NCBI GenBank assembly: GCA_019321725.1
Contig: CM033108.1
Span: forward strand, 13,658,060-13,722,059
DNA from: Paulownia fortunei
Taxonomy: Eukaryota > Streptophyta > Magnoliopsida > Lamiales > Paulowniaceae
DNA: 64,000 nucleotides
Direction of reading: 5' to 3'
In this document: one piece after another, positions 1 to 64,000 of the stretch
How positions within the stretch are numbered: position 1 is the stretch's first letter
Layout of the letters: each line of letters opens with the position of its first letter
Made by a program: the position numbers and the translations under genes
The notes under the pieces: generated by a model
Told to the model about the DNA's origin: nothing
Databases searched by the model: none
Seen by the model: only the letters and a program-made list of their open reading frames with translations

Positions 1-1790
1 ATGCTGTGAAAGGAGCTGAACTTGGGAAGCTATATCCGTGCGTTTTAGCCATTATATGACATGGTTACATTATTTTTTATGTTATCTAGGTGTGATAAAA
101 AATTGGAAGTGAATGAATATGTCTAAAGGTGTCAAAATCATCATGCAAATTAATGTGGCAGCAAAAAAATGTGAAGTTGTTAATCTATCCCATTTGGTTC
201 ATTAACATGTTCCAGCATAGATGTGGTGCATTTGATCCCTAACATTTAGGGGATGTTATAAGAGTTATAATACATCAATTAAGTGAGGTTAGTATACATT
301 TAAGATGTGGAACAAAGGTTCATAAAAGGTTGTATTTGGTTATAGTTTATAAGTGGTAAAGTTATTTAGTTAAATTGAGATTCAAGAACTTTATACTACA
401 TTAGGTATAATGAACTTATTAATTGAAGATGGTGATTGATATCTTGCATTTTTACAGATTATTTCACATCCAGGGTTGGGGAGTAATACTTAAAAAACCT
501 AGAAGTAACACACAACCGATCAAAGGTAAGTGAAAATCCATTTGCAACTACAATGCATGGGCAAAGTATTTCTTGCCTTATTTATATTAAATGTGATCCT
601 TGTGTCTTGATGAGTGTCTTTATGAGTGTTATAAATATCTTATAGTGCATACGTTGCTTGGATTATGGGACATGAGATCCGTTGTGTCATTGAACATGTC
701 ATTCATTAATATTTACACGTGCATGTATAACACGTGCTCACAATTGAGGTTTTGAATGCATAACATTATTTTTAGAAAGAAAATATTTTGGTTAGCCACT
801 ACTAGTGTATCGAGGCCTGTGTGGCTTATTTATATGATATTTTCAGGCACCACGAGTATTAATTCTCGGAGGATCATAGGGGTGGATAGAGGGTGTGCCT
901 CTGGTGGTCAAGAGAGGGTGGACCACTCGACTATGCCCTTATTGACATCACTGGTGGGAAGACTTCTGAATAAACACAGGGGAAGATAGGGGGTAGATCT
1001 CTGGTGATCCTAGGAGATGGTCTTCGGACTGTGTTAATCTGTTTATGGCCATGTGATTATTGATATTGTTAAGAGCTCTATCCGATAAAAAGTAGATGGA
1101 CCAAGGGCCTAATGATGGAAAATAAGTTTGAAAGAACTATTTTTGATGCATGAGTTTGCATTTTTGTCATGATCTTATTGAAATGCATTGCATATGTGTT
1201 AGATTATCCCTTCATCAAGTATGATTTTCACTTACTAAGCATTAGCTTACGTAGTTCACGCATTATAGGTAAGCATGATGATACTTGAGACTCTAAGGCT
1301 TATTAGGCTGGTTGTTAAAGCTCCCAGAGGCTTCTGAGGATCACTGTACATGAATGACGACCTGTTGGGTTGTGTTTTGGGCATATTCTAATTTTTTACA
1401 TTCATTATTATTATATAAATTGCTGACTATAAATAAAGGGCTACAAGATGCAAAATGTCCTTACTTCTTCAAAAAGTAAAGGCTATTATTTTTTTTTTTG
1501 AGTCTATCGTATTATAACTTTGGGATATCGTGTCCTATATAACTCTTGAAATTTGATAGTAAATCAGCTTGAGAATAGTGTGACTGTGATGAGTGTTGTA
1601 TTTTTATATAAACGGTGATTTTTCTATATACAGGGTTATATGTGGAAAAACACTTTACTGTTAATCAAAGTGCTACATTTGACAAAAGTATATATATATA
1701 TATATATACACACACACATGCACACACATGTGCTACCTTGTGAAAATTATTGTTATACCAATATCTATATTAAGTGTTGGGGGTGTTACA
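1..1790 (+). mobile_element. 3' part of a family-A gypsy LTR
   Basis: This is the 3' portion of a long LTR that begins outside the window. It aligns by eye with the LTRs at 7313-8785 and 12180-15514, and ends in the same GGGGGTGTTACA terminus. Near the 3' end it carries the family TATA box (1605-1612) and a short TA/CA-rich tract (1690-1730). There is no primer-binding site after 1790; AT-rich repeat follows directly, so this is either a 3' LTR or a solo LTR inserted into that repeat. Short ORFs inside it are not genes. Confidence 0.85.
1605..1612 (+). promoter_or_regulatory. TATA box of the family-A LTR
   Basis: TATATAAA followed by ACGGTGATTTTTC. The same block sits about 180-190 bases before the end of the other A LTRs, the position expected for the U3/R promoter of a retrotransposon LTR. 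The role is inferred from position and conservation. Confidence 0.5.
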
Positions 1791-3139
1791 TATTTCATTA
1801 TACAAAAATAAATATTTACATACACTTGTGGAAATATATATTAATATTATATTTTTAGAATTTAAAATAGTTAAATTTTCAAAAATAGAATAGATATTAA
1901 TCATTAGGACAAAGTAATATACATTGTGTTGACAAATAAACATTTATTATTTATACAAGAGTATATATTTATAGTTAGTTTAATATTCAAAATTCTAGAT
2001 AATTTTGTAGATTTCGAACTTATTATATAATTAAAATAAAAAATATACACATATTCCTAGTAAATAACAGATATCTTTAGATAAAATTTGTAAGATATAT
2101 TTTGCACTTAAATAATAGTATTTTATATTGATATTTAAATAATAGATAAGTTGTTAACTTGAATATTTTGTAAATATTTTACTTTATACAAAAATCATAC
2201 TTAGAATATAAAATTGTTACATATTTATAATATGAAATAGATATTAATCTTTAATAATCATAAGAGTCGATAATATAAGTGTAAATTTTGCATTTCATAT
2301 TATACTTTCAAAATTTATATTGATAGCATTATACTTATAATAATATAAAATATAAGTCCTAATATAAAGTATAGTTTATATTTTATTCATATGTGAAGTA
2401 TATAATATTATATTAAAGAAGTTATAAATTTATAATTTAAAACAGATATTGCGTAAGAAAGTGTATTACTTATAATAATTAAACTTTTAAATTATATAAT
2501 GATGTCGATAAATAGTTTATATCAAATATGTAATTCACGTTCAAATAATATAAATTAGTATTTCACATTTAACAAATTAAATAGTTTTGTATTATGTATA
2601 TAAAACATGAAATTAAACATAATAGTTTGCGATGATGTATATCAATAAAATAAATATTGAATTAATTAAATAGTTTTGTTTTATGTATATCAAATATAAA
2701 AATAAACTTAATTGTTTACTATGATGTATATCAATAAAAATAACTTATCTTATATTAACTTAAATATTTATTATATCCATAATTAATATCATGAATAATA
2801 TTATATACTTCATACAAAAGTAATATACTTAGACTATAGAATATATATTAATATGGAATAGATATATTTTTGTATTCAATATTGATATTTCATTATACTA
2901 AAATTAATATATGGAAACACTTGTGGACATATATATTAATATTATGTTTTTACAATATAAAAAAGATAAATATTTAAAAAAAAGAAAAGATATTAATCAT
3001 TACTATGAGGTAGTACACATTTTGTTTCCAAATAAATACCTAATTAAATATTTATTATTAGCTTAACAATATCAAAGCATAACTTATATTTGAAAATCTA
3101 CAAATAATTTATATCAAATATGTTATACACTTATCTATA

Positions 3140-3173
<34 letters not shown>

Positions 3174-5925
3174 ATATTTTATACAAAAATAGTATACCTA
3201 GAATATAAAATAGATATGAATATGGAATAGATATGTATTGGGTTTAAAAGATATATTTTAGTATTTTATATTGATATTTCATTATATGAAAATAAATATT
3301 TAGATACACTTGTGGACATATATATTAATATTATATTTTTAGAATATAAAATAGATAAATTTTCAGAAAATAGAATAGATATTAATCATTAGTACAAAGT
3401 AGTATACATTGTGTTTACAAATAAACATTTATTACTTAGGTATAAATATGTATTATATCATATATATAGATTATATTCACTTATATAGAAATATGTATTA
3501 TACTAATTTCATACACTTATCTATAAATATCTATTATATTATATTATAATTATATATGAAAGTAAACAATATTAATGTAATATATATTTATTTAAAAAAT
3601 TATTTTTAATAGTTTAGTACAATGTCATATATTTTTATAACATTTTGAAGATATATTTTGCATCTAAATAGTATATATTGGTATTTTATATTGAAATTCA
3701 ACTCATAACTAAATTGACCTAATTAAATATTTATTGTAATTATAATTAGTATCATGTACTTAAGATACTTTACACAATAAATATATATATTGCATTTAAG
3801 TAATAGGATCTGTTTTGATATCATTATATAAGAAATAATTGTGAACACATTTTTTGACATATAAATTAATATCTTATATTTTATATCCTTAAATATAAAG
3901 TATTATTTATATTGTATATATATGTCATGTATATAAATATTATATATTTTTATACAAGAGTAATATATTTATAGTTAGTTTAATATTCAAAATTCTAGAT
4001 AGTTTTGTAGATTTCAAACTTATAATATAATTAAAATAAAAAATATACACATATTCCTAGTAAATAACAGATATCTTTAGATAAAATTTGTAAGATATAT
4101 TTTGCACTTAATTAATATATTTAGTATTTTATATTGATATTTAAATAATAGATAAGTTGTTAACTTGAATATTTTGTAAATATTTTACTTTATACAAAAA
4201 TCATACTTAGAATATAAAATTGTTACATATTTATAATATGAAATAGATATTAATCTTTAATAATCATAAGAGTCAATAATATAAGTGTAAATTTTGCATT
4301 TTATATTATACTTTCAAAATTTATATTGATAGCATTATACTTATAATAATATAAAATATAAGTCCTAATATAAAGTATAGTTTATATTTTATTCATATGT
4401 GAAGTATATAATATTATATTAAAGAAGTTATAAATTTATAATTTAAAACAGATATTGCGTAAGAAAGTGTATTACTTTATAATAATTAAACTTTTAAATT
4501 ATATAATGATGTCGATAAATAGTTTATATCAAATATGTAATTCACGTTCAAATAATATAAATTAGTATTTCACATTTAACAAATTAAATAGTTTTGTATT
4601 ATGTATATAAAATATAATTAAACATAATAGTTTGCGATGATGTATATCAATAAAATAAATATTGAATTAATTAAATAGTTTTGTTTTATGTATATCAAAT
4701 ATAAAAATAAACTTAATTGTTTACTATGATGTATATCAATAAAAATAACTTATCTTATATTAACTTAAATATTTATTATATCCCTAGTTAATATCATGAA
4801 TAATATTATATACTTCATACAAAAGTAATATACTTAGACTATAGAATATATATTAATATGGAATAGATATATTTTTGTATTCAATATTGATATTTCATTA
4901 TACTAAAATTAATATATGGAAACACTTGTGGACATATCTATTAATATTATGTTTTTACAATATAAAAAAGATAAATATTTAAAAAAAAGAATAGATATTA
5001 ATCATTAGTATGAAGTAGTACACATTTTGTTTCCAAATAAATATTAAATATTTATTATTAGCTTATCATTATCAGAGCATAACTTATATTTGAAAATCTA
5101 CAAATAATTTATATAAAATATGTTATACACTTATCTATAATATATATAATTTATATATATTATATATTTTATACAAAAATATTATACTTAGAATATAAAA
5201 TAGATATGAATATGGAATAGATATGTATTGGGTTTAGAAGATATATTTTAGTATTTTATATTGATATTTCATTTTACGAAATTAAATATTTAGGTACACT
5301 TGTGGACATATATATTAATATTATATTTTTAGAATATAAAATATTAGAATATAAAATATATAAATTTTCAGAAATTAGAATAGATATTAATCATAAGTAG
5401 AAAGTAGTATACATTGTGTTTAAAAATAAACATTTATTACTTAGGTATAAATATGTATTATATCATATATATAGATTATATTCACTTATATAGAAATATG
5501 TATTATACTATATTTCATACACTTATCTATAAATATCTATTATATTATATTATAATTATATATGAACGTAAACAATATTAATGTAATATATATTTATTTA
5601 AAAAATTATTTTTAATAGTTTAGTACGTTGTATATCAAATATAAAAATAAATTATCTTATATTAACTTAAATGTTTAATATAATTTATGCAATACATATA
5701 TTTTTATAACATTTTAAAGATATATTTTGCATCTAAGTAGTATATATTGGCATTTTATATTAATATTTAAATAATAAATAAATTGTTAACTTGAGTATTT
5801 ATAATTAATATCATTGTAAATAATATACTTTTTACAAAAATCATTCACAGAATATAAAATTGATATATATTTATAATATGGAATAGATATTAATCTTCAA
5901 TAATTACAAAAGTAGATAGTATAAG
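1791..5925. repeat. AT-rich repeat region with internal repeat units
   Basis: About 4.1 kb made almost only of A and T, with no coding potential. A block of roughly 170 bases recurs near 1791, 2889, 3273, 4894 and 5264. Its landmarks are a TTTCATTATA start, ACACTTGTGGACATATATATT in the middle and AGATATTAATCATTA later. On top of this lies a ~2 kb duplication, listed separately. The region could be a satellite, a decayed element interior or a matrix-attachment-like sequence; nothing in it identifies which. Confidence 0.8.
1954..5626 (+). repeat. ~2.0 kb direct tandem duplication
   Basis: The stretch from about 1954 to 3620 is repeated from about 3953 to 5626. Landmarks recur at an offset of 1999 bases at the left end and 2006 in the middle and right, with very few differences over the 1.7 kb that can be aligned. 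The interval 3621-3952 is the less similar remainder of the first unit. High similarity of long AT-rich DNA that is under no visible constraint suggests a fairly recent duplication. Confidence 0.85.
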
Positions 5926-7212
5926 TGTAATGCCCAATTATTTCCTACATAACCAATAATAAACATATTGCATGAATATGCATCAAATGAATACGCATTA
6001 TTAGATTATGACATACTAATAGCATGATTGCATGAACATGAATAATTGTTACTATATGTTACACTTATGCTTTAACATACACCAGTACATGAAATATGAG
6101 ATCAAACTTTTATTTTTTTGATTAACATATTACTTAAGTGACTTTTTGCAGTGAAAAGCTCGGTATCTCGATTAAGAAAGTGTGTTGAATGGCCATAAAA
6201 TGAATTATTTGTATTACTCCATACTTGTTACATTCTAGAGTGATTATTTGCCTAAATATTTGCATGAAATATGTTACATTTAGCTAAGAACTAAAAGTAT
6301 GCAAAATGGTGCAATTTGATTGATAGGTTGACTAGGTTGCATGAAATCATTCTAAACCACATTACACTTGATTATAACACCAAAACATCAATTATTGTCA
6401 TCTCCCTAGCCTATAAATGTGGCTTTTGACATGTGAAGACACCAAACATGATGCAACGAATCATCACCCTCCACTAACCTCTCTTTGAAATATCAAAGAA
6501 GTCAATTTAGCCATATTTTCTTGTGAAAACTTCTAAAAATGACCAATCCTTCTTCTCCAAGTTTCTCCCAAATTTCTACACTCTCATACTCACAAAAATT
6601 GAATTCAATTCATAGGAATCTATAGAACACAAACTAGAACAAGTTTCTACCCTTTTAAGCTTGAAAACTATTGATTTTGAAGCTTAATTCCAACTTAATC
6701 AAGGTATATTATTTTTTAATATTTCTTATGATGAATTTATAGTATGTTGGATGGTTATATGTTTTAGTATGTTTTTGTATGAATGAAAACTCAAGTGGGA
6801 TAGACTTGTAGCCAAAACCAAGCTAGTTAAGCTAGTTTCTAGCAAAATTGATAGTCTTGTCAAATATGCTTAATTTACTTATTTCTATTAATCTTGTAAT
6901 GTTTATATTGTATTTGGAAGTTCCTATGAATGATTGAAAACAATAACAATTAGTTTGCTTAATTGATGGTTAGAATTAATTTAAGTTAGAATCGAGTTTA
7001 CTCATGTTAATTTGGATTATGTGCATGTTTTAGGGGTTGCCCTAATATTTATGTTTGGATTATTAGTTATTTAATGGCTGCCCTAATGTTTAATATCTTG
7101 AATTAGTAGTAAAATATGGAGTATGCAATATTTTTGAGGTCATGTAATTGATATGGAATTGTTTACAAAAGATTGAAAAGTGTATGTGATTTTAATTAGA
7201 ATAGATTATGTG
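5926..7212 (+). mobile_element. 5' part of a family-B LTR, cut by the gap
   Basis: Starts TGTAATGCCCAATT and aligns with the first ~1.3 kb of the complete B LTR at 18074-20210. It runs into the N gap, so its 3' end is not visible. The upstream flank ATAAG is the expected 5-bp target duplication, but its partner is lost. Family B shares the TGTAAT start with family A but the body is different. No reading frame of interest. Confidence 0.8.
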
Positions 7213-7312
7213 NNNNNNNNNNNNNNNNNNNNNNNNNNNNNNNNNNNNNNNNNNNNNNNNNNNNNNNNNNNNNNNNNNNNNNNNNNNNNNNNNNNNNNNN
7301 NNNNNNNNNNNN
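7213..7312. other. Assembly gap of 100 N
   Basis: Exactly 100 undetermined bases, the usual placeholder for a gap of unknown size. The left side is in a B LTR and the right side is in the middle of an A LTR, so at least the end of B and the beginning of A are missing. Confidence 0.95.
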
Positions 7313-8785
7313 TCCCTAACATTTAAGGAGATGTCATTAGAGTTATAATACATCAACTAAGTGAGGCTAGTATACATTTAAGATGTGGAAAAAAGATTCG
7401 TAAAAGGTTGTATTCGGTTATAGTTTCTAAGTGGTAAGGTTGTTTAGTTAAATTGAGATTCAAGAACTTTATACTACATGAGGTATAATGAACTTATTAA
7501 TTGAGGATGGTGATTGATATCTTATTTTTTTATAGATTGTTTCAAATCTAGGGTTGGGGAGTAATACTTAAGAAACCTAAAAGTAACACACAACCGATCA
7601 AAGGTAAGTAAAATCTATTTGCAACTACATTGCATGGGACTTATTTATATTAATGTGATCCTTGTATCTTGATGAGTGTCTTGATGAATATTATAAATAT
7701 CTTATAGTGCATACGTTCCTTGGATAATGGGACATGGGATCCGTTGTGTCATTGAACATGCTATTCATCAATATTTACACGTACATGCATAATATGTGCT
7801 CACAGTTGAGGTTTTGCATTCATAAAATTATTTTCAAAAAGAAAATATTTTGGTTGATCACTACTATTGTACCGAGGCGGTGTGGCTTATTTATATAATA
7901 TTTTAGGGTGTCGCGAGTATTACTTCTCGGAGGATCACAGGGGTGGACAGGGGGGTGCCTCTGGTGGTCACGAGAGGGTGGACCACTTGACTGTGCCTTT
8001 ATTGACGCCGCTGGTGGGAAGAATTCTAGAGGATTACTGGGGAAGACATGGAGTAGACCACTGGTGATCACAGGAGATGGCCCCAAACTGTGTCGATCTG
8101 TTTATGGCCATGTGGATTATTGATATTGTTGAGAGCTCTATCCGGTATATAGTAGGTAGGCCAAGGGCCCAATGATAGAAAATGACTTTGAATGAACTAT
8201 TTTTGATGCACGAGTTTGCATTTTTGTCATGATCTCCTAGAAATGCATCGCATATATGTTGGATTAGCTCTTCAGCCTGCATGATTTTCATTTACTGAGC
8301 ATTAGCTCATGTAGTTCATGCATTGTAGTTAAGCATGGCGATACCTTAGACTTTGAGGCTTACTGGGGTGGTTGTTGGAGCTCCAATGGCTTCTGAGGAT
8401 CACTGTACATGGATAATGATCTGTTGGGTTGTGTTGTGGGCATATTCTAATTTTTACAATCATTATTATTATTATGTAAATTATTGTCTATATAAAAAGG
8501 TTTGCAAGATGCAAAATGTACTTACTTCTTCTAAAGGTATAGGCTGTTATTTTGATTTTTGAGTCTATTGTATTAGAACTTTGAGATGTTCTGTCCTATT
8601 ACTCTTGAAATTTTATAGTAAATAAGTTTGAGAATAGTGTGATTGTGATTGGTGTTGTGTTTTTATATAAACGGTGATTTTTCTATATACAAGGTTATAT
8701 GTGCGAAAATATTTTTACTGTTTCTCAAAGTGCTACATTTGATAAAAATATATATATATACACATGCACATTGGGGGGTGTTACA
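7313..8785 (+). repeat. 5' LTR of element A1 (left end missing)
   Basis: Begins inside the LTR at the gap and ends GGGGTGTTACA immediately before the primer site. TATA box at 8664-8671. Compared with the 3' LTR it lacks a ~400 bp stretch present at about 14536-14932. Confidence 0.85.
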
Positions 8786-8788
8786 GAG

Positions 8789-8802
8789 TGGCATCAGAGC
8801 CC
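8789..8802 (+). promoter_or_regulatory. Primer-binding site, initiator tRNA-Met type
   Basis: TGGCATCAGAGCCC lies three bases after the LTR terminus. It differs by one base from the plant initiator-methionine primer site core TGGTATCAGAGC. The matching, unmutated form is seen on the minus strand at 21422-21434 and 42892-42904. Confidence 0.8.
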
Positions 8803-9540
8803 GATTTGTGGTTCTATAGACTGTTCATGTACATGACCTTTGAAACTGGTGGAGCACAACCATGCTAGTAAGTTTTATTTGTTGTATAATTCATTTTGTA
8901 TTTCATGAATAATATTGGTCATATGTTTTAAAATTGTGTATAAAATAATGTTGAGGTAGACTCATCAGTAGTAACAGGTACAAAAATTATGGTTGGTATT
9001 CTGTCTTTAGAGCTGCATATTATCTATTATCCACTAACTATGTAATAAGACTAGATAAGGTACTTGATATATATATGAGGTCAATTAGAATTTTTTAATT
9101 CCTTTTGGAGGTTCAAGATCAACTAATTAGATTTTAAGAGCTTTAGGTTAATTTTGTTATATTGGCTAGGATTATTATATAACATTATGTGTAATTTGAT
9201 TTATTGAGAATTATGCATTGTGGATTATTTTAGAATGATTAAGACTTTTAAATTCTAGGTGATGAAAATTTAGAAATTTTATGGAGGCCATAACAGGAAA
9301 ATGTTTACTATTTTCAAAAAATAAAGAAGATTGTCAAATTATAACTTTATACAATTACTGTGAAAGAGAATAGTAAGAAAGAGTTATTATCGATCTTTTG
9401 ATTGTGTTAGAATTTTTAGAAATGACCAAAGTTTACTAAAAAAAATCCATTTGTATGATCTTAGATCTCTTGATATATGTTGAAAAGAAGTTTTCGGGCA
9501 TGCTATTGACTAACCAATTGATTTTATCCTAGATATAGTT
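8803..9540 (+). other. A1 leader and unrecognisable gag/protease region
   Basis: About 740 bases between the primer site and the first recognisable reverse transcriptase trace. It aligns with the reverse complement of 28990-29590 plus 42733-42890, so it is genuine element sequence. No gag zinc knuckle or protease motif could be read in any frame. Confidence 0.6.
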
Positions 9541-10140
9541 ATAAGAACAAATCCAATCTCTCTTTTAGTTTATCATATACACCTATTGGAATTCGATGAA
9601 CCTTTAGTGATATTGTTATAATATTGGGCAAGGCATTAAGGTTTAGTGCTTCACCTAAGCAAGCTCCACTTCATATTCACCCAGAAGAAAGATGAATCTT
9701 GAGGTTATGTATTATTTATTGCAATTGAATTGAGTAATAATTTGTAATAAGTACAATTTTTCATGCTAAGGTTTATTTGATAAATTAAGAGGAGCTACTA
9801 TGATCTTGAGGAATGATTTTAAGTTTGAATTAATTATGCATTTCTTGTTGTGCCATTGGGTTGACTAATGTCTTCACTAATTTGATATACATGATGAATA
9901 ATGTGATTGATGATTCTATATGGGTATGTTTGGGGTGATATTCATTGATGATATCTTAGTGTACAATGATAAGAAATATGATTGACATTTCAATATGATC
10001 TTGGAAACTCTAAGGAAGTAGAATTATTTGTTCAATTTAGTAAATGCGGTCTTTTGGTTATATAATACAATATTTATTTTTAGGACTGGTAATTTTCTTA
10101 AGAAGATATCCTTGCAACTATTCAAAACTTTGAGGTTATA
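9540..10140 (+). pseudogene. Reverse transcriptase relic, gypsy type
   Basis: The reading frame is broken many times, but segments translate to recognisable gypsy reverse transcriptase pieces in the right order. These are a KKDE-like block near 9680, a PLGLTNVFTNLIYMMN-like block near 9855-9895, and the catalytic F-I-D-D-I-L-V-Y box, whose FIDD codons are at 9941-9952. A block resembling the LETLRK...LNYLF segment follows. The order and the FIDD box make the assignment firm; there is no function left. Confidence 0.75.
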
Positions 10141-10299
10141 CTGAAATAGGGAAGACTAATAAATGTGATAGAAATAAGAAAAGTTTTTTTGGGTTTGTGA
10201 TATTATTGGGTATTCAGTCAAAATTTCTTCTAAGTTGTTACCACTGTATTACATCATACATGTAGGTATATGAAATTTGAATGGTTCGCTAAGTGAGAA

Positions 10300-11790
10300 G
10301 GAATCTCTAATTACTTAAAGAAAATTAATTTAAGCTTTGGTGGTGACTCCAACTTTAGATATAAGTTATTTATTGTGTATAATGGTATATCTCATTGTGT
10401 TTTGGTATATGTTTGATGCAATATAGAAAAGTTACTCAACACTCTTCGAGTTAATTAGATTATTTATGTAATTCTATATGTGACATTACAAAACCAAAGT
10501 ACTTGAAATGTCAATATACTCAAAAGGAGTTGAACTTGAAGAAAGGATGGATATTATTAGTAAGTGAATATATTGTATGATCCATCTAACTACAAATGTC
10601 ATTGGAATGAAATATCTCAATAGATTAATATTCATACAAATTTTACATTATAAACTATTATGGGAATTAAAGGTTGTATAGAGGATAAATTAGAGTAAAT
10701 GGTGGATTATTTGTTTATTAATATTTTGGTAAGACTAATTTTGATTGATCCAGTTTCAAATGCTCAAAATAAGATTTATAAAAGGTTAAGACTAAGATGA
10801 AAGGCATAAAAGGCACTTAAATAGATTTTTGTGATAAGTGATAATAATCTCTTAATAAGAGATAAATGCGAAAATAAGGGATACGAAATTACAAGACTAA
10901 GTTTTATGTGATGATCATGTACCTTTTTATTTTTTTATTTAGTGGTATGAATGATGTTTGCAATCTCAAGAAAATATACAAATATCGGATACTGGAGGAG
11001 CTATTATGGACTATATTGTTAATATTTGGTTTGCCACTAAAAAAAAGGGGATATATGTAAAAGTGCATATGTAGGAATGATTTAGTTCTTTTATTTTTAG
11101 GTGGAAACGAGAAAACATTCATGAATTTTGTATATGGTAATGGAATTGAGTTATTTTTCATAGGTTAAATGAATATGCTCATTCTTTCTCAATTTACCGT
11201 AGGTATTCCATGGAGATATATCGAAAGATAAATGTATAAGAAGTGGTTAGACTTTATAGTTTATTAGTGTCTATTAGTTTTGATGTAAATTTAAAATCTT
11301 TGTTCACTTTCTAGAAGATCTTACATCAAGTATTGAGATCAAAATTACATTTTAGTATTGTGATCATATGTGCATCAATGGGTAATCAGAACAAACAAAT
11401 TAGACTTTGCAAGATATGCTTAAAGCTTGTTCATTAGATTGTTGATGTCAATTGAGAAAAATTTTCCTTGGGTAGAATTTCTTATCACAACAGTGATAAG
11501 GCTACTTGGGATAGTTCTCTATGAGGCATTGTATGATAGAAAATATAGGTCATCATTTTATTGAAATGAATTTGGTGTTATTTTAGGCTAAATATGGTTT
11601 GGGAAATGATAGAAGTGGTAGAACAAATTATCAATGTATGAAAACTAGTTAGAGGTGACCATAGAGTTATGCAAATTAAAGAGGAATATCATTGCAATTT
11701 ATGATAGGCGATCAAATGTTTTTGAAGATATCTCCAATGAAAAGGATTATGTGGCTTGGGTAGGAAAAAAATTAGGGATGTTGCATACAA
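10300..11790 (+). pseudogene. RNase H and integrase relic, gypsy type
   Basis: From about 10320 a trace of the tethered RNase H can be read. From about 11190 integrase follows, with a block near 11372-11440 corresponding to the H-P-Q-T-D-G-Q-(S/T)-E-R-T region and another near 11470-11550 matching the family block ending in A-L-Y-D-R-K-Y-R. Stops and frameshifts are dense. Bases 10262-11198 are missing from the minus-strand sister copy because of a microhomology deletion (see findings). Confidence 0.65.
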
Positions 11791-12060
11791 ACTTGATCCT
11801 AGGTACGTTAATTTATTTTACATTACTCAGATAATTGGGGATATTGTCTGTAAACTCGACCTCTTTGTGACAATGTCTCGTGTTCATAATGTTTCATGTG
11901 TTCATTTTAAGTAAGTGTATCATGAATCTATTTCATCTACTAAAGAAGGAACTAATGGAACTAAACTGAGGTTGAAGATATGAAGAAAGGCCTATACAGA
12001 TTTTAGTAAGGGATGTAAAGCAACTTCAAAATGAGAATATCTCATTAGTTAAAGTACTGA
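11790..12060 (+). pseudogene. Integrase C-terminal region relic
   Basis: Readable pieces include KLDPRYVN, L-C-D-N-V-S-R-V-H-N-V-S-C-V-H-F-K and P-I-Q-I-L-V-R-D-V-K-Q-L-Q-N-E-N followed by ISLVKVLSRSQ. These correspond to the usual C-terminal stretch of Tekay-like integrases (the HDVFHVSML and EIPLVKVLW blocks), where a chromodomain often lies. A chromodomain proper could not be confirmed. Confidence 0.65.
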
Positions 12061-12165
12061 GTAGAAGTCAATCAACACAATAAGCTATTTGGGAAAGGAA
12101 GCATAAAATAATAATCAAATATCTAAAGTTTTTTGGTAAGTAAAATTTTGGGGATGAAATTTTAA

Positions 12166-12179
12166 TAAGGAAGGGAAAA
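12166..12179 (+). promoter_or_regulatory. Polypurine tract of element A1
   Basis: AAGGAAGGGAAAA directly precedes the TGTAATACCC start of the 3' LTR, as expected for the plus-strand primer. The reverse complement (TCCTTCCCTTCTTA, 27307-27320; TCCTTCCCTCAT, 59726-59737) flanks the minus-strand copies. Confidence 0.75.
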
Positions 12180-15100
12180 TGTAATACCCAATCCTCACAC
12201 TACTCACTTGGCCAATGCGATTTATGCATTACATGCTAGTTATATGCTAATTTGCATTAACATTTACATTGTATTTTAAAGGTATACATCCATAAACTAA
12301 TAATACTTAGGATATTAAACATGATGTAATTTTATATAAGTGTCATATTTCAAGGTCCATATGTTCATAGGATTTTAGAAATGAAAACTAGACAATCTAT
12401 TTAAGAATCAGATGTCAATCGATTTAAAGATCGAATCAACGGTTAAGAAATTAGGGTAAAATTTATTATCCGATCGTACGAAAATTAAAATAGGTTGTAA
12501 ATAAAGGAATAAATGCTGAGAAACACCAGATTAGAGCTGTGTAAGTTGTGTATATTATCAAATTTAAACCACCATTCGACATCTCAAGCTTTGCCACCTC
12601 ATGCTTTCTTATTAAGCTTTAGCTAACATCTCAAGCTAACACCTCAATCTCTTCACCCTTAAACCACACCATCATTTCAGCAATTTTCAGCTTCCAAACA
12701 CACACCTTAAGGTCTCAAAGTGCTCCAAATTGATTCCAAGTTGAAATAAAAGTAAGAAAAACAAAGGAGAAGTAATTACCATCAAGTTTAACCTCAAAAT
12801 CTACATAGGTAATACTTTTCTACGGTTTTTCCTTAGGTTTTCAGATTATTTTGAATGAGTTTATTGTTTATTAAGCTTTAAATATCTCTTGTAAAAGTGT
12901 TAGGAAGTTTTTATTTAGACTTTGGTGTATAAAGAAAGGGTTTTTGATGACAAACACTTAATAGGAAATACTTGTGGCAGAAACTGTCACCTTATTATTT
13001 TCTTATGTTTTAGGCTTCAAAAGTGTATGGTATGCTGAATAAAACCTAAAATTATTACCTTTACATGTACATATATGATATAAGAGTATTGGAATTAATT
13101 TGGATTGGTTAGAAATTGAAATAGAGCATGATATTGGAGAAATACTCAAACTGCCAAAGTAGCAAAATCTGTTTTGGTGTGCTGTGAAGGAGACTAAAGT
13201 AGGGGAGCTAAATCCATGCGTTTTGGAGAGAATATGACCTGGTTGTCTCTTTGTTTATGTTATCTAAGTGTTCTGAAAATTCAGGAGTGATTGAATATAC
13301 TTAAGGGTGCCAAAACCATTAATGTCATGACGTGCGCAAAACTGTCATGGTACAAAAAATCTGTTTCAGTATGCTGTGAAGGGAGCTGAACTTGGGAAGC
13401 TATATCCATGTGTTTTAGCCATTATATCACATTTTTACATTATTGTTTCTGTTACCTAGGTGTGATAAAAATTGGGGAGTGAATGAATATGTCTAAGGGT
13501 GTCAAAATCATCATGCAAATTAATGTGGCAGCAAGAAAATGTGAAGTTGTGAATCTGTCTCATTTGGTTCGTTAACATGTTCGAGCATAGATGTGGGGCA
13601 TTTGATCCCTAACATTTAGGGAGACGTTATAAGAGTTATAATAAATCAATTAAGTGAGATTAGTATACGTTTAAGATGTGGAACAAAGGTTCGTAAAAGG
13701 TTGTATTCGGTTATAGTTTCTAAGTGGTAAGGCTGTTTAGTTAAATTGAGATTCAAGAACTTTATACTACATTAAGTATAATGAACTTGTTAATTGAGGA
13801 TGGTGATTGATATCTTATATTTTTATAGATTGTTTCACATCTACGGTTGGGGAGTAATACTTAAGAAATCTGGAAGTAACACACAGCAGATCAAAGATAC
13901 GTGAAAATCCATTTGCAACTACAATGCATGGGCTTAGTATTTCTTGCCTTATTTATATTAAATGTGATCCTTGTGTCTTGATGAGTGTCTTGATGAATAT
14001 TATAAATATCTTATAGTGCATACGTTCCTTGGATGATGGGACATGGGATCCGTTGTGTCATTGAATATGCCATTCATTAACATTTACACGTGCATACATA
14101 ACACGTGCTCAAAATTGAGGTTTTGCATGCATAACAATATTTTCCAAAAGAAAATATTTTGGTTGGTCACTACTAGTGTACCGAGGCCTGCGTGGCTTAT
14201 TTATATGATATTTTAGGATGTCGTGAGTATTACTTCTTCGAGGATCATAGGGGTGAACAGGGGAGTGGATCTGGTGGTCACGAGAGAGTGGACCACTTGA
14301 CTATGCCCTTATCGACGCCGCTGGTGGAAGACTTCTGGAGAATCACAGGGGAAGATAGGGGGTGGACCTTTGGTGATCCCAGGAGATGGCCCTAGACTGT
14401 GTCGATCTGTTTACGACCATGTGATTATTAATATTATTGAGAGCTCTATTCGGTACATAGTAGGTAGGGCAAGGCTCCAATGATGGAAAATGACTTTGAA
14501 TTAACTCTTTTTTATACACGAGTTTACATTTTTGGACGAGCAACATAATAATGCAGAGGATTAATACATTGCTGCAAAATTCTGATCAATACATTAAAAG
14601 TGTAACCAAAAAAACAAAAAAAACATTGATACATTAAAGTGAAAATTGATTTCATTAGGGCCTTGATTACGGCGCCTGATGAAAAATAGTAACATAAATG
14701 ATGGGTATTACATTCATTTTTACCATTTTGCCATCCACAATAGGTTTATTTACATTACACGTCATGTTAAGGATTTTCTAAATATTTTTTACCTGACCTG
14801 AACCCATCGGATTCCGTCCATGTTTTTCTATGTTGATTCTTTTGTACGATATGACCTCGTACTCTGCAGAACAAAGATACCTGTCAAGGAGTATATATTT
14901 GTTGCGTGAGCTAAACCTCTTTAAATACTAGCAATACATCGCATATATGTTGGATTATCTCTTCAGAATACATGATTTTCACTTACTGAGCATTAGCTCA
15001 CGTAGTACAGGCATTGTAGGTAAGCATGGTGATACCCGAGACTTTGAGGCTTACTAGGGTGGTTATTGGAGCTCCTAGTGGCTTCTGAGGATCACTGTAC

Positions 15101-15514
15101 ATGGATGATGACTTGTTGGGTTGTGTTGTGGGCATATTCTAATTTTTACAATCATTATTGTTGTGTAAATTATTATCTATATAAAAAAGGTTGCAAGATG
15201 CAAAATGTACTTACTTCTTTCGAAAGTATAGGCTATTATTTTGATTTTTGAATCTATTGTATTATAACTTTGAGATGTCGTATCCTATATACTATTACAA
15301 TTTTATAGTAAATAAGTTTGAGAATAGTGTGATTGTGATTGGTGTTGTGTTTTTATATAAACGGTGATTTTTCTATATACAAGGTTATATGTGAGAAAAT
15401 CTCAAAGTGCTATAGTTGATAAAAAAATATATATATACACATCCACACACATGTGCTACCTTGTAAAAATTATAGTTATTTCAATATCTATATTCAGTGT
15501 TGGGGGGTGTTACA
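12180..15514 (+). repeat. 3' LTR of element A1
   Basis: Complete LTR of 3335 bp from TGTAATACCC to GTGTTACA. It aligns with the 5' LTR after 13607. The TATA box is at 15354-15361. It contains a ~400 bp segment (about 14536-14932) that other A LTRs lack. The base run after the LTR (CTATA) is the candidate target duplication, but its partner lies in the gap. Confidence 0.85.
14536..14932. repeat. ~400 bp insertion of unknown origin in an A LTR
   Basis: Other A LTRs read continuously from the CGAGTTTGCATTTTTG block to the GCATCGCATATATGTTGG block (for example 8211-8257). Here about 400 bases of unrelated sequence replace roughly 20 bases between them. I see no terminal inverted repeats, no poly-A and no clear target duplication, and no ORF. 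It could be filler DNA from break repair or a worn fragment of another element. Confidence 0.65.
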
Positions 15515-15726
15515 CTATATTAGAGTAGGATGCCAATTCCCCAATTAGATTGGACGTATTGTACTCTTTTTATTTTTAGAATAATCTTATTGGAAATTAT
15601 ATTAATAAAAGGGTATTTTTCTTTATCTTATGTATTGCATTTACTTTATGTACATTAGATAAAATCCTTAGATCAAATTTAGTTACGGGGCATGTTCGAG
15701 AATATGATGAAGATTATGGAACATAC
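15515..15726 (+). mobile_element. Fragment of a family-C copia LTR (start)
   Basis: Begins near 15518 with a form of TGTTAGAGTAGGATGCC and aligns with the reverse complement of the C LTR ending at 49376, and with 59821-59970. It stops at GGAACATAC and resumes at 20994 with CATGCC, the junction being the target site of the solo A LTR between them. Confidence 0.8.
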
Positions 15727-18073
15727 TGTAATAGCCAAGTCTCACACTACTCACTTGGCCAATACAATTCATGCATTATGTGCTAATTTTATATGCTACT
15801 TGCATTTCTATTGACATTGCATAATTTATTTCATTTTATACGATATTCTTGAATATTAAACTTAATTTTGAAGCTCATGCATAGTATAAGTTATTGAATT
15901 TCCTAATCTAAGTAGTTGATTTTATATTGAAATAAGAATAAAATGAGATTGATCAATATTGGATATAGATGGGATATATAGGTTATAATTTTGGAAGTGT
16001 TAAAAGTGTTACTAGTAAGCTTATATAGTTTGATTCGATTTCATACAGGTATTTCAAAAGTATATATGGGTAAATTGCACATTTGGGACATTGGACATAA
16101 GATACTATGATTGAAAGGTGATATTACAATATTCATATAGGTATAAGATTATATAATTTTTAATATGGACAATTATTTAAGAATTGAGTGATAATCGGGT
16201 AAGAAATTAAATGAATGGCTAGGAAATTAGTTATGAATTATCTATGGGATCTTGTGGTAATTAAAATAGGATATAATAAAATTAATGTATAGTAAGACAC
16301 ATCTGATCTAGGCTTGAAAGATGGGTGAAAGGTCAGAATTATACCACAACTTGCCACCTCATGCTTGCTACCAAGCTTATGCAAGCACCTCAAGTGCCAC
16401 CTCAAGCTTCCTTCACTCTTAGCCATTTACCCACAACCCTCAACCATTTTTAAGTCATTTTCAGGGGCCCAACTCATGTTGAAATCTCTCTAAACTGGTT
16501 CTAAGTAATTCCAAGTGATTGAAAAGGGCAAAGGAAGCAAAAGGAAGTGGTAATCATGAGTAGAAGCTGAAACTAGCATAGGTGAGGTTTATCTATTGTT
16601 TTGACATTAATTTTTTTATTACTTGAAGGTTTTGTGTTTTATGAAGATTATTATCTTTTTAATGATGAAGTTATAGGGTTATTAAGCATAAAAGAATGAT
16701 TTGTGATTGCAAACACATAGTAGAACCACTAAGGGGCAGAATCTGTGTAGATGTTGATTTTTAGTTTATTGAGCTTGAAATAAGCAAAAAACGTTGGTTA
16801 AATTCTATATTTATTATCACGAACATGTTTATATAGGAATTAAGATTATGTATTTATGTTTGGATAGCTTAGGCATTAAAATATGGCATGGTAATTAAAG
16901 AGATGCTCAAAACTGTCTCCATTGAATTTCAGATTCTGTCCTATATGAAGGGCACTGGTTTTACAGAATTAAATCCTTTAGTTTTGGCTAGAATATGACT
17001 TGTTTGTCTCTTTATATATGTTATCTAAGTGTGATGAAAATTTGATAGTGATTGAATATACTTAAGGGTGCCAAAACTATTAATGTCATGAAGTGCGCAA
17101 AACTGTCATGGTAGGAAAAATCTATTTCAATATGCTGTGAAGGGAGCTGAACTTGAGAAGATATAACCGTGAGTTTTAGCCATGGTTACAAATTATTTTA
17201 TGTTATCTAAGTGTGATAAAAATTGGAGAGTGAATGAATATGCCTAAGGGTATCAAAATCATCATCCAAATTAATGTGGCAGTAAGAAAATGTGAAGTTG
17301 TGAATCTATCCCATTTGGTTCATTAATATGTTCCAACATAGATGTGATTAATTTCATCCCCAAATTTGAAGGGGATGTTATAAGACTTATAATACATCAA
17401 TTACATGAGGTTAGTATACAATTAAGATATGGAACAAAGGTGCATAGAAGGTTGTATTTGGTTATAGTTTCTAAGTGGTAAGGTTGTTTAATTAAATTGA
17501 GATTCAAGATCTTTATACTAGATTAGGTATAATGAACTTGTTAATTGAGGATGGTGATTGATATCTTGTATTTTTATATATTGTTTCACATCTAGGGTTG
17601 GGGGTAATACTTAAGAAACCAAGAAGTAACACACAACCGATCAAAGGTAAGTGAAAATCCATTTACAACTACAATACATGAACATATGTGTTGAAGCATT
17701 TATACTTAATGTGTTGATTATATTTAAACTGATTGGATGAGAAGTATAGTATGTACCTTAAGATTTTTATGATTCTTGAAACATGTTGACAGCAAGATGA
17801 CTTGCATCTCATATTGAACATACCATTCATGTGTATTTACATGTGCATGCACGACATATGAGTATAGTTGAGGTTCTTACATGCATGATATGATTTGAGA
17901 TATAAGTTTCAGAAAGCAAATGTTTTAGTTGGCCACTACTAGTGTACCGAGGCATACGAGGCATGCTCATGTAATATTTTGGGGCATCGTGAGTGTTACT
18001 TCTCGAAGGATCATAGGGTTGACAGGGGGTGTGCCTCTAGTGGTCCCGAGAGAGTGGACCACTTGATTGTCCC

Positions 18074-20210
18074 TGTAATGCCCAATTCTCTCCTACATAG
18101 CCAATAATAAGCATCTTGCATGAATATGCATCTAATCAATGTGTATTATCGAATTATGGCATACAAATAGCATGATTGCACGAACATGAATAATTGTTAT
18201 TATATGCTCCAGTTATGCTTTAACATACATTAATACATGAAATATGAGATCAAACTTTTGTTTCTTGATTTAACATATTCCTTAAGTGCCTTTTTGTAGT
18301 GAAAAGTTTAGTATCTCGGTTAAGGAAGATTGATGTGTTGAATGACCATGAAATGAATTATTCGTATTGCTCCATACTTGTTACATTCTAAAGTGATTAA
18401 TTGCCTAAATATTTGCTTGAAATATATTACATTTGGCTAAGAAGTAAAAGTATGCAAAATGGTGCAATTTGATTGGTTGGTTGACTAGGTTGTATAAAAT
18501 CATTCTAAACCGCATTGCACTTAATTATAACACCAAAGCATCAATTTTCATTGTGTCCATGGCCCATAAACGTGGCTCTTTGTATAAGAAGATACCAAGC
18601 ATGAGTCAACCAATCATCAACCTCTCCACTTATCTCTCTTTGAAATGTCAAATAAGTCTTTTTAGTCATGTTTTCTTGTGGAAGCTCCTCAAAAATGACC
18701 AGCCTTCTTCTCCAAAGTTTCTCTCCAAATTTCTACACTCTCTTACTCAAAACAATTAAATTCAATCCATACGAATCCATGGAACACAAGCTAGAACAAG
18801 TTTTCACCCTTTTAAGCTTGAAAATCATTAATTTTGGAGTTTAATTACAATCTAATCAAGGTATATTCTTTTTCAATGTTTCTTATGATGAATTTATGGT
18901 ATCTTGTATGGTTTCATGTTTTATTATCTTTTTGTATTATTGAAAACTTAAGTTGGTTAGACTTGAAGCCAAAACCAAGCTAGTTAAGCTAGTTTCTAAC
19001 AAAAATGATAGTCATGTGAAATATGCTTAATTTACTTATTTATATTAATATTGTAATGCCTATATTGTATTTGGAAGCTCCTATGAATGATTGAAAATAA
19101 TAGCAATTAGTTTGCTTAATTGAAGGTTACAATCAATTTAAGTTAGAACCGAGCTTACGTCATGTTAATTTAGATTATGTGAGTGTTTTAGGGGCTGCCC
19201 TAATAATTATGTTTGAATTATTAGTTATTTAATGGCTACCCTAATGTTTAATATCTTGAATTAGTAGTAAAATATGAAGTATTCATTGTTTTTAAGCTTT
19301 AATTGATATGGAATTATTTACAAAAGATTGAAAAGTGTATATGATTTTAACTAGAATACACTATATGATTTATAAAAAGGATATTAAATGGTACATGATT
19401 TGATTATGTTAGGCCTTTAACACATCCTATCTTCCAAAAAGATTGACCTTTTCACTTAGCACAAAGTGGACTTGAGGTAAGTTGAAACTTTCACTTGTTG
19501 TATCACAAGAATCAAATAATGTTGTTTATGTTTCAATATGATTGTCATTATTTGTCAAGTGATGTAATGTTTGATGCATTTATGGTTCATGAAGTATGAT
19601 AATACTAAGAATATAATGAGGTTTTTGAAAAGAAAGTATGGTACTTGATTGATGGTCGGGTAGACAAGGGACGTGGGAGGGACTAGCGGATCCAATAAAT
19701 GGTGGCAAATACTTGAGGTTGAAAAATAGGTATAGACAAGCCACAAAGAATAAGACGGAATATGGCTAATACCTGAAGTTGAAAGACCAAGTATGGAAAC
19801 TCTGTATTATTTCTCTTATTGGTCAATCATTATGAATAGGTTCCAAAACACAGTCTATCGCTATTAGTTAGGTACCGCACTTCAAGGGCCCTAAAGAATG
19901 ATTTATGAATGAACGTTATTAAATTGAATAATGTATTTAATCACTAATGTGATTTGCATGTACGCTATTTATTATTACATCAGTTTCACCTTACTGAGCC
20001 TTTAGCTCATTAGATTCATGTGATGCAGGTGGAAATGTATAGGTTTAGAGATTGACCGAGTCTCCAGAGTGGCAGAACAGAGATTTGTTCATATGTCATG
20101 CTTCGAGCTGTTTTGTCTTTTAAATAAGCCGCTCTGTTATGGTTTTGTAAACAGATGACTTAACTGCATTAGCTTGTTTAGGTTCTGCAGTTAGGTTAAG
20201 GGGTGTTACA
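18074..20210 (+). mobile_element. Solo family-B LTR, 2137 bp
   Basis: Complete from TGTAATGCCC to GGGGTGTTACA. It interrupts the A LTR at the phrase corresponding to CTTGACTGTGCCCTTATTGAC. The flanks GTCCC (18069-18073) and GTGCT (20211-20215) are each one base away from the uninterrupted target GTGCC, as expected for an aged 5-bp duplication. No internal region is attached. A 96-codon ORF at 18469-18759 lies in the LTR body, is not preserved in the copy at 5926-7212, and is not called as a gene. Confidence 0.88.
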
Positions 20211-20870
20211 GTGCTCTTATTGACTCCGCTGGTGGGAAGACTTCTGGATGATCACAAGGGAAGACAGGGGGTGGACCTATGGTGATCCCAAGAGATGGCC
20301 CCTGGACTGAGTCAATTTGTTTATGGCCATGTGATTATTGATATTGTTCAAAGCTCTATCTGGTGCATAGTAGGTAGTCCAAGGGCATAGTGATGGAAAA
20401 TAATTTTGAATGAACTGTTTTGGTTCAGGAGCTTGCATTCCTGGCATGATTTCATAGAGATGCACCACATATATGTTAGATTATCTCTTCAACATGCATG
20501 ATTTTCACTTATTGAGTGTTAGCTCACGTTGTTCATGCATTGGAGGTAAGCATGGTGATACATGGGTGACGAGGGCATATTCTAATGTTTACAATTATTA
20601 TTATTGTGTAAATTGTTGTCTATATATAAAAGGTTACAAGATACAAAATGTCCTTACTTCTTCGCAAAGTATAGGCTATTATTTTAAGTTTTAAGTATAT
20701 CGTATTATAACTTTGGGATGTCGTGTTCTATATAACTCTTGAAATTTTATAGTAAATAAGTTTGAGAATAGCGTGACTATGATGGGTATTATGTTTTTTA
20801 TATAAATGGTTCTATATACAGGGTTATATGTGAGAAAACACTTTTACTGTTTCTCAAGGTGCTATAGTTG

Positions 20871-20872
<2 letters not shown>

Positions 20873-20918
<46 letters not shown>

Positions 20919-20920
20919 AC
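20873..20920. repeat. (TA)n microsatellite
   Basis: About 40 bases of alternating T and A in the U5-like end of the A LTR. The same position is expanded to different lengths in the other copies (about 1688-1710, 8748-8762, 42982-43029), so it is an unstable tract of this LTR family. Confidence 0.85.
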
Positions 20921-21012
20921 ATGCACACACATGTACTACCTTGTCAAAATTATTATTATATTAATATCTATATTTAGTAGTGGGGGTGTTACACATGCCT
21001 TTAAGACTTTAG

Positions 21013-21437
21013 TTCTCAATAAATCAATTAACACAAAAGGTTATTTCATAATCCTAGCCAATATAACAAAATTAACCTAAAGCTCTTAAAATCTAATTAG
21101 TTGATCTTGAACCTCCAGAATGAATTAAAATATTATAATTGATGTCATATATATATCAAGTACCCTATCTAGTCTTATTGCATAGTTAGTAGATAATTGA
21201 GAATATGTAGCTCCAAAGATAGAATACCAAACATAAATTTTATACCTATTACTGCTGATGAGTTTGCCTTAACATTATTTTATACAAAATCTAAAAACGC
21301 ATGGCCAATATTATTCATGAAATACAAAATTAATTATACAACAAATAAAACTTACTGGCATGGTTGGGCTCTACCAGTTTCAAAGGTTATGTATATGGAT
21401 AGTCTATAGAACCACAAACCAGGCTCTGATACCACTT
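21013..21437 (-). mobile_element. 5' internal fragment of a family-A element
   Basis: Reads on the minus strand as the start of an A internal region: the primer site at 21434-21422 followed by leader sequence matching the reverse complement of A1 8786-9180. It is cut at about 21013, where a few bases of copia LTR take over. Since the LTR to its right also serves the longer internal region to the right, this is the remaining part of a second element unit in a tandem. Confidence 0.75.
21422..21434 (-). promoter_or_regulatory. Primer-binding site, initiator tRNA-Met type
   Basis: GGCTCTGATACCA on the plus strand, which is TGGTATCAGAGCC on the minus strand. This is a perfect match to the common plant initiator-Met primer site, three bases from the LTR end at 21438. 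Confidence 0.85.
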
Positions 21438-23885
21438 TGTAATACCCGCACCACTAAATATAGATAGTGATATATCAATAATTTTGACAAGGTAGCACAT
21501 GTGTGTGCATGTGTGTGTATATATATATATTTTGTCAACTATAAACACTTTAGAAATAGTAAAAGTGTTTTCTCATATATAACCCTGTATATAGAAAAAT
21601 CACCGTTTATATAAAAAAATACAACACCCATCACAATCACTCTATTCTCAAACTTATTTACTTAAAAATTTCAAGAGTTATATAGAACACGACATCCCAA
21701 AGTTATAATACGATAGACTCAAAAAATAAAAATAATAGCCTATACTTTCGAAAAAAGTAAGGACATTTTGCATCTTGTAACCCTTTATATATTGACAATA
21801 ATTTACACAACAATAATGATTGTAAAAATTAGAATATGCCTACAACATAACCCAGCAAGCCATCATCCATGTACAGTGATCCTCAGAAGCCTGTAGGAGC
21901 TCCAACAACTAGCTTGTTAAGCCTCAGAGTCTTAGGTATCAACATGCTTACCTACAATGCATGAACTACATGGGCTAACGCTCAGTAAGTAAGATCATGC
22001 TAAAGAGATAATATAACATATATGTGATGCATCTCTATGAAATCATGCCAATAATGCAAGCTCCTGGACCAAAATAGTTTATTCAAAATTATTTTCCACT
22101 ACTGGGCCCTTGACCTACCTACTATACACTGGATAGAGCTTTGAACAATATCATTAATCACATGGCCATAAACAAATTGACACAGTCTGTGGGCCATCTC
22201 CTAGGATCACTAGAGGTCCACCCCCTATCTTCCTCTATGATCCTCCAGAAGTCTTTCCACCAATGGCGTTAATAAGGGCACAGTCAAATGGTCCACACTC
22301 TCGTGACTACCAGAGGTACACCCCTGTCAACCCCTATGATCCTTCGAGAAGTAACACTTGTGGCGCCACAACATTTTTTTTTCTTTGAAAATCAAGTCTC
22401 AAATCATATCATGCTTGCAAGAACCTCAACTATACTTGTATGCCGTGCATGAACATGTAAATACTCATGAATAGTATGTTCATTATGAAATGTAAGTCAT
22501 CTTGCTCTCAATATGTTTCAAGAATCATAAAACTCTTAAAGTACATACTATACTTGTCATCCAATCAATTTAAATATCATCGACACATTAGGTATAAATG
22601 CTTCAAGACATACTATGTTCATGCATTGTAGTTGCAAATGGATTTTCACTTACCTTTGATCGGTTGTGTGTCACTTCTAGGTTTCTTAAGTATTACTTCC
22701 CAACCCTAGATGTAAAACAATCTATAAAAATACAGGAAATCAATTACATACTCAATTAATAAGTTCATTATACCTAATGTAGTATAAAGGTCTTGAATCT
22801 CACTTTAACTAAACAACCATACCACTTAGAAATTATAACCGAATACAACCTTCTATGCACCTTTGTTCCACATATTTAATGTGTACTAACCTCACTTAAT
22901 TGATGTATTATAACTCTTATAACATCTCCCCAAATGTTAGGGATCAAATGCACCACATCAATGTTGGAACATGTCAATGAACTAAATGGGACAGATTCAC
23001 AACTTCACATTTTCTTGCTGCCACATTAATTTGTATGATGATTTTGACACCGTTAGACAAATTCATTCACTCCCCAATTTTTATCCCACTTATCTAACAT
23101 CCAAAAAATGTAATAATGTCATAGAATGGATAAAAATCATGGATATAGCTTTCCCAAGTTCAGTTCCCATCACAGTATACTGAAACAGATTTTTCCTACA
23201 GTAACAGTTTTGTGGACTTCATAACATTAATGGTTTTGGCACCATTAAGTATATACAATCACTCCCAAATTTTTACCACACTTAGATAACATATACAAAG
23301 AAACACAAAGGTCATATTCTTGCCAAAAATAATGGATCTAATGCTGTAAAATCAGTCCTCTTCACACAAGACAGAATCTGAAATTCGATGGTGATAGTTT
23401 TGAGCATCTCTTTAATTATCATGCCATATTTTAATTCCTAAGATATCCAAACCTATACATAACCTTAATTCCTATATAAACATGTTCATGATGATAAATA
23501 TAGGATTTACCCAAGGTTGTGTTTGCATATTTCAAGCTCAATAAACTAGAAATCAGCAAATACACATATTCTACCCCTTAGTGGTTCCACTATGAGTTTA
23601 CAACCACAAATCATTCTTTTATGCATAATAATCCTATGAATAACCTCTAACGTCATCATGAACAAGATAAGAATCTTTAGAAATCACAAAATCCTCAAAT
23701 AATATAAAAATTGATGTCAAAACTGTATATGAACCTCACTTAAGCTAGTTTCAGCTTCTACTAGTGATTACTGCTTCCTTTTTCTTCCTTTGCCTTTTTA
23801 TATCACTTGGAATCACTTAGAACCATCTTAGAGAGATTTAGACATGAGTTTGGACCCTGAAAATGACTGAAAAATGGTTGAGGGT

Positions 23886-26599
23886 TGTGATACCCGAACG
23901 TCTCACTACTCACCTGGCCAAATATGATTCATGCATTATGTGCTAAGTTTATATGCTATTTGCATTTATATTGACATTGCATATTTCATTTCTTTTATAC
24001 GACATTCTTGAATATTAAACTTAATTCTGAAGCTCTATCACGGTATTAGTTATTGAATTTCCTAACCTAAGTGGTTGATTTTGTATTGAAATAAGAAGAA
24101 ATTTAGGTATAAATATAGTAAATAGTGCTAGGTTACACGTGGTAACCTTAGGAGTTCGAAAGGTGTCACCAAAAAGTTTATAAAAAGTGATTTGATTCGA
24201 TCATCAATTTTAATATTATATGTATATTTAAATTATACACTTGAAAAACTAGACATACAATACTATAATTTAAACGTTATATAATTAGGTTCATAGGTTT
24301 GTAATACTATCGGTGCACAAACTTATCAATCGGGCTTTTCAGATGAAGAACCTAATGAACGGACATAGGAATTAGCTACTGGAATGAATGGTGACTAAGA
24401 TAGGTTGCAACCAAATAAGAATATGTGAGACACATAGGATTGGGGCTGCAAGATAAGAGAGAAAATCAGATTATACCATTACATGCCACCTCAAGTTTAT
24501 GCCACCTCGTGCTTAGATTTATCAAGCTAGCACCTCAACCTATTATTAACTCTTAAGCTAACAGCCACGACTTGAGCCTTCTTTTGCACCATTTCAGCTT
24601 CTAAATACATAGAAAAATATCTATAAATAGGTCCTAAGTGATTCCAATCGAAAAAGGAGGCAAAACAAGCAAAGGGAATGAGAAATAACCAAGTTCAAGT
24701 AGAAAACTGTGTAAGGTGAGCTTAACCTATGGGTTTGGCATGACTTTCAGATTTATTTTGAGGTTTATTGGCTTATTAAGCTTCGAATATTATTTATAAA
24801 TGTGTTATTATGTTACTAGATAGACGTTGGTGCACGAAGAAGGGTTTTTGGTTGCAAATACTTGATAGAAAACACTTGTGCTAGAAACTATCACCTTGTT
24901 GTATTCTTGTGTTTTAGGCTACAAAGTGTATGGTATGTTGAATAAAACCTGTAATTATCATCATATACATATTTATATATGGGTTAAGAGTATTGGAATA
25001 AATTTTAATCGATTAGAAATTGAAATTGGGCATGATATTGAAGAAACACTCAAAACTGCCAAAGTAAGAATATCTGTTCTGGTGTGCTGTGAAGGGGACT
25101 GAATTAGAGGACCTAGACCCATGTGTTTTGGAAACTTTATGGCATGGTTATATTTTTCTACATGTTATCTAAGTGTGGTAAAAGTTTTAGAGTGAATAAA
25201 TATTCCTAAAGATGTCAAAATGTCTATGAAACCTAATGTGGCAGCAAGGAAATTAGAAGGTGAAAATCTGTCCCATTTGATAACTTAGTATGTTTCAGCC
25301 TAAACATGTTGTTATTGAGTTCTAACAATTAGGTACTTGCTATTAGAGTGATAATACTTCAATTACATGATATTTACATGTATTTAAGATGAGAAATTAA
25401 GGTATTTGAGGAACTATATTGGGTTCTAGTTTGTGAAAGCTTGATTGTTACCTATATAGCTTGGTGTTTAAGGTCTTAGTATGAGATTTTGTGTTTTCAA
25501 CTTGCCAAATTGGGAATGGTGCTTGATGTTGGTTAATATTACAGGCTATTTTATATCTAAGGTTGGAGAGGAATACTAAATAAATCTAAACTAAGCCACC
25601 AACCAAGTGAAAGGTGAGTAAATATTCATTTGCAACTACAATGCATAAATATAGTAAATGTGTGATTTATATGTAATATCATAGATCATATGTGTATAGC
25701 AGAGGGCATGCATTATTGTCATTCATGTCTATTGAGCATACATACATGGGCATTGGCACGTGCATGCATCATATACGAGTATTGTGATAAATCTTGCATT
25801 GCACAATATGATTCTGAGTAAGAAAAATATTTTGCTGACCTCTACTAGTGCACCAAAGCATGCATGGATTTGCATGGTTGTATGCATGGATTTGTAGGTT
25901 CGCATGCATAGATTTACATGCATGTGAGTATGCATGGATTTGTATGCTTATATCATTATTGGCCATTGGATTATGGCGGTGTGCAGAGTTCTATTTCGGT
26001 GCATGGGATAGTAGCATTAGTCAGGGGCACAACAAATAAATAATTTTGAGATAAATATTTTGATGCATGGAATTGCATTGTGGGCATAGCATTTTGAGAT
26101 ACATGACTTCATATTGTGAATTTTTCTTTGACATGCATAATCTTTACTTGCTGAGCGTTAGCTCATATAGTTTATGCATTGTAGGTAAGCACGACGATGC
26201 TTAAAGCATCTTTTGCTGGCTAGGCGGCTGTAAGAGGTTTTGCAGATGTCTAAGGGAGTGTGTACATAGATGACGACCTATTGGACTATTTTGTTGGCTT
26301 GTTATATTTTGAGTTTGTTGTATAATATTTTGAGATTGATACTATATTTCGCTTTTAAAACTTTATTGTAAAAAAAAAGATGTAAATATTGTGGTCGTTC
26401 TGGGTGTTGTGCTTTTATATAAATATTGATCTTGCTATATACAGGACATATGTGACAAAGTATTTTAAGCAGGGTTGTGCATGTAAAAAGTGATTTATCC
26501 TTTCTTAAAGTGTTACACAAAAAAAAAATCATGTATGCATACAGGTTTTATCATGTCAAATTATACCTTATTTATAGTTGTTGAGTAGTGAGTGTTACA
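23886..26599 (+). mobile_element. Solo A-like LTR with perfect target duplication
   Basis: 2714 bp from TGTGATACCCG to GAGTGTTACA, flanked by AGGGT at 23881-23885 and AGGGT at 26600-26604. It belongs to a subfamily distinct from A1, shared with 45981-48880: it starts TGTGATACCCGA and carries a CATGCATGG-rich block instead of the GGTGGACCACT block. No internal sequence is attached. It lies in the opposite orientation to the LTR it interrupts. Confidence 0.93.
25857..25950 (+). repeat. CATGCA-rich short repeat array in an LTR
   Basis: About 95 bases in which TGCATGG-ATTTG-like units recur every 15-25 bases, giving several CATGCA hexamers. The homologous block on the minus strand is 46621-46733. 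CATGCA is the core of the RY motif bound by plant B3-domain regulators, so a regulatory role is possible, but it may be only a simple-sequence tract. The overlapping ORFs on both strands are artefacts of this repeat. Confidence 0.6.
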
Positions 26600-27306
26600 A
26601 GGGTCGTGGATAAATGACTAAGAGTGAAGAAAAGCTTGAGGTGGTACTTGAGGTGCTTGCTTAAGCTTGGTAGCAAACATGAAGTGGTAAGTTGTGGTAT
26701 AAATATGACCTTTTACCCATCTTTCAAGCCTAGATCAGATGTGTCTTACTATACATTAATCTTATTCCATCCTATTTTAATTACCACAAGATCCCACAGA
26801 TAATTCATAAGCTAATTCCAAGCCGTTCATTTAATTTCTTACTCGATTGTCACACGATTCTTGAATAATTGTCCATATTAAAAAGTATATAATTTTATAC
26901 ATAATGAATATTGTAATATCACCTTTGAATCATATTATCTCATGTCCAATGTCCTAAATATGCAATTTACCGACATACACTTTTGAAATACCCAGATGAA
27001 ATCGAATCAAACCGTATAAGCTTACTACTAACACCTTTAACACTTCGAAAATTATAACCTATATATCCCATCGACATCCAATATTGATCAACCTCATTTT
27101 CTTCTTATTTCAATTTAATGTTGATTACTTATCTTATGATGATCGACAACTAACACCATATGAGATTTTCTAGGAATTTACTGATCAAATGTGATTATAA
27201 GGTAAAATAGATCATGCCATGCTAGTTTCATTGCAAGCACTTATGAATAACATGTAATGCATGAATCGTATTGGCCAAGTGTGTAGTGTCAGACTTGTTT
27301 ATTACA

Positions 27307-29590
27307 TCCTTCCCTTCTTATAGAAATTTCATCCCTGAAATTTTACTTACCAAAAAAATTCTAAATATTTAATTATCGTTTTATGCTTGCTTTCCCAAGT
27401 CGCTTATTATGTTGATTAACTTCTCTTCAATACTTTAACTAATGAGATATTGTCATTTTGAAGTTACTTTACATGCATTACTAAAATCTCTATAGGTCTT
27501 TCTTCATATCTTCGACCTCAATTTTGTTTTATTGGTTTCTTCTTCAGTAGATGAGATAGATTCATGCTATACTTTCTTAAAATGAACACATGAAACATAT
27601 TGTGAACTCAAGACATTGATGCAAAGAGGTCGAGTTTACTAGCAATATCCCCAATTCTATCTGTAATGCAAACCACACCAATGTACCTAGGATTAAGTTT
27701 GTATGTAACATCCCTAAATTTATTTATTTTTTGCCCAAGCCGCATAATCCCTTTAATTGGAGACACCTTCAAAAATCTGATCGCCCATCATAAATTGTAA
27801 TGATATTGCTCTTTAATCTGCAGAACTCTATGGTCACATCTAACTAGTTTCCATACATTAGCAATTTGTTCTACAATTTCTATCATTTCCCAATCATATT
27901 AAGCCTAAAAGAACACCAAATTCATTTTTAATAAAATGATGACCTATATTTTCTATCATATAATGCCTCATAGAGAACTATCCCAAGTAACCTTATAACT
28001 GCAGTTACAAGAAATTCCACCCAAGGAAAAATTTTCTCAATTGACATCAATAATCTATTGTACAATCTCTAAGCATATCTTGCAAAGTATAATTTGTTTG
28101 TCCTGGTTGCCCAGTGATGCATGGATGATCACAATACTAAAATATAATTTTATTCCCAATACCTGATGTAAGATCTTCTAGAAAGTGGACAAAAACCTTC
28201 AATCTACATCAGAACCAATAGACAATAATAAATCATAAAGTCTAACCGCTTCCTATACACTTATCTTTCCATAGATTTCCATGGAATACCTACATGTATG
28301 ATGAAATAAAGCGGTAACAACTTAGGAAAATTTTTGACTGAGTATCTAATAATATCACTAACCCATAAAAAGTTTCTTATTTCTATCGTAATTATTGGTC
28401 TTCCCTATTTCAGTACAACCTCAAAATTTTGAATAGTTACAAGAACATCTTCTTAAGAAAATTACCAGTTCCAAAAATAAATATTTATTACATAACCAAA
28501 AGATTGCATTTACTAAATTGAACAAATAATTTTCTACTTCATTAAAATTTCCAAGATCACATTAAAAGGTCAATCATATTTCTCCTCATTGTACACAAAG
28601 ATATCATCAATGAATATCACCCCAAACATACCCATATAAAATCATCAAACACATTATTCATCATGTATATCAAAATAATTAAGGCATTAGTCAGCCCAAT
28701 GGCACAACAAGAAAACCATAATTAATTCAAACTTAAAATCAATCCTCGAGATCACAGTAGCTCCTCTTAATTTATCAAATAAACCTTAGTATGAAAAATT
28801 GTACTTATTACAAAAGTTGTAATAAATAATACATAACCTCAAGATTCATCTTTCTTCTACATGAATATGAAGTGGAGCTTGCTTAGGAGAAGCACTACAC
28901 ATTAATGCCTTGCCCAATATTTTAACAATATTATTAAAGGTTCATCAAATTCCAATAGGTGTATATGATAAACTAAAAGAGAGATTGGATTTGTTCTTAC
29001 AACTATATCCCGGATAAAAGTAGTTGGTTAATCAATAGCATTCCCAAAAACTTCTTTTCAACATGTATCAAGAGATCTGACATCACACAAATGGATTTTT
29101 AGTAAACTTGGTCATTTCTAAAAATTCTAACATAATCCAAAGATCGATAATATCTCTTTCTTACAACTCTCTTTCATGGTAACTATAGAAAATTATAATT
29201 AGACAATCTTCTTTATTTTCTACAAATAGTAGACATTTTACCACTATGGCCTCCATAAAATTTCTAAATTTTCGTCACCTAAAATTTAAAAGTCTTAATA
29301 ATCCTGAAATAATCCACAATGCATAATTGTCAATAAATCAATTAACACAAAAGTTTAGATCCTAATCCTAGCCAATATAACTAAATTAACTTAAAGCTCT
29401 TAAAATCTAATTAGTTGATCTTGAACCTCCAAAAGAAATTAAAACATTGTAATTGACATCATATACATATATATATATATATATCAAGTACCCTATCCAG
29501 TCTTATTGCATACTTAGTGGATAATAGAGAGTATGTAGCTCCAAAGATTGAATCCCAAACATAAATTTTATACCTATTATTGCTGATGAG
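27307..29590 (-). mobile_element. Family-A internal region A2 (pol relic, minus)
   Basis: Minus-strand internal region, continuing at 42733-42907 beyond the nested Athila element. The polypurine tract is at 27307-27320. The integrase C-terminal and core relics lie at about 27450-28290 and reverse transcriptase at about 28380-28950, with the F-I-D-D-I-F-V-Y box near 28615-28590. The RNase H and integrase N-terminal part is deleted at 28286-28293 (see findings). All frames are broken. It is a sister copy of A1. Confidence 0.8.
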
Positions 29591-31197
29591 TGATAAGTGC
29601 ATATTTTGACATATTTTTATATCAAATTCTTTACACTTTTCTTGCTTTATTCTTGTTAATATTATTGTTTTATTAATGTTTTGTGTTAGGGAATAAATGG
29701 AAGCATGTTTCCAGACTTGTGCAATATTTGTAATTTGAGTATAACTTCATGATCAAAATCCCTATGGACCTGAAGCTTGTTGTATTTGAAAGCCAAGAGA
29801 TAGAGGTACAACTGTTATGTTGGAAGCTCAGCCCAATTCAGTCTTGATAATAGCATAAAATTCGTCCAAATAGTTGCACAAAATGGATCACCAAAATTCG
29901 GATCAGAGTTCAGCCCAATATTGACTTATTTCACCAATTCGGTTCTATATTTTGAGCTCAAATTTATTTTGGGCTAAAATTAGGATATGTTATACCCAAG
30001 AGGTAAATAAACAAGTTTACTGAAGACAAGATGGTGTGAAAATATGTCAAAATGGCAAAATCATAGGTTGCAAGTTGCTGCTGATGTTAAAGGATGGCTC
30101 TTGGACATGACTCGGTAATTTGACTATATCTCCTTCATCTGACCACCAAATTTGACAAAAGATATTGAAAATATATCAGCGCTGAAAGATCTATAATTTT
30201 TATTCTTCACATATCTTCAAAATCTGGCTGTATCTGACCGAAAAATGTAATTCAATTCAGTGGGTGAGAATTTTGTGTAACAACTTACCAACTCTTGGCA
30301 ACTAGCATACCACTTGATTAACCCCTCCATTATTTGTTTGGCCTCTAGCTTACTCCAAGTACTATAAATAGGCCATGTATTAAGCTTGTAAGAGGAGGGG
30401 GTAGAGGGTTTTTTAGGCTAAGTTATCTAGTTTGTATGTTTTCTAGTATTGTAAGTTTTCTAGTAGTAATAGAAATACATTCTCTAGTTTCTCTTATATT
30501 TTTAGTCTTTATTACTTTTATTATGTCTTTCTAAATTTCATTTTGCTGAGGAAAAAGAGTGAATCTCTTTATGGAGGATGACAAATGGTTATAAGGGTAG
30601 AAATTGTTTAAGTATGTTGTATTATTATTTTTATTTTTGATCTAAACCCTACTTATTTTGTGGTAATTCTTGATTTGTGTATCTCCAATGGCACAACAAA
30701 TACTTGGGTTTATTTAGCTTATTGTACGGTTTTACCCCACTGACTGCTAATGTGAAATCTTGATTTGTTGTTGATGAAGGTGTACATAAATGCTTGATCC
30801 ATAAATAAGTGTTGGTGTTAAGAGATAATTTGCAATAGTAAGACAATATCATGATTACCTTATTGCATGAGTTACTTGATAATATCTTCCATTGGAACCT
30901 TCATTATGTATGGATTCCAATTGTGGCAATTAATAGAGGTAAAAAGAATAAATAACCATTTCTCTATCCAAAACTCAAGAGTGGATCCCTAATCCTCAGT
31001 ACTTTTATTACTTCGATTTTTCTTTAGTTACATCATACATTAATTGTTCATATATTTTGATTCACATAAACTCCATCTTTTTATAAATATAAACTTGAAT
31101 TCTTCAAACAACTTTCCTGTGGATCGACCATGAACTCACGAGAAATTTATTACTTACTACAACCTGCACTTGGATTTGCAACTTTAAAGTTGTAGCA
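29591..31197 (+). repeat. 5' LTR of the Athila element
   Basis: Starts TGATAAGTGC, ends AGTTGTAGCA, 1607 bp. A TATA box (TATAAATA) is at 30363-30370, in the context ACTATAAATAGG. The ORF on the minus strand at 30649-30852 has a counterpart in the 3' LTR but no recognisable product. Confidence 0.92.
30363..30370 (+). promoter_or_regulatory. TATA box of the Athila 5' LTR
   Basis: TATAAATA in ACTATAAATAGG, the likely core promoter of the genomic transcript. The corresponding site in the 3' LTR (41888-41895) reads TGTAAATA, so the 3' LTR has lost the second base of the box. Confidence 0.6.
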
Positions 31198-31204
31198 AGT
31201 TTTT

Positions 31205-31221
31205 AGCGCCATTGCCGGGGA
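31205..31221 (+). promoter_or_regulatory. Primer-binding site, tRNA-Asp type
   Basis: AGCGCCATTGCCGGGGA begins eight bases after the LTR end. The Athila primer site complementary to the 3' end of tRNA-Asp is usually TGGCGCCGTTGCCGGGGA; the two differences seen are both G-to-A changes, consistent with decay of methylated cytosines on the opposite strand. Confidence 0.85.
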
Positions 31222-31396
31222 AGGCAAGGTAAGTATTCAGGTTTGTTAATATTTTTTCTTTGTAAATATAGTTTGTTTATTTTCTTTATGGATATATGGT
31301 TATATGGCATCGTAGTCATAATTCTCGACGTTTAGTAAGAAATAATTCCGAAACTTTGTTTGAAATTTGTTTGAATCATCTCCACACACTTCCACC

Positions 31397-32580
31397 ATGG
31401 CTGAAAATGAAAATGTCCAGAATGAAAATGAGAATCAACAAGTGCGTACCATGCGTTATTACTTACAACCTCCTCGAAATTCTTCTCCTTCTTATTTCAT
31501 TTTTCCTCTAAATGCAAATAATTTTTTATTCAAGTCAGGTATGATCCCTTTACTTCCTAATTTCCATGGTTTAGACTCTGAAAGCCCTTACTTGCATTTA
31601 AAAGAATTTGATGAAGTATGTGCTACTTTTGATGATCAAACTTACACAAATGAGATTGTTAAGCTCAAATAATTTCCTTCTCTTTAAAAGATAAAGCAAA
31701 AAATTGGCTTAATTCTTTAAAACCTAGGTCAACTGGCACTTGGCAAGAAATGCAAGCTGAATTCTTGAAAAAATTCTTTCCAACTCATAAAACTAATGCT
31801 TTAAAAAGACAAATTCAAATTTTTTCTCAAAATTTGAATGAAGTTTTCTTTCAATGTTGGGAAAGATTTAAAGATTTGTTGAATTCATGCCCACATCACG
31901 GTTTTAAAAAATAGCGTTTAATTAGTTTCTTTTATGAAGGTTTAACTCCTGAAACAAAATAATTTATTGAAACAATGTGTAATGGTGAGTTTCTTGATAA
32001 GGAACCTGATGAAGCCCTAGAATATCTAGATCATTTGGCAGAAAACTCTCAATCATGGCATAGTGTTAATTCTTGCGAAGGTTCTATTAGATCTAATCTT
32101 GCTAATAGTAATAAAGGAAAACATTACCTTAGCCAAGAAGATGACCTAAATGCTAGACTTGCTAGTTTAACAAGAAAAGTTGAAGCCATGGAACTTAAAA
32201 AAGTAAAGAAAATCAAATCTGTGCAAGAGGAAGAAGTTTGTAGCAATTGTGAATATTTGGGACATTCCACTAATGAATGTCCAAACATTCCAGTACAAGC
32301 AAATTTTATGAACACATTCAAAAAACCTTTCCATTCTCCATATTCTGAAACTTACAATCCACAATGGAGAAATCATCCCAATTTCAGTTGGCGAGATGAT
32401 AACCATGCCCAACCACTGCATTCACAAAAACCACCAAACTTTCATTCTTATCCAGCTCCACATACAAAATCCATTGACGAGACTTTGCAAGCATTTATGC
32501 AAGAACAAACAAACATCAATAATCAAATTTCACAAGCTATTAATGAGATTAGAATCACACTTTAAATACTGACAACTTCT
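31397..32580 (+). pseudogene. gag: Athila gag (capsid/nucleocapsid), broken
   Basis: The likely start is ATG at 31397 in CCACCATGG. The first ~90 codons include the Athila capsid block P-L-L-P-N-F-H-G-L and P-Y-L-H-L-K-E-F. A TAA at 31670-31672 and a one-base shift interrupt it. The next frame continues with the W-Q-E-M-Q-A-E-F-L-K-K-F-F-P-T block, then stops at 31912 (TAG) and 31960 (TAA). The nucleocapsid part has one C-x2-C-x4-H-x4-C zinc knuckle at 32239-32280. A further in-frame TAA at 32563-32565 separates it from the protease ORF. Gag would normally form the particle and bind RNA; this copy cannot. Confidence 0.9.
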
Positions 32581-33993
32581 TTGCGTACTCATGAAGGAGG
32601 TAAATTTCCTGCTCAACCTCAACCTAATCCTTCCACTCAGTGTCATGTTTCTTCTTCAGGTGAAAATGCAGTCAAGGAGGCTAATTCAGTTACAACTCTT
32701 TGGAATGGAAAAGTTGTTGACAAGACTATTCATCCCAAGGAGAGAGTTTCTAATCCACCTCCAGAAATAAAAAATGGAAATACTCTTGACGATGAAGGTA
32801 AGTTTGAAGAAGGTAAGTGTGAAAATGATGAAAAACAAAAATATTTAGCTCCAGCACCCTTTCCTCAAAGATTGCAAGCAACTCAGAAATTGAACTCAAA
32901 TGCTGAAATTTTTGAAATTTTTAAACAAGTCAAGATTAATATACCATTGTTGGATGCAATCAAGCAAGTTCCACCTTATGCCAAATTTTTGAAAGATTTG
33001 TGTACAATCAAAAGAAAACATCATGTACAAAAGAAGGCATTTTTAACTGAAAGTGTTAGTTCAATCATTCAACAATTCACTCCACCAAAGTACAAAGATC
33101 TAGGTTGTCCAACCATTTCATGTATCATAGGAAATACTAGAATAGAGCGTGCTTTGCTTGATCTTGGTGCTAGTGTAAATCTTCTACCTTTCTCAGTTTA
33201 TGAACAGTTAGGTTTGAGAGAACGTAAAACAACTTCTGTTGTACTCCAACTAGCTGACCGTTCGATTAAAGTTCCAAAGAGAATAGTAGAAGATGTGTTG
33301 GTACAAATTGATAAGTTTTACTTTCCAGTTGATTTCATTGTTTTGGACACAGAGCCTGTTGCACAAACACATACACAAATTCCTATCATTTTGGGTCGTC
33401 CTTTTCTTGTAACTTCAAATGCTTTGATCAATTGTAGAAATGGTATTTTGAAGTTATCACTTAATATGACTTTGGAACTAAATGTGTTTAATGTTTGTAT
33501 GCAACCTGCAGAAGATGTCGAAGTACATGAAGTGGATTCAACTGAGAAACTTGTTCATGAATACTTTACTACTACTAACTCTTTAGATTCTTTGGAGACT
33601 TGTTTTGAAAGTGAAAGTATTTATAAAAAGGAACACATTAATACTATCTCTGAATTTTTGCAGGTAAAAGAAAAATATTTTTGGAAGCCAAGGTTCGAAG
33701 AACTTTCATTATCAACAGTAAAACCTATTCCATCAAGTATTAAATCTCCCGTGGTTGAATTGAAACCTTTGCCAGTTAATTTGAAATACTCTTTCTTGGG
33801 TGAGAATGAGACTTTTCCAGTAATAATTTCTTTCAAACTCGATCCATCTCAGGAAGTTAAGTTGATCGAAATTCTGAAAATGCATAAGAATGCTTTAGGA
33901 TGGACCATTGCTGATATTAAAGGTTTTAATCCTTTCATTTGCACACATAATATCTATCTAGAGGAAAATGCTAAACCATCTAGAGAAATGTAA
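32581..33993 (+). pseudogene. pol: Athila protease region, open for 470 codons
   Basis: Longest open stretch of the element. A low-complexity link precedes a retropepsin with the Athila-typical active site D-L-G-A-S-V-N-L-L-P; the catalytic Asp codon is at 33160-33162. The flap/C-terminal block I-I-L-G-R-P-F-L follows near 33388. The remaining part leads into the linker before reverse transcriptase (H-K-N-A-L-G-W-T-I-A-D-I-K-G). The stop at 33991-33993 (TAA after S-R-E-M) replaces a codon that is glutamine in related elements. The frame is the same as the gag frame upstream. The protease itself looks intact, but it has no intact polyprotein context. Confidence 0.88.
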
Positions 33994-35337
33994 CGAAGGC
34001 TAAATCCTAATATGAAAGAAGTAGTTAGAAATGAAGTCATTAAACTCTTAGATAATAGAATCATTTTATTCTATTTTTGATAGCAAATGGGTAAGTCTTA
34101 CTCAAGTTGTACCTAAGAAATCTGGAGTTACTGTAGTCAAGAATGAGAATGATGAATTAATTCCAACTTGACTGTTACTGGTTGGCGAATGTGCATTGAC
34201 TATAGAAAACTCAACTCAGTTACTAGAAAAGATCATTTTCCATTACCTTTCATGGATCAAAATTTAGAAAGAGTTGCGAGACACGAATTTTATTGCTTTT
34301 TAGATAGATATTCTGGATATAATCAAATTACAATTGCACTTGAAGATCAAGAGAAAATAACTTTTACATGTCCTTTTGGTACTTTTGCATATCAAAGGAT
34401 GCATTTTGGATTATGTAATGCACCAGCTACATTCCAACGATGCATGCTTAGTATTTTTAGTGACATGGTTGAATGTTTTCTTGAAGTCTTCATGGATTAT
34501 TTTCCTATTTTTGGTAATTTATTTAATAATTGCTTATCTAATTTAGAAAATGTTTTGATCAGGTGTGAAGAAAAGAATCTTGTGCTTAATTGGGAGAAAT
34601 GTCACTTCATGGTAACAACTGGTATTGTTCTTGGACATATTATATCATCAGAAGGTATTGAGGTTGACAAATCTAAAATTGAGTTAATTACCAATTTGCC
34701 AACACCAAAGACTGTGAAGGAGATTAGATCATTTTTAGGACATGCTGGTTTTTATAGAAGATTTATCAAAGATTTTAGTATAATATCTAAACCTTTGTGT
34801 AATCTCCTAATAAAAGACACTATTTTTGAATGGACTGAAAACTGTGAAAATGCTTTTGTTAAGCTTAAAAACATGCTTACGTCTGCTCCAATCATGCAGC
34901 CTCCAGATTGGACTTTACATTTTGAAATAATGTGTGATGCTAGTGATTATGCTGTTAGAGGTGTCTTGGGACAAAGAAAAGATAAAAAGCCATATGTTAT
35001 TTACTATGCAAGTAAAACTTTAAATGGTGCTCAATTGAATTATACAACAACTGAAAAAGAATTACTTGTTGTAGTTTTTGCATTGGATAAATTTCGATCT
35101 TATCTTGTTGGCTTACCAATTGTTGTTTTTAATGATCATGCAGCTTTGAAATATCTTTTGTCAAAAAAAGATGTTAAACCAAGACTGATTAGGTAGATTC
35201 TCTTACTCCAGGAATTTAATGTTACTATTCGAGATAAAAAGGGAGTAGAGAATGTGGTGGCTGATCATTTGTCAAGATTTGTTTGTGATGACTCGTTTCA
35301 AACCACACCTACTAATGACACTTTCCCTGATGAATAA
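33994..35337 (+). pseudogene. pol: Athila reverse transcriptase and RNase H, broken
   Basis: Two frameshifts (about 34070 and 34165) precede an open stretch to 35196. Blocks in order: W-R-M-C-I-D-Y-R-K-L-N, L-D-R-Y-S-G-Y-N-Q-I, F-G-L-C-N-A-P-A-T-F-Q-R, and the catalytic box. The box reads F-M-D-Y-F where the family has F-M-D-D-F, so the second catalytic aspartate is lost. RNase H begins at M-C-D-A-S-D-Y-A and includes Y-T-T-T-E-K-E-L-L. A TAG at 35194-35196 stands where a tryptophan is usual, and TAA follows at 35335-35337. The enzyme would be inactive even without the stops. Confidence 0.9.
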
Positions 35338-36582
35338 CTATTTAATGTTTTTATTTTACCTTGGTTTGCTGACATTGTTAATTTTCTTGTGACAGGAAAG
35401 ATGCCATCGCATTGGAACTCTCAAGACAAAAAAAAGTTTTTGATTGAGGTTAAAAAAATTTATTGGGATTATCCATACCTATTCAAATATTGTCCGAATT
35501 AAATCTTTCGAAGATGTTTGCCTGACAATGAGATAGGTAATATTGTCAAATTTTATCATTCAGAAGCATGTGGTGGTCATTTTTCTATAAAGAAAACTAC
35601 TGCAAAAATCTTACAATGTAGATTTTATTGGCCAACTCTTTTCAAAAATACTTACACTTTCTGCAAAAGTTGTGAAAATTGTCAAAAGTTAAGGTTCTTT
35701 TCAAAGAGAAATATGATGCCCCTATATCCTATCCTAGTGATTGAAATCTTTGACTGTTGGGTATTGATTTTATGGGGCCATTTCTATTATCATTTGGTTT
35801 TCTTTAATATTGGTTGCCATAGATTATGTTTCAAAATGGATCGAGGCAATTCCTTGTCGAAACAATGATCACAAAATAATGATAAAATTTTTGAAAGAAA
35901 ATATTTTAAGTCGATTTGGAATTCCTAGATCTATTATCAGTGATGGGGGGAAATATTTTTGTAACAAAGTTTTCGGAACTTTAATGAAGAAATATGGAAT
36001 CATATATAAAGTTACAACCCCTTATCACCCTCACACAAATGGACAAGTTGAACTTGCAAATAGGGAGATAAAACAAATTTTGGAGAAAACAGTTAACCCA
36101 AACCGTAAAGATTGGTCTCTTAGTCTTTCTGATACACTTTGGGCATATAGAACTATTTTCAAAACATCATTAGGCATGTCTCCTTATAGGATAGTTTATG
36201 GAAAACCTTGTCATTTACCTGTTGAACTTGAACATAAAGCTTATTGGGCAATCAAAATATTTAACTTCAACCTTGATGAAGCTTCAAAATTACGCAAATT
36301 GCAAATCAATGAACTTCAAGAACTGAGAAATGATGCATATGAGAATTCTAAAATTTATAAAGCAAGAATCAAAGATTTTCATGATAATAAAATTTCAAGA
36401 AAAATATTTGAGGTTGGTCAAAAAGTTTTGCTTTATAATTCTCGACTGCATTTGTTTCCTGAAAAATTGAGATCCAGGTGGAGTGGTCCTTTTGTTGTAA
36501 AAAAAGTATATCCTTATGGGCAATTGACATTGAGAATCCTAGAAATGGTAACACATTTAAAGTAAATGGACAAAGAGTTAAC
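35338..36582 (+). pseudogene. pol: Athila integrase, frameshifted
   Basis: Continues the same frame with a TAA at 35501-35503, then the zinc-binding HHCC domain (F-Y-H-S-E-A-C-G-G-H ... C-K-S-C-E-N-C-Q-K, about 35545-35690). A frameshift near 35750-35810 falls around the first catalytic aspartate. The core continues from [11 protein letters not shown] with the second aspartate in S-D-G-G-K-Y-F (codon 35942-35944) and the glutamate in [10 protein letters not shown]. The C-terminal domain reaches about 36560. The last codons of pol are separated from their continuation at 37681 by the hAT-like insertion. Confidence 0.88.
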
Positions 36583-37680
36583 TAGACCTGACCACGGTTC
36601 AGGAACCGCCGGTTACGGTTCCGAACCGCCGGTTCCACGGTTCAAGAAAATCTCGACCTTAACCTTAACCGTCAAGGCCGGTTACGGTCCGGGTTCTGGA
36701 ACTGCCGGTTCCGGTTCTGGTTAACCGCCGGTTTCGACCCTTATATTTTATTTTATTTTTTTAAATTTTTTTGAACTTAAATTTGCAAAAAATATTGTTA
36801 CTTTTTGAACTTAATGAAAAAAAATAAACTTAAATTTGAAAAAAGAAAATAACTAAAATTTAAGCATATGATCCAAAACAAAAGTGACTAAATTAATTTA
36901 TAAAATTTCTAAAAAATATTTTTTCATTTACACTGTATTGATAAAACACAATTTAATAAATTTTAGTTTTTGGAGTTAATATTATCATATAAAATCGATT
37001 AAACATTACAATAATTTAATAATATTAAATGAGAAGTTGGGGAATAAACAGTAGTTATTGTAAAGTAACATTATTAAATATTTTTAAAAAATTATAGATT
37101 TACTTATTATTAAAATAATTGTAAAGTAGCATAATTAGATAATTTCCAAAACTTTATTTATTATTAAGATGAAATGTAGAATGCTTAAATATAGGACTTG
37201 ATTTGTAATTTGCTGAAACTAATTAATTAAATTTAAAGAAGAACACAACACCAATTATATTAATTTTCAGAAACAAGACAAGTAATTTGAGGGGAAAAAA
37301 AATGAAAAAACAAATCATGAGACTTATTTATGCACTTATTCAAAATTATAAACATATGGTTCATTAGCTTAGTTGGTTAGAGTGTTCTATTAATAGTTTG
37401 GAGGTCACAAGTTCAAAACCTATATAACACACTTTTACACTATTTTGATAAAAAAAATTAAAAAAATAAAAAACCGCCGGGTTGGGCCGACGGTTCCGGC
37501 CCGTGGAACCGCCGGGTCCAACCCGGCGGTTCACGGATTAGATGAACCGTAATCGGCCCGTGAACTCACAGGCTGGTTCACGGTTCCGACCCGTGAATCG
37601 TGGTCAACGGGTTCTGACCCGTTGACCACGGTCCGGTCACGGGCCGTGTCCGGTTTGGACCCGGCCCGTGGTCGGGTCTA
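36583..37680. mobile_element. Non-autonomous hAT-like DNA transposon, 1098 bp
   Basis: Terminal inverted repeats read TAGACCTGACCACGG on the left and, in reverse complement, TAGACCCGACCACGG on the right. The flanks AGTTAAC and AGTTAAAC (37681-37688) fit an 8-bp target duplication that has lost one base on the left. About 150 bases at the left end and 200 at the right end are GC-rich tandem and inverted CCGGTTC-like units, and the middle is AT-rich. There is no transposase ORF. Short inverted ends, an 8-bp duplication and subterminal CGG-rich repeats fit plant hAT-type MITE-like elements. It interrupts the end of the Athila integrase frame. Confidence 0.85.
37359..37431 (+). pseudogene. Decayed tRNA-Ile-like sequence inside the hAT element
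   Basis: GGTTCATTAGCTTAGTTGG and what follows resemble plant tRNA-Ile(AAU) along the whole length: an A box (TTAGCTTAGTTGG, TTAGAGTG), an anticodon-loop stretch TATTAATAG, a GGAGGTCAC variable region and a B-box-like GTTCAAAACC. The acceptor and T stems no longer pair properly, so it is not a functional tRNA. It could be a captured tRNA pseudogene or the head of a tRNA-derived SINE. Confidence 0.6.
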
Positions 37681-37852
37681 AGTTAAACCATTTCTAGAAA
37701 ATCAATTTTCACAAGAGGAAATTCTTTTTCTTTCTAACCCTTGTTATGATTAGTATTGTATATACTCATTTTCCTCTGACATTAATTTTTTTTTCTTCTT
37801 CTTTTATTTTTTTCTTTTCTCGGTTAAATGGCAGATAATGGTACTCTGTGGC

Positions 37853-37859
37853 TATAAAA
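37853..37859 (+). promoter_or_regulatory. TATA-like box upstream of the env-position ORFs
   Basis: TATAAAA in GGCTATAAAAGTCG, about 90 bases before the ATG of the broken ORF at 37946. It lies in a pyrimidine-rich stretch (37785-37825). It is a candidate for an internal promoter driving the extra genes apart from gag-pol; this is inferred from the motif only. Confidence 0.35.
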
Positions 37860-37945
37860 GTCGAACTTGTCAGTTTCCCAAACAACTGAAATCTTTGTAA
37901 AAAATTTCTTTGTTTTTCTCATTCTCTTTTCTTGTTCTTTTCAAA

Positions 37946-38505
37946 ATGGGTGACATTTTTCTAACTCTCAAGAAGCGATTTCCTTTTCTTCCTAAAAATG
38001 TAATTTTGAAAATTTATAAAATCAGGATTGAAAGATTGAGGATGCTTATGTATAAGGGCATCCCGAAGGATATACGATGGATAATTGAAGCAAAGGTAAG
38101 GGTAGGTGAGTTTTCACATGAGTTTCCAGATTTGCTTATTAGATACATGTCTGGTTTTGGTAAAAGCACATATTAAAAAAAAAACGAAGGGCTAAAAAAA
38201 TAAAAGTTTGTCATATTTGTGCTAGATGGACTTACAACACAAAGTGTCGTTCTTTAGGAATGATCTCTAAAAATCGAGAAGATAAATTTAAATTCATTAT
38301 GGATGGACTGAGTAAGGAGTCTTTAGATCACATTATATTGACTCTTGAGACGCATTTATGTGGATTGGTACAACGTACAATTCTTGATTTATGAGATCGT
38401 TTTCGAAATGAATATGAGCTTTATAGTCTTGAGAATCTGACATTAAAAGACTCTCTTTGCCAGTTTATAAGAAAACTAGATGGGAAGTATATCCTCGACC
38501 CATAG
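37946..38505 (+). pseudogene. Broken ORF of unknown function in the env position
   Basis: Begins M-G-D-I-F-L-T-L-K-K-R-F-P at 37946 and stays open for 76 codons to TAA 38174-38176. After an A-rich run that shifts the frame, another frame continues from 38179 with K-V-C-H-I-C-A-R-W-T-Y-N-T-K-C and F-I-M-D-G-L-S-K-E-S-L-D-H, has one TGA at 38392-38394, and ends at TAG 38503-38505. The ancestral protein would have had about 185 residues, rich in Lys, Arg, Leu and Ile, with a C-x2-C ... C cluster that might bind zinc. No signal peptide or membrane segment is visible, so it is not a typical env-like protein. I do not recognise it. It lies in tandem with the LOG ORF, about 240 bases upstream. Confidence 0.6.
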
Positions 38506-38578
38506 AGGGCGTTTTAAGCCGTTACTGGACGTAAAACCAGAGGAAGATGTGAGCCACAATCACAACTATATGTACATA

Positions 38579-38584
38579 CACGTG
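38579..38584 (+). promoter_or_regulatory. G-box CACGTG upstream of the LOG ORF
   Basis: CACGTG in TACACGTGTTAG, 160 bases before the LOG start codon. G-boxes are bound by plant bHLH and bZIP factors. Downstream, AATAAATAT at about 38682 could serve as a weak TATA element. The role is inferred; a single hexamer can occur by chance. Confidence 0.3.
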
Positions 38585-38744
38585 TTAGTAGGTAATTTTC
38601 AAATTTCGTATATGTCCTTATTTTCAACCTTTTTGATAAAAGAAAAAGACATGTAATAAATGCATTCCCTGTTCATACCTCAATAAATATCACCGTACTC
38701 ACTCTATTTTTGCACAACTTATTTTCAAAAAAAAGAAAAAAAAA

Positions 38745-39398
38745 ATGGAAGTTTCTTCAACTCGCAAATTTAATTTCATTTGTGTTTTTTATGGATCCAA
38801 TCTAGGAAAAAATGGTGACTTTATAGAGGTAGCCAATAACCTTGGTAGAACTTTAGCAGAAAGAAAAATTCATTTAGTGTATGGGGGAGGCAGTTTGGGG
38901 TTAATGGGGAGTGTTGCTATTTCTGCTTATGTAGGAGGTGTCAAAGTTTTGGGAGTTATCCTAAAATCTTTAATAGTACAGAATATCACAGGTATGACCA
39001 TTGGAGATGAGCTAAAAGTGTCACATATTCAGGACAGAATGCCTAACATGTTAAACAATGCGGATGCATTCATCATTCTACCTGGCGATTTTGGTACACT
39101 GGAGGAATTATTCCAAATTGTCTCTTGGGCACAACTTAACATTCACCAAAAACCTATAGGTATTCTTAATGTTAATGGTTTTTATGATGGTTTGCTATCT
39201 TTTGTAGATCATGCTGTGAAAAAAGGTTTTATTTCAACTTTTGCGAGAAGAATCATCATTTCTGCTCCGACACCTGACCAGCTGATTGATCAACTTCTAG
39301 CATATGTGCCAAAACTTGATCCAACCTTAGCCAATGTGGATTGGTCCAACAGGAACAATGGTCAAAAATGCAAATTGAAATTGACTCTCAATCTGTGA
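38745..39398 (+). CDS. LOG: LOG-family cytokinin phosphoribohydrolase, captured in Athila
   Basis: 217 codons, uninterrupted and without introns. LOG enzymes are cytosolic and nuclear phosphoribohydrolases that release the active cytokinin base from its riboside 5'-monophosphate in one step. Readable landmarks: C-V-F-Y-G-S at residues 13-18, H-L-V-Y-G-G-G-S-L-G-L-M-G at 43-55, R98, P-G-D-F-G-T-L-E-E-L at 113-122, W-A-Q-L-N-I-H-Q-K-P-I-G at 128-139, and the C-terminal block F-V-D-H-A-V-K-K-G-F-I-S to residue 164. The length is normal for the family. The family motif PGGxGTxxE reads PGD-FGTLEE (Gly115 to Asp), and the lysine that usually follows the conserved arginine is Met99, so activity is uncertain. 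Host LOG genes contain several introns, so an RNA-derived capture is likely. The start ATG (AAAAATGG) is the first in frame. It could still be a pseudogene without premature stops. Confidence 0.9.
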   Translation: MEVSSTRKFNFICVFYGSNLGKNGDFIEVANNLGRTLAERKIHLVYGGGSLGLMGSVAISAYVGGVKVLGVILKSLIVQNITGMTIGDELKVSHIQDRMPNMLNNADAFIILPGDFGTLEELFQIVSWAQLNIHQKPIGILNVNGFYDGLLSFVDHAVKKGFISTFARRIIISAPTPDQLIDQLLAYVPKLDPTLANVDWSNRNNGQKCKLKLTLNL

Positions 39399-39606
39399 TA
39401 CTTATTTTTAATGATTTTATCTAATAGTATGTGTGTTTTTTTTTGTTGTTTCATCTTTATTAGCAACATTTCAGGTGATATCTTTCAAACTCTACTTTCG
39501 TATCTATTTTTGACATTGGGGATAATGTCTCGATTAGGTTGGGGGGAGGGATAATTGATATCATGACTTATATATTCAATGTGTGTTTTTCTAGTATTTA
39601 AAAAAA

Positions 39607-39637
<31 letters not shown>

Positions 39638-41097
39638 ATAAATCAAGCGTGTTTTTTATGGGTCCGTTGAAAGCATGAAAAAAGGTGGTTGAGTAAAGGG
39701 TAATTGTAACACTCTTGAGACGATCCTATTTTTTGCATAACATGGCAGGTTTGTAAAGTTTTTAATAAATGTTTGTGAATTACCAATTTTTTTTTTTGAG
39801 TCGTATAGGTTCTTCCAACTTCAATGATTAAAATTAAGCATCAATAATATGGTTTGATTGATGATGGGTGTTGTTTTGGACTTTGATGTTGTTATTTGAT
39901 TAATATATTTTTGCGATAATTATACTCAAATTTTATTTTGCACAAATAGTTATGTTATTTAGTGTGAAGATAATCATGTCCAAAATATATAGTTCTTATG
40001 CCCTTGCTCTAATCATCACTTGAATCTTCAACATGTAGGGGTTGAGTATTAGAACTTTTACTTTTGGTCTGTCAAGGCGAACGACTGATAGTTCACCACT
40101 AGAAAAAATGATTAAGGCATTAGACTTTCTAGCACTATTGTCAAATCAGCTTGTTCCCTATATGATGTTTCAAGAAAACATCCCCCTAGTAAACCACTTT
40201 GAGCCTTAAAATAAATAATTTTTTTTTCTAACCATATCTTTTTACCTAGCCTAAATACACTATTATCCAACCCTTGTTCTAAAAATGATTGGAGTGTAAG
40301 AGACATTCAATTGACAGCTTGAACTTCCAAAAGAAATTCAGGTTGGAATAGAAGATAAGTGTGGGGGAGTTTCTTTTAAAAAAAAAAAAAGTTGCAAAGT
40401 GCTACAAGTTACAAGTAAAAATGAAATGTTGCAAGATGAATAAGAGGGGTCCAATTCAATAACAATAGACCCCAGTGTGAAGTTTGTGGAGTTTGAGAAT
40501 TCTTCATCGATAAATTTTATGTCTCTAATTCCATGAAATTTTTAGAACCATTGTTGCATCCTATTCTTTTATTTCTTAGCTACATCACCACCCTTTGGCC
40601 CAATTACAACCTTTGTTGAAGACCTTTTAATTTCGTGTGGTGCCTTCAGTGTAGTGGAGATTTGCACCAAAGGAAGAGTCTAATATGTTTAACTTTTCTG
40701 TTAGAGATTGGGTGATGATTTTTGTAAGGTTTTATGAGAATTCACTTATTTGAAACATACATAGTTTCATCACTATTGACATTAACTGTCCACACACACA
40801 CTTGAGTATGCTTATTGCGGAAATATATTGATTTTTGAATGATTAAGAGTTAAACTCAACACTTGTTTGATTTTATTTCCATATTACTTTGTTGCTTCAT
40901 GAGAATAAAAGTTGGAAGATAGTTATTATAGGTGTTTGTAGGTATCACTGCTGGAAACCTTCACGAGACTATAACTCGTCCTCTATAGGCCACCTAGGGG
41001 TTTAAAGATTTGTTGCATATGCTAAATGCAATCGTGATTTCCTACGAAAGTGGATTAGTTTATGTTTGTTTTAAGCTTGCTCGAGGACAAGCAAGGG
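39399..41097 (+). other. Athila 3' untranslated region
   Basis: Noncoding 1.7 kb between the LOG ORF and the polypurine tract. It holds GGGGATAATGTCTCG and TTGGGGGGAGGG at about 39518-39550, a phrase I associate with the region after pol in Athila elements; an (AAAT)n tract at 39601-39643; a second polypurine-like AAGTGTGGGGGAGTTT at about 40357-40372; and an A run at 40378-40390. A 64-codon minus-strand ORF at 40112-40306 shows nothing recognisable and is not called. Confidence 0.65.
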
Positions 41098-41114
41098 TTA
41101 AGTGTGGGGGAATT
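41098..41114 (+). promoter_or_regulatory. Polypurine tract of the Athila element
   Basis: TTAAGTGTGGGGGAATT directly precedes the TGATAAGTGC start of the 3' LTR. The upstream phrase GCTCGAGGACAAGCAA is also usual in Athila elements. Confidence 0.85.
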
Positions 41115-42727
41115 TGATAAGTGCATATTTTGACATATTTTTATATCAAATCCTTTATACTTTTCTTGCTTTATTCTTGTTAATATTATTGTTTTATTAA
41201 TGTTTTGTGTTAAGGAATAAATGGAAGCATGTTTCCAAACTTATGCAATGTTTGTAATTTGAGCATAACTTCATGATCAAAAGCCCTATGGACCTGAAGC
41301 TTATTTCATTTGAAAGCCAAGAGATAGAGGTACAACTTTTATGTTGTAAGCTCAGCCTAATTCAGTCTTGATGATAGCAAAAAATTTGTCCAAGTAGTTG
41401 CACAAAATTGATCACCAAAATTCGAATTAGAGTTCAGCCCAATATTGATTTATTTCACCAATTCGGTTATATATTTTGAGCCCAAATTTATTTTGGGCTG
41501 AAATTCGGATATGTTATACCCAAGAGGTAAATAAACAAGTTTGCGAAAGACAAGATGGTGTGAAAATGTGTCAAAATGGTAAAACTATAAGCTGCAATTT
41601 GCTGCTGATGTTAAAGGGTGGCTTTTGGATGTGACTTGGTAATTTGACTATATCTCCTTCATCCGACTGCCAAATTTGACAAAAGATATATAAAAATATA
41701 TCAGCGCTGAAAGATCTACAATTGTTATTCTTCACGTATCTTCAAAATCTGGCTGTATCGGACCAAAAAATGTAATTTAATTCAGTGGGTGAGAAATTTG
41801 TGTAACAACTTACCAACTCTTGGCAACTAGCATACCACTTGATTAACCTCTCCATTATTTATTTGGCCTCTAGCTTACTCCAAGTACTGTAAATAGGCCA
41901 TGTATTAAGCTTGTAAGAGGAGGGGGGTAGAGGGTTTCTTTACGCTAAGTTATCTAGTTTGTATGTTTTCTAATATTGTAAGTTTTCTTGTGGTAATATA
42001 AATGCATTCTCTAGTTTCTCTTATATTTTTAGTCTTTGTTACTTTTATTATGACTTTCTAAATTTCATTTTGTTGAGAAAAAAGGGTGAATCTCTTGATG
42101 GAGGAAGAGAAATGGTTATAAGGGTAGAAATTGTTTAAGTATGTTGTATTATTATTTTTATTTTTGATCTAAACCCTACTTGTTTTGTGTTGATTGTTGA
42201 TTTATGTATCTCCAATGGCACAATAAATACTTGGGTTCATTTAGCTTATTGTATGGTTTTACCCCACCGACTGCTAATGTGAAACCTTGATTTGTTGTTG
42301 ACGAAGGTGTACATAAATGCTTGATCCCATAAATAAGTGTTGGCATTAAGAGATAATTTGCAATAGTAAGACAATATCATGATTACCTTATTGCATGAGT
42401 TACTTGATAATATCTTCCCATTGGAACCTTCATTATGTATGGATTCCAATTGTGGCAATTAATAGAGGTAAAAAGAATAAAAAACTATTTCTCTATCCAA
42501 AACTCAAGAGTGGATCCCTAATCCTCAGTACTTTTATTACTTCGGTTTTTCTTTAGTTATATCATACATTAATTGTTCATATATTTTTTATTCATATAAA
42601 CTCCATCTTTTTAGAAATATAAACTTGAATTCTTTAAACAACTTCCCTATGGATCGACCTCGGACTCACGAGAAATTTATTACTTACAACAACCTGCACT
42701 TGGGTTTGCAACCTTAAAGTTGTAGCA
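41115..42727 (+). repeat. 3' LTR of the Athila element
   Basis: 1613 bp, same termini as the 5' LTR, followed by the duplicated target ATGAG. It differs from the 5' LTR by eleven bases in the first ~200, plus the TATA change noted at 41888-41895. Confidence 0.92.
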
Positions 42728-42732
42728 ATGAG

Positions 42733-42907
42733 TTTGCCTCAACATTATTTTATACAAAATCTTAAAACACATGGCCAATATTATTCATAAAATATAAAAT
42801 GAATTATACAACAAATAAAACTTACTGGCATGGTTGGGCTCTACAAGTTTCAAAGGTCATGTACATGGACAGTCTACAGAACCACAAACGAGGCTCTGAT
42901 ACCACTT
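42733..42907 (-). mobile_element. Leader and primer site of family-A element A2
   Basis: Continuation of the A2 internal region to the right of the nested Athila element. GGCTCTGATACCA at 42892-42904 is the minus-strand initiator-Met primer site (TGGTATCAGAGCC), three bases from the LTR end at 42908. The leader matches A1 8803-8960 in reverse complement. Confidence 0.85.
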
Positions 42908-42978
42908 TGTAACACCCCCACCACTAAATACAGATATTGGTATAACACTAGTTTTGACAAGGTAGCACATGTGTGTGC

Positions 42979-43032
<54 letters not shown>

Positions 43033-45691
43033 CAATTGTAGCACTTTGAGAAATAGTAAAAGTATTTTCTCACATATAACCCTATATATAGAAAAATCAA
43101 CGTTTATATAAAAAAACACAACACCTATCACAATCACGCTATTCTCAAACTTATTTACTATAAAATATCAAGAGTTATATAAAACAGGGCATCCCAAAGT
43201 TATAATACGATAGACTAAAAAATCAAAATAATAGCTTATACTTTCGGAAGAAGTAAGGACATTTTGCATCTTGCAACCCTTTATATATAGATAAAAATTT
43301 ATATAATAATAATGATTGTAAAAATTAGAATATGCCCACAACACAACCCAGCAGGTCGTCATCTATGTGTAGTGATCCTCAGAAGTTTGTAGGAGCTCCA
43401 ACAACTAGCCTAATAACCTTAGAGTCTTAGGTATCACCATGCTTACCTACAATGCATGAAGTCCATGAGCTAATACTCAGTAAGTGAAAATCATGCATGC
43501 TGAAGAGATAACCTAACATATATGCGATGCACCTCTATGAAATCATGTCTAGAATGCAAGCTCTTGGACCGAAATAGTTCATTTAAAATTATTTTCCACC
43601 ACTAGGCTCTTGACCTACCTACTATGCACTAGATAGAGCTCTGAACAATATAAATAATCACATGGCCATAAAAAAATTGACATAGTCTGGGGGCCATCTC
43701 TTGGGATCACCAGAGGTCCACCCCTTGTCTTCCCCTATGATCCTCCAGAAGTCTTCCACCAGCGGCGTTAATAAGGGCAGAGTCAAGTGGTCCACCCTTT
43801 CGTGATCACCAGAAGTACACCCCCTGCAACCCTTATGATCCTCCGAGAAGTAACACTCGCGGTGGCCCAAAATATCAGATAAGCACTCCTCTCATGCCTC
43901 GGCACACTAGTAGTGGCCAACCAAAATATTTTTTTTTCTGAAAATCATGTCTCAAATCATATCATGCATGCAAGAACCTCAACTATACTCATATGTCGTG
44001 CATGGACATATAAATACTCATGAATGGTATGTTCAATATGAAACTCAACATGTTTCAAGAATCATAAAACTTTTAAGGTACATACTAATCATCCAATCAA
44101 TTTAAATACTACGTTCGTGCATTGTAGTTGCAAATGGATTTTCACTTACCTTTGATCAGTTGTGTGTCACTTCTAGGTTTCTTAAGTATTACTCCCCAAC
44201 CCTAGATGTGAAACAATCTATAAAACTACAAGATATCAATTACCATACTCAATTAACAAGTTCATTATACCTAATGTAGTATAAAGGTCTTGAATCCTAC
44301 AATGACAGTTTTGTGCACTTCATGACATTAATAGTTTTGGCACCCTTAAGTATATATTCAATCACTCCCAAATTTTTACCACACTTATATAACATATACA
44401 CAAAAACAACCAGTCATATTATTGCCAAAAATAATGGTTTTAATGCTATAAAACCAGTCCCCTTAACACAGGACAGAATCTGAAATTCGATGGTGACAGT
44501 TTTGAGCATCTCTTTAATTATCATGCCATATTTTAATTCCTAAGATACCCAAACCTATATAAATAATCTTAACTCCTATATAAACACGTTCATGATGATA
44601 AATAAAGGATTTACCCAAGGTTTGTTTTGCATATTTCAAGCTCAATAAACTAGAAATCAGCACATACACAGATTCTGCCCCTTAGTGGTTCTACTATGTG
44701 TTTGCAACCACAAATCATTATTTTATGCATAATAACCCTATGAATAACCTATAACATCATCATGAACAAGATAAGAATTTTAAGAAATCACAAAACCCTC
44801 AAATAATATAAAAATTGATGTCAAAACTATATATGAACCTCACCTAAGCTAGTTTCAGCTTCTATTTGTGATTACTACTTCCTTTTGCTTCCTTTGCCTT
44901 TTTCTATCACTTAGAATCACTTAGAACCAGCTTATAGAGATTTTGACATGAGCTTGGACCTGCAAATGACTGAAAAATGGTTGTGGGTCGTGGGTAAATG
45001 GCTAAGAATGAAGGAAAGCTTGAGGTGGCACTTGAGGTGCTTGCTTAAGCTTGGTAGCAAGCATGAGGTGGTAAGTTGTGGTATAAATCTAACCTTTCAC
45101 CCATATTTCAATCCTATATCAGATGTGTCTTACTATACATTAACTTATTGCATCCTACTTTAATTACCACAAGATCCCATAGAAAATCCATAAGCTAATT
45201 TCCTAGCCGTTCATTAAATTTCTTACCCGATTGTCACCCAATTCTTGAATAATTTTCCATATTAAAAATTATATAATCTTATAAATAAATGAATATTGTA
45301 ATATCACCTTTGAATCATATTATCTTATGTCCAATGTTCCAAATATGTAATTTACCAATATATACTTTTGAAATACTTAGATGAAATCGAATCAAATTGT
45401 ATAAGCTTACTAGTAACATCTTTAACACTTCCAAAATTATAACCTATATATCCCATCAACATTCAATATTGATCAACCTCATTTTCTTATTATTTCAATT
45501 TAATGTTGATTACTTATATTACGATGATCAACAACTAATACCATATGAGATTTTCTAGGAATTTAATGGTCAAATATGATTATAAGGTAAAACGGATCAT
45601 GCCATGCTAGTTTCATTGAAGGCACTTATGAATAACATGTAATGCATAAATCGTATTGGCTAAGTATGTAGTGTCAGACACATTTGTTACG
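42908..45691 (-). repeat. 5' LTR of family-A element A2 (minus)
   Basis: About 2.8 kb, read leftwards from 45691 to TGTAACACCC at 42908. A (TA)n tract lies at 42982-43029 and the minus-strand TATA box at 43103-43110. The outer end reads GTTACG instead of GTTACA, so the terminal base is mutated or the end is slightly truncated. Immediately to the right begins a minus-strand copia LTR remnant that lacks its own end. Confidence 0.85.
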
Positions 45692-48600
45692 CATGGATTA
45701 TAAGTCAAAACCTTAAATGATTCAATAACTATGATCCCATTTCAAGTTCTAATGATTCTTGATGAATCACGATATATCCTGCCTTGGCTAAGGTCTTTGC
45801 ATCATGAACTATGAAAACATAGGAGATTCCCTTATTTAAAAAGACAAGTGTTGAATTCTATGTTGGCCACTGACAAACCTCCATGCACATCGGTGCATCA
45901 CCCAACATATCCCCATTATGATTGTCAAGCAATTAGAAGATATATCAAAGTGTTGTAGGTTGTACACAAGGGTACCATCGTGTAACACCCCCATTCCTAC
46001 ACAACCATATATATTGTATAATTTGACATGATAGAACCTGTGTGCATGCATGGAATATTTTTTTTAACACTTTAAGTAAAGATAAATCACTTCTTACATG
46101 CACAACCCTATTTAAAATACTTTATAACACATGTCATGTATATAGCAGGATCGGTATTTATATAAAAGCACAACACCCACAATGACCCAATATTTACATA
46201 CTTATTTACAGTAAAGTTTTAAAAGCGAAATATAGTACCAGTCTAAAAATATAATACAACAGACTCAAAATATAACAAGCCAACAAAATAGCCCAACAGG
46301 TCGTCATCCATGTACACACTCTCTCAGACACCTGCTGGAGCTCCAGCCGCTGCCCAGCCAATAAAAGATGCTTCAGGTATTGTCGTACTCATCTACAATG
46401 CATAGACTATATGAGCTAACGCTCAGCAAGTAAAGATTATGCATGTCAAAGAATAATCCACAATATCAAGTCATGCAACTCAAAATGCTATGCTCACAAT
46501 GTAATTTTATGCATCAAAATATTTCTCTCAAAATCATTTCTTTCTTGGGCCCCTGACCAACGCTACTATCCCATGCACCGGAAAAGAGCTCTGTACACCG
46601 CCATAATCCAATGGCCAATAATCATATAAGCATGAAAATCCATGCATACTCATACGCATGCAAATCCATGCACGCGAACCTGCAAATCCATGCATAAAAC
46701 CATGCAAATCCATGCATGCTTCGGTGCACTAGTAGTGATCAGCAAAACATTTTCCTTCCTCTGAACCATGCCGTGCAATGCAAGATTTATCACAATACTC
46801 GTATATGATGCATGCACGTGCCAATGACAATGCCCATGTATGTATGCTCAATGGAGAGCCCTCTACTATGCACATATGATTTATGATATTACATATAATT
46901 CACACATCTACTATGTCTATGCATTGTGGTTGCAAATGAATCTTTACTTACCTTTCACTTGATTGGTGGCTTAGTCTAAATTTGTTTAGTATTCCTCTCC
47001 AACCTTAGATGTAAAATAGCCTGTAATATTACCCAACATCAAGCACCATTCCCAATTTGGCAAGTTGAAAGCACAAAATCTCATACTATACCTTAAACAC
47101 CAAGCCATAAGCTAACAATCAAGCTTTCACAAACTAGAACCCAATATAGCCCCTCAAATACCTCAATTTCTCATCTTAAATTCATGAAAACATCATGTAA
47201 TTGAAGTATTATAACTCTAATAGCATGTACCTAATTGTTAACACTCAATAGCAACATATCAAGGTTGAAACATGCTAAGTGATCAAATGTGGCAGATTCA
47301 CATTTTCATATTTTCTTGCTGTCAAGTTTAGTTGCATGATAATTTTAACATCCCTAAGCATATCCAATCACTCCCAAATTTTTACCACACTTATATAACA
47401 TGTATATAAATGTAACCATATCATATAATTGCTAAAAATCACGGATATAGCTTCCCAAGTTCAGCTCTCTTCACGACATACTGAAACAGATTGTTTCCTA
47501 CCGTGACAGTTTTGCACACTTCATGACATTAATGGTTTTGGCACCCTTAAGTATATTCAATCACTCCAAAATTTTCAACATACTTAGATAAAATATATAA
47601 GGAGACAACCAGGTCATATTATTACCAAAAATAATGGATTTAGCTCCCTTAATTCAGTTTCCTTCACAGCACACCAAAACAGATTTTGCTATTTTGGTAG
47701 TTTGAGTGTTTCTCCAATATCATTCTCTATTTCAATTTCCAATTGATAAAACTTCATTCCAATACTCTTAACTCATATATGGTCATGTAAATGGTAATAA
47801 TTATAGGTTTTATTCAACATACCATACACTTTTGAAGCCTAAAACACAAGAAAACAGTAAGATGACAGTTTCGGCCACAAGTATTTCCTATTAAGTGTTT
47901 GTCATCAAAAACCCTTTCTTTGTGCACCAAAGTCTAACTAAAAACTTACTAACACTTTTATAAGAGATATTGAAAGCTTAATAAACAATAAAACCATTCA
48001 TAATAATCTGAAAACTAAAGGCAAAACCGTAGATAAGTGTTACCTATGCAGATTTTGAGGTTAACTTGATGGTAATAACTTCTCCTTTGCTTTTCTTGCT
48101 TTTATTTCAACTTGGAATCAATTTGGATCACTTGGAGACCTTAAGGTGTGTGTTTGGAAGATGAAAATGGCTGAAATGAGGGTCTGGTCGTTGCTTAAGG
48201 GTGAAGGGTTTGAGGTGTTAGCTTGAGATGTTAGCTTAAGCTTAATAAGAAAGCATGAGGTGGCAAGTAAATGGCAAAATCTGATTTTCTCCCTTATCTT
48301 GCAGCCCTAATCTTGTGTGTATCACCTATTTTTATTTGGTTTCAACCTATCTTAATCACCATTCATTCCCATAGGTAATTCCTATGTCCGTTCATTCGAT
48401 TTCCAAACCGATTCGCATCCGATTCTTAAAGAATTATCTAGTTTGCATTTCTAAAATCATATGCACATATGGGCCTTGTAATATGACACTTAAATCATAT
48501 TATATCATGTCCAATATTCCAAGTATTCTAATTTACAAATATATACTTTTGAAATAACTTGATCAAATCAAATTAAACCGTATAAGGTTACTAGTAACAC

Positions 48601-49376
48601 TTTTAGCACTTCCAAAATTATAACCTATATATCCCATCTATATCTAATATTGATCCACCTCATTTTCTTCTTATTTCAATATAAAATCAACTACTTAGAT
48701 TAAGAAATTCAATAACTAATATCGTGCAAGAGCTTCAGAATTAAGTTTAATATTCAAGAATGTCGTATAAAATAAAATAAATTATGCAATATCAATAGAA
48801 ATGCAAATAGCATATAAAATTAACATGTAATGCATGAATCATATTTGGCCATGTGAGTAGTAAGAGGCTCGGGTATCACACATCGTGTCTCAAGTCCGAG
48901 GACTAGTCGTGTACTATTGTAACACAAAAATTCTTATTTCGACAGGTAAAGGCTCCAGCTGAGAATTTCTTAGGGGCTATGTTCGGTGTACTTGTTCCCT
49001 AACAAGCACCCACATATATGCACTTGTATCTCTACGCTAATGCCAATGGAATGTGACTCCTTGTCTCATGAGCATCCATTATATGTGTGACTTTCACTTA
49101 GCTATTTGATGTCTTATCTCAAAAAACTCAACTCGAAACTTATTTAAGACCAAAACACTTGGAGGCATGTTCCATGATCGCCATCATATACGCGACTATG
49201 CCCCGTAGCTAAATTTTATCTAAGGACTTTATCTAATGTGCAGAAGTAAAAGATACAAGACTTAAGATAAGAAAATGAATTTTTATTTATATGATTCCCA
49301 ATAAGATTGTCTTTATAAAAGAAAATTAGTATAATACACCCAATCCAATTGGAGTATTGGGCATCCTACTCTAACA
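45692..49376 (-). mobile_element. 3' LTR of copia element C1, truncated and interrupted
   Basis: Copia LTR in two pieces, 45692-45980 and 48881-49376, separated by a solo A-like LTR. Its start (TGTTAGAGTAGG on the minus strand) is at 49376 next to the polypurine tract. The left portion is missing: only about 780 bases of a ~2.2 kb LTR remain, and the break at 45692 abuts the A2 LTR. The closest intact counterpart is 59821-60537 in reverse complement. Confidence 0.85.
45981..48880 (-). mobile_element. Solo A-like LTR with perfect target duplication
   Basis: 2900 bp on the minus strand, from TGTGATACCCG at 48880 to GTGTTACA at 45981, flanked by CATCG at 45976-45980 and 48881-48885. It is the same subfamily as 23886-26599 (CATGCA block at 46621-46733) but in opposite orientation. 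No primer site or internal region. The copia LTR reads on across the duplication. Confidence 0.93.
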
Positions 49377-49394
49377 ATCTCCGACTTGCCCTAG
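49377..49394 (-). promoter_or_regulatory. Polypurine tract of copia element C1
   Basis: On the minus strand, AGGGCAAGTCGGAGAT precedes TGTTAGAG. The phrase GGGCAAGTGGGAGAT-TGTTAG is usual at the 3' LTR of Tork/Angela-type copia elements. The same tract, less mutated (GGGCAAGTGGGAGAT), precedes the LTR at 57161. Confidence 0.75.
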
Positions 49395-49699
49395 CTCCAA
49401 TTACCCATGTATCTAAGGCCCATCTTCTCAAGATATCTGTCGAATATCTTCTGTGCTAAGGGCTTAGTAAGTGGGTCTACTACATTTTCTGCTGAGGAAA
49501 CTCGATCTACAATGACGTCGCCTCTACCAATGATCTTTCTGATCAAGTGATATCATCTCATTATGTGCTTGGATCTTTGATTAGATCTTGGCTCCTTTGC
49601 TTGCGCAATGGCTCCATTGTTATTACAGTAAATCATAACTAGATCAACAAAAGATGGAACTATACCCAACCCTTAGATAAAGTTTCTTATCCAAACAAC

Positions 49700-50215
49700 T
49701 TTTTTTGTTGCATCTCATGGAGCAATATATTCAGCTTCGGTGGTAGAGTCTGCAGTTGTCTCTTGCTTGGAACTCTTCCAACTGACCGCACCACTATTGA
49801 GGGTGAATATGTATCCAGACATGGACTTTGAGTTATCTATATCGGACTGAAAGCTAAAGTCGGTATATCTCTCCAGTTTTAGTTCTCCATTGCCATATAT
49901 CATAAATATATCCTTAGTCCTTCTCAAGTACTTGAGGATTATCTTAATGGCTTTCTAGTATTCTTTCCCTGGATTGAACTAATATCTGCTCGTGACACTC
50001 AGAGCATGCACTATATCAGGCATTGTACATAGCATTATATACATTATGCTCCCTATTGCAGAAGCATAAGGTATGCGAGCCATCCTTTCTCTCTTTTTAA
50101 GTGTCTTGGGAGACATAACCTTAGAGAGTAAAACCCCATGACTCATAGGCAGGAATTCTCTCTTAGTTATGGAGTAGCAGGAGGAGTCCAATGTGAGAGT
50201 CATATTCTCTCTTAG
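49700..50215 (-). pseudogene. pol: Copia RNase H and end of reverse transcriptase, broken
   Basis: Two open minus-strand pieces. 50203-49979 carries S-H-G-V-L-L-S-K, I-P-Y-A-S-A-I-G-S-I-M-Y and M-P-D-I-V-H-A-L-S-V, the segment after the copia reverse transcriptase core. 49927-49715 carries Y-T-D-F-S-F-Q-S-D, K-S-M-S-G-Y-I-F and A-D-S-T-T-E-A-E-Y-I-A, the copia RNase H. The reverse transcriptase catalytic core is absent: the integrase fragment to the right joins almost directly to this part, so a large internal deletion is present. Confidence 0.85.
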
Positions 50216-50545
50216 TTAATCTAAAAACTCTGCGCTTAAGTACTCACCTCCCCGATCAGATCAAAGAGTCTTTATACTTAAGTCAGTTTGTTTCTCCACT
50301 TCACTTATGAATTCTTTGAACTTTTCAAAGACTTCAGACTTGTACCTTAAAAGGGACACATAACCATACCTAGAAAAGTCATCGTTAGAGGTTAAAAAGT
50401 TGTTATAGTTCCCTCGGGCACTAACACTTTGTGGCCCACATACATCTATATGGATCAAATTCAATAGATGTTTGGCCCATTCCACTTGTCCAACAAATGG
50501 AGATTTGATTATCTTTACTTTGAGGCAAAGGTTCACCACTTAACC
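50216..50545 (-). pseudogene. pol: Copia integrase core fragment
   Basis: 50539-50261 on the minus strand reads K-S-P-F-V-G-Q, L-L-N-L-I-H-I-D-V-C-G-P, N-D-D-F-S-R-Y-G-Y-V and F-K-E-F-I-S-E-V-E-K-Q-T. This is the copia integrase core with its first catalytic aspartate in the H-I-D-V-C-G-P motif. S-D-R-G-G-E-Y follows beyond a stop near 50265. The N-terminal zinc domain is separated from this core by the captured host segment at 50546-51500. Confidence 0.85.
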
Positions 50546-50863
50546 TAATGTCAAATAAACAAGAGACCCTTTTGGAAGGATGGACCCCAGCAACCTGCCA
50601 AGTCATTAGACATGCAGATAACATCCATAATATTTTTTTACTTCAAATTATTGGATTTTTTCATGGAGAGTGATCAATGATTCCCATTTGATAGCCAACA
50701 TTAATCTTACACCTTACATCTGTGAGCTATCATTGGGGCCCAACAAAATTCAGAATACCTTACTTCTCGGTAAAAACCCCTTTCTCTGTTCTCTAGTATC
50801 ACTAGCTAACCATAAGACATCATGCTCTCAATGAAATAGAAACAAATATTTAAAGAAATTGTC

Positions 50864-51067
50864 ATCTTTGTCTTTCAGAAATAATGAGTGATTGTACTTT
50901 GCAACCATGGAAACAAAAAAAGTATTCCATTTAAAGACAAAGTCAAAACAGTGTTGATACCTAGCCGTTTTTATCTTTCAGCAATTAAGAGTGATGGTAC
51001 TTTGCAACCATGGAAACAAAAAATGTATTCCATTTGAAGATAAAGTCAAAATAGTGCTGATACCTAG
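50864..51067 (-). repeat. ~100 bp tandem duplication at the exon 2 splice donor
   Basis: 50864-50964 and 50965-51067 are direct copies with about ten differences. Each ends (plus strand) in GATACCTAG, so the second copy duplicates the last four exon bases plus the splice donor. Confidence 0.8.
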
Positions 51068-51356
51068 TTGGTGTCCCTAGTACTTGCAATCTGGTTTTGA
51101 CAACATCTAGAGGAGTAGTGAGATATGCACTCAAACCTGGAAGATACAAAGAATATTCTAAGCTTATTTGTGAGAATAATGTTACCGAATTGCTAAATTC
51201 CAAAAAAGCAACATAATTTAAAACAACATACATACCGCCAGCTAATCCTCCTAATAAAAGCCCCTCAAAAGAACTATTAGTATGGAAATTTGAATTGGGG
51301 AATAATTTTTGTTTCCCATACTGTGTCATGTTCTTAAAAGCTTCATAGAAAGTAAC
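51064..51356 (-). pseudogene. Two exons of a mitoferrin-like mitochondrial carrier
   Basis: Exon 1 (51356-51236, 121 bp) follows an intron end TTTGCAG and encodes ...Y-E-A-F-K-N-M-T-Q-Y-G-K-Q-K-L and E-G-L-L-L-G-G-L-A-G. Then comes a donor GTATGT, a 99-bp intron ending TTCCAG, and exon 2 (51136-51064, 73 bp) encoding L-S-A-Y-L-T-T-P-L-D-V-V-K-T-R-L-Q-V-L-G-T-P-T, followed by a donor GTATCA. The phases join perfectly (a Gly split 1/2). P-L-D-V-V-K-T-R is the mitochondrial carrier signature PxDxxKxR. The combination resembles plant mitoferrin-like carriers, which transport iron-related or other substrates across organelle inner membranes; another carrier subfamily is possible. The intron is divisible by three without a stop, so an ORF reads through it (50985-51413). 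Confidence 0.8.
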
Positions 51357-51500
51357 CTGCAAAGATAAAGTTAAAGAACATGATATAGAGGTAAAGAAAA
51401 TAAATTTTACCAAAATTTACTTAAAATTGACATAAAATTGTTTGCAGTTGAATATGCATGGGTGCCCATGCACACGAATAAAGAGAAAGATAGTTGGTAT

Positions 51501-51904
51501 TTCTTGCCTGTCTTTTAGGTCAAGCAACTAGCCAACCGATTGATCCTTTTCTCATAAATATGCCCTAATCTTGCATGCCAAAGGCTCATCGAATAATGAT
51601 TATCTATTTTTTTATTTTAATTAATTGTGAAAATGGGGTTATGAGGATTAACAATATATAAGCAATTCGTCAAAGATCCTAAATAGATAAAATTAGAACG
51701 TTCCAAAATGGAACAACTTCCATTCTCAATGGTAAATCTAAAACTTTCTCTATCTAAAATCGAAATAGATAAATTGTTCTTAATAATATCCATAACATAA
51801 AAATAATTGTTCAAAACTATTACAGAGCCATTCTCAAAAGCTAGATTAATGGTGCCTTTGGCCAATGCAGTAACTCTTGCTCTATTCCCCATCCTTAGGA
51901 CCAT
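51501..51904 (-). pseudogene. pol: Copia GAG-pre-integrase region
   Basis: 51904-51617 reads V-L-R-M-G-N-R-A-R-V-T-A-L-A-K-G-T-I and L-N-N-Y-F-Y-V-M-D-I-I-K-N-N, which is the usual stretch after the copia protease. Near 51590-51510 follows L-W-H-A-R-L-G-H-I-Y-E-K-R-I, with the first His of the integrase zinc finger. Stops interrupt it. The protease core between it and gag (51905-52040) is too decayed to read with certainty. Confidence 0.8.
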
Positions 51905-52039
51905 TTATCCTCCATCTAGCTGTCTACATCTTGTCATTATCTATAAATTATTGTAAATATATGAGCCACAACTGGTATCTAATACCCAAGAGCATCGTTA
52001 ACAAATAAGTTTACTTCAAAAAAATATATACTTGAACTC

Positions 52040-52769
52040 TTCATGCTTGCATGATACTCCTTACAGTTCCTTTTCTAATACCCTGGTTTGCCAAAGTAAT
52101 GGCACTTGTCATTGTCTTGAGAAGAAACCTTCTTGACACTGCCCTTCACCTTTTTCTTGTTGGGTTTGGAGGAACCCTTTCCTTTTATCTTTCCTCTCTT
52201 GGGCTTTACACCCTTTGATCCGAAAGAGGATCTAACAAGCAAAATTGTCTTGTCCTTTTTCATGGTGGACTCAACCATTTTTAACATGTTCAAGGAGACT
52301 AGTCTCCATATTGTACATGTTAAAATTGACCACAAAGGTGTCAAATGAGGGAGGTAGAGATTGTAACCGAAGGTCCGTGGTCTTGAACTGAAGAGCCCTT
52401 AGTCATACAACATCTAAAAATCTCCCTTGAGATCTGATATCTTGTCTACCAAGTATGTTCACCATATAACTCTTGCAGGTGAAGAAAGATACAATAAGTA
52501 GTATCTTGATCCTTGTTCTGCCTCTGAAGTTCATTTAACATCGATGCAAACATGTAGCATCAAGCTTACAGATTGTCATCAACATGACACAGATAATCTG
52601 CATAAGCCTTTAAAGTAATATCCTCAAGTGGAACCAAAGGAGGCACGGTGTCAAGGACATATGCCCTCTTCTCAAATTGAAGGATTATCTTAAGGTTTCT
52701 TAGCCAATCAACAAAATTTGGTCCAATTAATTTATTTTGGTCAAGGATTATTGCTAGTGGATTTTTCAC
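52040..52769 (-). pseudogene. gag: Copia gag of element C1, broken
   Basis: The N-terminal part at 52769-52566 reads I-I-L-D-Q-N-K-L-I-G-P-N-F-V-D-W-L-R-N-L, the copia gag start, and stops at 52563-52565 before A-R-C-Y-M. The C-terminal part at 52344-52040 is lysine-rich and carries the zinc knuckle C-H-Y-F-G-K-P-G-Y (family C-x2-C-x4-H-x4-C; the second Cys is replaced by Phe and the His by Tyr). It is homologous to the plus-strand gag at 63571-64000. Confidence 0.85.
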
Positions 52770-54753
52770 AATTTTAGTAGAAAAATCTACAAAATATACA
52801 CAAAGTAGAAAATGAGTAAAGTATGGAAAATCACATTCATTTAATATAAGGTCTTTAATACTAAATATCTCCCACTATTTTCTTCGAATTCCATCACCCC
52901 TAATGGAAGTTGGGGAAATCTAATTTTCTAGTGGGCTTGATGTCCAACACTTATGAAATATTTTTGTCGGTGGTCAACTTTTTGATGATTGTATCACAAT
53001 ATAACCCTCAAGTTAGTTTGCCTCACCTCTTTGCATATGCCATAATTTTTTGAGCCCATGTGGTACTAAGTGCCAAAATGAGGCATTCTTTCAAAACATA
53101 TTTATTGATAATAAGTTCTTTGGTTACAAATTTCTCTCATTATTTTATTCCCATCACCCTTAATGGAAATTCAGGAAATCATATTTCCTAACGGGCTTGA
53201 GGCCCAATCAATATATCGTCTGCCCCAATTTTCTAAGTCTATAAATTATATTGATAGGTGGTTAACTTTTAATGATTGTATCTCTATACAACCCTCAAGA
53301 TGTTTTACCTCACTTCTTCCCATATACCCCAATTTTATGAGCTCATATGCTACTAAGTGTTAAGGAAGACCCATCAAACCTCCATGTATATGGAGCATCA
53401 AAATGTTCCATGAGTCATGGCCAACGTAGAGATGAGTTCATCTCATAGGCATCGCTATGATTAGTAGAGATCACAGCTTTCCATCACAAAATCATTCCCC
53501 GACTCATGGTCAATGACTAAGTGAGGTGGCATCGTCATGTCATCTACTTTTGATGGTAGCATGGATTATTAGGTCCATCTCAATTTTATCCATAATTGCA
53601 TGAAATCAAAAATTCAAAAATTCCATTACTTGATTTTTAATTCAAGTAGTCTTATTATTTTTTAACCAAGACCTCATCAATTTTATCTTAGTTTATTTAA
53701 TGTGTTTTTATTCATTAGATAACAAACACATCATTGAAAGATTTAAATAAGCCCTATGCATGCATCTAATACATACATAACTTGATGATCATGGGCCAAT
53801 CCTACACGATCTATTTGAGCAAAAAATGGATCTTGGTCAACCTAAGGGTGATAAAATGGAACATAAACTATTTCTATTACATGAATATATCACACACATT
53901 CACAGGCATTTCTTGATTCTCTATCTTGATCCTTCTTCCTGTCCACCAAAAAAAAAAAATCTCACCCTATGCTACTCTTAATTCAAAAATATAAAATATA
54001 TACAAGGAAAGAATAAGAGACTTACAAGCCCCATTTTAAAACCCAAAAATATAAAAATCTAATCGCATTGGTCAAATGACTCCACGATCATCCCATACTT
54101 GCCCAAAACACATCTCATCAATTGATTAAAGAATGTAAATTTACCATCCATTTAAAATTATAATTTTATGACTTGGGATAAAATCTCGATTTTTCATGAA
54201 AAACCTATTTTTCAAGCATTTAAAATTAATAATTTTATTAAAATTTCAAAAAATCAAATTTTACAACCTGACACAACGGGGCAAAAGGCTGACCCGTGAA
54301 GACACGATGCATCCAGGCAGTGCACACGCTGCCCAGCCTTAGGCCTTGTCTAGCACGTGTGTAGCCAGTGCACCAGCATGCAACCTACGCGCACCCAGCA
54401 CGATGCGTGCATGCAACCCCTGCACATGCTCATCCTGCACGTCGAATATGCAGCCTGCCAGCATGCAATGTTTGTGTGTTGGCCATGTCCACCAGTCACA
54501 CGTCGTGCCTAGGTTAGGCACTCAGCACATGCAAGCAACAACCCACACACATGCGTAGGGGTGGCAACTCTTATCCTTAGCTAATGATGGCTATTTTGAA
54601 CATGTTGCTAGTTATTTTGGTGTCGTATCTTTCAATTTAACAATTAAATAAAATTGCAAAATTATTTTATCCCAATCAGAAACCTAATTTATAATCAAAT
54701 TTAACAATTAAATTCAACAATCATAAATTGAATCATAAATGGAATTATATAAA
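52770..54753 (-). other. Leader of copia element C1
   Basis: About 2 kb between gag and the primer site, without a coding frame. It contains a direct duplication (about 52850-53090 and 53095-53360; landmarks TGATTGTATC...ACCCTCAAG and TACTAAGTG) that is present once in the plus-strand element near 63240-63500, and a GC-rich block at 54262-54560. The long leader is homologous in order to 61956-63570. Confidence 0.7.
54262..54560. other. GC-rich block in the copia leader
   Basis: About 300 bases rich in G, C and CA/TG steps (many CATGCA, GCACG, CAGC words), in sharp contrast with the AT-rich surroundings. ORFs on both strands (54346-54558 and 54521-54339) arise from this composition. A GC-rich block with different wording occupies the same place in the plus-strand copia element (62127-62320). 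Confidence 0.7.
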
Positions 54754-54771
54754 CCGTGGCTCTCATAATAT
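54754..54771 (-). promoter_or_regulatory. Primer-binding site of copia element C1
   Basis: On the minus strand, ATATTATGAGAGCCACGG directly follows the LTR end. The plus-strand copy reads GTGCTATCAGAGCCACGG, so this is a mutated initiator tRNA-Met-type site (core TGGTATCAGAGCC). Confidence 0.7.
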
Positions 54772-57161
54772 TATTAGGTTCACTTAACTACGGGGTGTGT
54801 GCAACGAAAAAATAAAATTTTAATCAATTCATTTTATAATGAGTATAACAACACCTGAGGTTCGATGTGATTTTATCGATTTTGCAATCCAATTGGGTTT
54901 ATTCCTAAAATAAAAAAGATCGATTTAAACCTTTCAATGCACTCAGATTGATGTAAGTTTGAAGCAATCAATTGCAATCCCCTTTTTGAATTTAGATTCA
55001 CAGGGATCCAAGCGTCCCCTCTCTAAAGTAATCCACACTTTGAGCAAGAACACAAAATCAAAATTCCGCTGGCCATTCTAATTTCTTTATTAACCTAGTT
55101 TTTGGAGAGTGTATAAATAGTATTAATTCTCAATATCAACTCATGATAAAATAATTTAAACTCGTGATAAAATAATTTAAATACTTTCATAAAAGGATGG
55201 AATTCTTTTATTTCGGAATAAAAAAATGAGGAAGGGAAACTATTTTCTCTTTCATGGAATGATGATAAAAAATTTGAAAAGAGGGTAACCCTGTCGGGTT
55301 CGCGCAATCCTAGGAAATGTATACGCAGTGGAAATTGATGTAGGGATCCCAAATGTTATCCCTCTAATGGTATCCACACCTTGGATGCCCACTCGCAACC
55401 GAATCCTATTCTAGTAGTTTTTGATTCGATAATTCTATCCTAGAACAATTTTGTTTGGAACAAGAACACACTAACAATTAGTATTTTAAGTGTTTAATTT
55501 AATTCTTAATTCAATAATTAAATCAAGAATTAAACTAGATAAAAGGTTGGTGAACTTTTGGAGATTGAAAGGAAAGGATAGACGGATTTTGGAGATAAAA
55601 GAAAACTATTTTTCTTTACAAAAATCTGCAATTAAAATCTCCATTAAAAATATCCAAGAAGATTGCCAATCAAGACTATCACAAGTTCTTTTCATATAGG
55701 ACTCTTCTTCCTTTCTTATCTCCAACTCTTTTGGTAAGTTTCCTTATCCCATAAGGACTTTCCTTTTTCCTTATTACCTCTTACAAATTGAATTCCCAAT
55801 TCAACTTCCTCTAGGAATTGGATTCTCAATCCAATTTCCTAATGGGCTTCCTACAAGCCCACACCTAATGGGCCTAGGCCTAAGTAATCAATTAGGCCTT
55901 ACTTTAATTGATCTAATTAATTAAATTAATTCATTTAATTAATTGATCCAATCAATTAATTAAATATTCCAATTGGGCTCTCTAATCCAATTAGGTCCAA
56001 TCAATTAATCCAATTAATTAATTGAATTAATTCCACACTTGAATTAATTTAACCCCCATTAATTAATTTAATCCAACACTTGAATTAATTTCTAGGCTAG
56101 AAATGGACTTGTCCAAGTTTTGTGTGTGACTCCTTATGTTCACTTTAAGCTCCGTGGGCTCACAACTCTTGTGACTTAGTTGAACAATTAATTATTCTAA
56201 TTAATTAATCTAATTAATTAATTCTCTTGGAATTAACTCATTAATTCCAAGAACCCACAAGACATGGGAAGCATCTAGCAATGCATCATGACTCTTAGTC
56301 TAAGGTGAATGTGCGAACATATTTCTATTATGAATACCATGCAAGTACGGTCTGTCCGTCATCTAATCTCCCAATTGAGCCTAGGGCATGGATGTTGAGT
56401 CGAAACCCCATTAACTCAATAACTATGTTTCCATTCCTAGTAGCTTGACTCGATGATGAATAATTAGAAAACCCCACGTCTAATTTTCATCCAACCTTGG
56501 CCAAGGATTTTAGAGTCAAGTACAGTGGAACACATAGGAGATTCACCTATTCATCTAGTTAGGTGATGGATCCTTTATTGGCCACTCATTAATCTCCATA
56601 GATGAAGATGTTACACCCAATATAAATCCCTTGTGATTGTCATGCAATCGAAAAATACATCAAAGTACAACATGTCATGCACAATGTTACTATTGTGCCT
56701 CAAGTCCAAGGACTAATTCTTGCACTATCGTAATGAGAAAATTCCCATTCGATAATAGAATATTTTCAATTAGAAATTTTTAGGTGGGGTTGTTTAGTGT
56801 ACTTGTTCACAACAAGCACCTGCATACATGCACTAGTGTCTCCACACCAATACCTATGGAACGAGGCATCCTCCTTTCGAGCCTGCATCGTATGCGCAAG
56901 TGTCAACGGGATCAATGATGTCCCATCTCATTAATCCTTAACTTGGAACATTTTAAGATCACAGCCTTAGAGGCATATTTCATGATCACCATCATATGCA
57001 CAACCATACCCCAAGCTATATGTGATCTAAGGACTTTATCTAATTCTTATGATGAATTTAAGATAAAGATTGTCATTTAAATGATATTAATATAAATAAG
57101 AATGATTTGTAAGAGTATAAGAATAGCCAGAATAATTGGCACATCGGGCACTACTCTAACA
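54772..57161 (-). repeat. Shared copia LTR (5' LTR of C1, 3' LTR of C2)
   Basis: 2390 bp on the minus strand, from TGTTAGAGTAGTGCC at 57161 to 54772. On its left is a primer site (54754-54771), on its right a polypurine tract (GGGCAAGTGGGAGAT) and a second pol region. It therefore serves two internal regions. It contains palindromic AATTAATT-rich stretches (55905-56060, 56190-56225), also present in the LTR at 60825-60990. A TATTTATA sequence at 55118-55125 may be its TATA element. Confidence 0.85.
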
Positions 57162-59045
57162 ATCTCCCACTTGCCCTAGATATAATTGCCCTCGTATTAA
57201 AGCCCATCTTCTGAAGATGTCCTTTAAATACTTATCTAAAGGGTTATAATAGTGGGTCTGCTATGTTTTCTGCTGAGACAAATCTTCCACACTGATGTTG
57301 TCTCTACTAATGATTTTTATAACCACGGTATCGCTAATCTATTTCTACTTAGATCTTTTGATGAGACCTTAGCTTTTTTGCTTGTGCAATAGCCCCCATT
57401 ATTATCGCAGTACTCCAGTACTCAATCAATAATGGTTGGAACTACATCTAACACTTGGATTAAGTTCCTTATCCAAACAATCCATTTTTGCAGCATCGTA
57501 TGCCCAAATGTATTCAATCACTCTGGTAGAATCCACAATTATTACAAGCTTGGAACTCTTTCCAACTAACCGTCCCACCATTTAGGATGGACACGAATTT
57601 AGACATAGACTTCAAGTCATCTACTTTAGACTAAAAACTAGATGAAGTATCTAAATTTCAGTTCTCCATAACCGAACTCCAAGAAGAAATCCTTAGTGCT
57701 TCATAAGTACTAAAGATCGTCTTTACGGCTTCTAATGCTTTTCACATCAAATTGATTGATATTTTGCTCGTAACACTCAGAGCATTTCTGATATCAAATC
57801 ATGTACATAGATTTGCATATTTTATGCTTTCTTTCAAGGATGCATAAAATATGTGAGTCATTATTTCTTTTTCATTCAAAAGTCTTTGGGGACAAGGACT
57901 TCAAAAGAAAAATCCCATGACTTATAAACAAGAATCTCTCCTAGGATTCTTTCATGCTAAACCCTTTTAACATCTAATTTATGTACTTGGATTTAGGATA
58001 GTCCAAGCATCCTTTCAGATTTATCTCCATAAATCTCAATCCCTAATCCCTAGGATGCTTATCCTAAATCCCTCTTGGAGAACTTTATAGATGACAAGTC
58101 TCAGTTGATTGTAATATTTCTACACCATCTCTATGAGTAAAATGTCATCAATGTAAAATACAACAATCATCACCATACTCCTACTAACCCTCTTATACAC
58201 ATATAGCTCATTCGCATTCCTAAGGAAATTAAACCATTTGATTGCTTTAGAGAATCGAATGTTCCATATTCAGAAAATTTATTTTGAGTTCTTAACAGAT
58301 CTCTGAAGCTCGCAAACTTTTTGCTTGCATTTGTTTGATATAAAGACCTTAGACCGCTTAACTTATATCCCTTTCTCAATACCCTTATTGAGAAAGACGG
58401 TCTTCATATCCCTTTGCCATATCTAGTAGTTGTAATACGTAGATATAACTAGCATACTTTGAATGGACTTTAGCATCACGTCTGGTAAAAGGTATCCTCA
58501 ATAGTCAACACCTTGACTATGAGCGTAACACTTTGCTACCAGTTGTGCCTTTATAGGTCACCACCTCCCCATGTTCTTCAATTTATATTTGCAGACCCAT
58601 TTGTAGCTAATGGGAACCATTCCTACTAATGGGTCCACCAAGGTTAAATCTTGTTAGAGTACATAGATTTCGTTTTAGATTGCATGACATTTTGCTAATT
58701 TCCAAGTTGATGTCATACATCATTACTCCTTAGTTAGATCAATATTTAAAAAGGAGATCCTCCTTGCTGCTCTCTAGCAGAGACTCTTATCGTATAAGTA
58801 GCCCCGAGATCCTTTCAGATCTCATTAGAGGTTGTGTACTAGAAGTTTTAGTAATTTGTTCATACACTATTGCTACTTGTCAGACAAACTGTAGTTCTTG
58901 AACTACTTCAAGTTTTATGATCTAGCAATTTCTATTTAATAGAAATTCCTTCTTCTCAAGAAAGTGGTGTCCCTAGAAAACAAACTCTTTTGTTCTTATG
59001 AACCATAGAAATGGTATTCTTTAGATTCACATCCATCATGTGAGT
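57162..59045 (-). pseudogene. pol: Copia pol remnant C2 (RT and RNase H part)
   Basis: Minus-strand internal region next to the shared LTR. It parallels C1 49377-50203 at its left part (RNase H region about 57480-57780) and then continues into reverse transcriptase sequence that C1 has lost (about 57850-58560). The only longer open piece (58379-58170) reads through decayed reverse transcriptase sequence. It ends at about 59045, where an A LTR fragment begins; gag, integrase and the 5' LTR of this unit are missing. Confidence 0.7.
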
Positions 59046-59254
59046 TGTTCTTTACTCACTATGATGGGTGTTATGTTTTTATATAAATGGTGATTTTTCT
59101 ATATATAGGGTTTTATGTGAGAAAAAATACTTTACTGTTTCTCAAAGTGTTACATTTGACAAAATATATATATATATACACATGCACACACATGCGCTAC
59201 CTTGTCAAAATTATTGTTATACCAATATCTATATTTAATGGTGGGGGTGTTACA
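59046..59254 (+). mobile_element. 3' end fragment of a family-A LTR
   Basis: About 200 bases identical in layout to the last part of the A LTRs: GATGGGTGTTATG, TATA box at 59080-59087, a short TA/CA tract, and the terminus GGGGGTGTTACA at 59254. No LTR body upstream. The ORF crossing this part is spurious. Confidence 0.8.
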
Positions 59255-59524
59255 TGTACACGTGTGTATATATATGCATATATATATACATATTATGGTA
59301 TTATTTTATTATACTCCACATATATACTTATATATATATTTCGTACATCTATCCCTAGGTGTATATATATTATTATTTTTATTTTCTTATATATATATAA
59401 TTACTACATAATATTTTTGTTTATTTATTCGCATAATTTATCCTATACTGATAAACACAATGATGCCACCTTTCACTCACGTGTATCTTTATGGTATCTG
59501 ATAGTTGACACCTAAATTCTCGCA
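59255..59524. other. AT-rich spacer, nothing recognisable
   Basis: Mostly alternating TA/TATATA words with a CACGTG near 59260. No ORF with a recognisable product, no repeat shared with other parts that I could see. Confidence 0.5.
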
Positions 59525-59820
59525 TCTTAGTATCAACACAACCAATTAGATTAAAGAATTTGGAAAACTAATATCGGGTGACAACTTCAGAAATTTAATT
59601 ATTAAAAATTTCGTATAACATATAGTGTATTATGAAATATCAATTAAAAATGCAATGACACATACGTAGCATAAAATGTATGAACTATATTGGCCAGGTA
59701 AGTAGTGCGAGGCTCAGGTATTACATCCTTCCCTCATGAAAATTTCATCCCCAAAATTTTGCTTACCGAAAAAACTCTAGGTATTTAAGTCTCATTTTAT
59801 CTTCCTTTTTCCACGTAGCC
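59525..59820 (-). mobile_element. LTR start and internal end of a family-A element
   Basis: Minus-strand fragment: an A LTR start (TGTAATACCTGAGCC reading leftwards from 59725) and, to its right, the polypurine tract (59726-59737) and about 80 bases of the internal 3' end, matching 27307-27400. It ends at 59820, where copia LTR sequence takes over at a shared TCTTATTA word. Confidence 0.75.
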
Positions 59821-61937
59821 TCTTATTAGGAATCATATTAATAAAAAGGCATTTTCTTTATCTTATGTCTTGTATCTTTTATTTCTGCACATTAGATAAA
59901 GTCCTTAGACCGAATTTAGCTACAGGGCATGGTCGCGCATATGATGGCGATCATGGAACATGCCTCTAAAGCTTTGGTCTTAAATAAGTTCCGAGTATAG
60001 AGCTTTTTGAGATGAGACAGCAAATAGCTCAATAAGACTCGCACATATGATATATGCTCGTGAGACGAGGATGTCACATTTCATTAGCATTAGCGTAGAT
60101 GCATGTATGTGGGTGCTTGTTAGGAAACAAGTACATTGAACGTGGCCCGCAAGAAATTCTTAGTTGGAAGCTTTGACCGTCGAAACAAGAATTTTTGTGT
60201 TGCGATAGTACACAACTAGCCCTCAGACTTGATGCATGATGGTAGCCTTGTGTGCATCCTACATCACTTTGATATATTTTCTGATTGCTTTACAATCACA
60301 AAGGGGGTATGTTGGGTGTTGCACTGGTGTGCATGGAGGTTTGTCAGTGGCCAACATAGAATTCGACACTTGTCTTTTTAAACAAGGGAATCTCATATGT
60401 TTTCATAGTTCGTGATTCAAAGACCTTGGCCAAGGCAGGATGAATCGTGATTCATCTAGAATCATTGAAACTTGAAATGGGATCACAGTTATTTAATCAT
60501 TTAGGATTTCGACTTATAATCCATGCCTTAGATTCAATCAGGAGATTAGCTGTCGAAAAGATCGTATGTGTATGGTACTCACAACTGAAATAGGTTTACT
60601 CACTATTTCACCTAAGACTAGCTTGCTATGATTACTTGCTAGGTGTTTTCATGAATAGTGAGATTCTTGGAATTAAGGATATATTAATTTGAGTAATTGT
60701 TATTCATAAGTTGCAAATGTTGCAAACCCACTACTAGTTTAGTAGTGAACCTAAGAGGGTCACACATCTTTATGGAAAGTAACATTTCTAATTTTAAATT
60801 TTATCCAATGGTTGGAAATTAATTAATTAATACTGATTAATTAATTAATTAAGGTTCTATTTAATTTAATAGTTAAATTGAATTATTCAATTAAGTAATT
60901 GGATTATTTAATTGGACCTAATTTAATTATGAAGCCCAAATGGAGTAAATTAAATTAATCAATCGAACTGATTAAATTGGAATTGAATCAATTGAATTGA
61001 TTTGGGATTTTTGAGTTCAAACCCAAAATTAATGTGGATCACTTAAGAAGCCCACTAAAATATGAAGAGAATAAATTAAATAAATATGATTTATTTAATT
61101 AACATATTTATAGATAAATAAATATAGTGACCAATTTTATGGATAAAATCGGCCACTAAGATTTAATTTATGTATAAATATAATTATAGTATATATATGA
61201 TATATATCTATCTTGATATTATTTGAAGAGTTCAAATTAATATCAACAATCTATGTAGACAATTTTGATGATTAATGTAGTCTCAAATTAGTCCACATAC
61301 AATAGGAGAGAGAAAAGAGAAGAGTTCTTGGAAGATTTGGAATCCTTCCAAGATAAGATTTTGAAATAGTTCAAAATTGAAAAACTTTCCAAGAGTTGGA
61401 AAGGATTAAAATTTTCATCCCTATATATATGATGGATGAAAATTACCTAATTAATTTCAAAAAATTTGAGCAAAAATTATTTTGTTTAAACTCTTCTATT
61501 TTTACTCTCCAAGAAAAGAAAAGAAAGAAAAAGAAAATCAGTTTCTTGTTATTCTCTTCATATTATTGTTTCAAGAACTTAAAGAATCAATCTTTATTGT
61601 TCTTGAAAATTTACTCCGATTCAAGATTAGTAAACAATTAAAAGGATACTAGCGAATACTTTTGATTGGCGTTGCTCTTCCGTATTGTGGACCTAATAGA
61701 GGGGAGACACTTGGATCCCTACGAGTTTTGATAGTCTAGGATAAGCAATTGATTGCTTCATTCCCTACAACAATCGGAGTGCACGAAAGGTATAATACAA
61801 TTTTATATTTATTTATATATTCACTTGAATAAGTACGATCGTTAAAATCGCTTTCGAATCAAAAGGGTTAAATTTATGTTTGATAAAAAATTTAATTTTT
61901 CGTTGTGTATACCCCTGTGATTATAGCGAACCCAACA
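59821..61937 (+). repeat. 5' LTR of copia element C3 (first ~68 bp missing)
   Basis: 2.1 kb LTR aligned with the reverse complement of 49308-48881, 45980-45692 and 54772-57095. The start is lost at the junction with the A fragment. It ends GAACCCAACA before the primer site. Palindromic ATTAATTAATT words occur at 60825-60990. A CTATATATATG sequence at 61420-61430 is the likely TATA box. ORFs within it (for example 61396-61641) are not supported. Confidence 0.85.
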
Positions 61938-61955
61938 GTGCTATCAGAGCCACGG
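61938..61955 (+). promoter_or_regulatory. Primer-binding site of copia element C3
   Basis: GTGCTATCAGAGCCACGG directly after the LTR, one base away from the initiator tRNA-Met core TGGTATCAGAGCC. Confidence 0.8.
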
Positions 61956-63570
61956 TTTCGCTTATTCAGTAAATTTCAGATTTATGAATGCATGTTTTTA
62001 AATTTTTTAAATTCATGTTAATTATGTAAAATTTGATTTTGCATATTTTTAGAAATTTTTAATTGGAATAATTTTAATTGCTTATTTAAATTGTTTAAAT
62101 ATGAAAATAAAAAAAATGATGAAATGGGCGTCGGGTGTCAGACACCCGACGGCTGCGCACGCACACACCCGGCGCTGGGCGCCCGTCATCTGTCAACCGG
62201 CCCCCGTCACCCGACAGTGGGCACTGGGCACTCGTCACCCACCCACTAGGCGCCCGGCTGCTCATGTGGGCACCCGGTGCGCGCCCGATGGGCAGTAGTG
62301 GTACTGCTCGTCGTGTCATTCTGGGTTCTTTTTTTTTGGAATATTAAAATTAAATATTAATTTTAATTATTTCTAAAAAATTATTTTTCAATCAATTAAA
62401 AAAATAATACCAAGTTAAAAGAAAATTTGCGTTTAATAATTTGAAAAATTTACATGTTTTGATAATTACATGTGATGTTAATTATGAGCATGTATGTGAT
62501 GATCATGAGTCATTGGACCAATGTGATTGGTTTTATTTAATATTTTTGGGTTTTAAAATGGGGTCTGCGAGCCTCTTATTTCATTTATGTAAGTTATTTT
62601 ATTTTCTGTAAAGAGAGTAGAATAGATGGTAATGTTTTTCTTTTTCTTTGGAAGACGAAGGATAATAAAAAAGCAGGTTCCAAAGAAGGCCCATGTTTGT
62701 ATGGGATACAATTATGTAATAGAATAGGTTCTATTCCATTTTATTACCCTTAGACTGACGTTAGATCCATTTTTAGCTCAAATGGACCACATAGGACTGG
62801 TTCATGATCATTCATTTATTTAAGTATGTATTAGATACATGCTCAGGATTTTATTTAATGCTTTTATGCTTGTGAATGATATTATTATGTCATGCATTAA
62901 ATAACCAACCTAATTTAAATTATGTTGAGGTCTTGGATAAAATTAAACCCCACTTAATTTACTAAAATTAAGTAAAATAATTTTTTGAAAATTCAATTTC
63001 AAACAAAAATAGACAAGTTAGGTAGGACCTATCATTCCATGCCTACCATCAAAGATAGAGACATGACGACCGCTATCGCACTTGATCACTGACCATGAGT
63101 CGTGGGGTGGTCTTGTGTTGGAAAGTTGTGATCTCTACCAAGCATTGAGATGCTCGTAGGATGAAATCGTCATTATGTTGGCCATGAGTCGTGGACATCT
63201 TGATGCTCTATCTACACGAATGTTTGATGGGTATTGTTTGACACTTAATACTATATGGGCTCATAAAATTAGGGTATATGGGAAGAGGTGAGACAAAACA
63301 AACTTGAGGGTTGTATAGTGATATAATTATCAAAGAGTTGACTACCAATAGAAATATTCATGGGCTCATAAAATTGGGGTGTGAAATATTTCCATTGGAC
63401 CTCAAGCTCACTAGGAAATTTGATTTCCCAAAATTCCATTAGGAGTGATGAAATTCGAAGAAAATAATGGAAGACATTTAGTATTAAAGACCTTATATTA
63501 AATGAATATGTTTTCCCCATAGTTTACTCATTTTCTGCTTCGTGCATGTTTGATAGATTATTCTACTCAA
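61956..63570 (+). other. Leader of copia element C3
   Basis: 1.6 kb noncoding leader, matching in order the C1 leader. It contains a GC-rich block at 62127-62320 (CACCCGACGG, GGCGCCCG and GCACTGGGCACTC words), an AT-rich part, and one copy of the unit that is duplicated in C1. Overlapping ORFs in the GC-rich block run on both strands and share no frame with the C1 block, so they are not called. Confidence 0.7.
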
Positions 63571-64000
63571 ATGGCAAAGAATTCACTTGCAACAATCCTT
63601 GAACAAAATAAATTAACTGGACCTAACTTTGTTGATTGGCTAAGAATCCTCAAGATAGTTCTTCAGTCGGAGAAGAGGGCATATGTCCTCAATACTGCAC
63701 CTCTTTCAATTCCATCGGAGGATATTATTTCAAAGGATTATGCAGATTACTTACGTCATGTTGATGACAATCTGCAGGCTCGATGCTACATGCTTGGCAT
63801 CGATGTCAAATGAGCTGTAGAGGCAGAATGAAGATCAAGATACTGCTTATGGGATCCTCATTCACCTACAAGAGTTGTATAGTGAAAGAACTCGGCAGAC
63901 GAGACATCTGATCTCAAAAGAGCTTTTCAAATATCGTATGACTGAGGGCTCTTCAGTCCATGATCATGGATTGAAGATGATAGCCCTTATTGAAATGCTG
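63571..64000 (+). pseudogene. gag: Copia gag of element C3, runs off the window
   Basis: ATG at 63571 starts M-A-K-N-S-L-A-T-I-L-E-Q-N-K-L-T-G-P-N-F and continues as a typical copia gag N-terminus with A-R-C-Y-M-L near codon 72. A frameshift near 63795-63815 ends the frame at TGA 63811-63813. The next frame goes on with a Q-D-T-A-Y-G-I-L block and A-L-I-E-M-L at the window edge. It is less decayed than the minus-strand homologue at 52769, but already broken. Confidence 0.85.

Follow-up and report, generated by a model that had tools for sequence, protein, structure and literature searches.

A LOG-family accessory gene of an Athila-like retrotransposon lineage with a changed pocket and a C-terminal EAR-type motif

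The element at the locus and its two accessory genes

The window analysed here is a stretch of 64,000 nucleotides from Paulownia fortunei (assembly GCA_019321725.1, contig CM033108.1, positions 13,658,060 to 13,722,059 of the forward strand), and coordinates of the element below are positions within it. Sequence analysis revealed a Gypsy-type LTR retrotransposon (29591–42727) with the gene order PR-RT-RH-IN, all on the forward strand. Its 5′ LTR (29591–31197) and 3′ LTR (41115–42727) have the termini TG...CA, are 93.6% identical over the 1614 columns of the pair alignment (K2P 0.064, divergence 6.4%), and are bounded by a 5-bp target-site duplication, ATGAG, at 29586–29590 and 42728–42732. With two alternative substitution rates, the K2P distance places the insertion at roughly 2.5 to 4.6 million years ago. 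The empty site was also recovered: a paralogous, uninterrupted target lies near 21.26 kb in the same window, 8 kb upstream of the element, and the joined element flanks were 84.9% identical to it across the junction (635 columns; a one-base gap at the junction is a base omitted when the flanks were joined). Large diverged direct and inverted repeats flank the element (20200–27200 and 42728–48900), one of which supplies this empty target site.

A tRNA-Asp-like primer-binding site (31204–31221) is followed by ORF fragments for the protease region (32581–33990; Pfam PF13650, E 1.3e-6), for reverse transcriptase and RNase H (34168–35193; PF00078, PF17919 and PF17917) and for the integrase core (35810–36562; PF00665, E 7.4e-10). 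The primer site resembles the tRNA-Asp site typical of Athila, and the protease is likewise Athila-like. Athila elements have no chromodomain after the integrase; in the 251-aa integrase ORF of this element, which is a fragment, rve was the sole domain at E ≤ 0.01. The polypurine tract (41102–41114) precedes the 3′ LTR, and a second, near-identical polypurine stretch about 750 bp upstream of that LTR (40358–40374) may be an internal priming site.

The gene nearest the 3′ LTR is an ORF of 217 codons (38745–39398, forward strand), which runs from ATG to stop without interruption or intron and matched Pfam PF03641 (Lysine_decarbox) with 121.2 bits (E 4.4e-35) against a curated cut-off of 27. The initial annotation had described an intact, intronless LOG-family gene between the integrase and the 3′ LTR of an Athila element flanked by target-site duplications, and both the gene and its placement were borne out. 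Its likening of this position to that of the env-like gene of some Athila elements holds for the 3′ accessory place, but less well in that a second gene, ORF-X, also lies between integrase and LOG. Host plant LOG genes generally have introns. A run of A precedes the ATG, and none follows the gene. From the substitution and indel rate of the element's own LTRs, the probability that a 651-bp ORF survives intact by chance is about 0.17, and the intactness of this copy alone is thus not more than chance, as the initial annotation had cautioned.

The closest solved relatives of the window LOG are AtLOG3 (2a33, the best, E 2.4e-58) and AtLOG8. An AlphaFold2 model (pLDDT 80.7) has the LOG (Rossmann-like) fold with a TM score of 0.94 against 2a33, normalised by target length, and its best PDB matches were AtLOG3, AtLOG8 and bacterial LOGs. 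Residues 202–217, which include the C-terminal tail, are predicted to be disordered (pLDDT under 50), as would be expected for a short linear motif.

ORF-X (37946–38505, forward strand) is broken in the window by a frameshift and stop codons, and was recognised from its reading frames, from homology to a predicted Acer protein (P0257) and from a PF01623 match in another copy, L093. Open copies have 185 codons; a motif-based script identified 8 such copies among 20. Two of them were scanned, L093 (locus positions 5341–5898) and L108 (5342–5899), and scored 25.1 and 25.4 bits against PF01623 (Carla_C4; cut-off 20.9) over residues 66–99, a basic stretch with a Cys cluster. PF01623 is a carlavirus nucleic-acid-binding protein family. 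The cut-off was reached neither by the broken ORF-X of the window (12.6 bits) nor by Acer P0257, a prediction in which the flanking part of ORF-X is conserved and the Cys cluster is absent. Comparison of ORF-X with solved structures gave no match below E 0.8.

Copies in Paulownia and relatives in other plants

A PF03641 profile search of the 509-Mb P. fortunei genome (1247 contigs) gave 2486 first-look candidates, of which 150 were scored, all above the cut-off. The genome therefore holds at least 150 LOG matches, and the window copy is far from the only one; matches occur on every one of the 20 largest contigs (C1–C20, 15.8 to 32.1 Mb) and on small contigs. With a host LOG protein as query against the same genome, the 150 rows that were scored lay at 44–53% identity, and none of these 150 resembled a host gene.

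Twenty of the 150 scored copies, spread over contigs, were inspected with 10 kb of context each. A downstream LTR and ORF-X were found in 20/20, integrase and protease each in 18/20, and reverse transcriptase in 17/20. In all 20 the downstream LTR was about 92–95% identical to the 3′ LTR of the window and began 942–1795 bp 3′ of the LOG stop, which was set at locus position 6795 for every copy; a LOG gene lying outside the element was ruled out on this spacing. A processed-pseudogene insertion private to the window copy, unrelated to the element, was likewise excluded, since the same gene occupies the same place in 20/20 copies and the A run stands before the ATG and not after the gene.

These 20 copies, 40 more and the window copy make up a set of 61. 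In it, 37 copies were free of stops and frameshifts, an over-estimate because the choice of copies followed a ranking by LOG score; a frameshift was found in 13 and a stop in 15. For the family, intactness (37/61 in this biased sample) and the constant position in 20/20 copies are more than chance, and the caution about chance survival applies to the window copy only.

A protein search with the window LOG gave 3320 relatives. The best 120 were Paulownia proteins with near-copies (89–93%), followed by proteins of Rehmannia, Reevesia, Orobanche and Populus; among them Reevesia had dozens of loci, and one Orobanche cluster had 244 members. With a Xanthoceras protein as query, the best 120 matches included at least 14 proteins from Xanthoceras and 3 from Acer. 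In Acer, gene model P0307 joins a gag/PR region (46% to window positions 32479–33105, E 1e-49) to LOG, and P0257 joins ORF-X (58%, E 1e-33) to LOG; in Xanthoceras, P0013 and P0242 fuse a protease linker with LOG. The Athila-like association, partly in the same gene order, is therefore seen in predicted genes of both genera. The gene models P0013, P0014, P0241, P0242, P0257 and P0307 combine retroelement pieces or two LOG copies within one LOG-like gene. For Reevesia, Orobanche, Rehmannia and Populus, we infer the element context from copy number and clade membership.

For phylogenetic analysis, 56 of 309 rows remained after exclusion of near-copies, rows with many gaps and proteins longer than 265 aa, and the long-branch row P0319 was then removed. 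In the tree of these 55 representatives, built on 176 columns with the pocket columns excluded, 43 element-type rows split from 12 host rows with support of 100/100, the two group names having been set after viewing a quick tree. Within the element-type clade, 39 rows with an altered pocket and P0256 formed a 99/95 branch, outside which the Xanthoceras/Acer type fell. Grouping the 39 altered-pocket rows together was not rejected by the AU test (p 0.37), a result that does not by itself show a single origin of the altered pocket. The unchanged pocket of the Xanthoceras/Acer type had at first pointed to an independent LOG capture there, an idea that was set aside; one origin including these genera is preferred because of the 100/100 clade and a tail stub, DWS...KKRR, common to both types. 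The carrier genera belong to Lamiales, Malvales, Malpighiales and Sapindales, and the capture must therefore be old, or the gene has moved between hosts.

No element-type LOG copies were found in viral contigs. A search of bacterial and archaeal genomes gave 395 loci, the best 80 of which were one plant-like contig in a Mycobacterium draft, L001 (NZ_LZIL01000012.1), and 79 loci with bacterial titles. L001 is a 4.1-kb contig of plant-like DNA with an element-type LOG 99% identical to P0074, and its presence in the draft is likely contamination; ORF-X and the gag/PR stretch were searched for in it and neither was found.

Selection, pocket residues and C-terminal tail

Comparison of the window LOG with that of L001 (59% protein identity, 216 codons) gave dN 0.31 and dS 2.6 by NG86, and 0.29 and 1.5 by LWL85. 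The resulting omega, about 0.12–0.19, lies well below 1 and is rough because dS is close to saturation. Together with the number of matches, the constant position and the single clade, it agrees with the proposal of the initial annotation that a LOG gene joined an Athila element and spread; the capture is old and shared with other plants, and did not happen in this element itself.

Among the 61 Paulownia copies, singleton variants were close to neutrality, with 48 synonymous and 93 nonsynonymous changes and 7 stops (omega-like ratio 0.87), as were variants seen twice (12, 29 and 4; 1.09). Variants in three or more copies comprised 26 synonymous and 32 nonsynonymous changes with no stops (0.55, binomial p 0.018), and those in six or more copies 12 and 10 (0.37, p 0.018). 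For the latter, the synonymous to nonsynonymous ratio was 12:10 in the true frame, compared with 7:33 when both wrong frames were counted (Fisher p 0.004). The difference between singletons and widely shared variants was a trend and not significant (p 0.20 for three or more copies, 0.094 for six or more). In the first 21 copies, RT variants leaned in the same direction as those of LOG and IN variants did not, with few variants in all. This pattern is consistent with, but does not prove, selection on the LOG gene during the mobile phase of the element, followed by decay once a copy has inserted. The element LOG is an accessory gene present in many copies, and it bears signs of selection.

In the LOG of C. 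glutamicum (CgLOG), Arg99 and Glu122 are proposed to be catalytic, Met96, Lys100 and Glu121 contact adenine, and the presumed prenyl site consists of Met96, His97, Lys100, Glu125 and Trp129, which are identical in AtLOG3, OsLOG and CpLOG (PMC4979012). The pocket residues of the window LOG are, in order, Ile, Gln, Arg, Met, Glu, Glu, Gln and Trp; at CgLOG positions 96, 97, 100, 125 and 129 it has I, Q, M, Q and W for Met, His, Lys, Glu and Trp, and thus does not match the cytokinin-LOG pocket. All 61 Paulownia copies have Arg, Met, Glu and Gln at the four tallied pocket and catalytic positions. In the PGGxGTxxE motif, PGGFGT is found in 56/61 copies, and the window copy has PGD for PGG in the phosphate loop.

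Across plants, the equivalents of Lys100 and/or Glu125 (C. glutamicum numbering) were absent from 148/165 element-type LOGs, whereas both were kept in 155/155 host LOGs; type was assigned here by similarity to references picked from the tree, and the host sample, a subset of plant LOGs, consisted of the best LOG3/LOG8 matches and neighbours of the Xanthoceras query. The 17 element-type proteins that kept both residues were 11 from Xanthoceras, 2 from Acer and 4 others. Five of 326 rows had been dropped for a gappy core, and all five were element-type with a canonical pocket and without the tail motif, which speaks against a repressor role; with them included, Lys and Glu are kept in 22/170 and altered in 148/170. 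Substitutions varied by lineage, Lys being replaced by Met, Ile or Leu and Glu by Gln or His, also by G. Two exceptions are P0256, with canonical pocket and tail, and P0291, which retains Lys. Universal pocket loss had seemed to hold in the first search (117/120 rows without Lys and Glu), and was reduced to 148/165 after exceptions appeared in the third. The catalytic Arg was present in 157/165 and the catalytic Glu in 162/165 element-type LOGs, and most retained PGG.GT. With AtLOG3 and AtLOG8, which are plant LONELY GUY proteins, the element LOGs share the fold and, in most members, the PGG.GT..E motif and the catalytic Arg and Glu; they differ in the mostly replaced pocket Lys and Glu, in a new C-terminal tail and, here, in lacking introns.

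This tail, KCKLKLTLNL in the window (39366–39395, forward strand), combines basic residues with LxLxLxL, and its end, LKLTLNL, conforms to the EAR motif, defined as LxLxL or DLNxxP in PMC9956375, where LxLxLxL forms, mostly C-terminal, are also described. Towards their end, element-type LOGs have a shared Trp, then a linker that varies, a basic stretch and, at the C-terminus itself, LDLxLxL or a variant, whereas host endings are various. LxLxL within the last 12 residues was found in 118/165 element-type proteins (118/170 with the dropped rows) vs 0/155 host LOGs, and the basic cluster in 146/165 vs 1/155; an ungapped LxLxL was present in the aligned tail columns of 59/61 Paulownia copies. Among 33 representatives with no more than 80% identity to one another, entropy was 0.8–1.9 bits at the Leu positions vs 2.9–3.6 in the linker (−16 to −12). 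The tail is degraded in several proteins from Orobanche (IDAFLSL, VDTFLSL), and Xanthoceras/Acer proteins, with their canonical pocket, stop just short of the Leu repeat (KKRRLA, KRRRLD).

Two known proteins offer a comparison. Arabidopsis NIMIN1 ends in LDLNLAL, the same shape as the element LOG tail (PMC9956375), and the downy-mildew effector HaRxL21 recruits TOPLESS (TPL) through a C-terminal LMLTL, with which the element LOG shares its C-terminal Leu-x-Leu-x-Leu (PMC7446885). The element protein differs from both in being borne by a retrotransposon on a LOG scaffold, and its EAR-type motif is a candidate site for corepressor binding.

Plant retrotransposons with extra ORFs are common, and the roles of such ORFs are mostly obscure. 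Steinbauerova et al. in 2011 (Genetica) are said to have described two Athila-like elements with an extra ORF similar to LOGL4. Gypsy consensuses from P. trichocarpa and from two species of Citrus have been published as carrying a YgdH (LOG-type) domain, 'in line with' Steinbauerova 2011 according to that report (PMC9289625), and these share with Paulownia a LOG-family gene in an Athila-type Gypsy element. A LOG gene in an Athila-like element is therefore known anatomy, contrary to the initial annotation, which knew of no description. The section of the Citrus and Populus report on this domain mentions neither a pocket change, an EAR-type tail, a single clade nor carriers in Lamiales or Malvales, and the report has 0 mentions of EAR motif, TOPLESS or prenyl (PMC9289625). 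It does describe Gypsy elements of orchids that carry an ORF for an AlkB m6A demethylase, which is likewise the gene of a cellular enzyme that became fixed in the element as an additional ORF; these differ in the enzyme, in being found in only two Phalaenopsis species in that screen, and in having in vitro activity shown (PMC9289625). Among the titles and abstracts listed from the open-licence PMC literature we found no description of the tail, of the pocket change, of corepressor use by elements or of a carlavirus-like ORF in such elements. The one element clade, the pocket change, the EAR-type tail and the carlavirus-like ORF-X are apparently new.

Possible roles of the LOG-fold protein

The explanation that we hold most likely, at a probability of about 0.5, is that the element LOG is a repurposed accessory protein which recruits a TOPLESS-type corepressor via its tail. 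An Athila-like LTR retrotransposon lineage would have taken up the coding sequence of a host LOG in a single, ancient event and retained it as an accessory gene at the 3′ side. The protein would, in most of the lineages sampled, have kept the LOG fold and the catalytic Arg and Glu, lost the adenine/prenyl pocket residues and so changed its job, and gained a tail in which a basic stretch, a putative nuclear signal, precedes LDLxLxL or a variant matching the EAR motif. It may then enter the nucleus, where the tail would recruit a TOPLESS-family corepressor and shift host transcription (of defence, silencing or cell-state genes) in the element's favour. The tail could instead serve dimerisation or another role.

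The initial annotation had proposed that the gene might raise cytokinin in host cells. That the protein is still a cytokinin-activating phosphoribohydrolase, a local rise in cytokinin keeping element-active cells dividing, would suit the retained fold, the catalytic Arg and Glu, the PGG.GT motif of most element-type LOGs and the unchanged pocket of the Xanthoceras/Acer lineage. The LOG of M. marinum differs at three prenyl-site positions and perhaps makes other cytokinins (PMC4979012). Wheat LOGs sharing the critical residues differ in activity (PMC11593424); pocket residues are therefore an imperfect guide and do not settle LOG activity. Against this stand the loss of one or both pocket residues in most element-type proteins, the Met and Gln in place of Lys and Glu in every Paulownia copy of the set, the PGD of the window copy, and the near loss of activity on alanine replacement of AMP-binding or catalytic residues of CgLOG, S19A excepted (PMC4979012). 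Cytokinin activation is the weaker reading because the pocket is changed in most lineages and an EAR-type tail, absent from the 155 host LOGs, has been gained, and judged from the residues we regard it as unlikely. A corepressor-recruiting accessory protein would appear to fit these features better.

It is also rather improbable that the altered pocket accepts a different N6- or ribose-modified nucleotide, for which the protein would serve as enzyme or sensor while the tail would only localise it. Conservation of the catalytic and phosphate-binding residues, with family-specific alteration on the base/prenyl side, is what this predicts, but the pocket varies between lineages of the clade (M, I or L; Q, H or G), which suggests relaxed constraint as much as new specificity, and the substrate is still hypothetical. 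That LOG is a processed pseudogene carried as a passenger without function is very improbable: the window copy could be intact by chance, the singleton variants look neutral and their contrast with shared variants is a trend only, but the gene is conserved across distant plants, omega is low between the window copy and L001, high-frequency variants lean synonymous in the true frame only, and the new tail is conserved beyond its variable linker.

On the preferred reading of a corepressor-recruiting protein, a recognisable host enzyme has long been kept by the element, its substrate pocket has gone in most of the lineages sampled, and a motif for interaction has been added; should the tail bind corepressors of the TOPLESS type, such elements would share a trick with some plant pathogens. 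More tentatively, the two accessory genes might form a host-manipulation cassette, in which ORF-X supplies a carlavirus-like nucleic-acid-binding protein and the LOG-fold protein with its dismantled pocket recruits TOPLESS through the EAR tail. We know of no other retrotransposon that hijacks plant corepressor machinery, and such a cassette, if real, would be the first known, resembling some pathogen effectors in this respect.

Some element-type LOGs are annotated as cytokinin enzymes (in Rehmannia, Populus LOGL10 and one Orobanche row), by which counts of the LOG family can be inflated.
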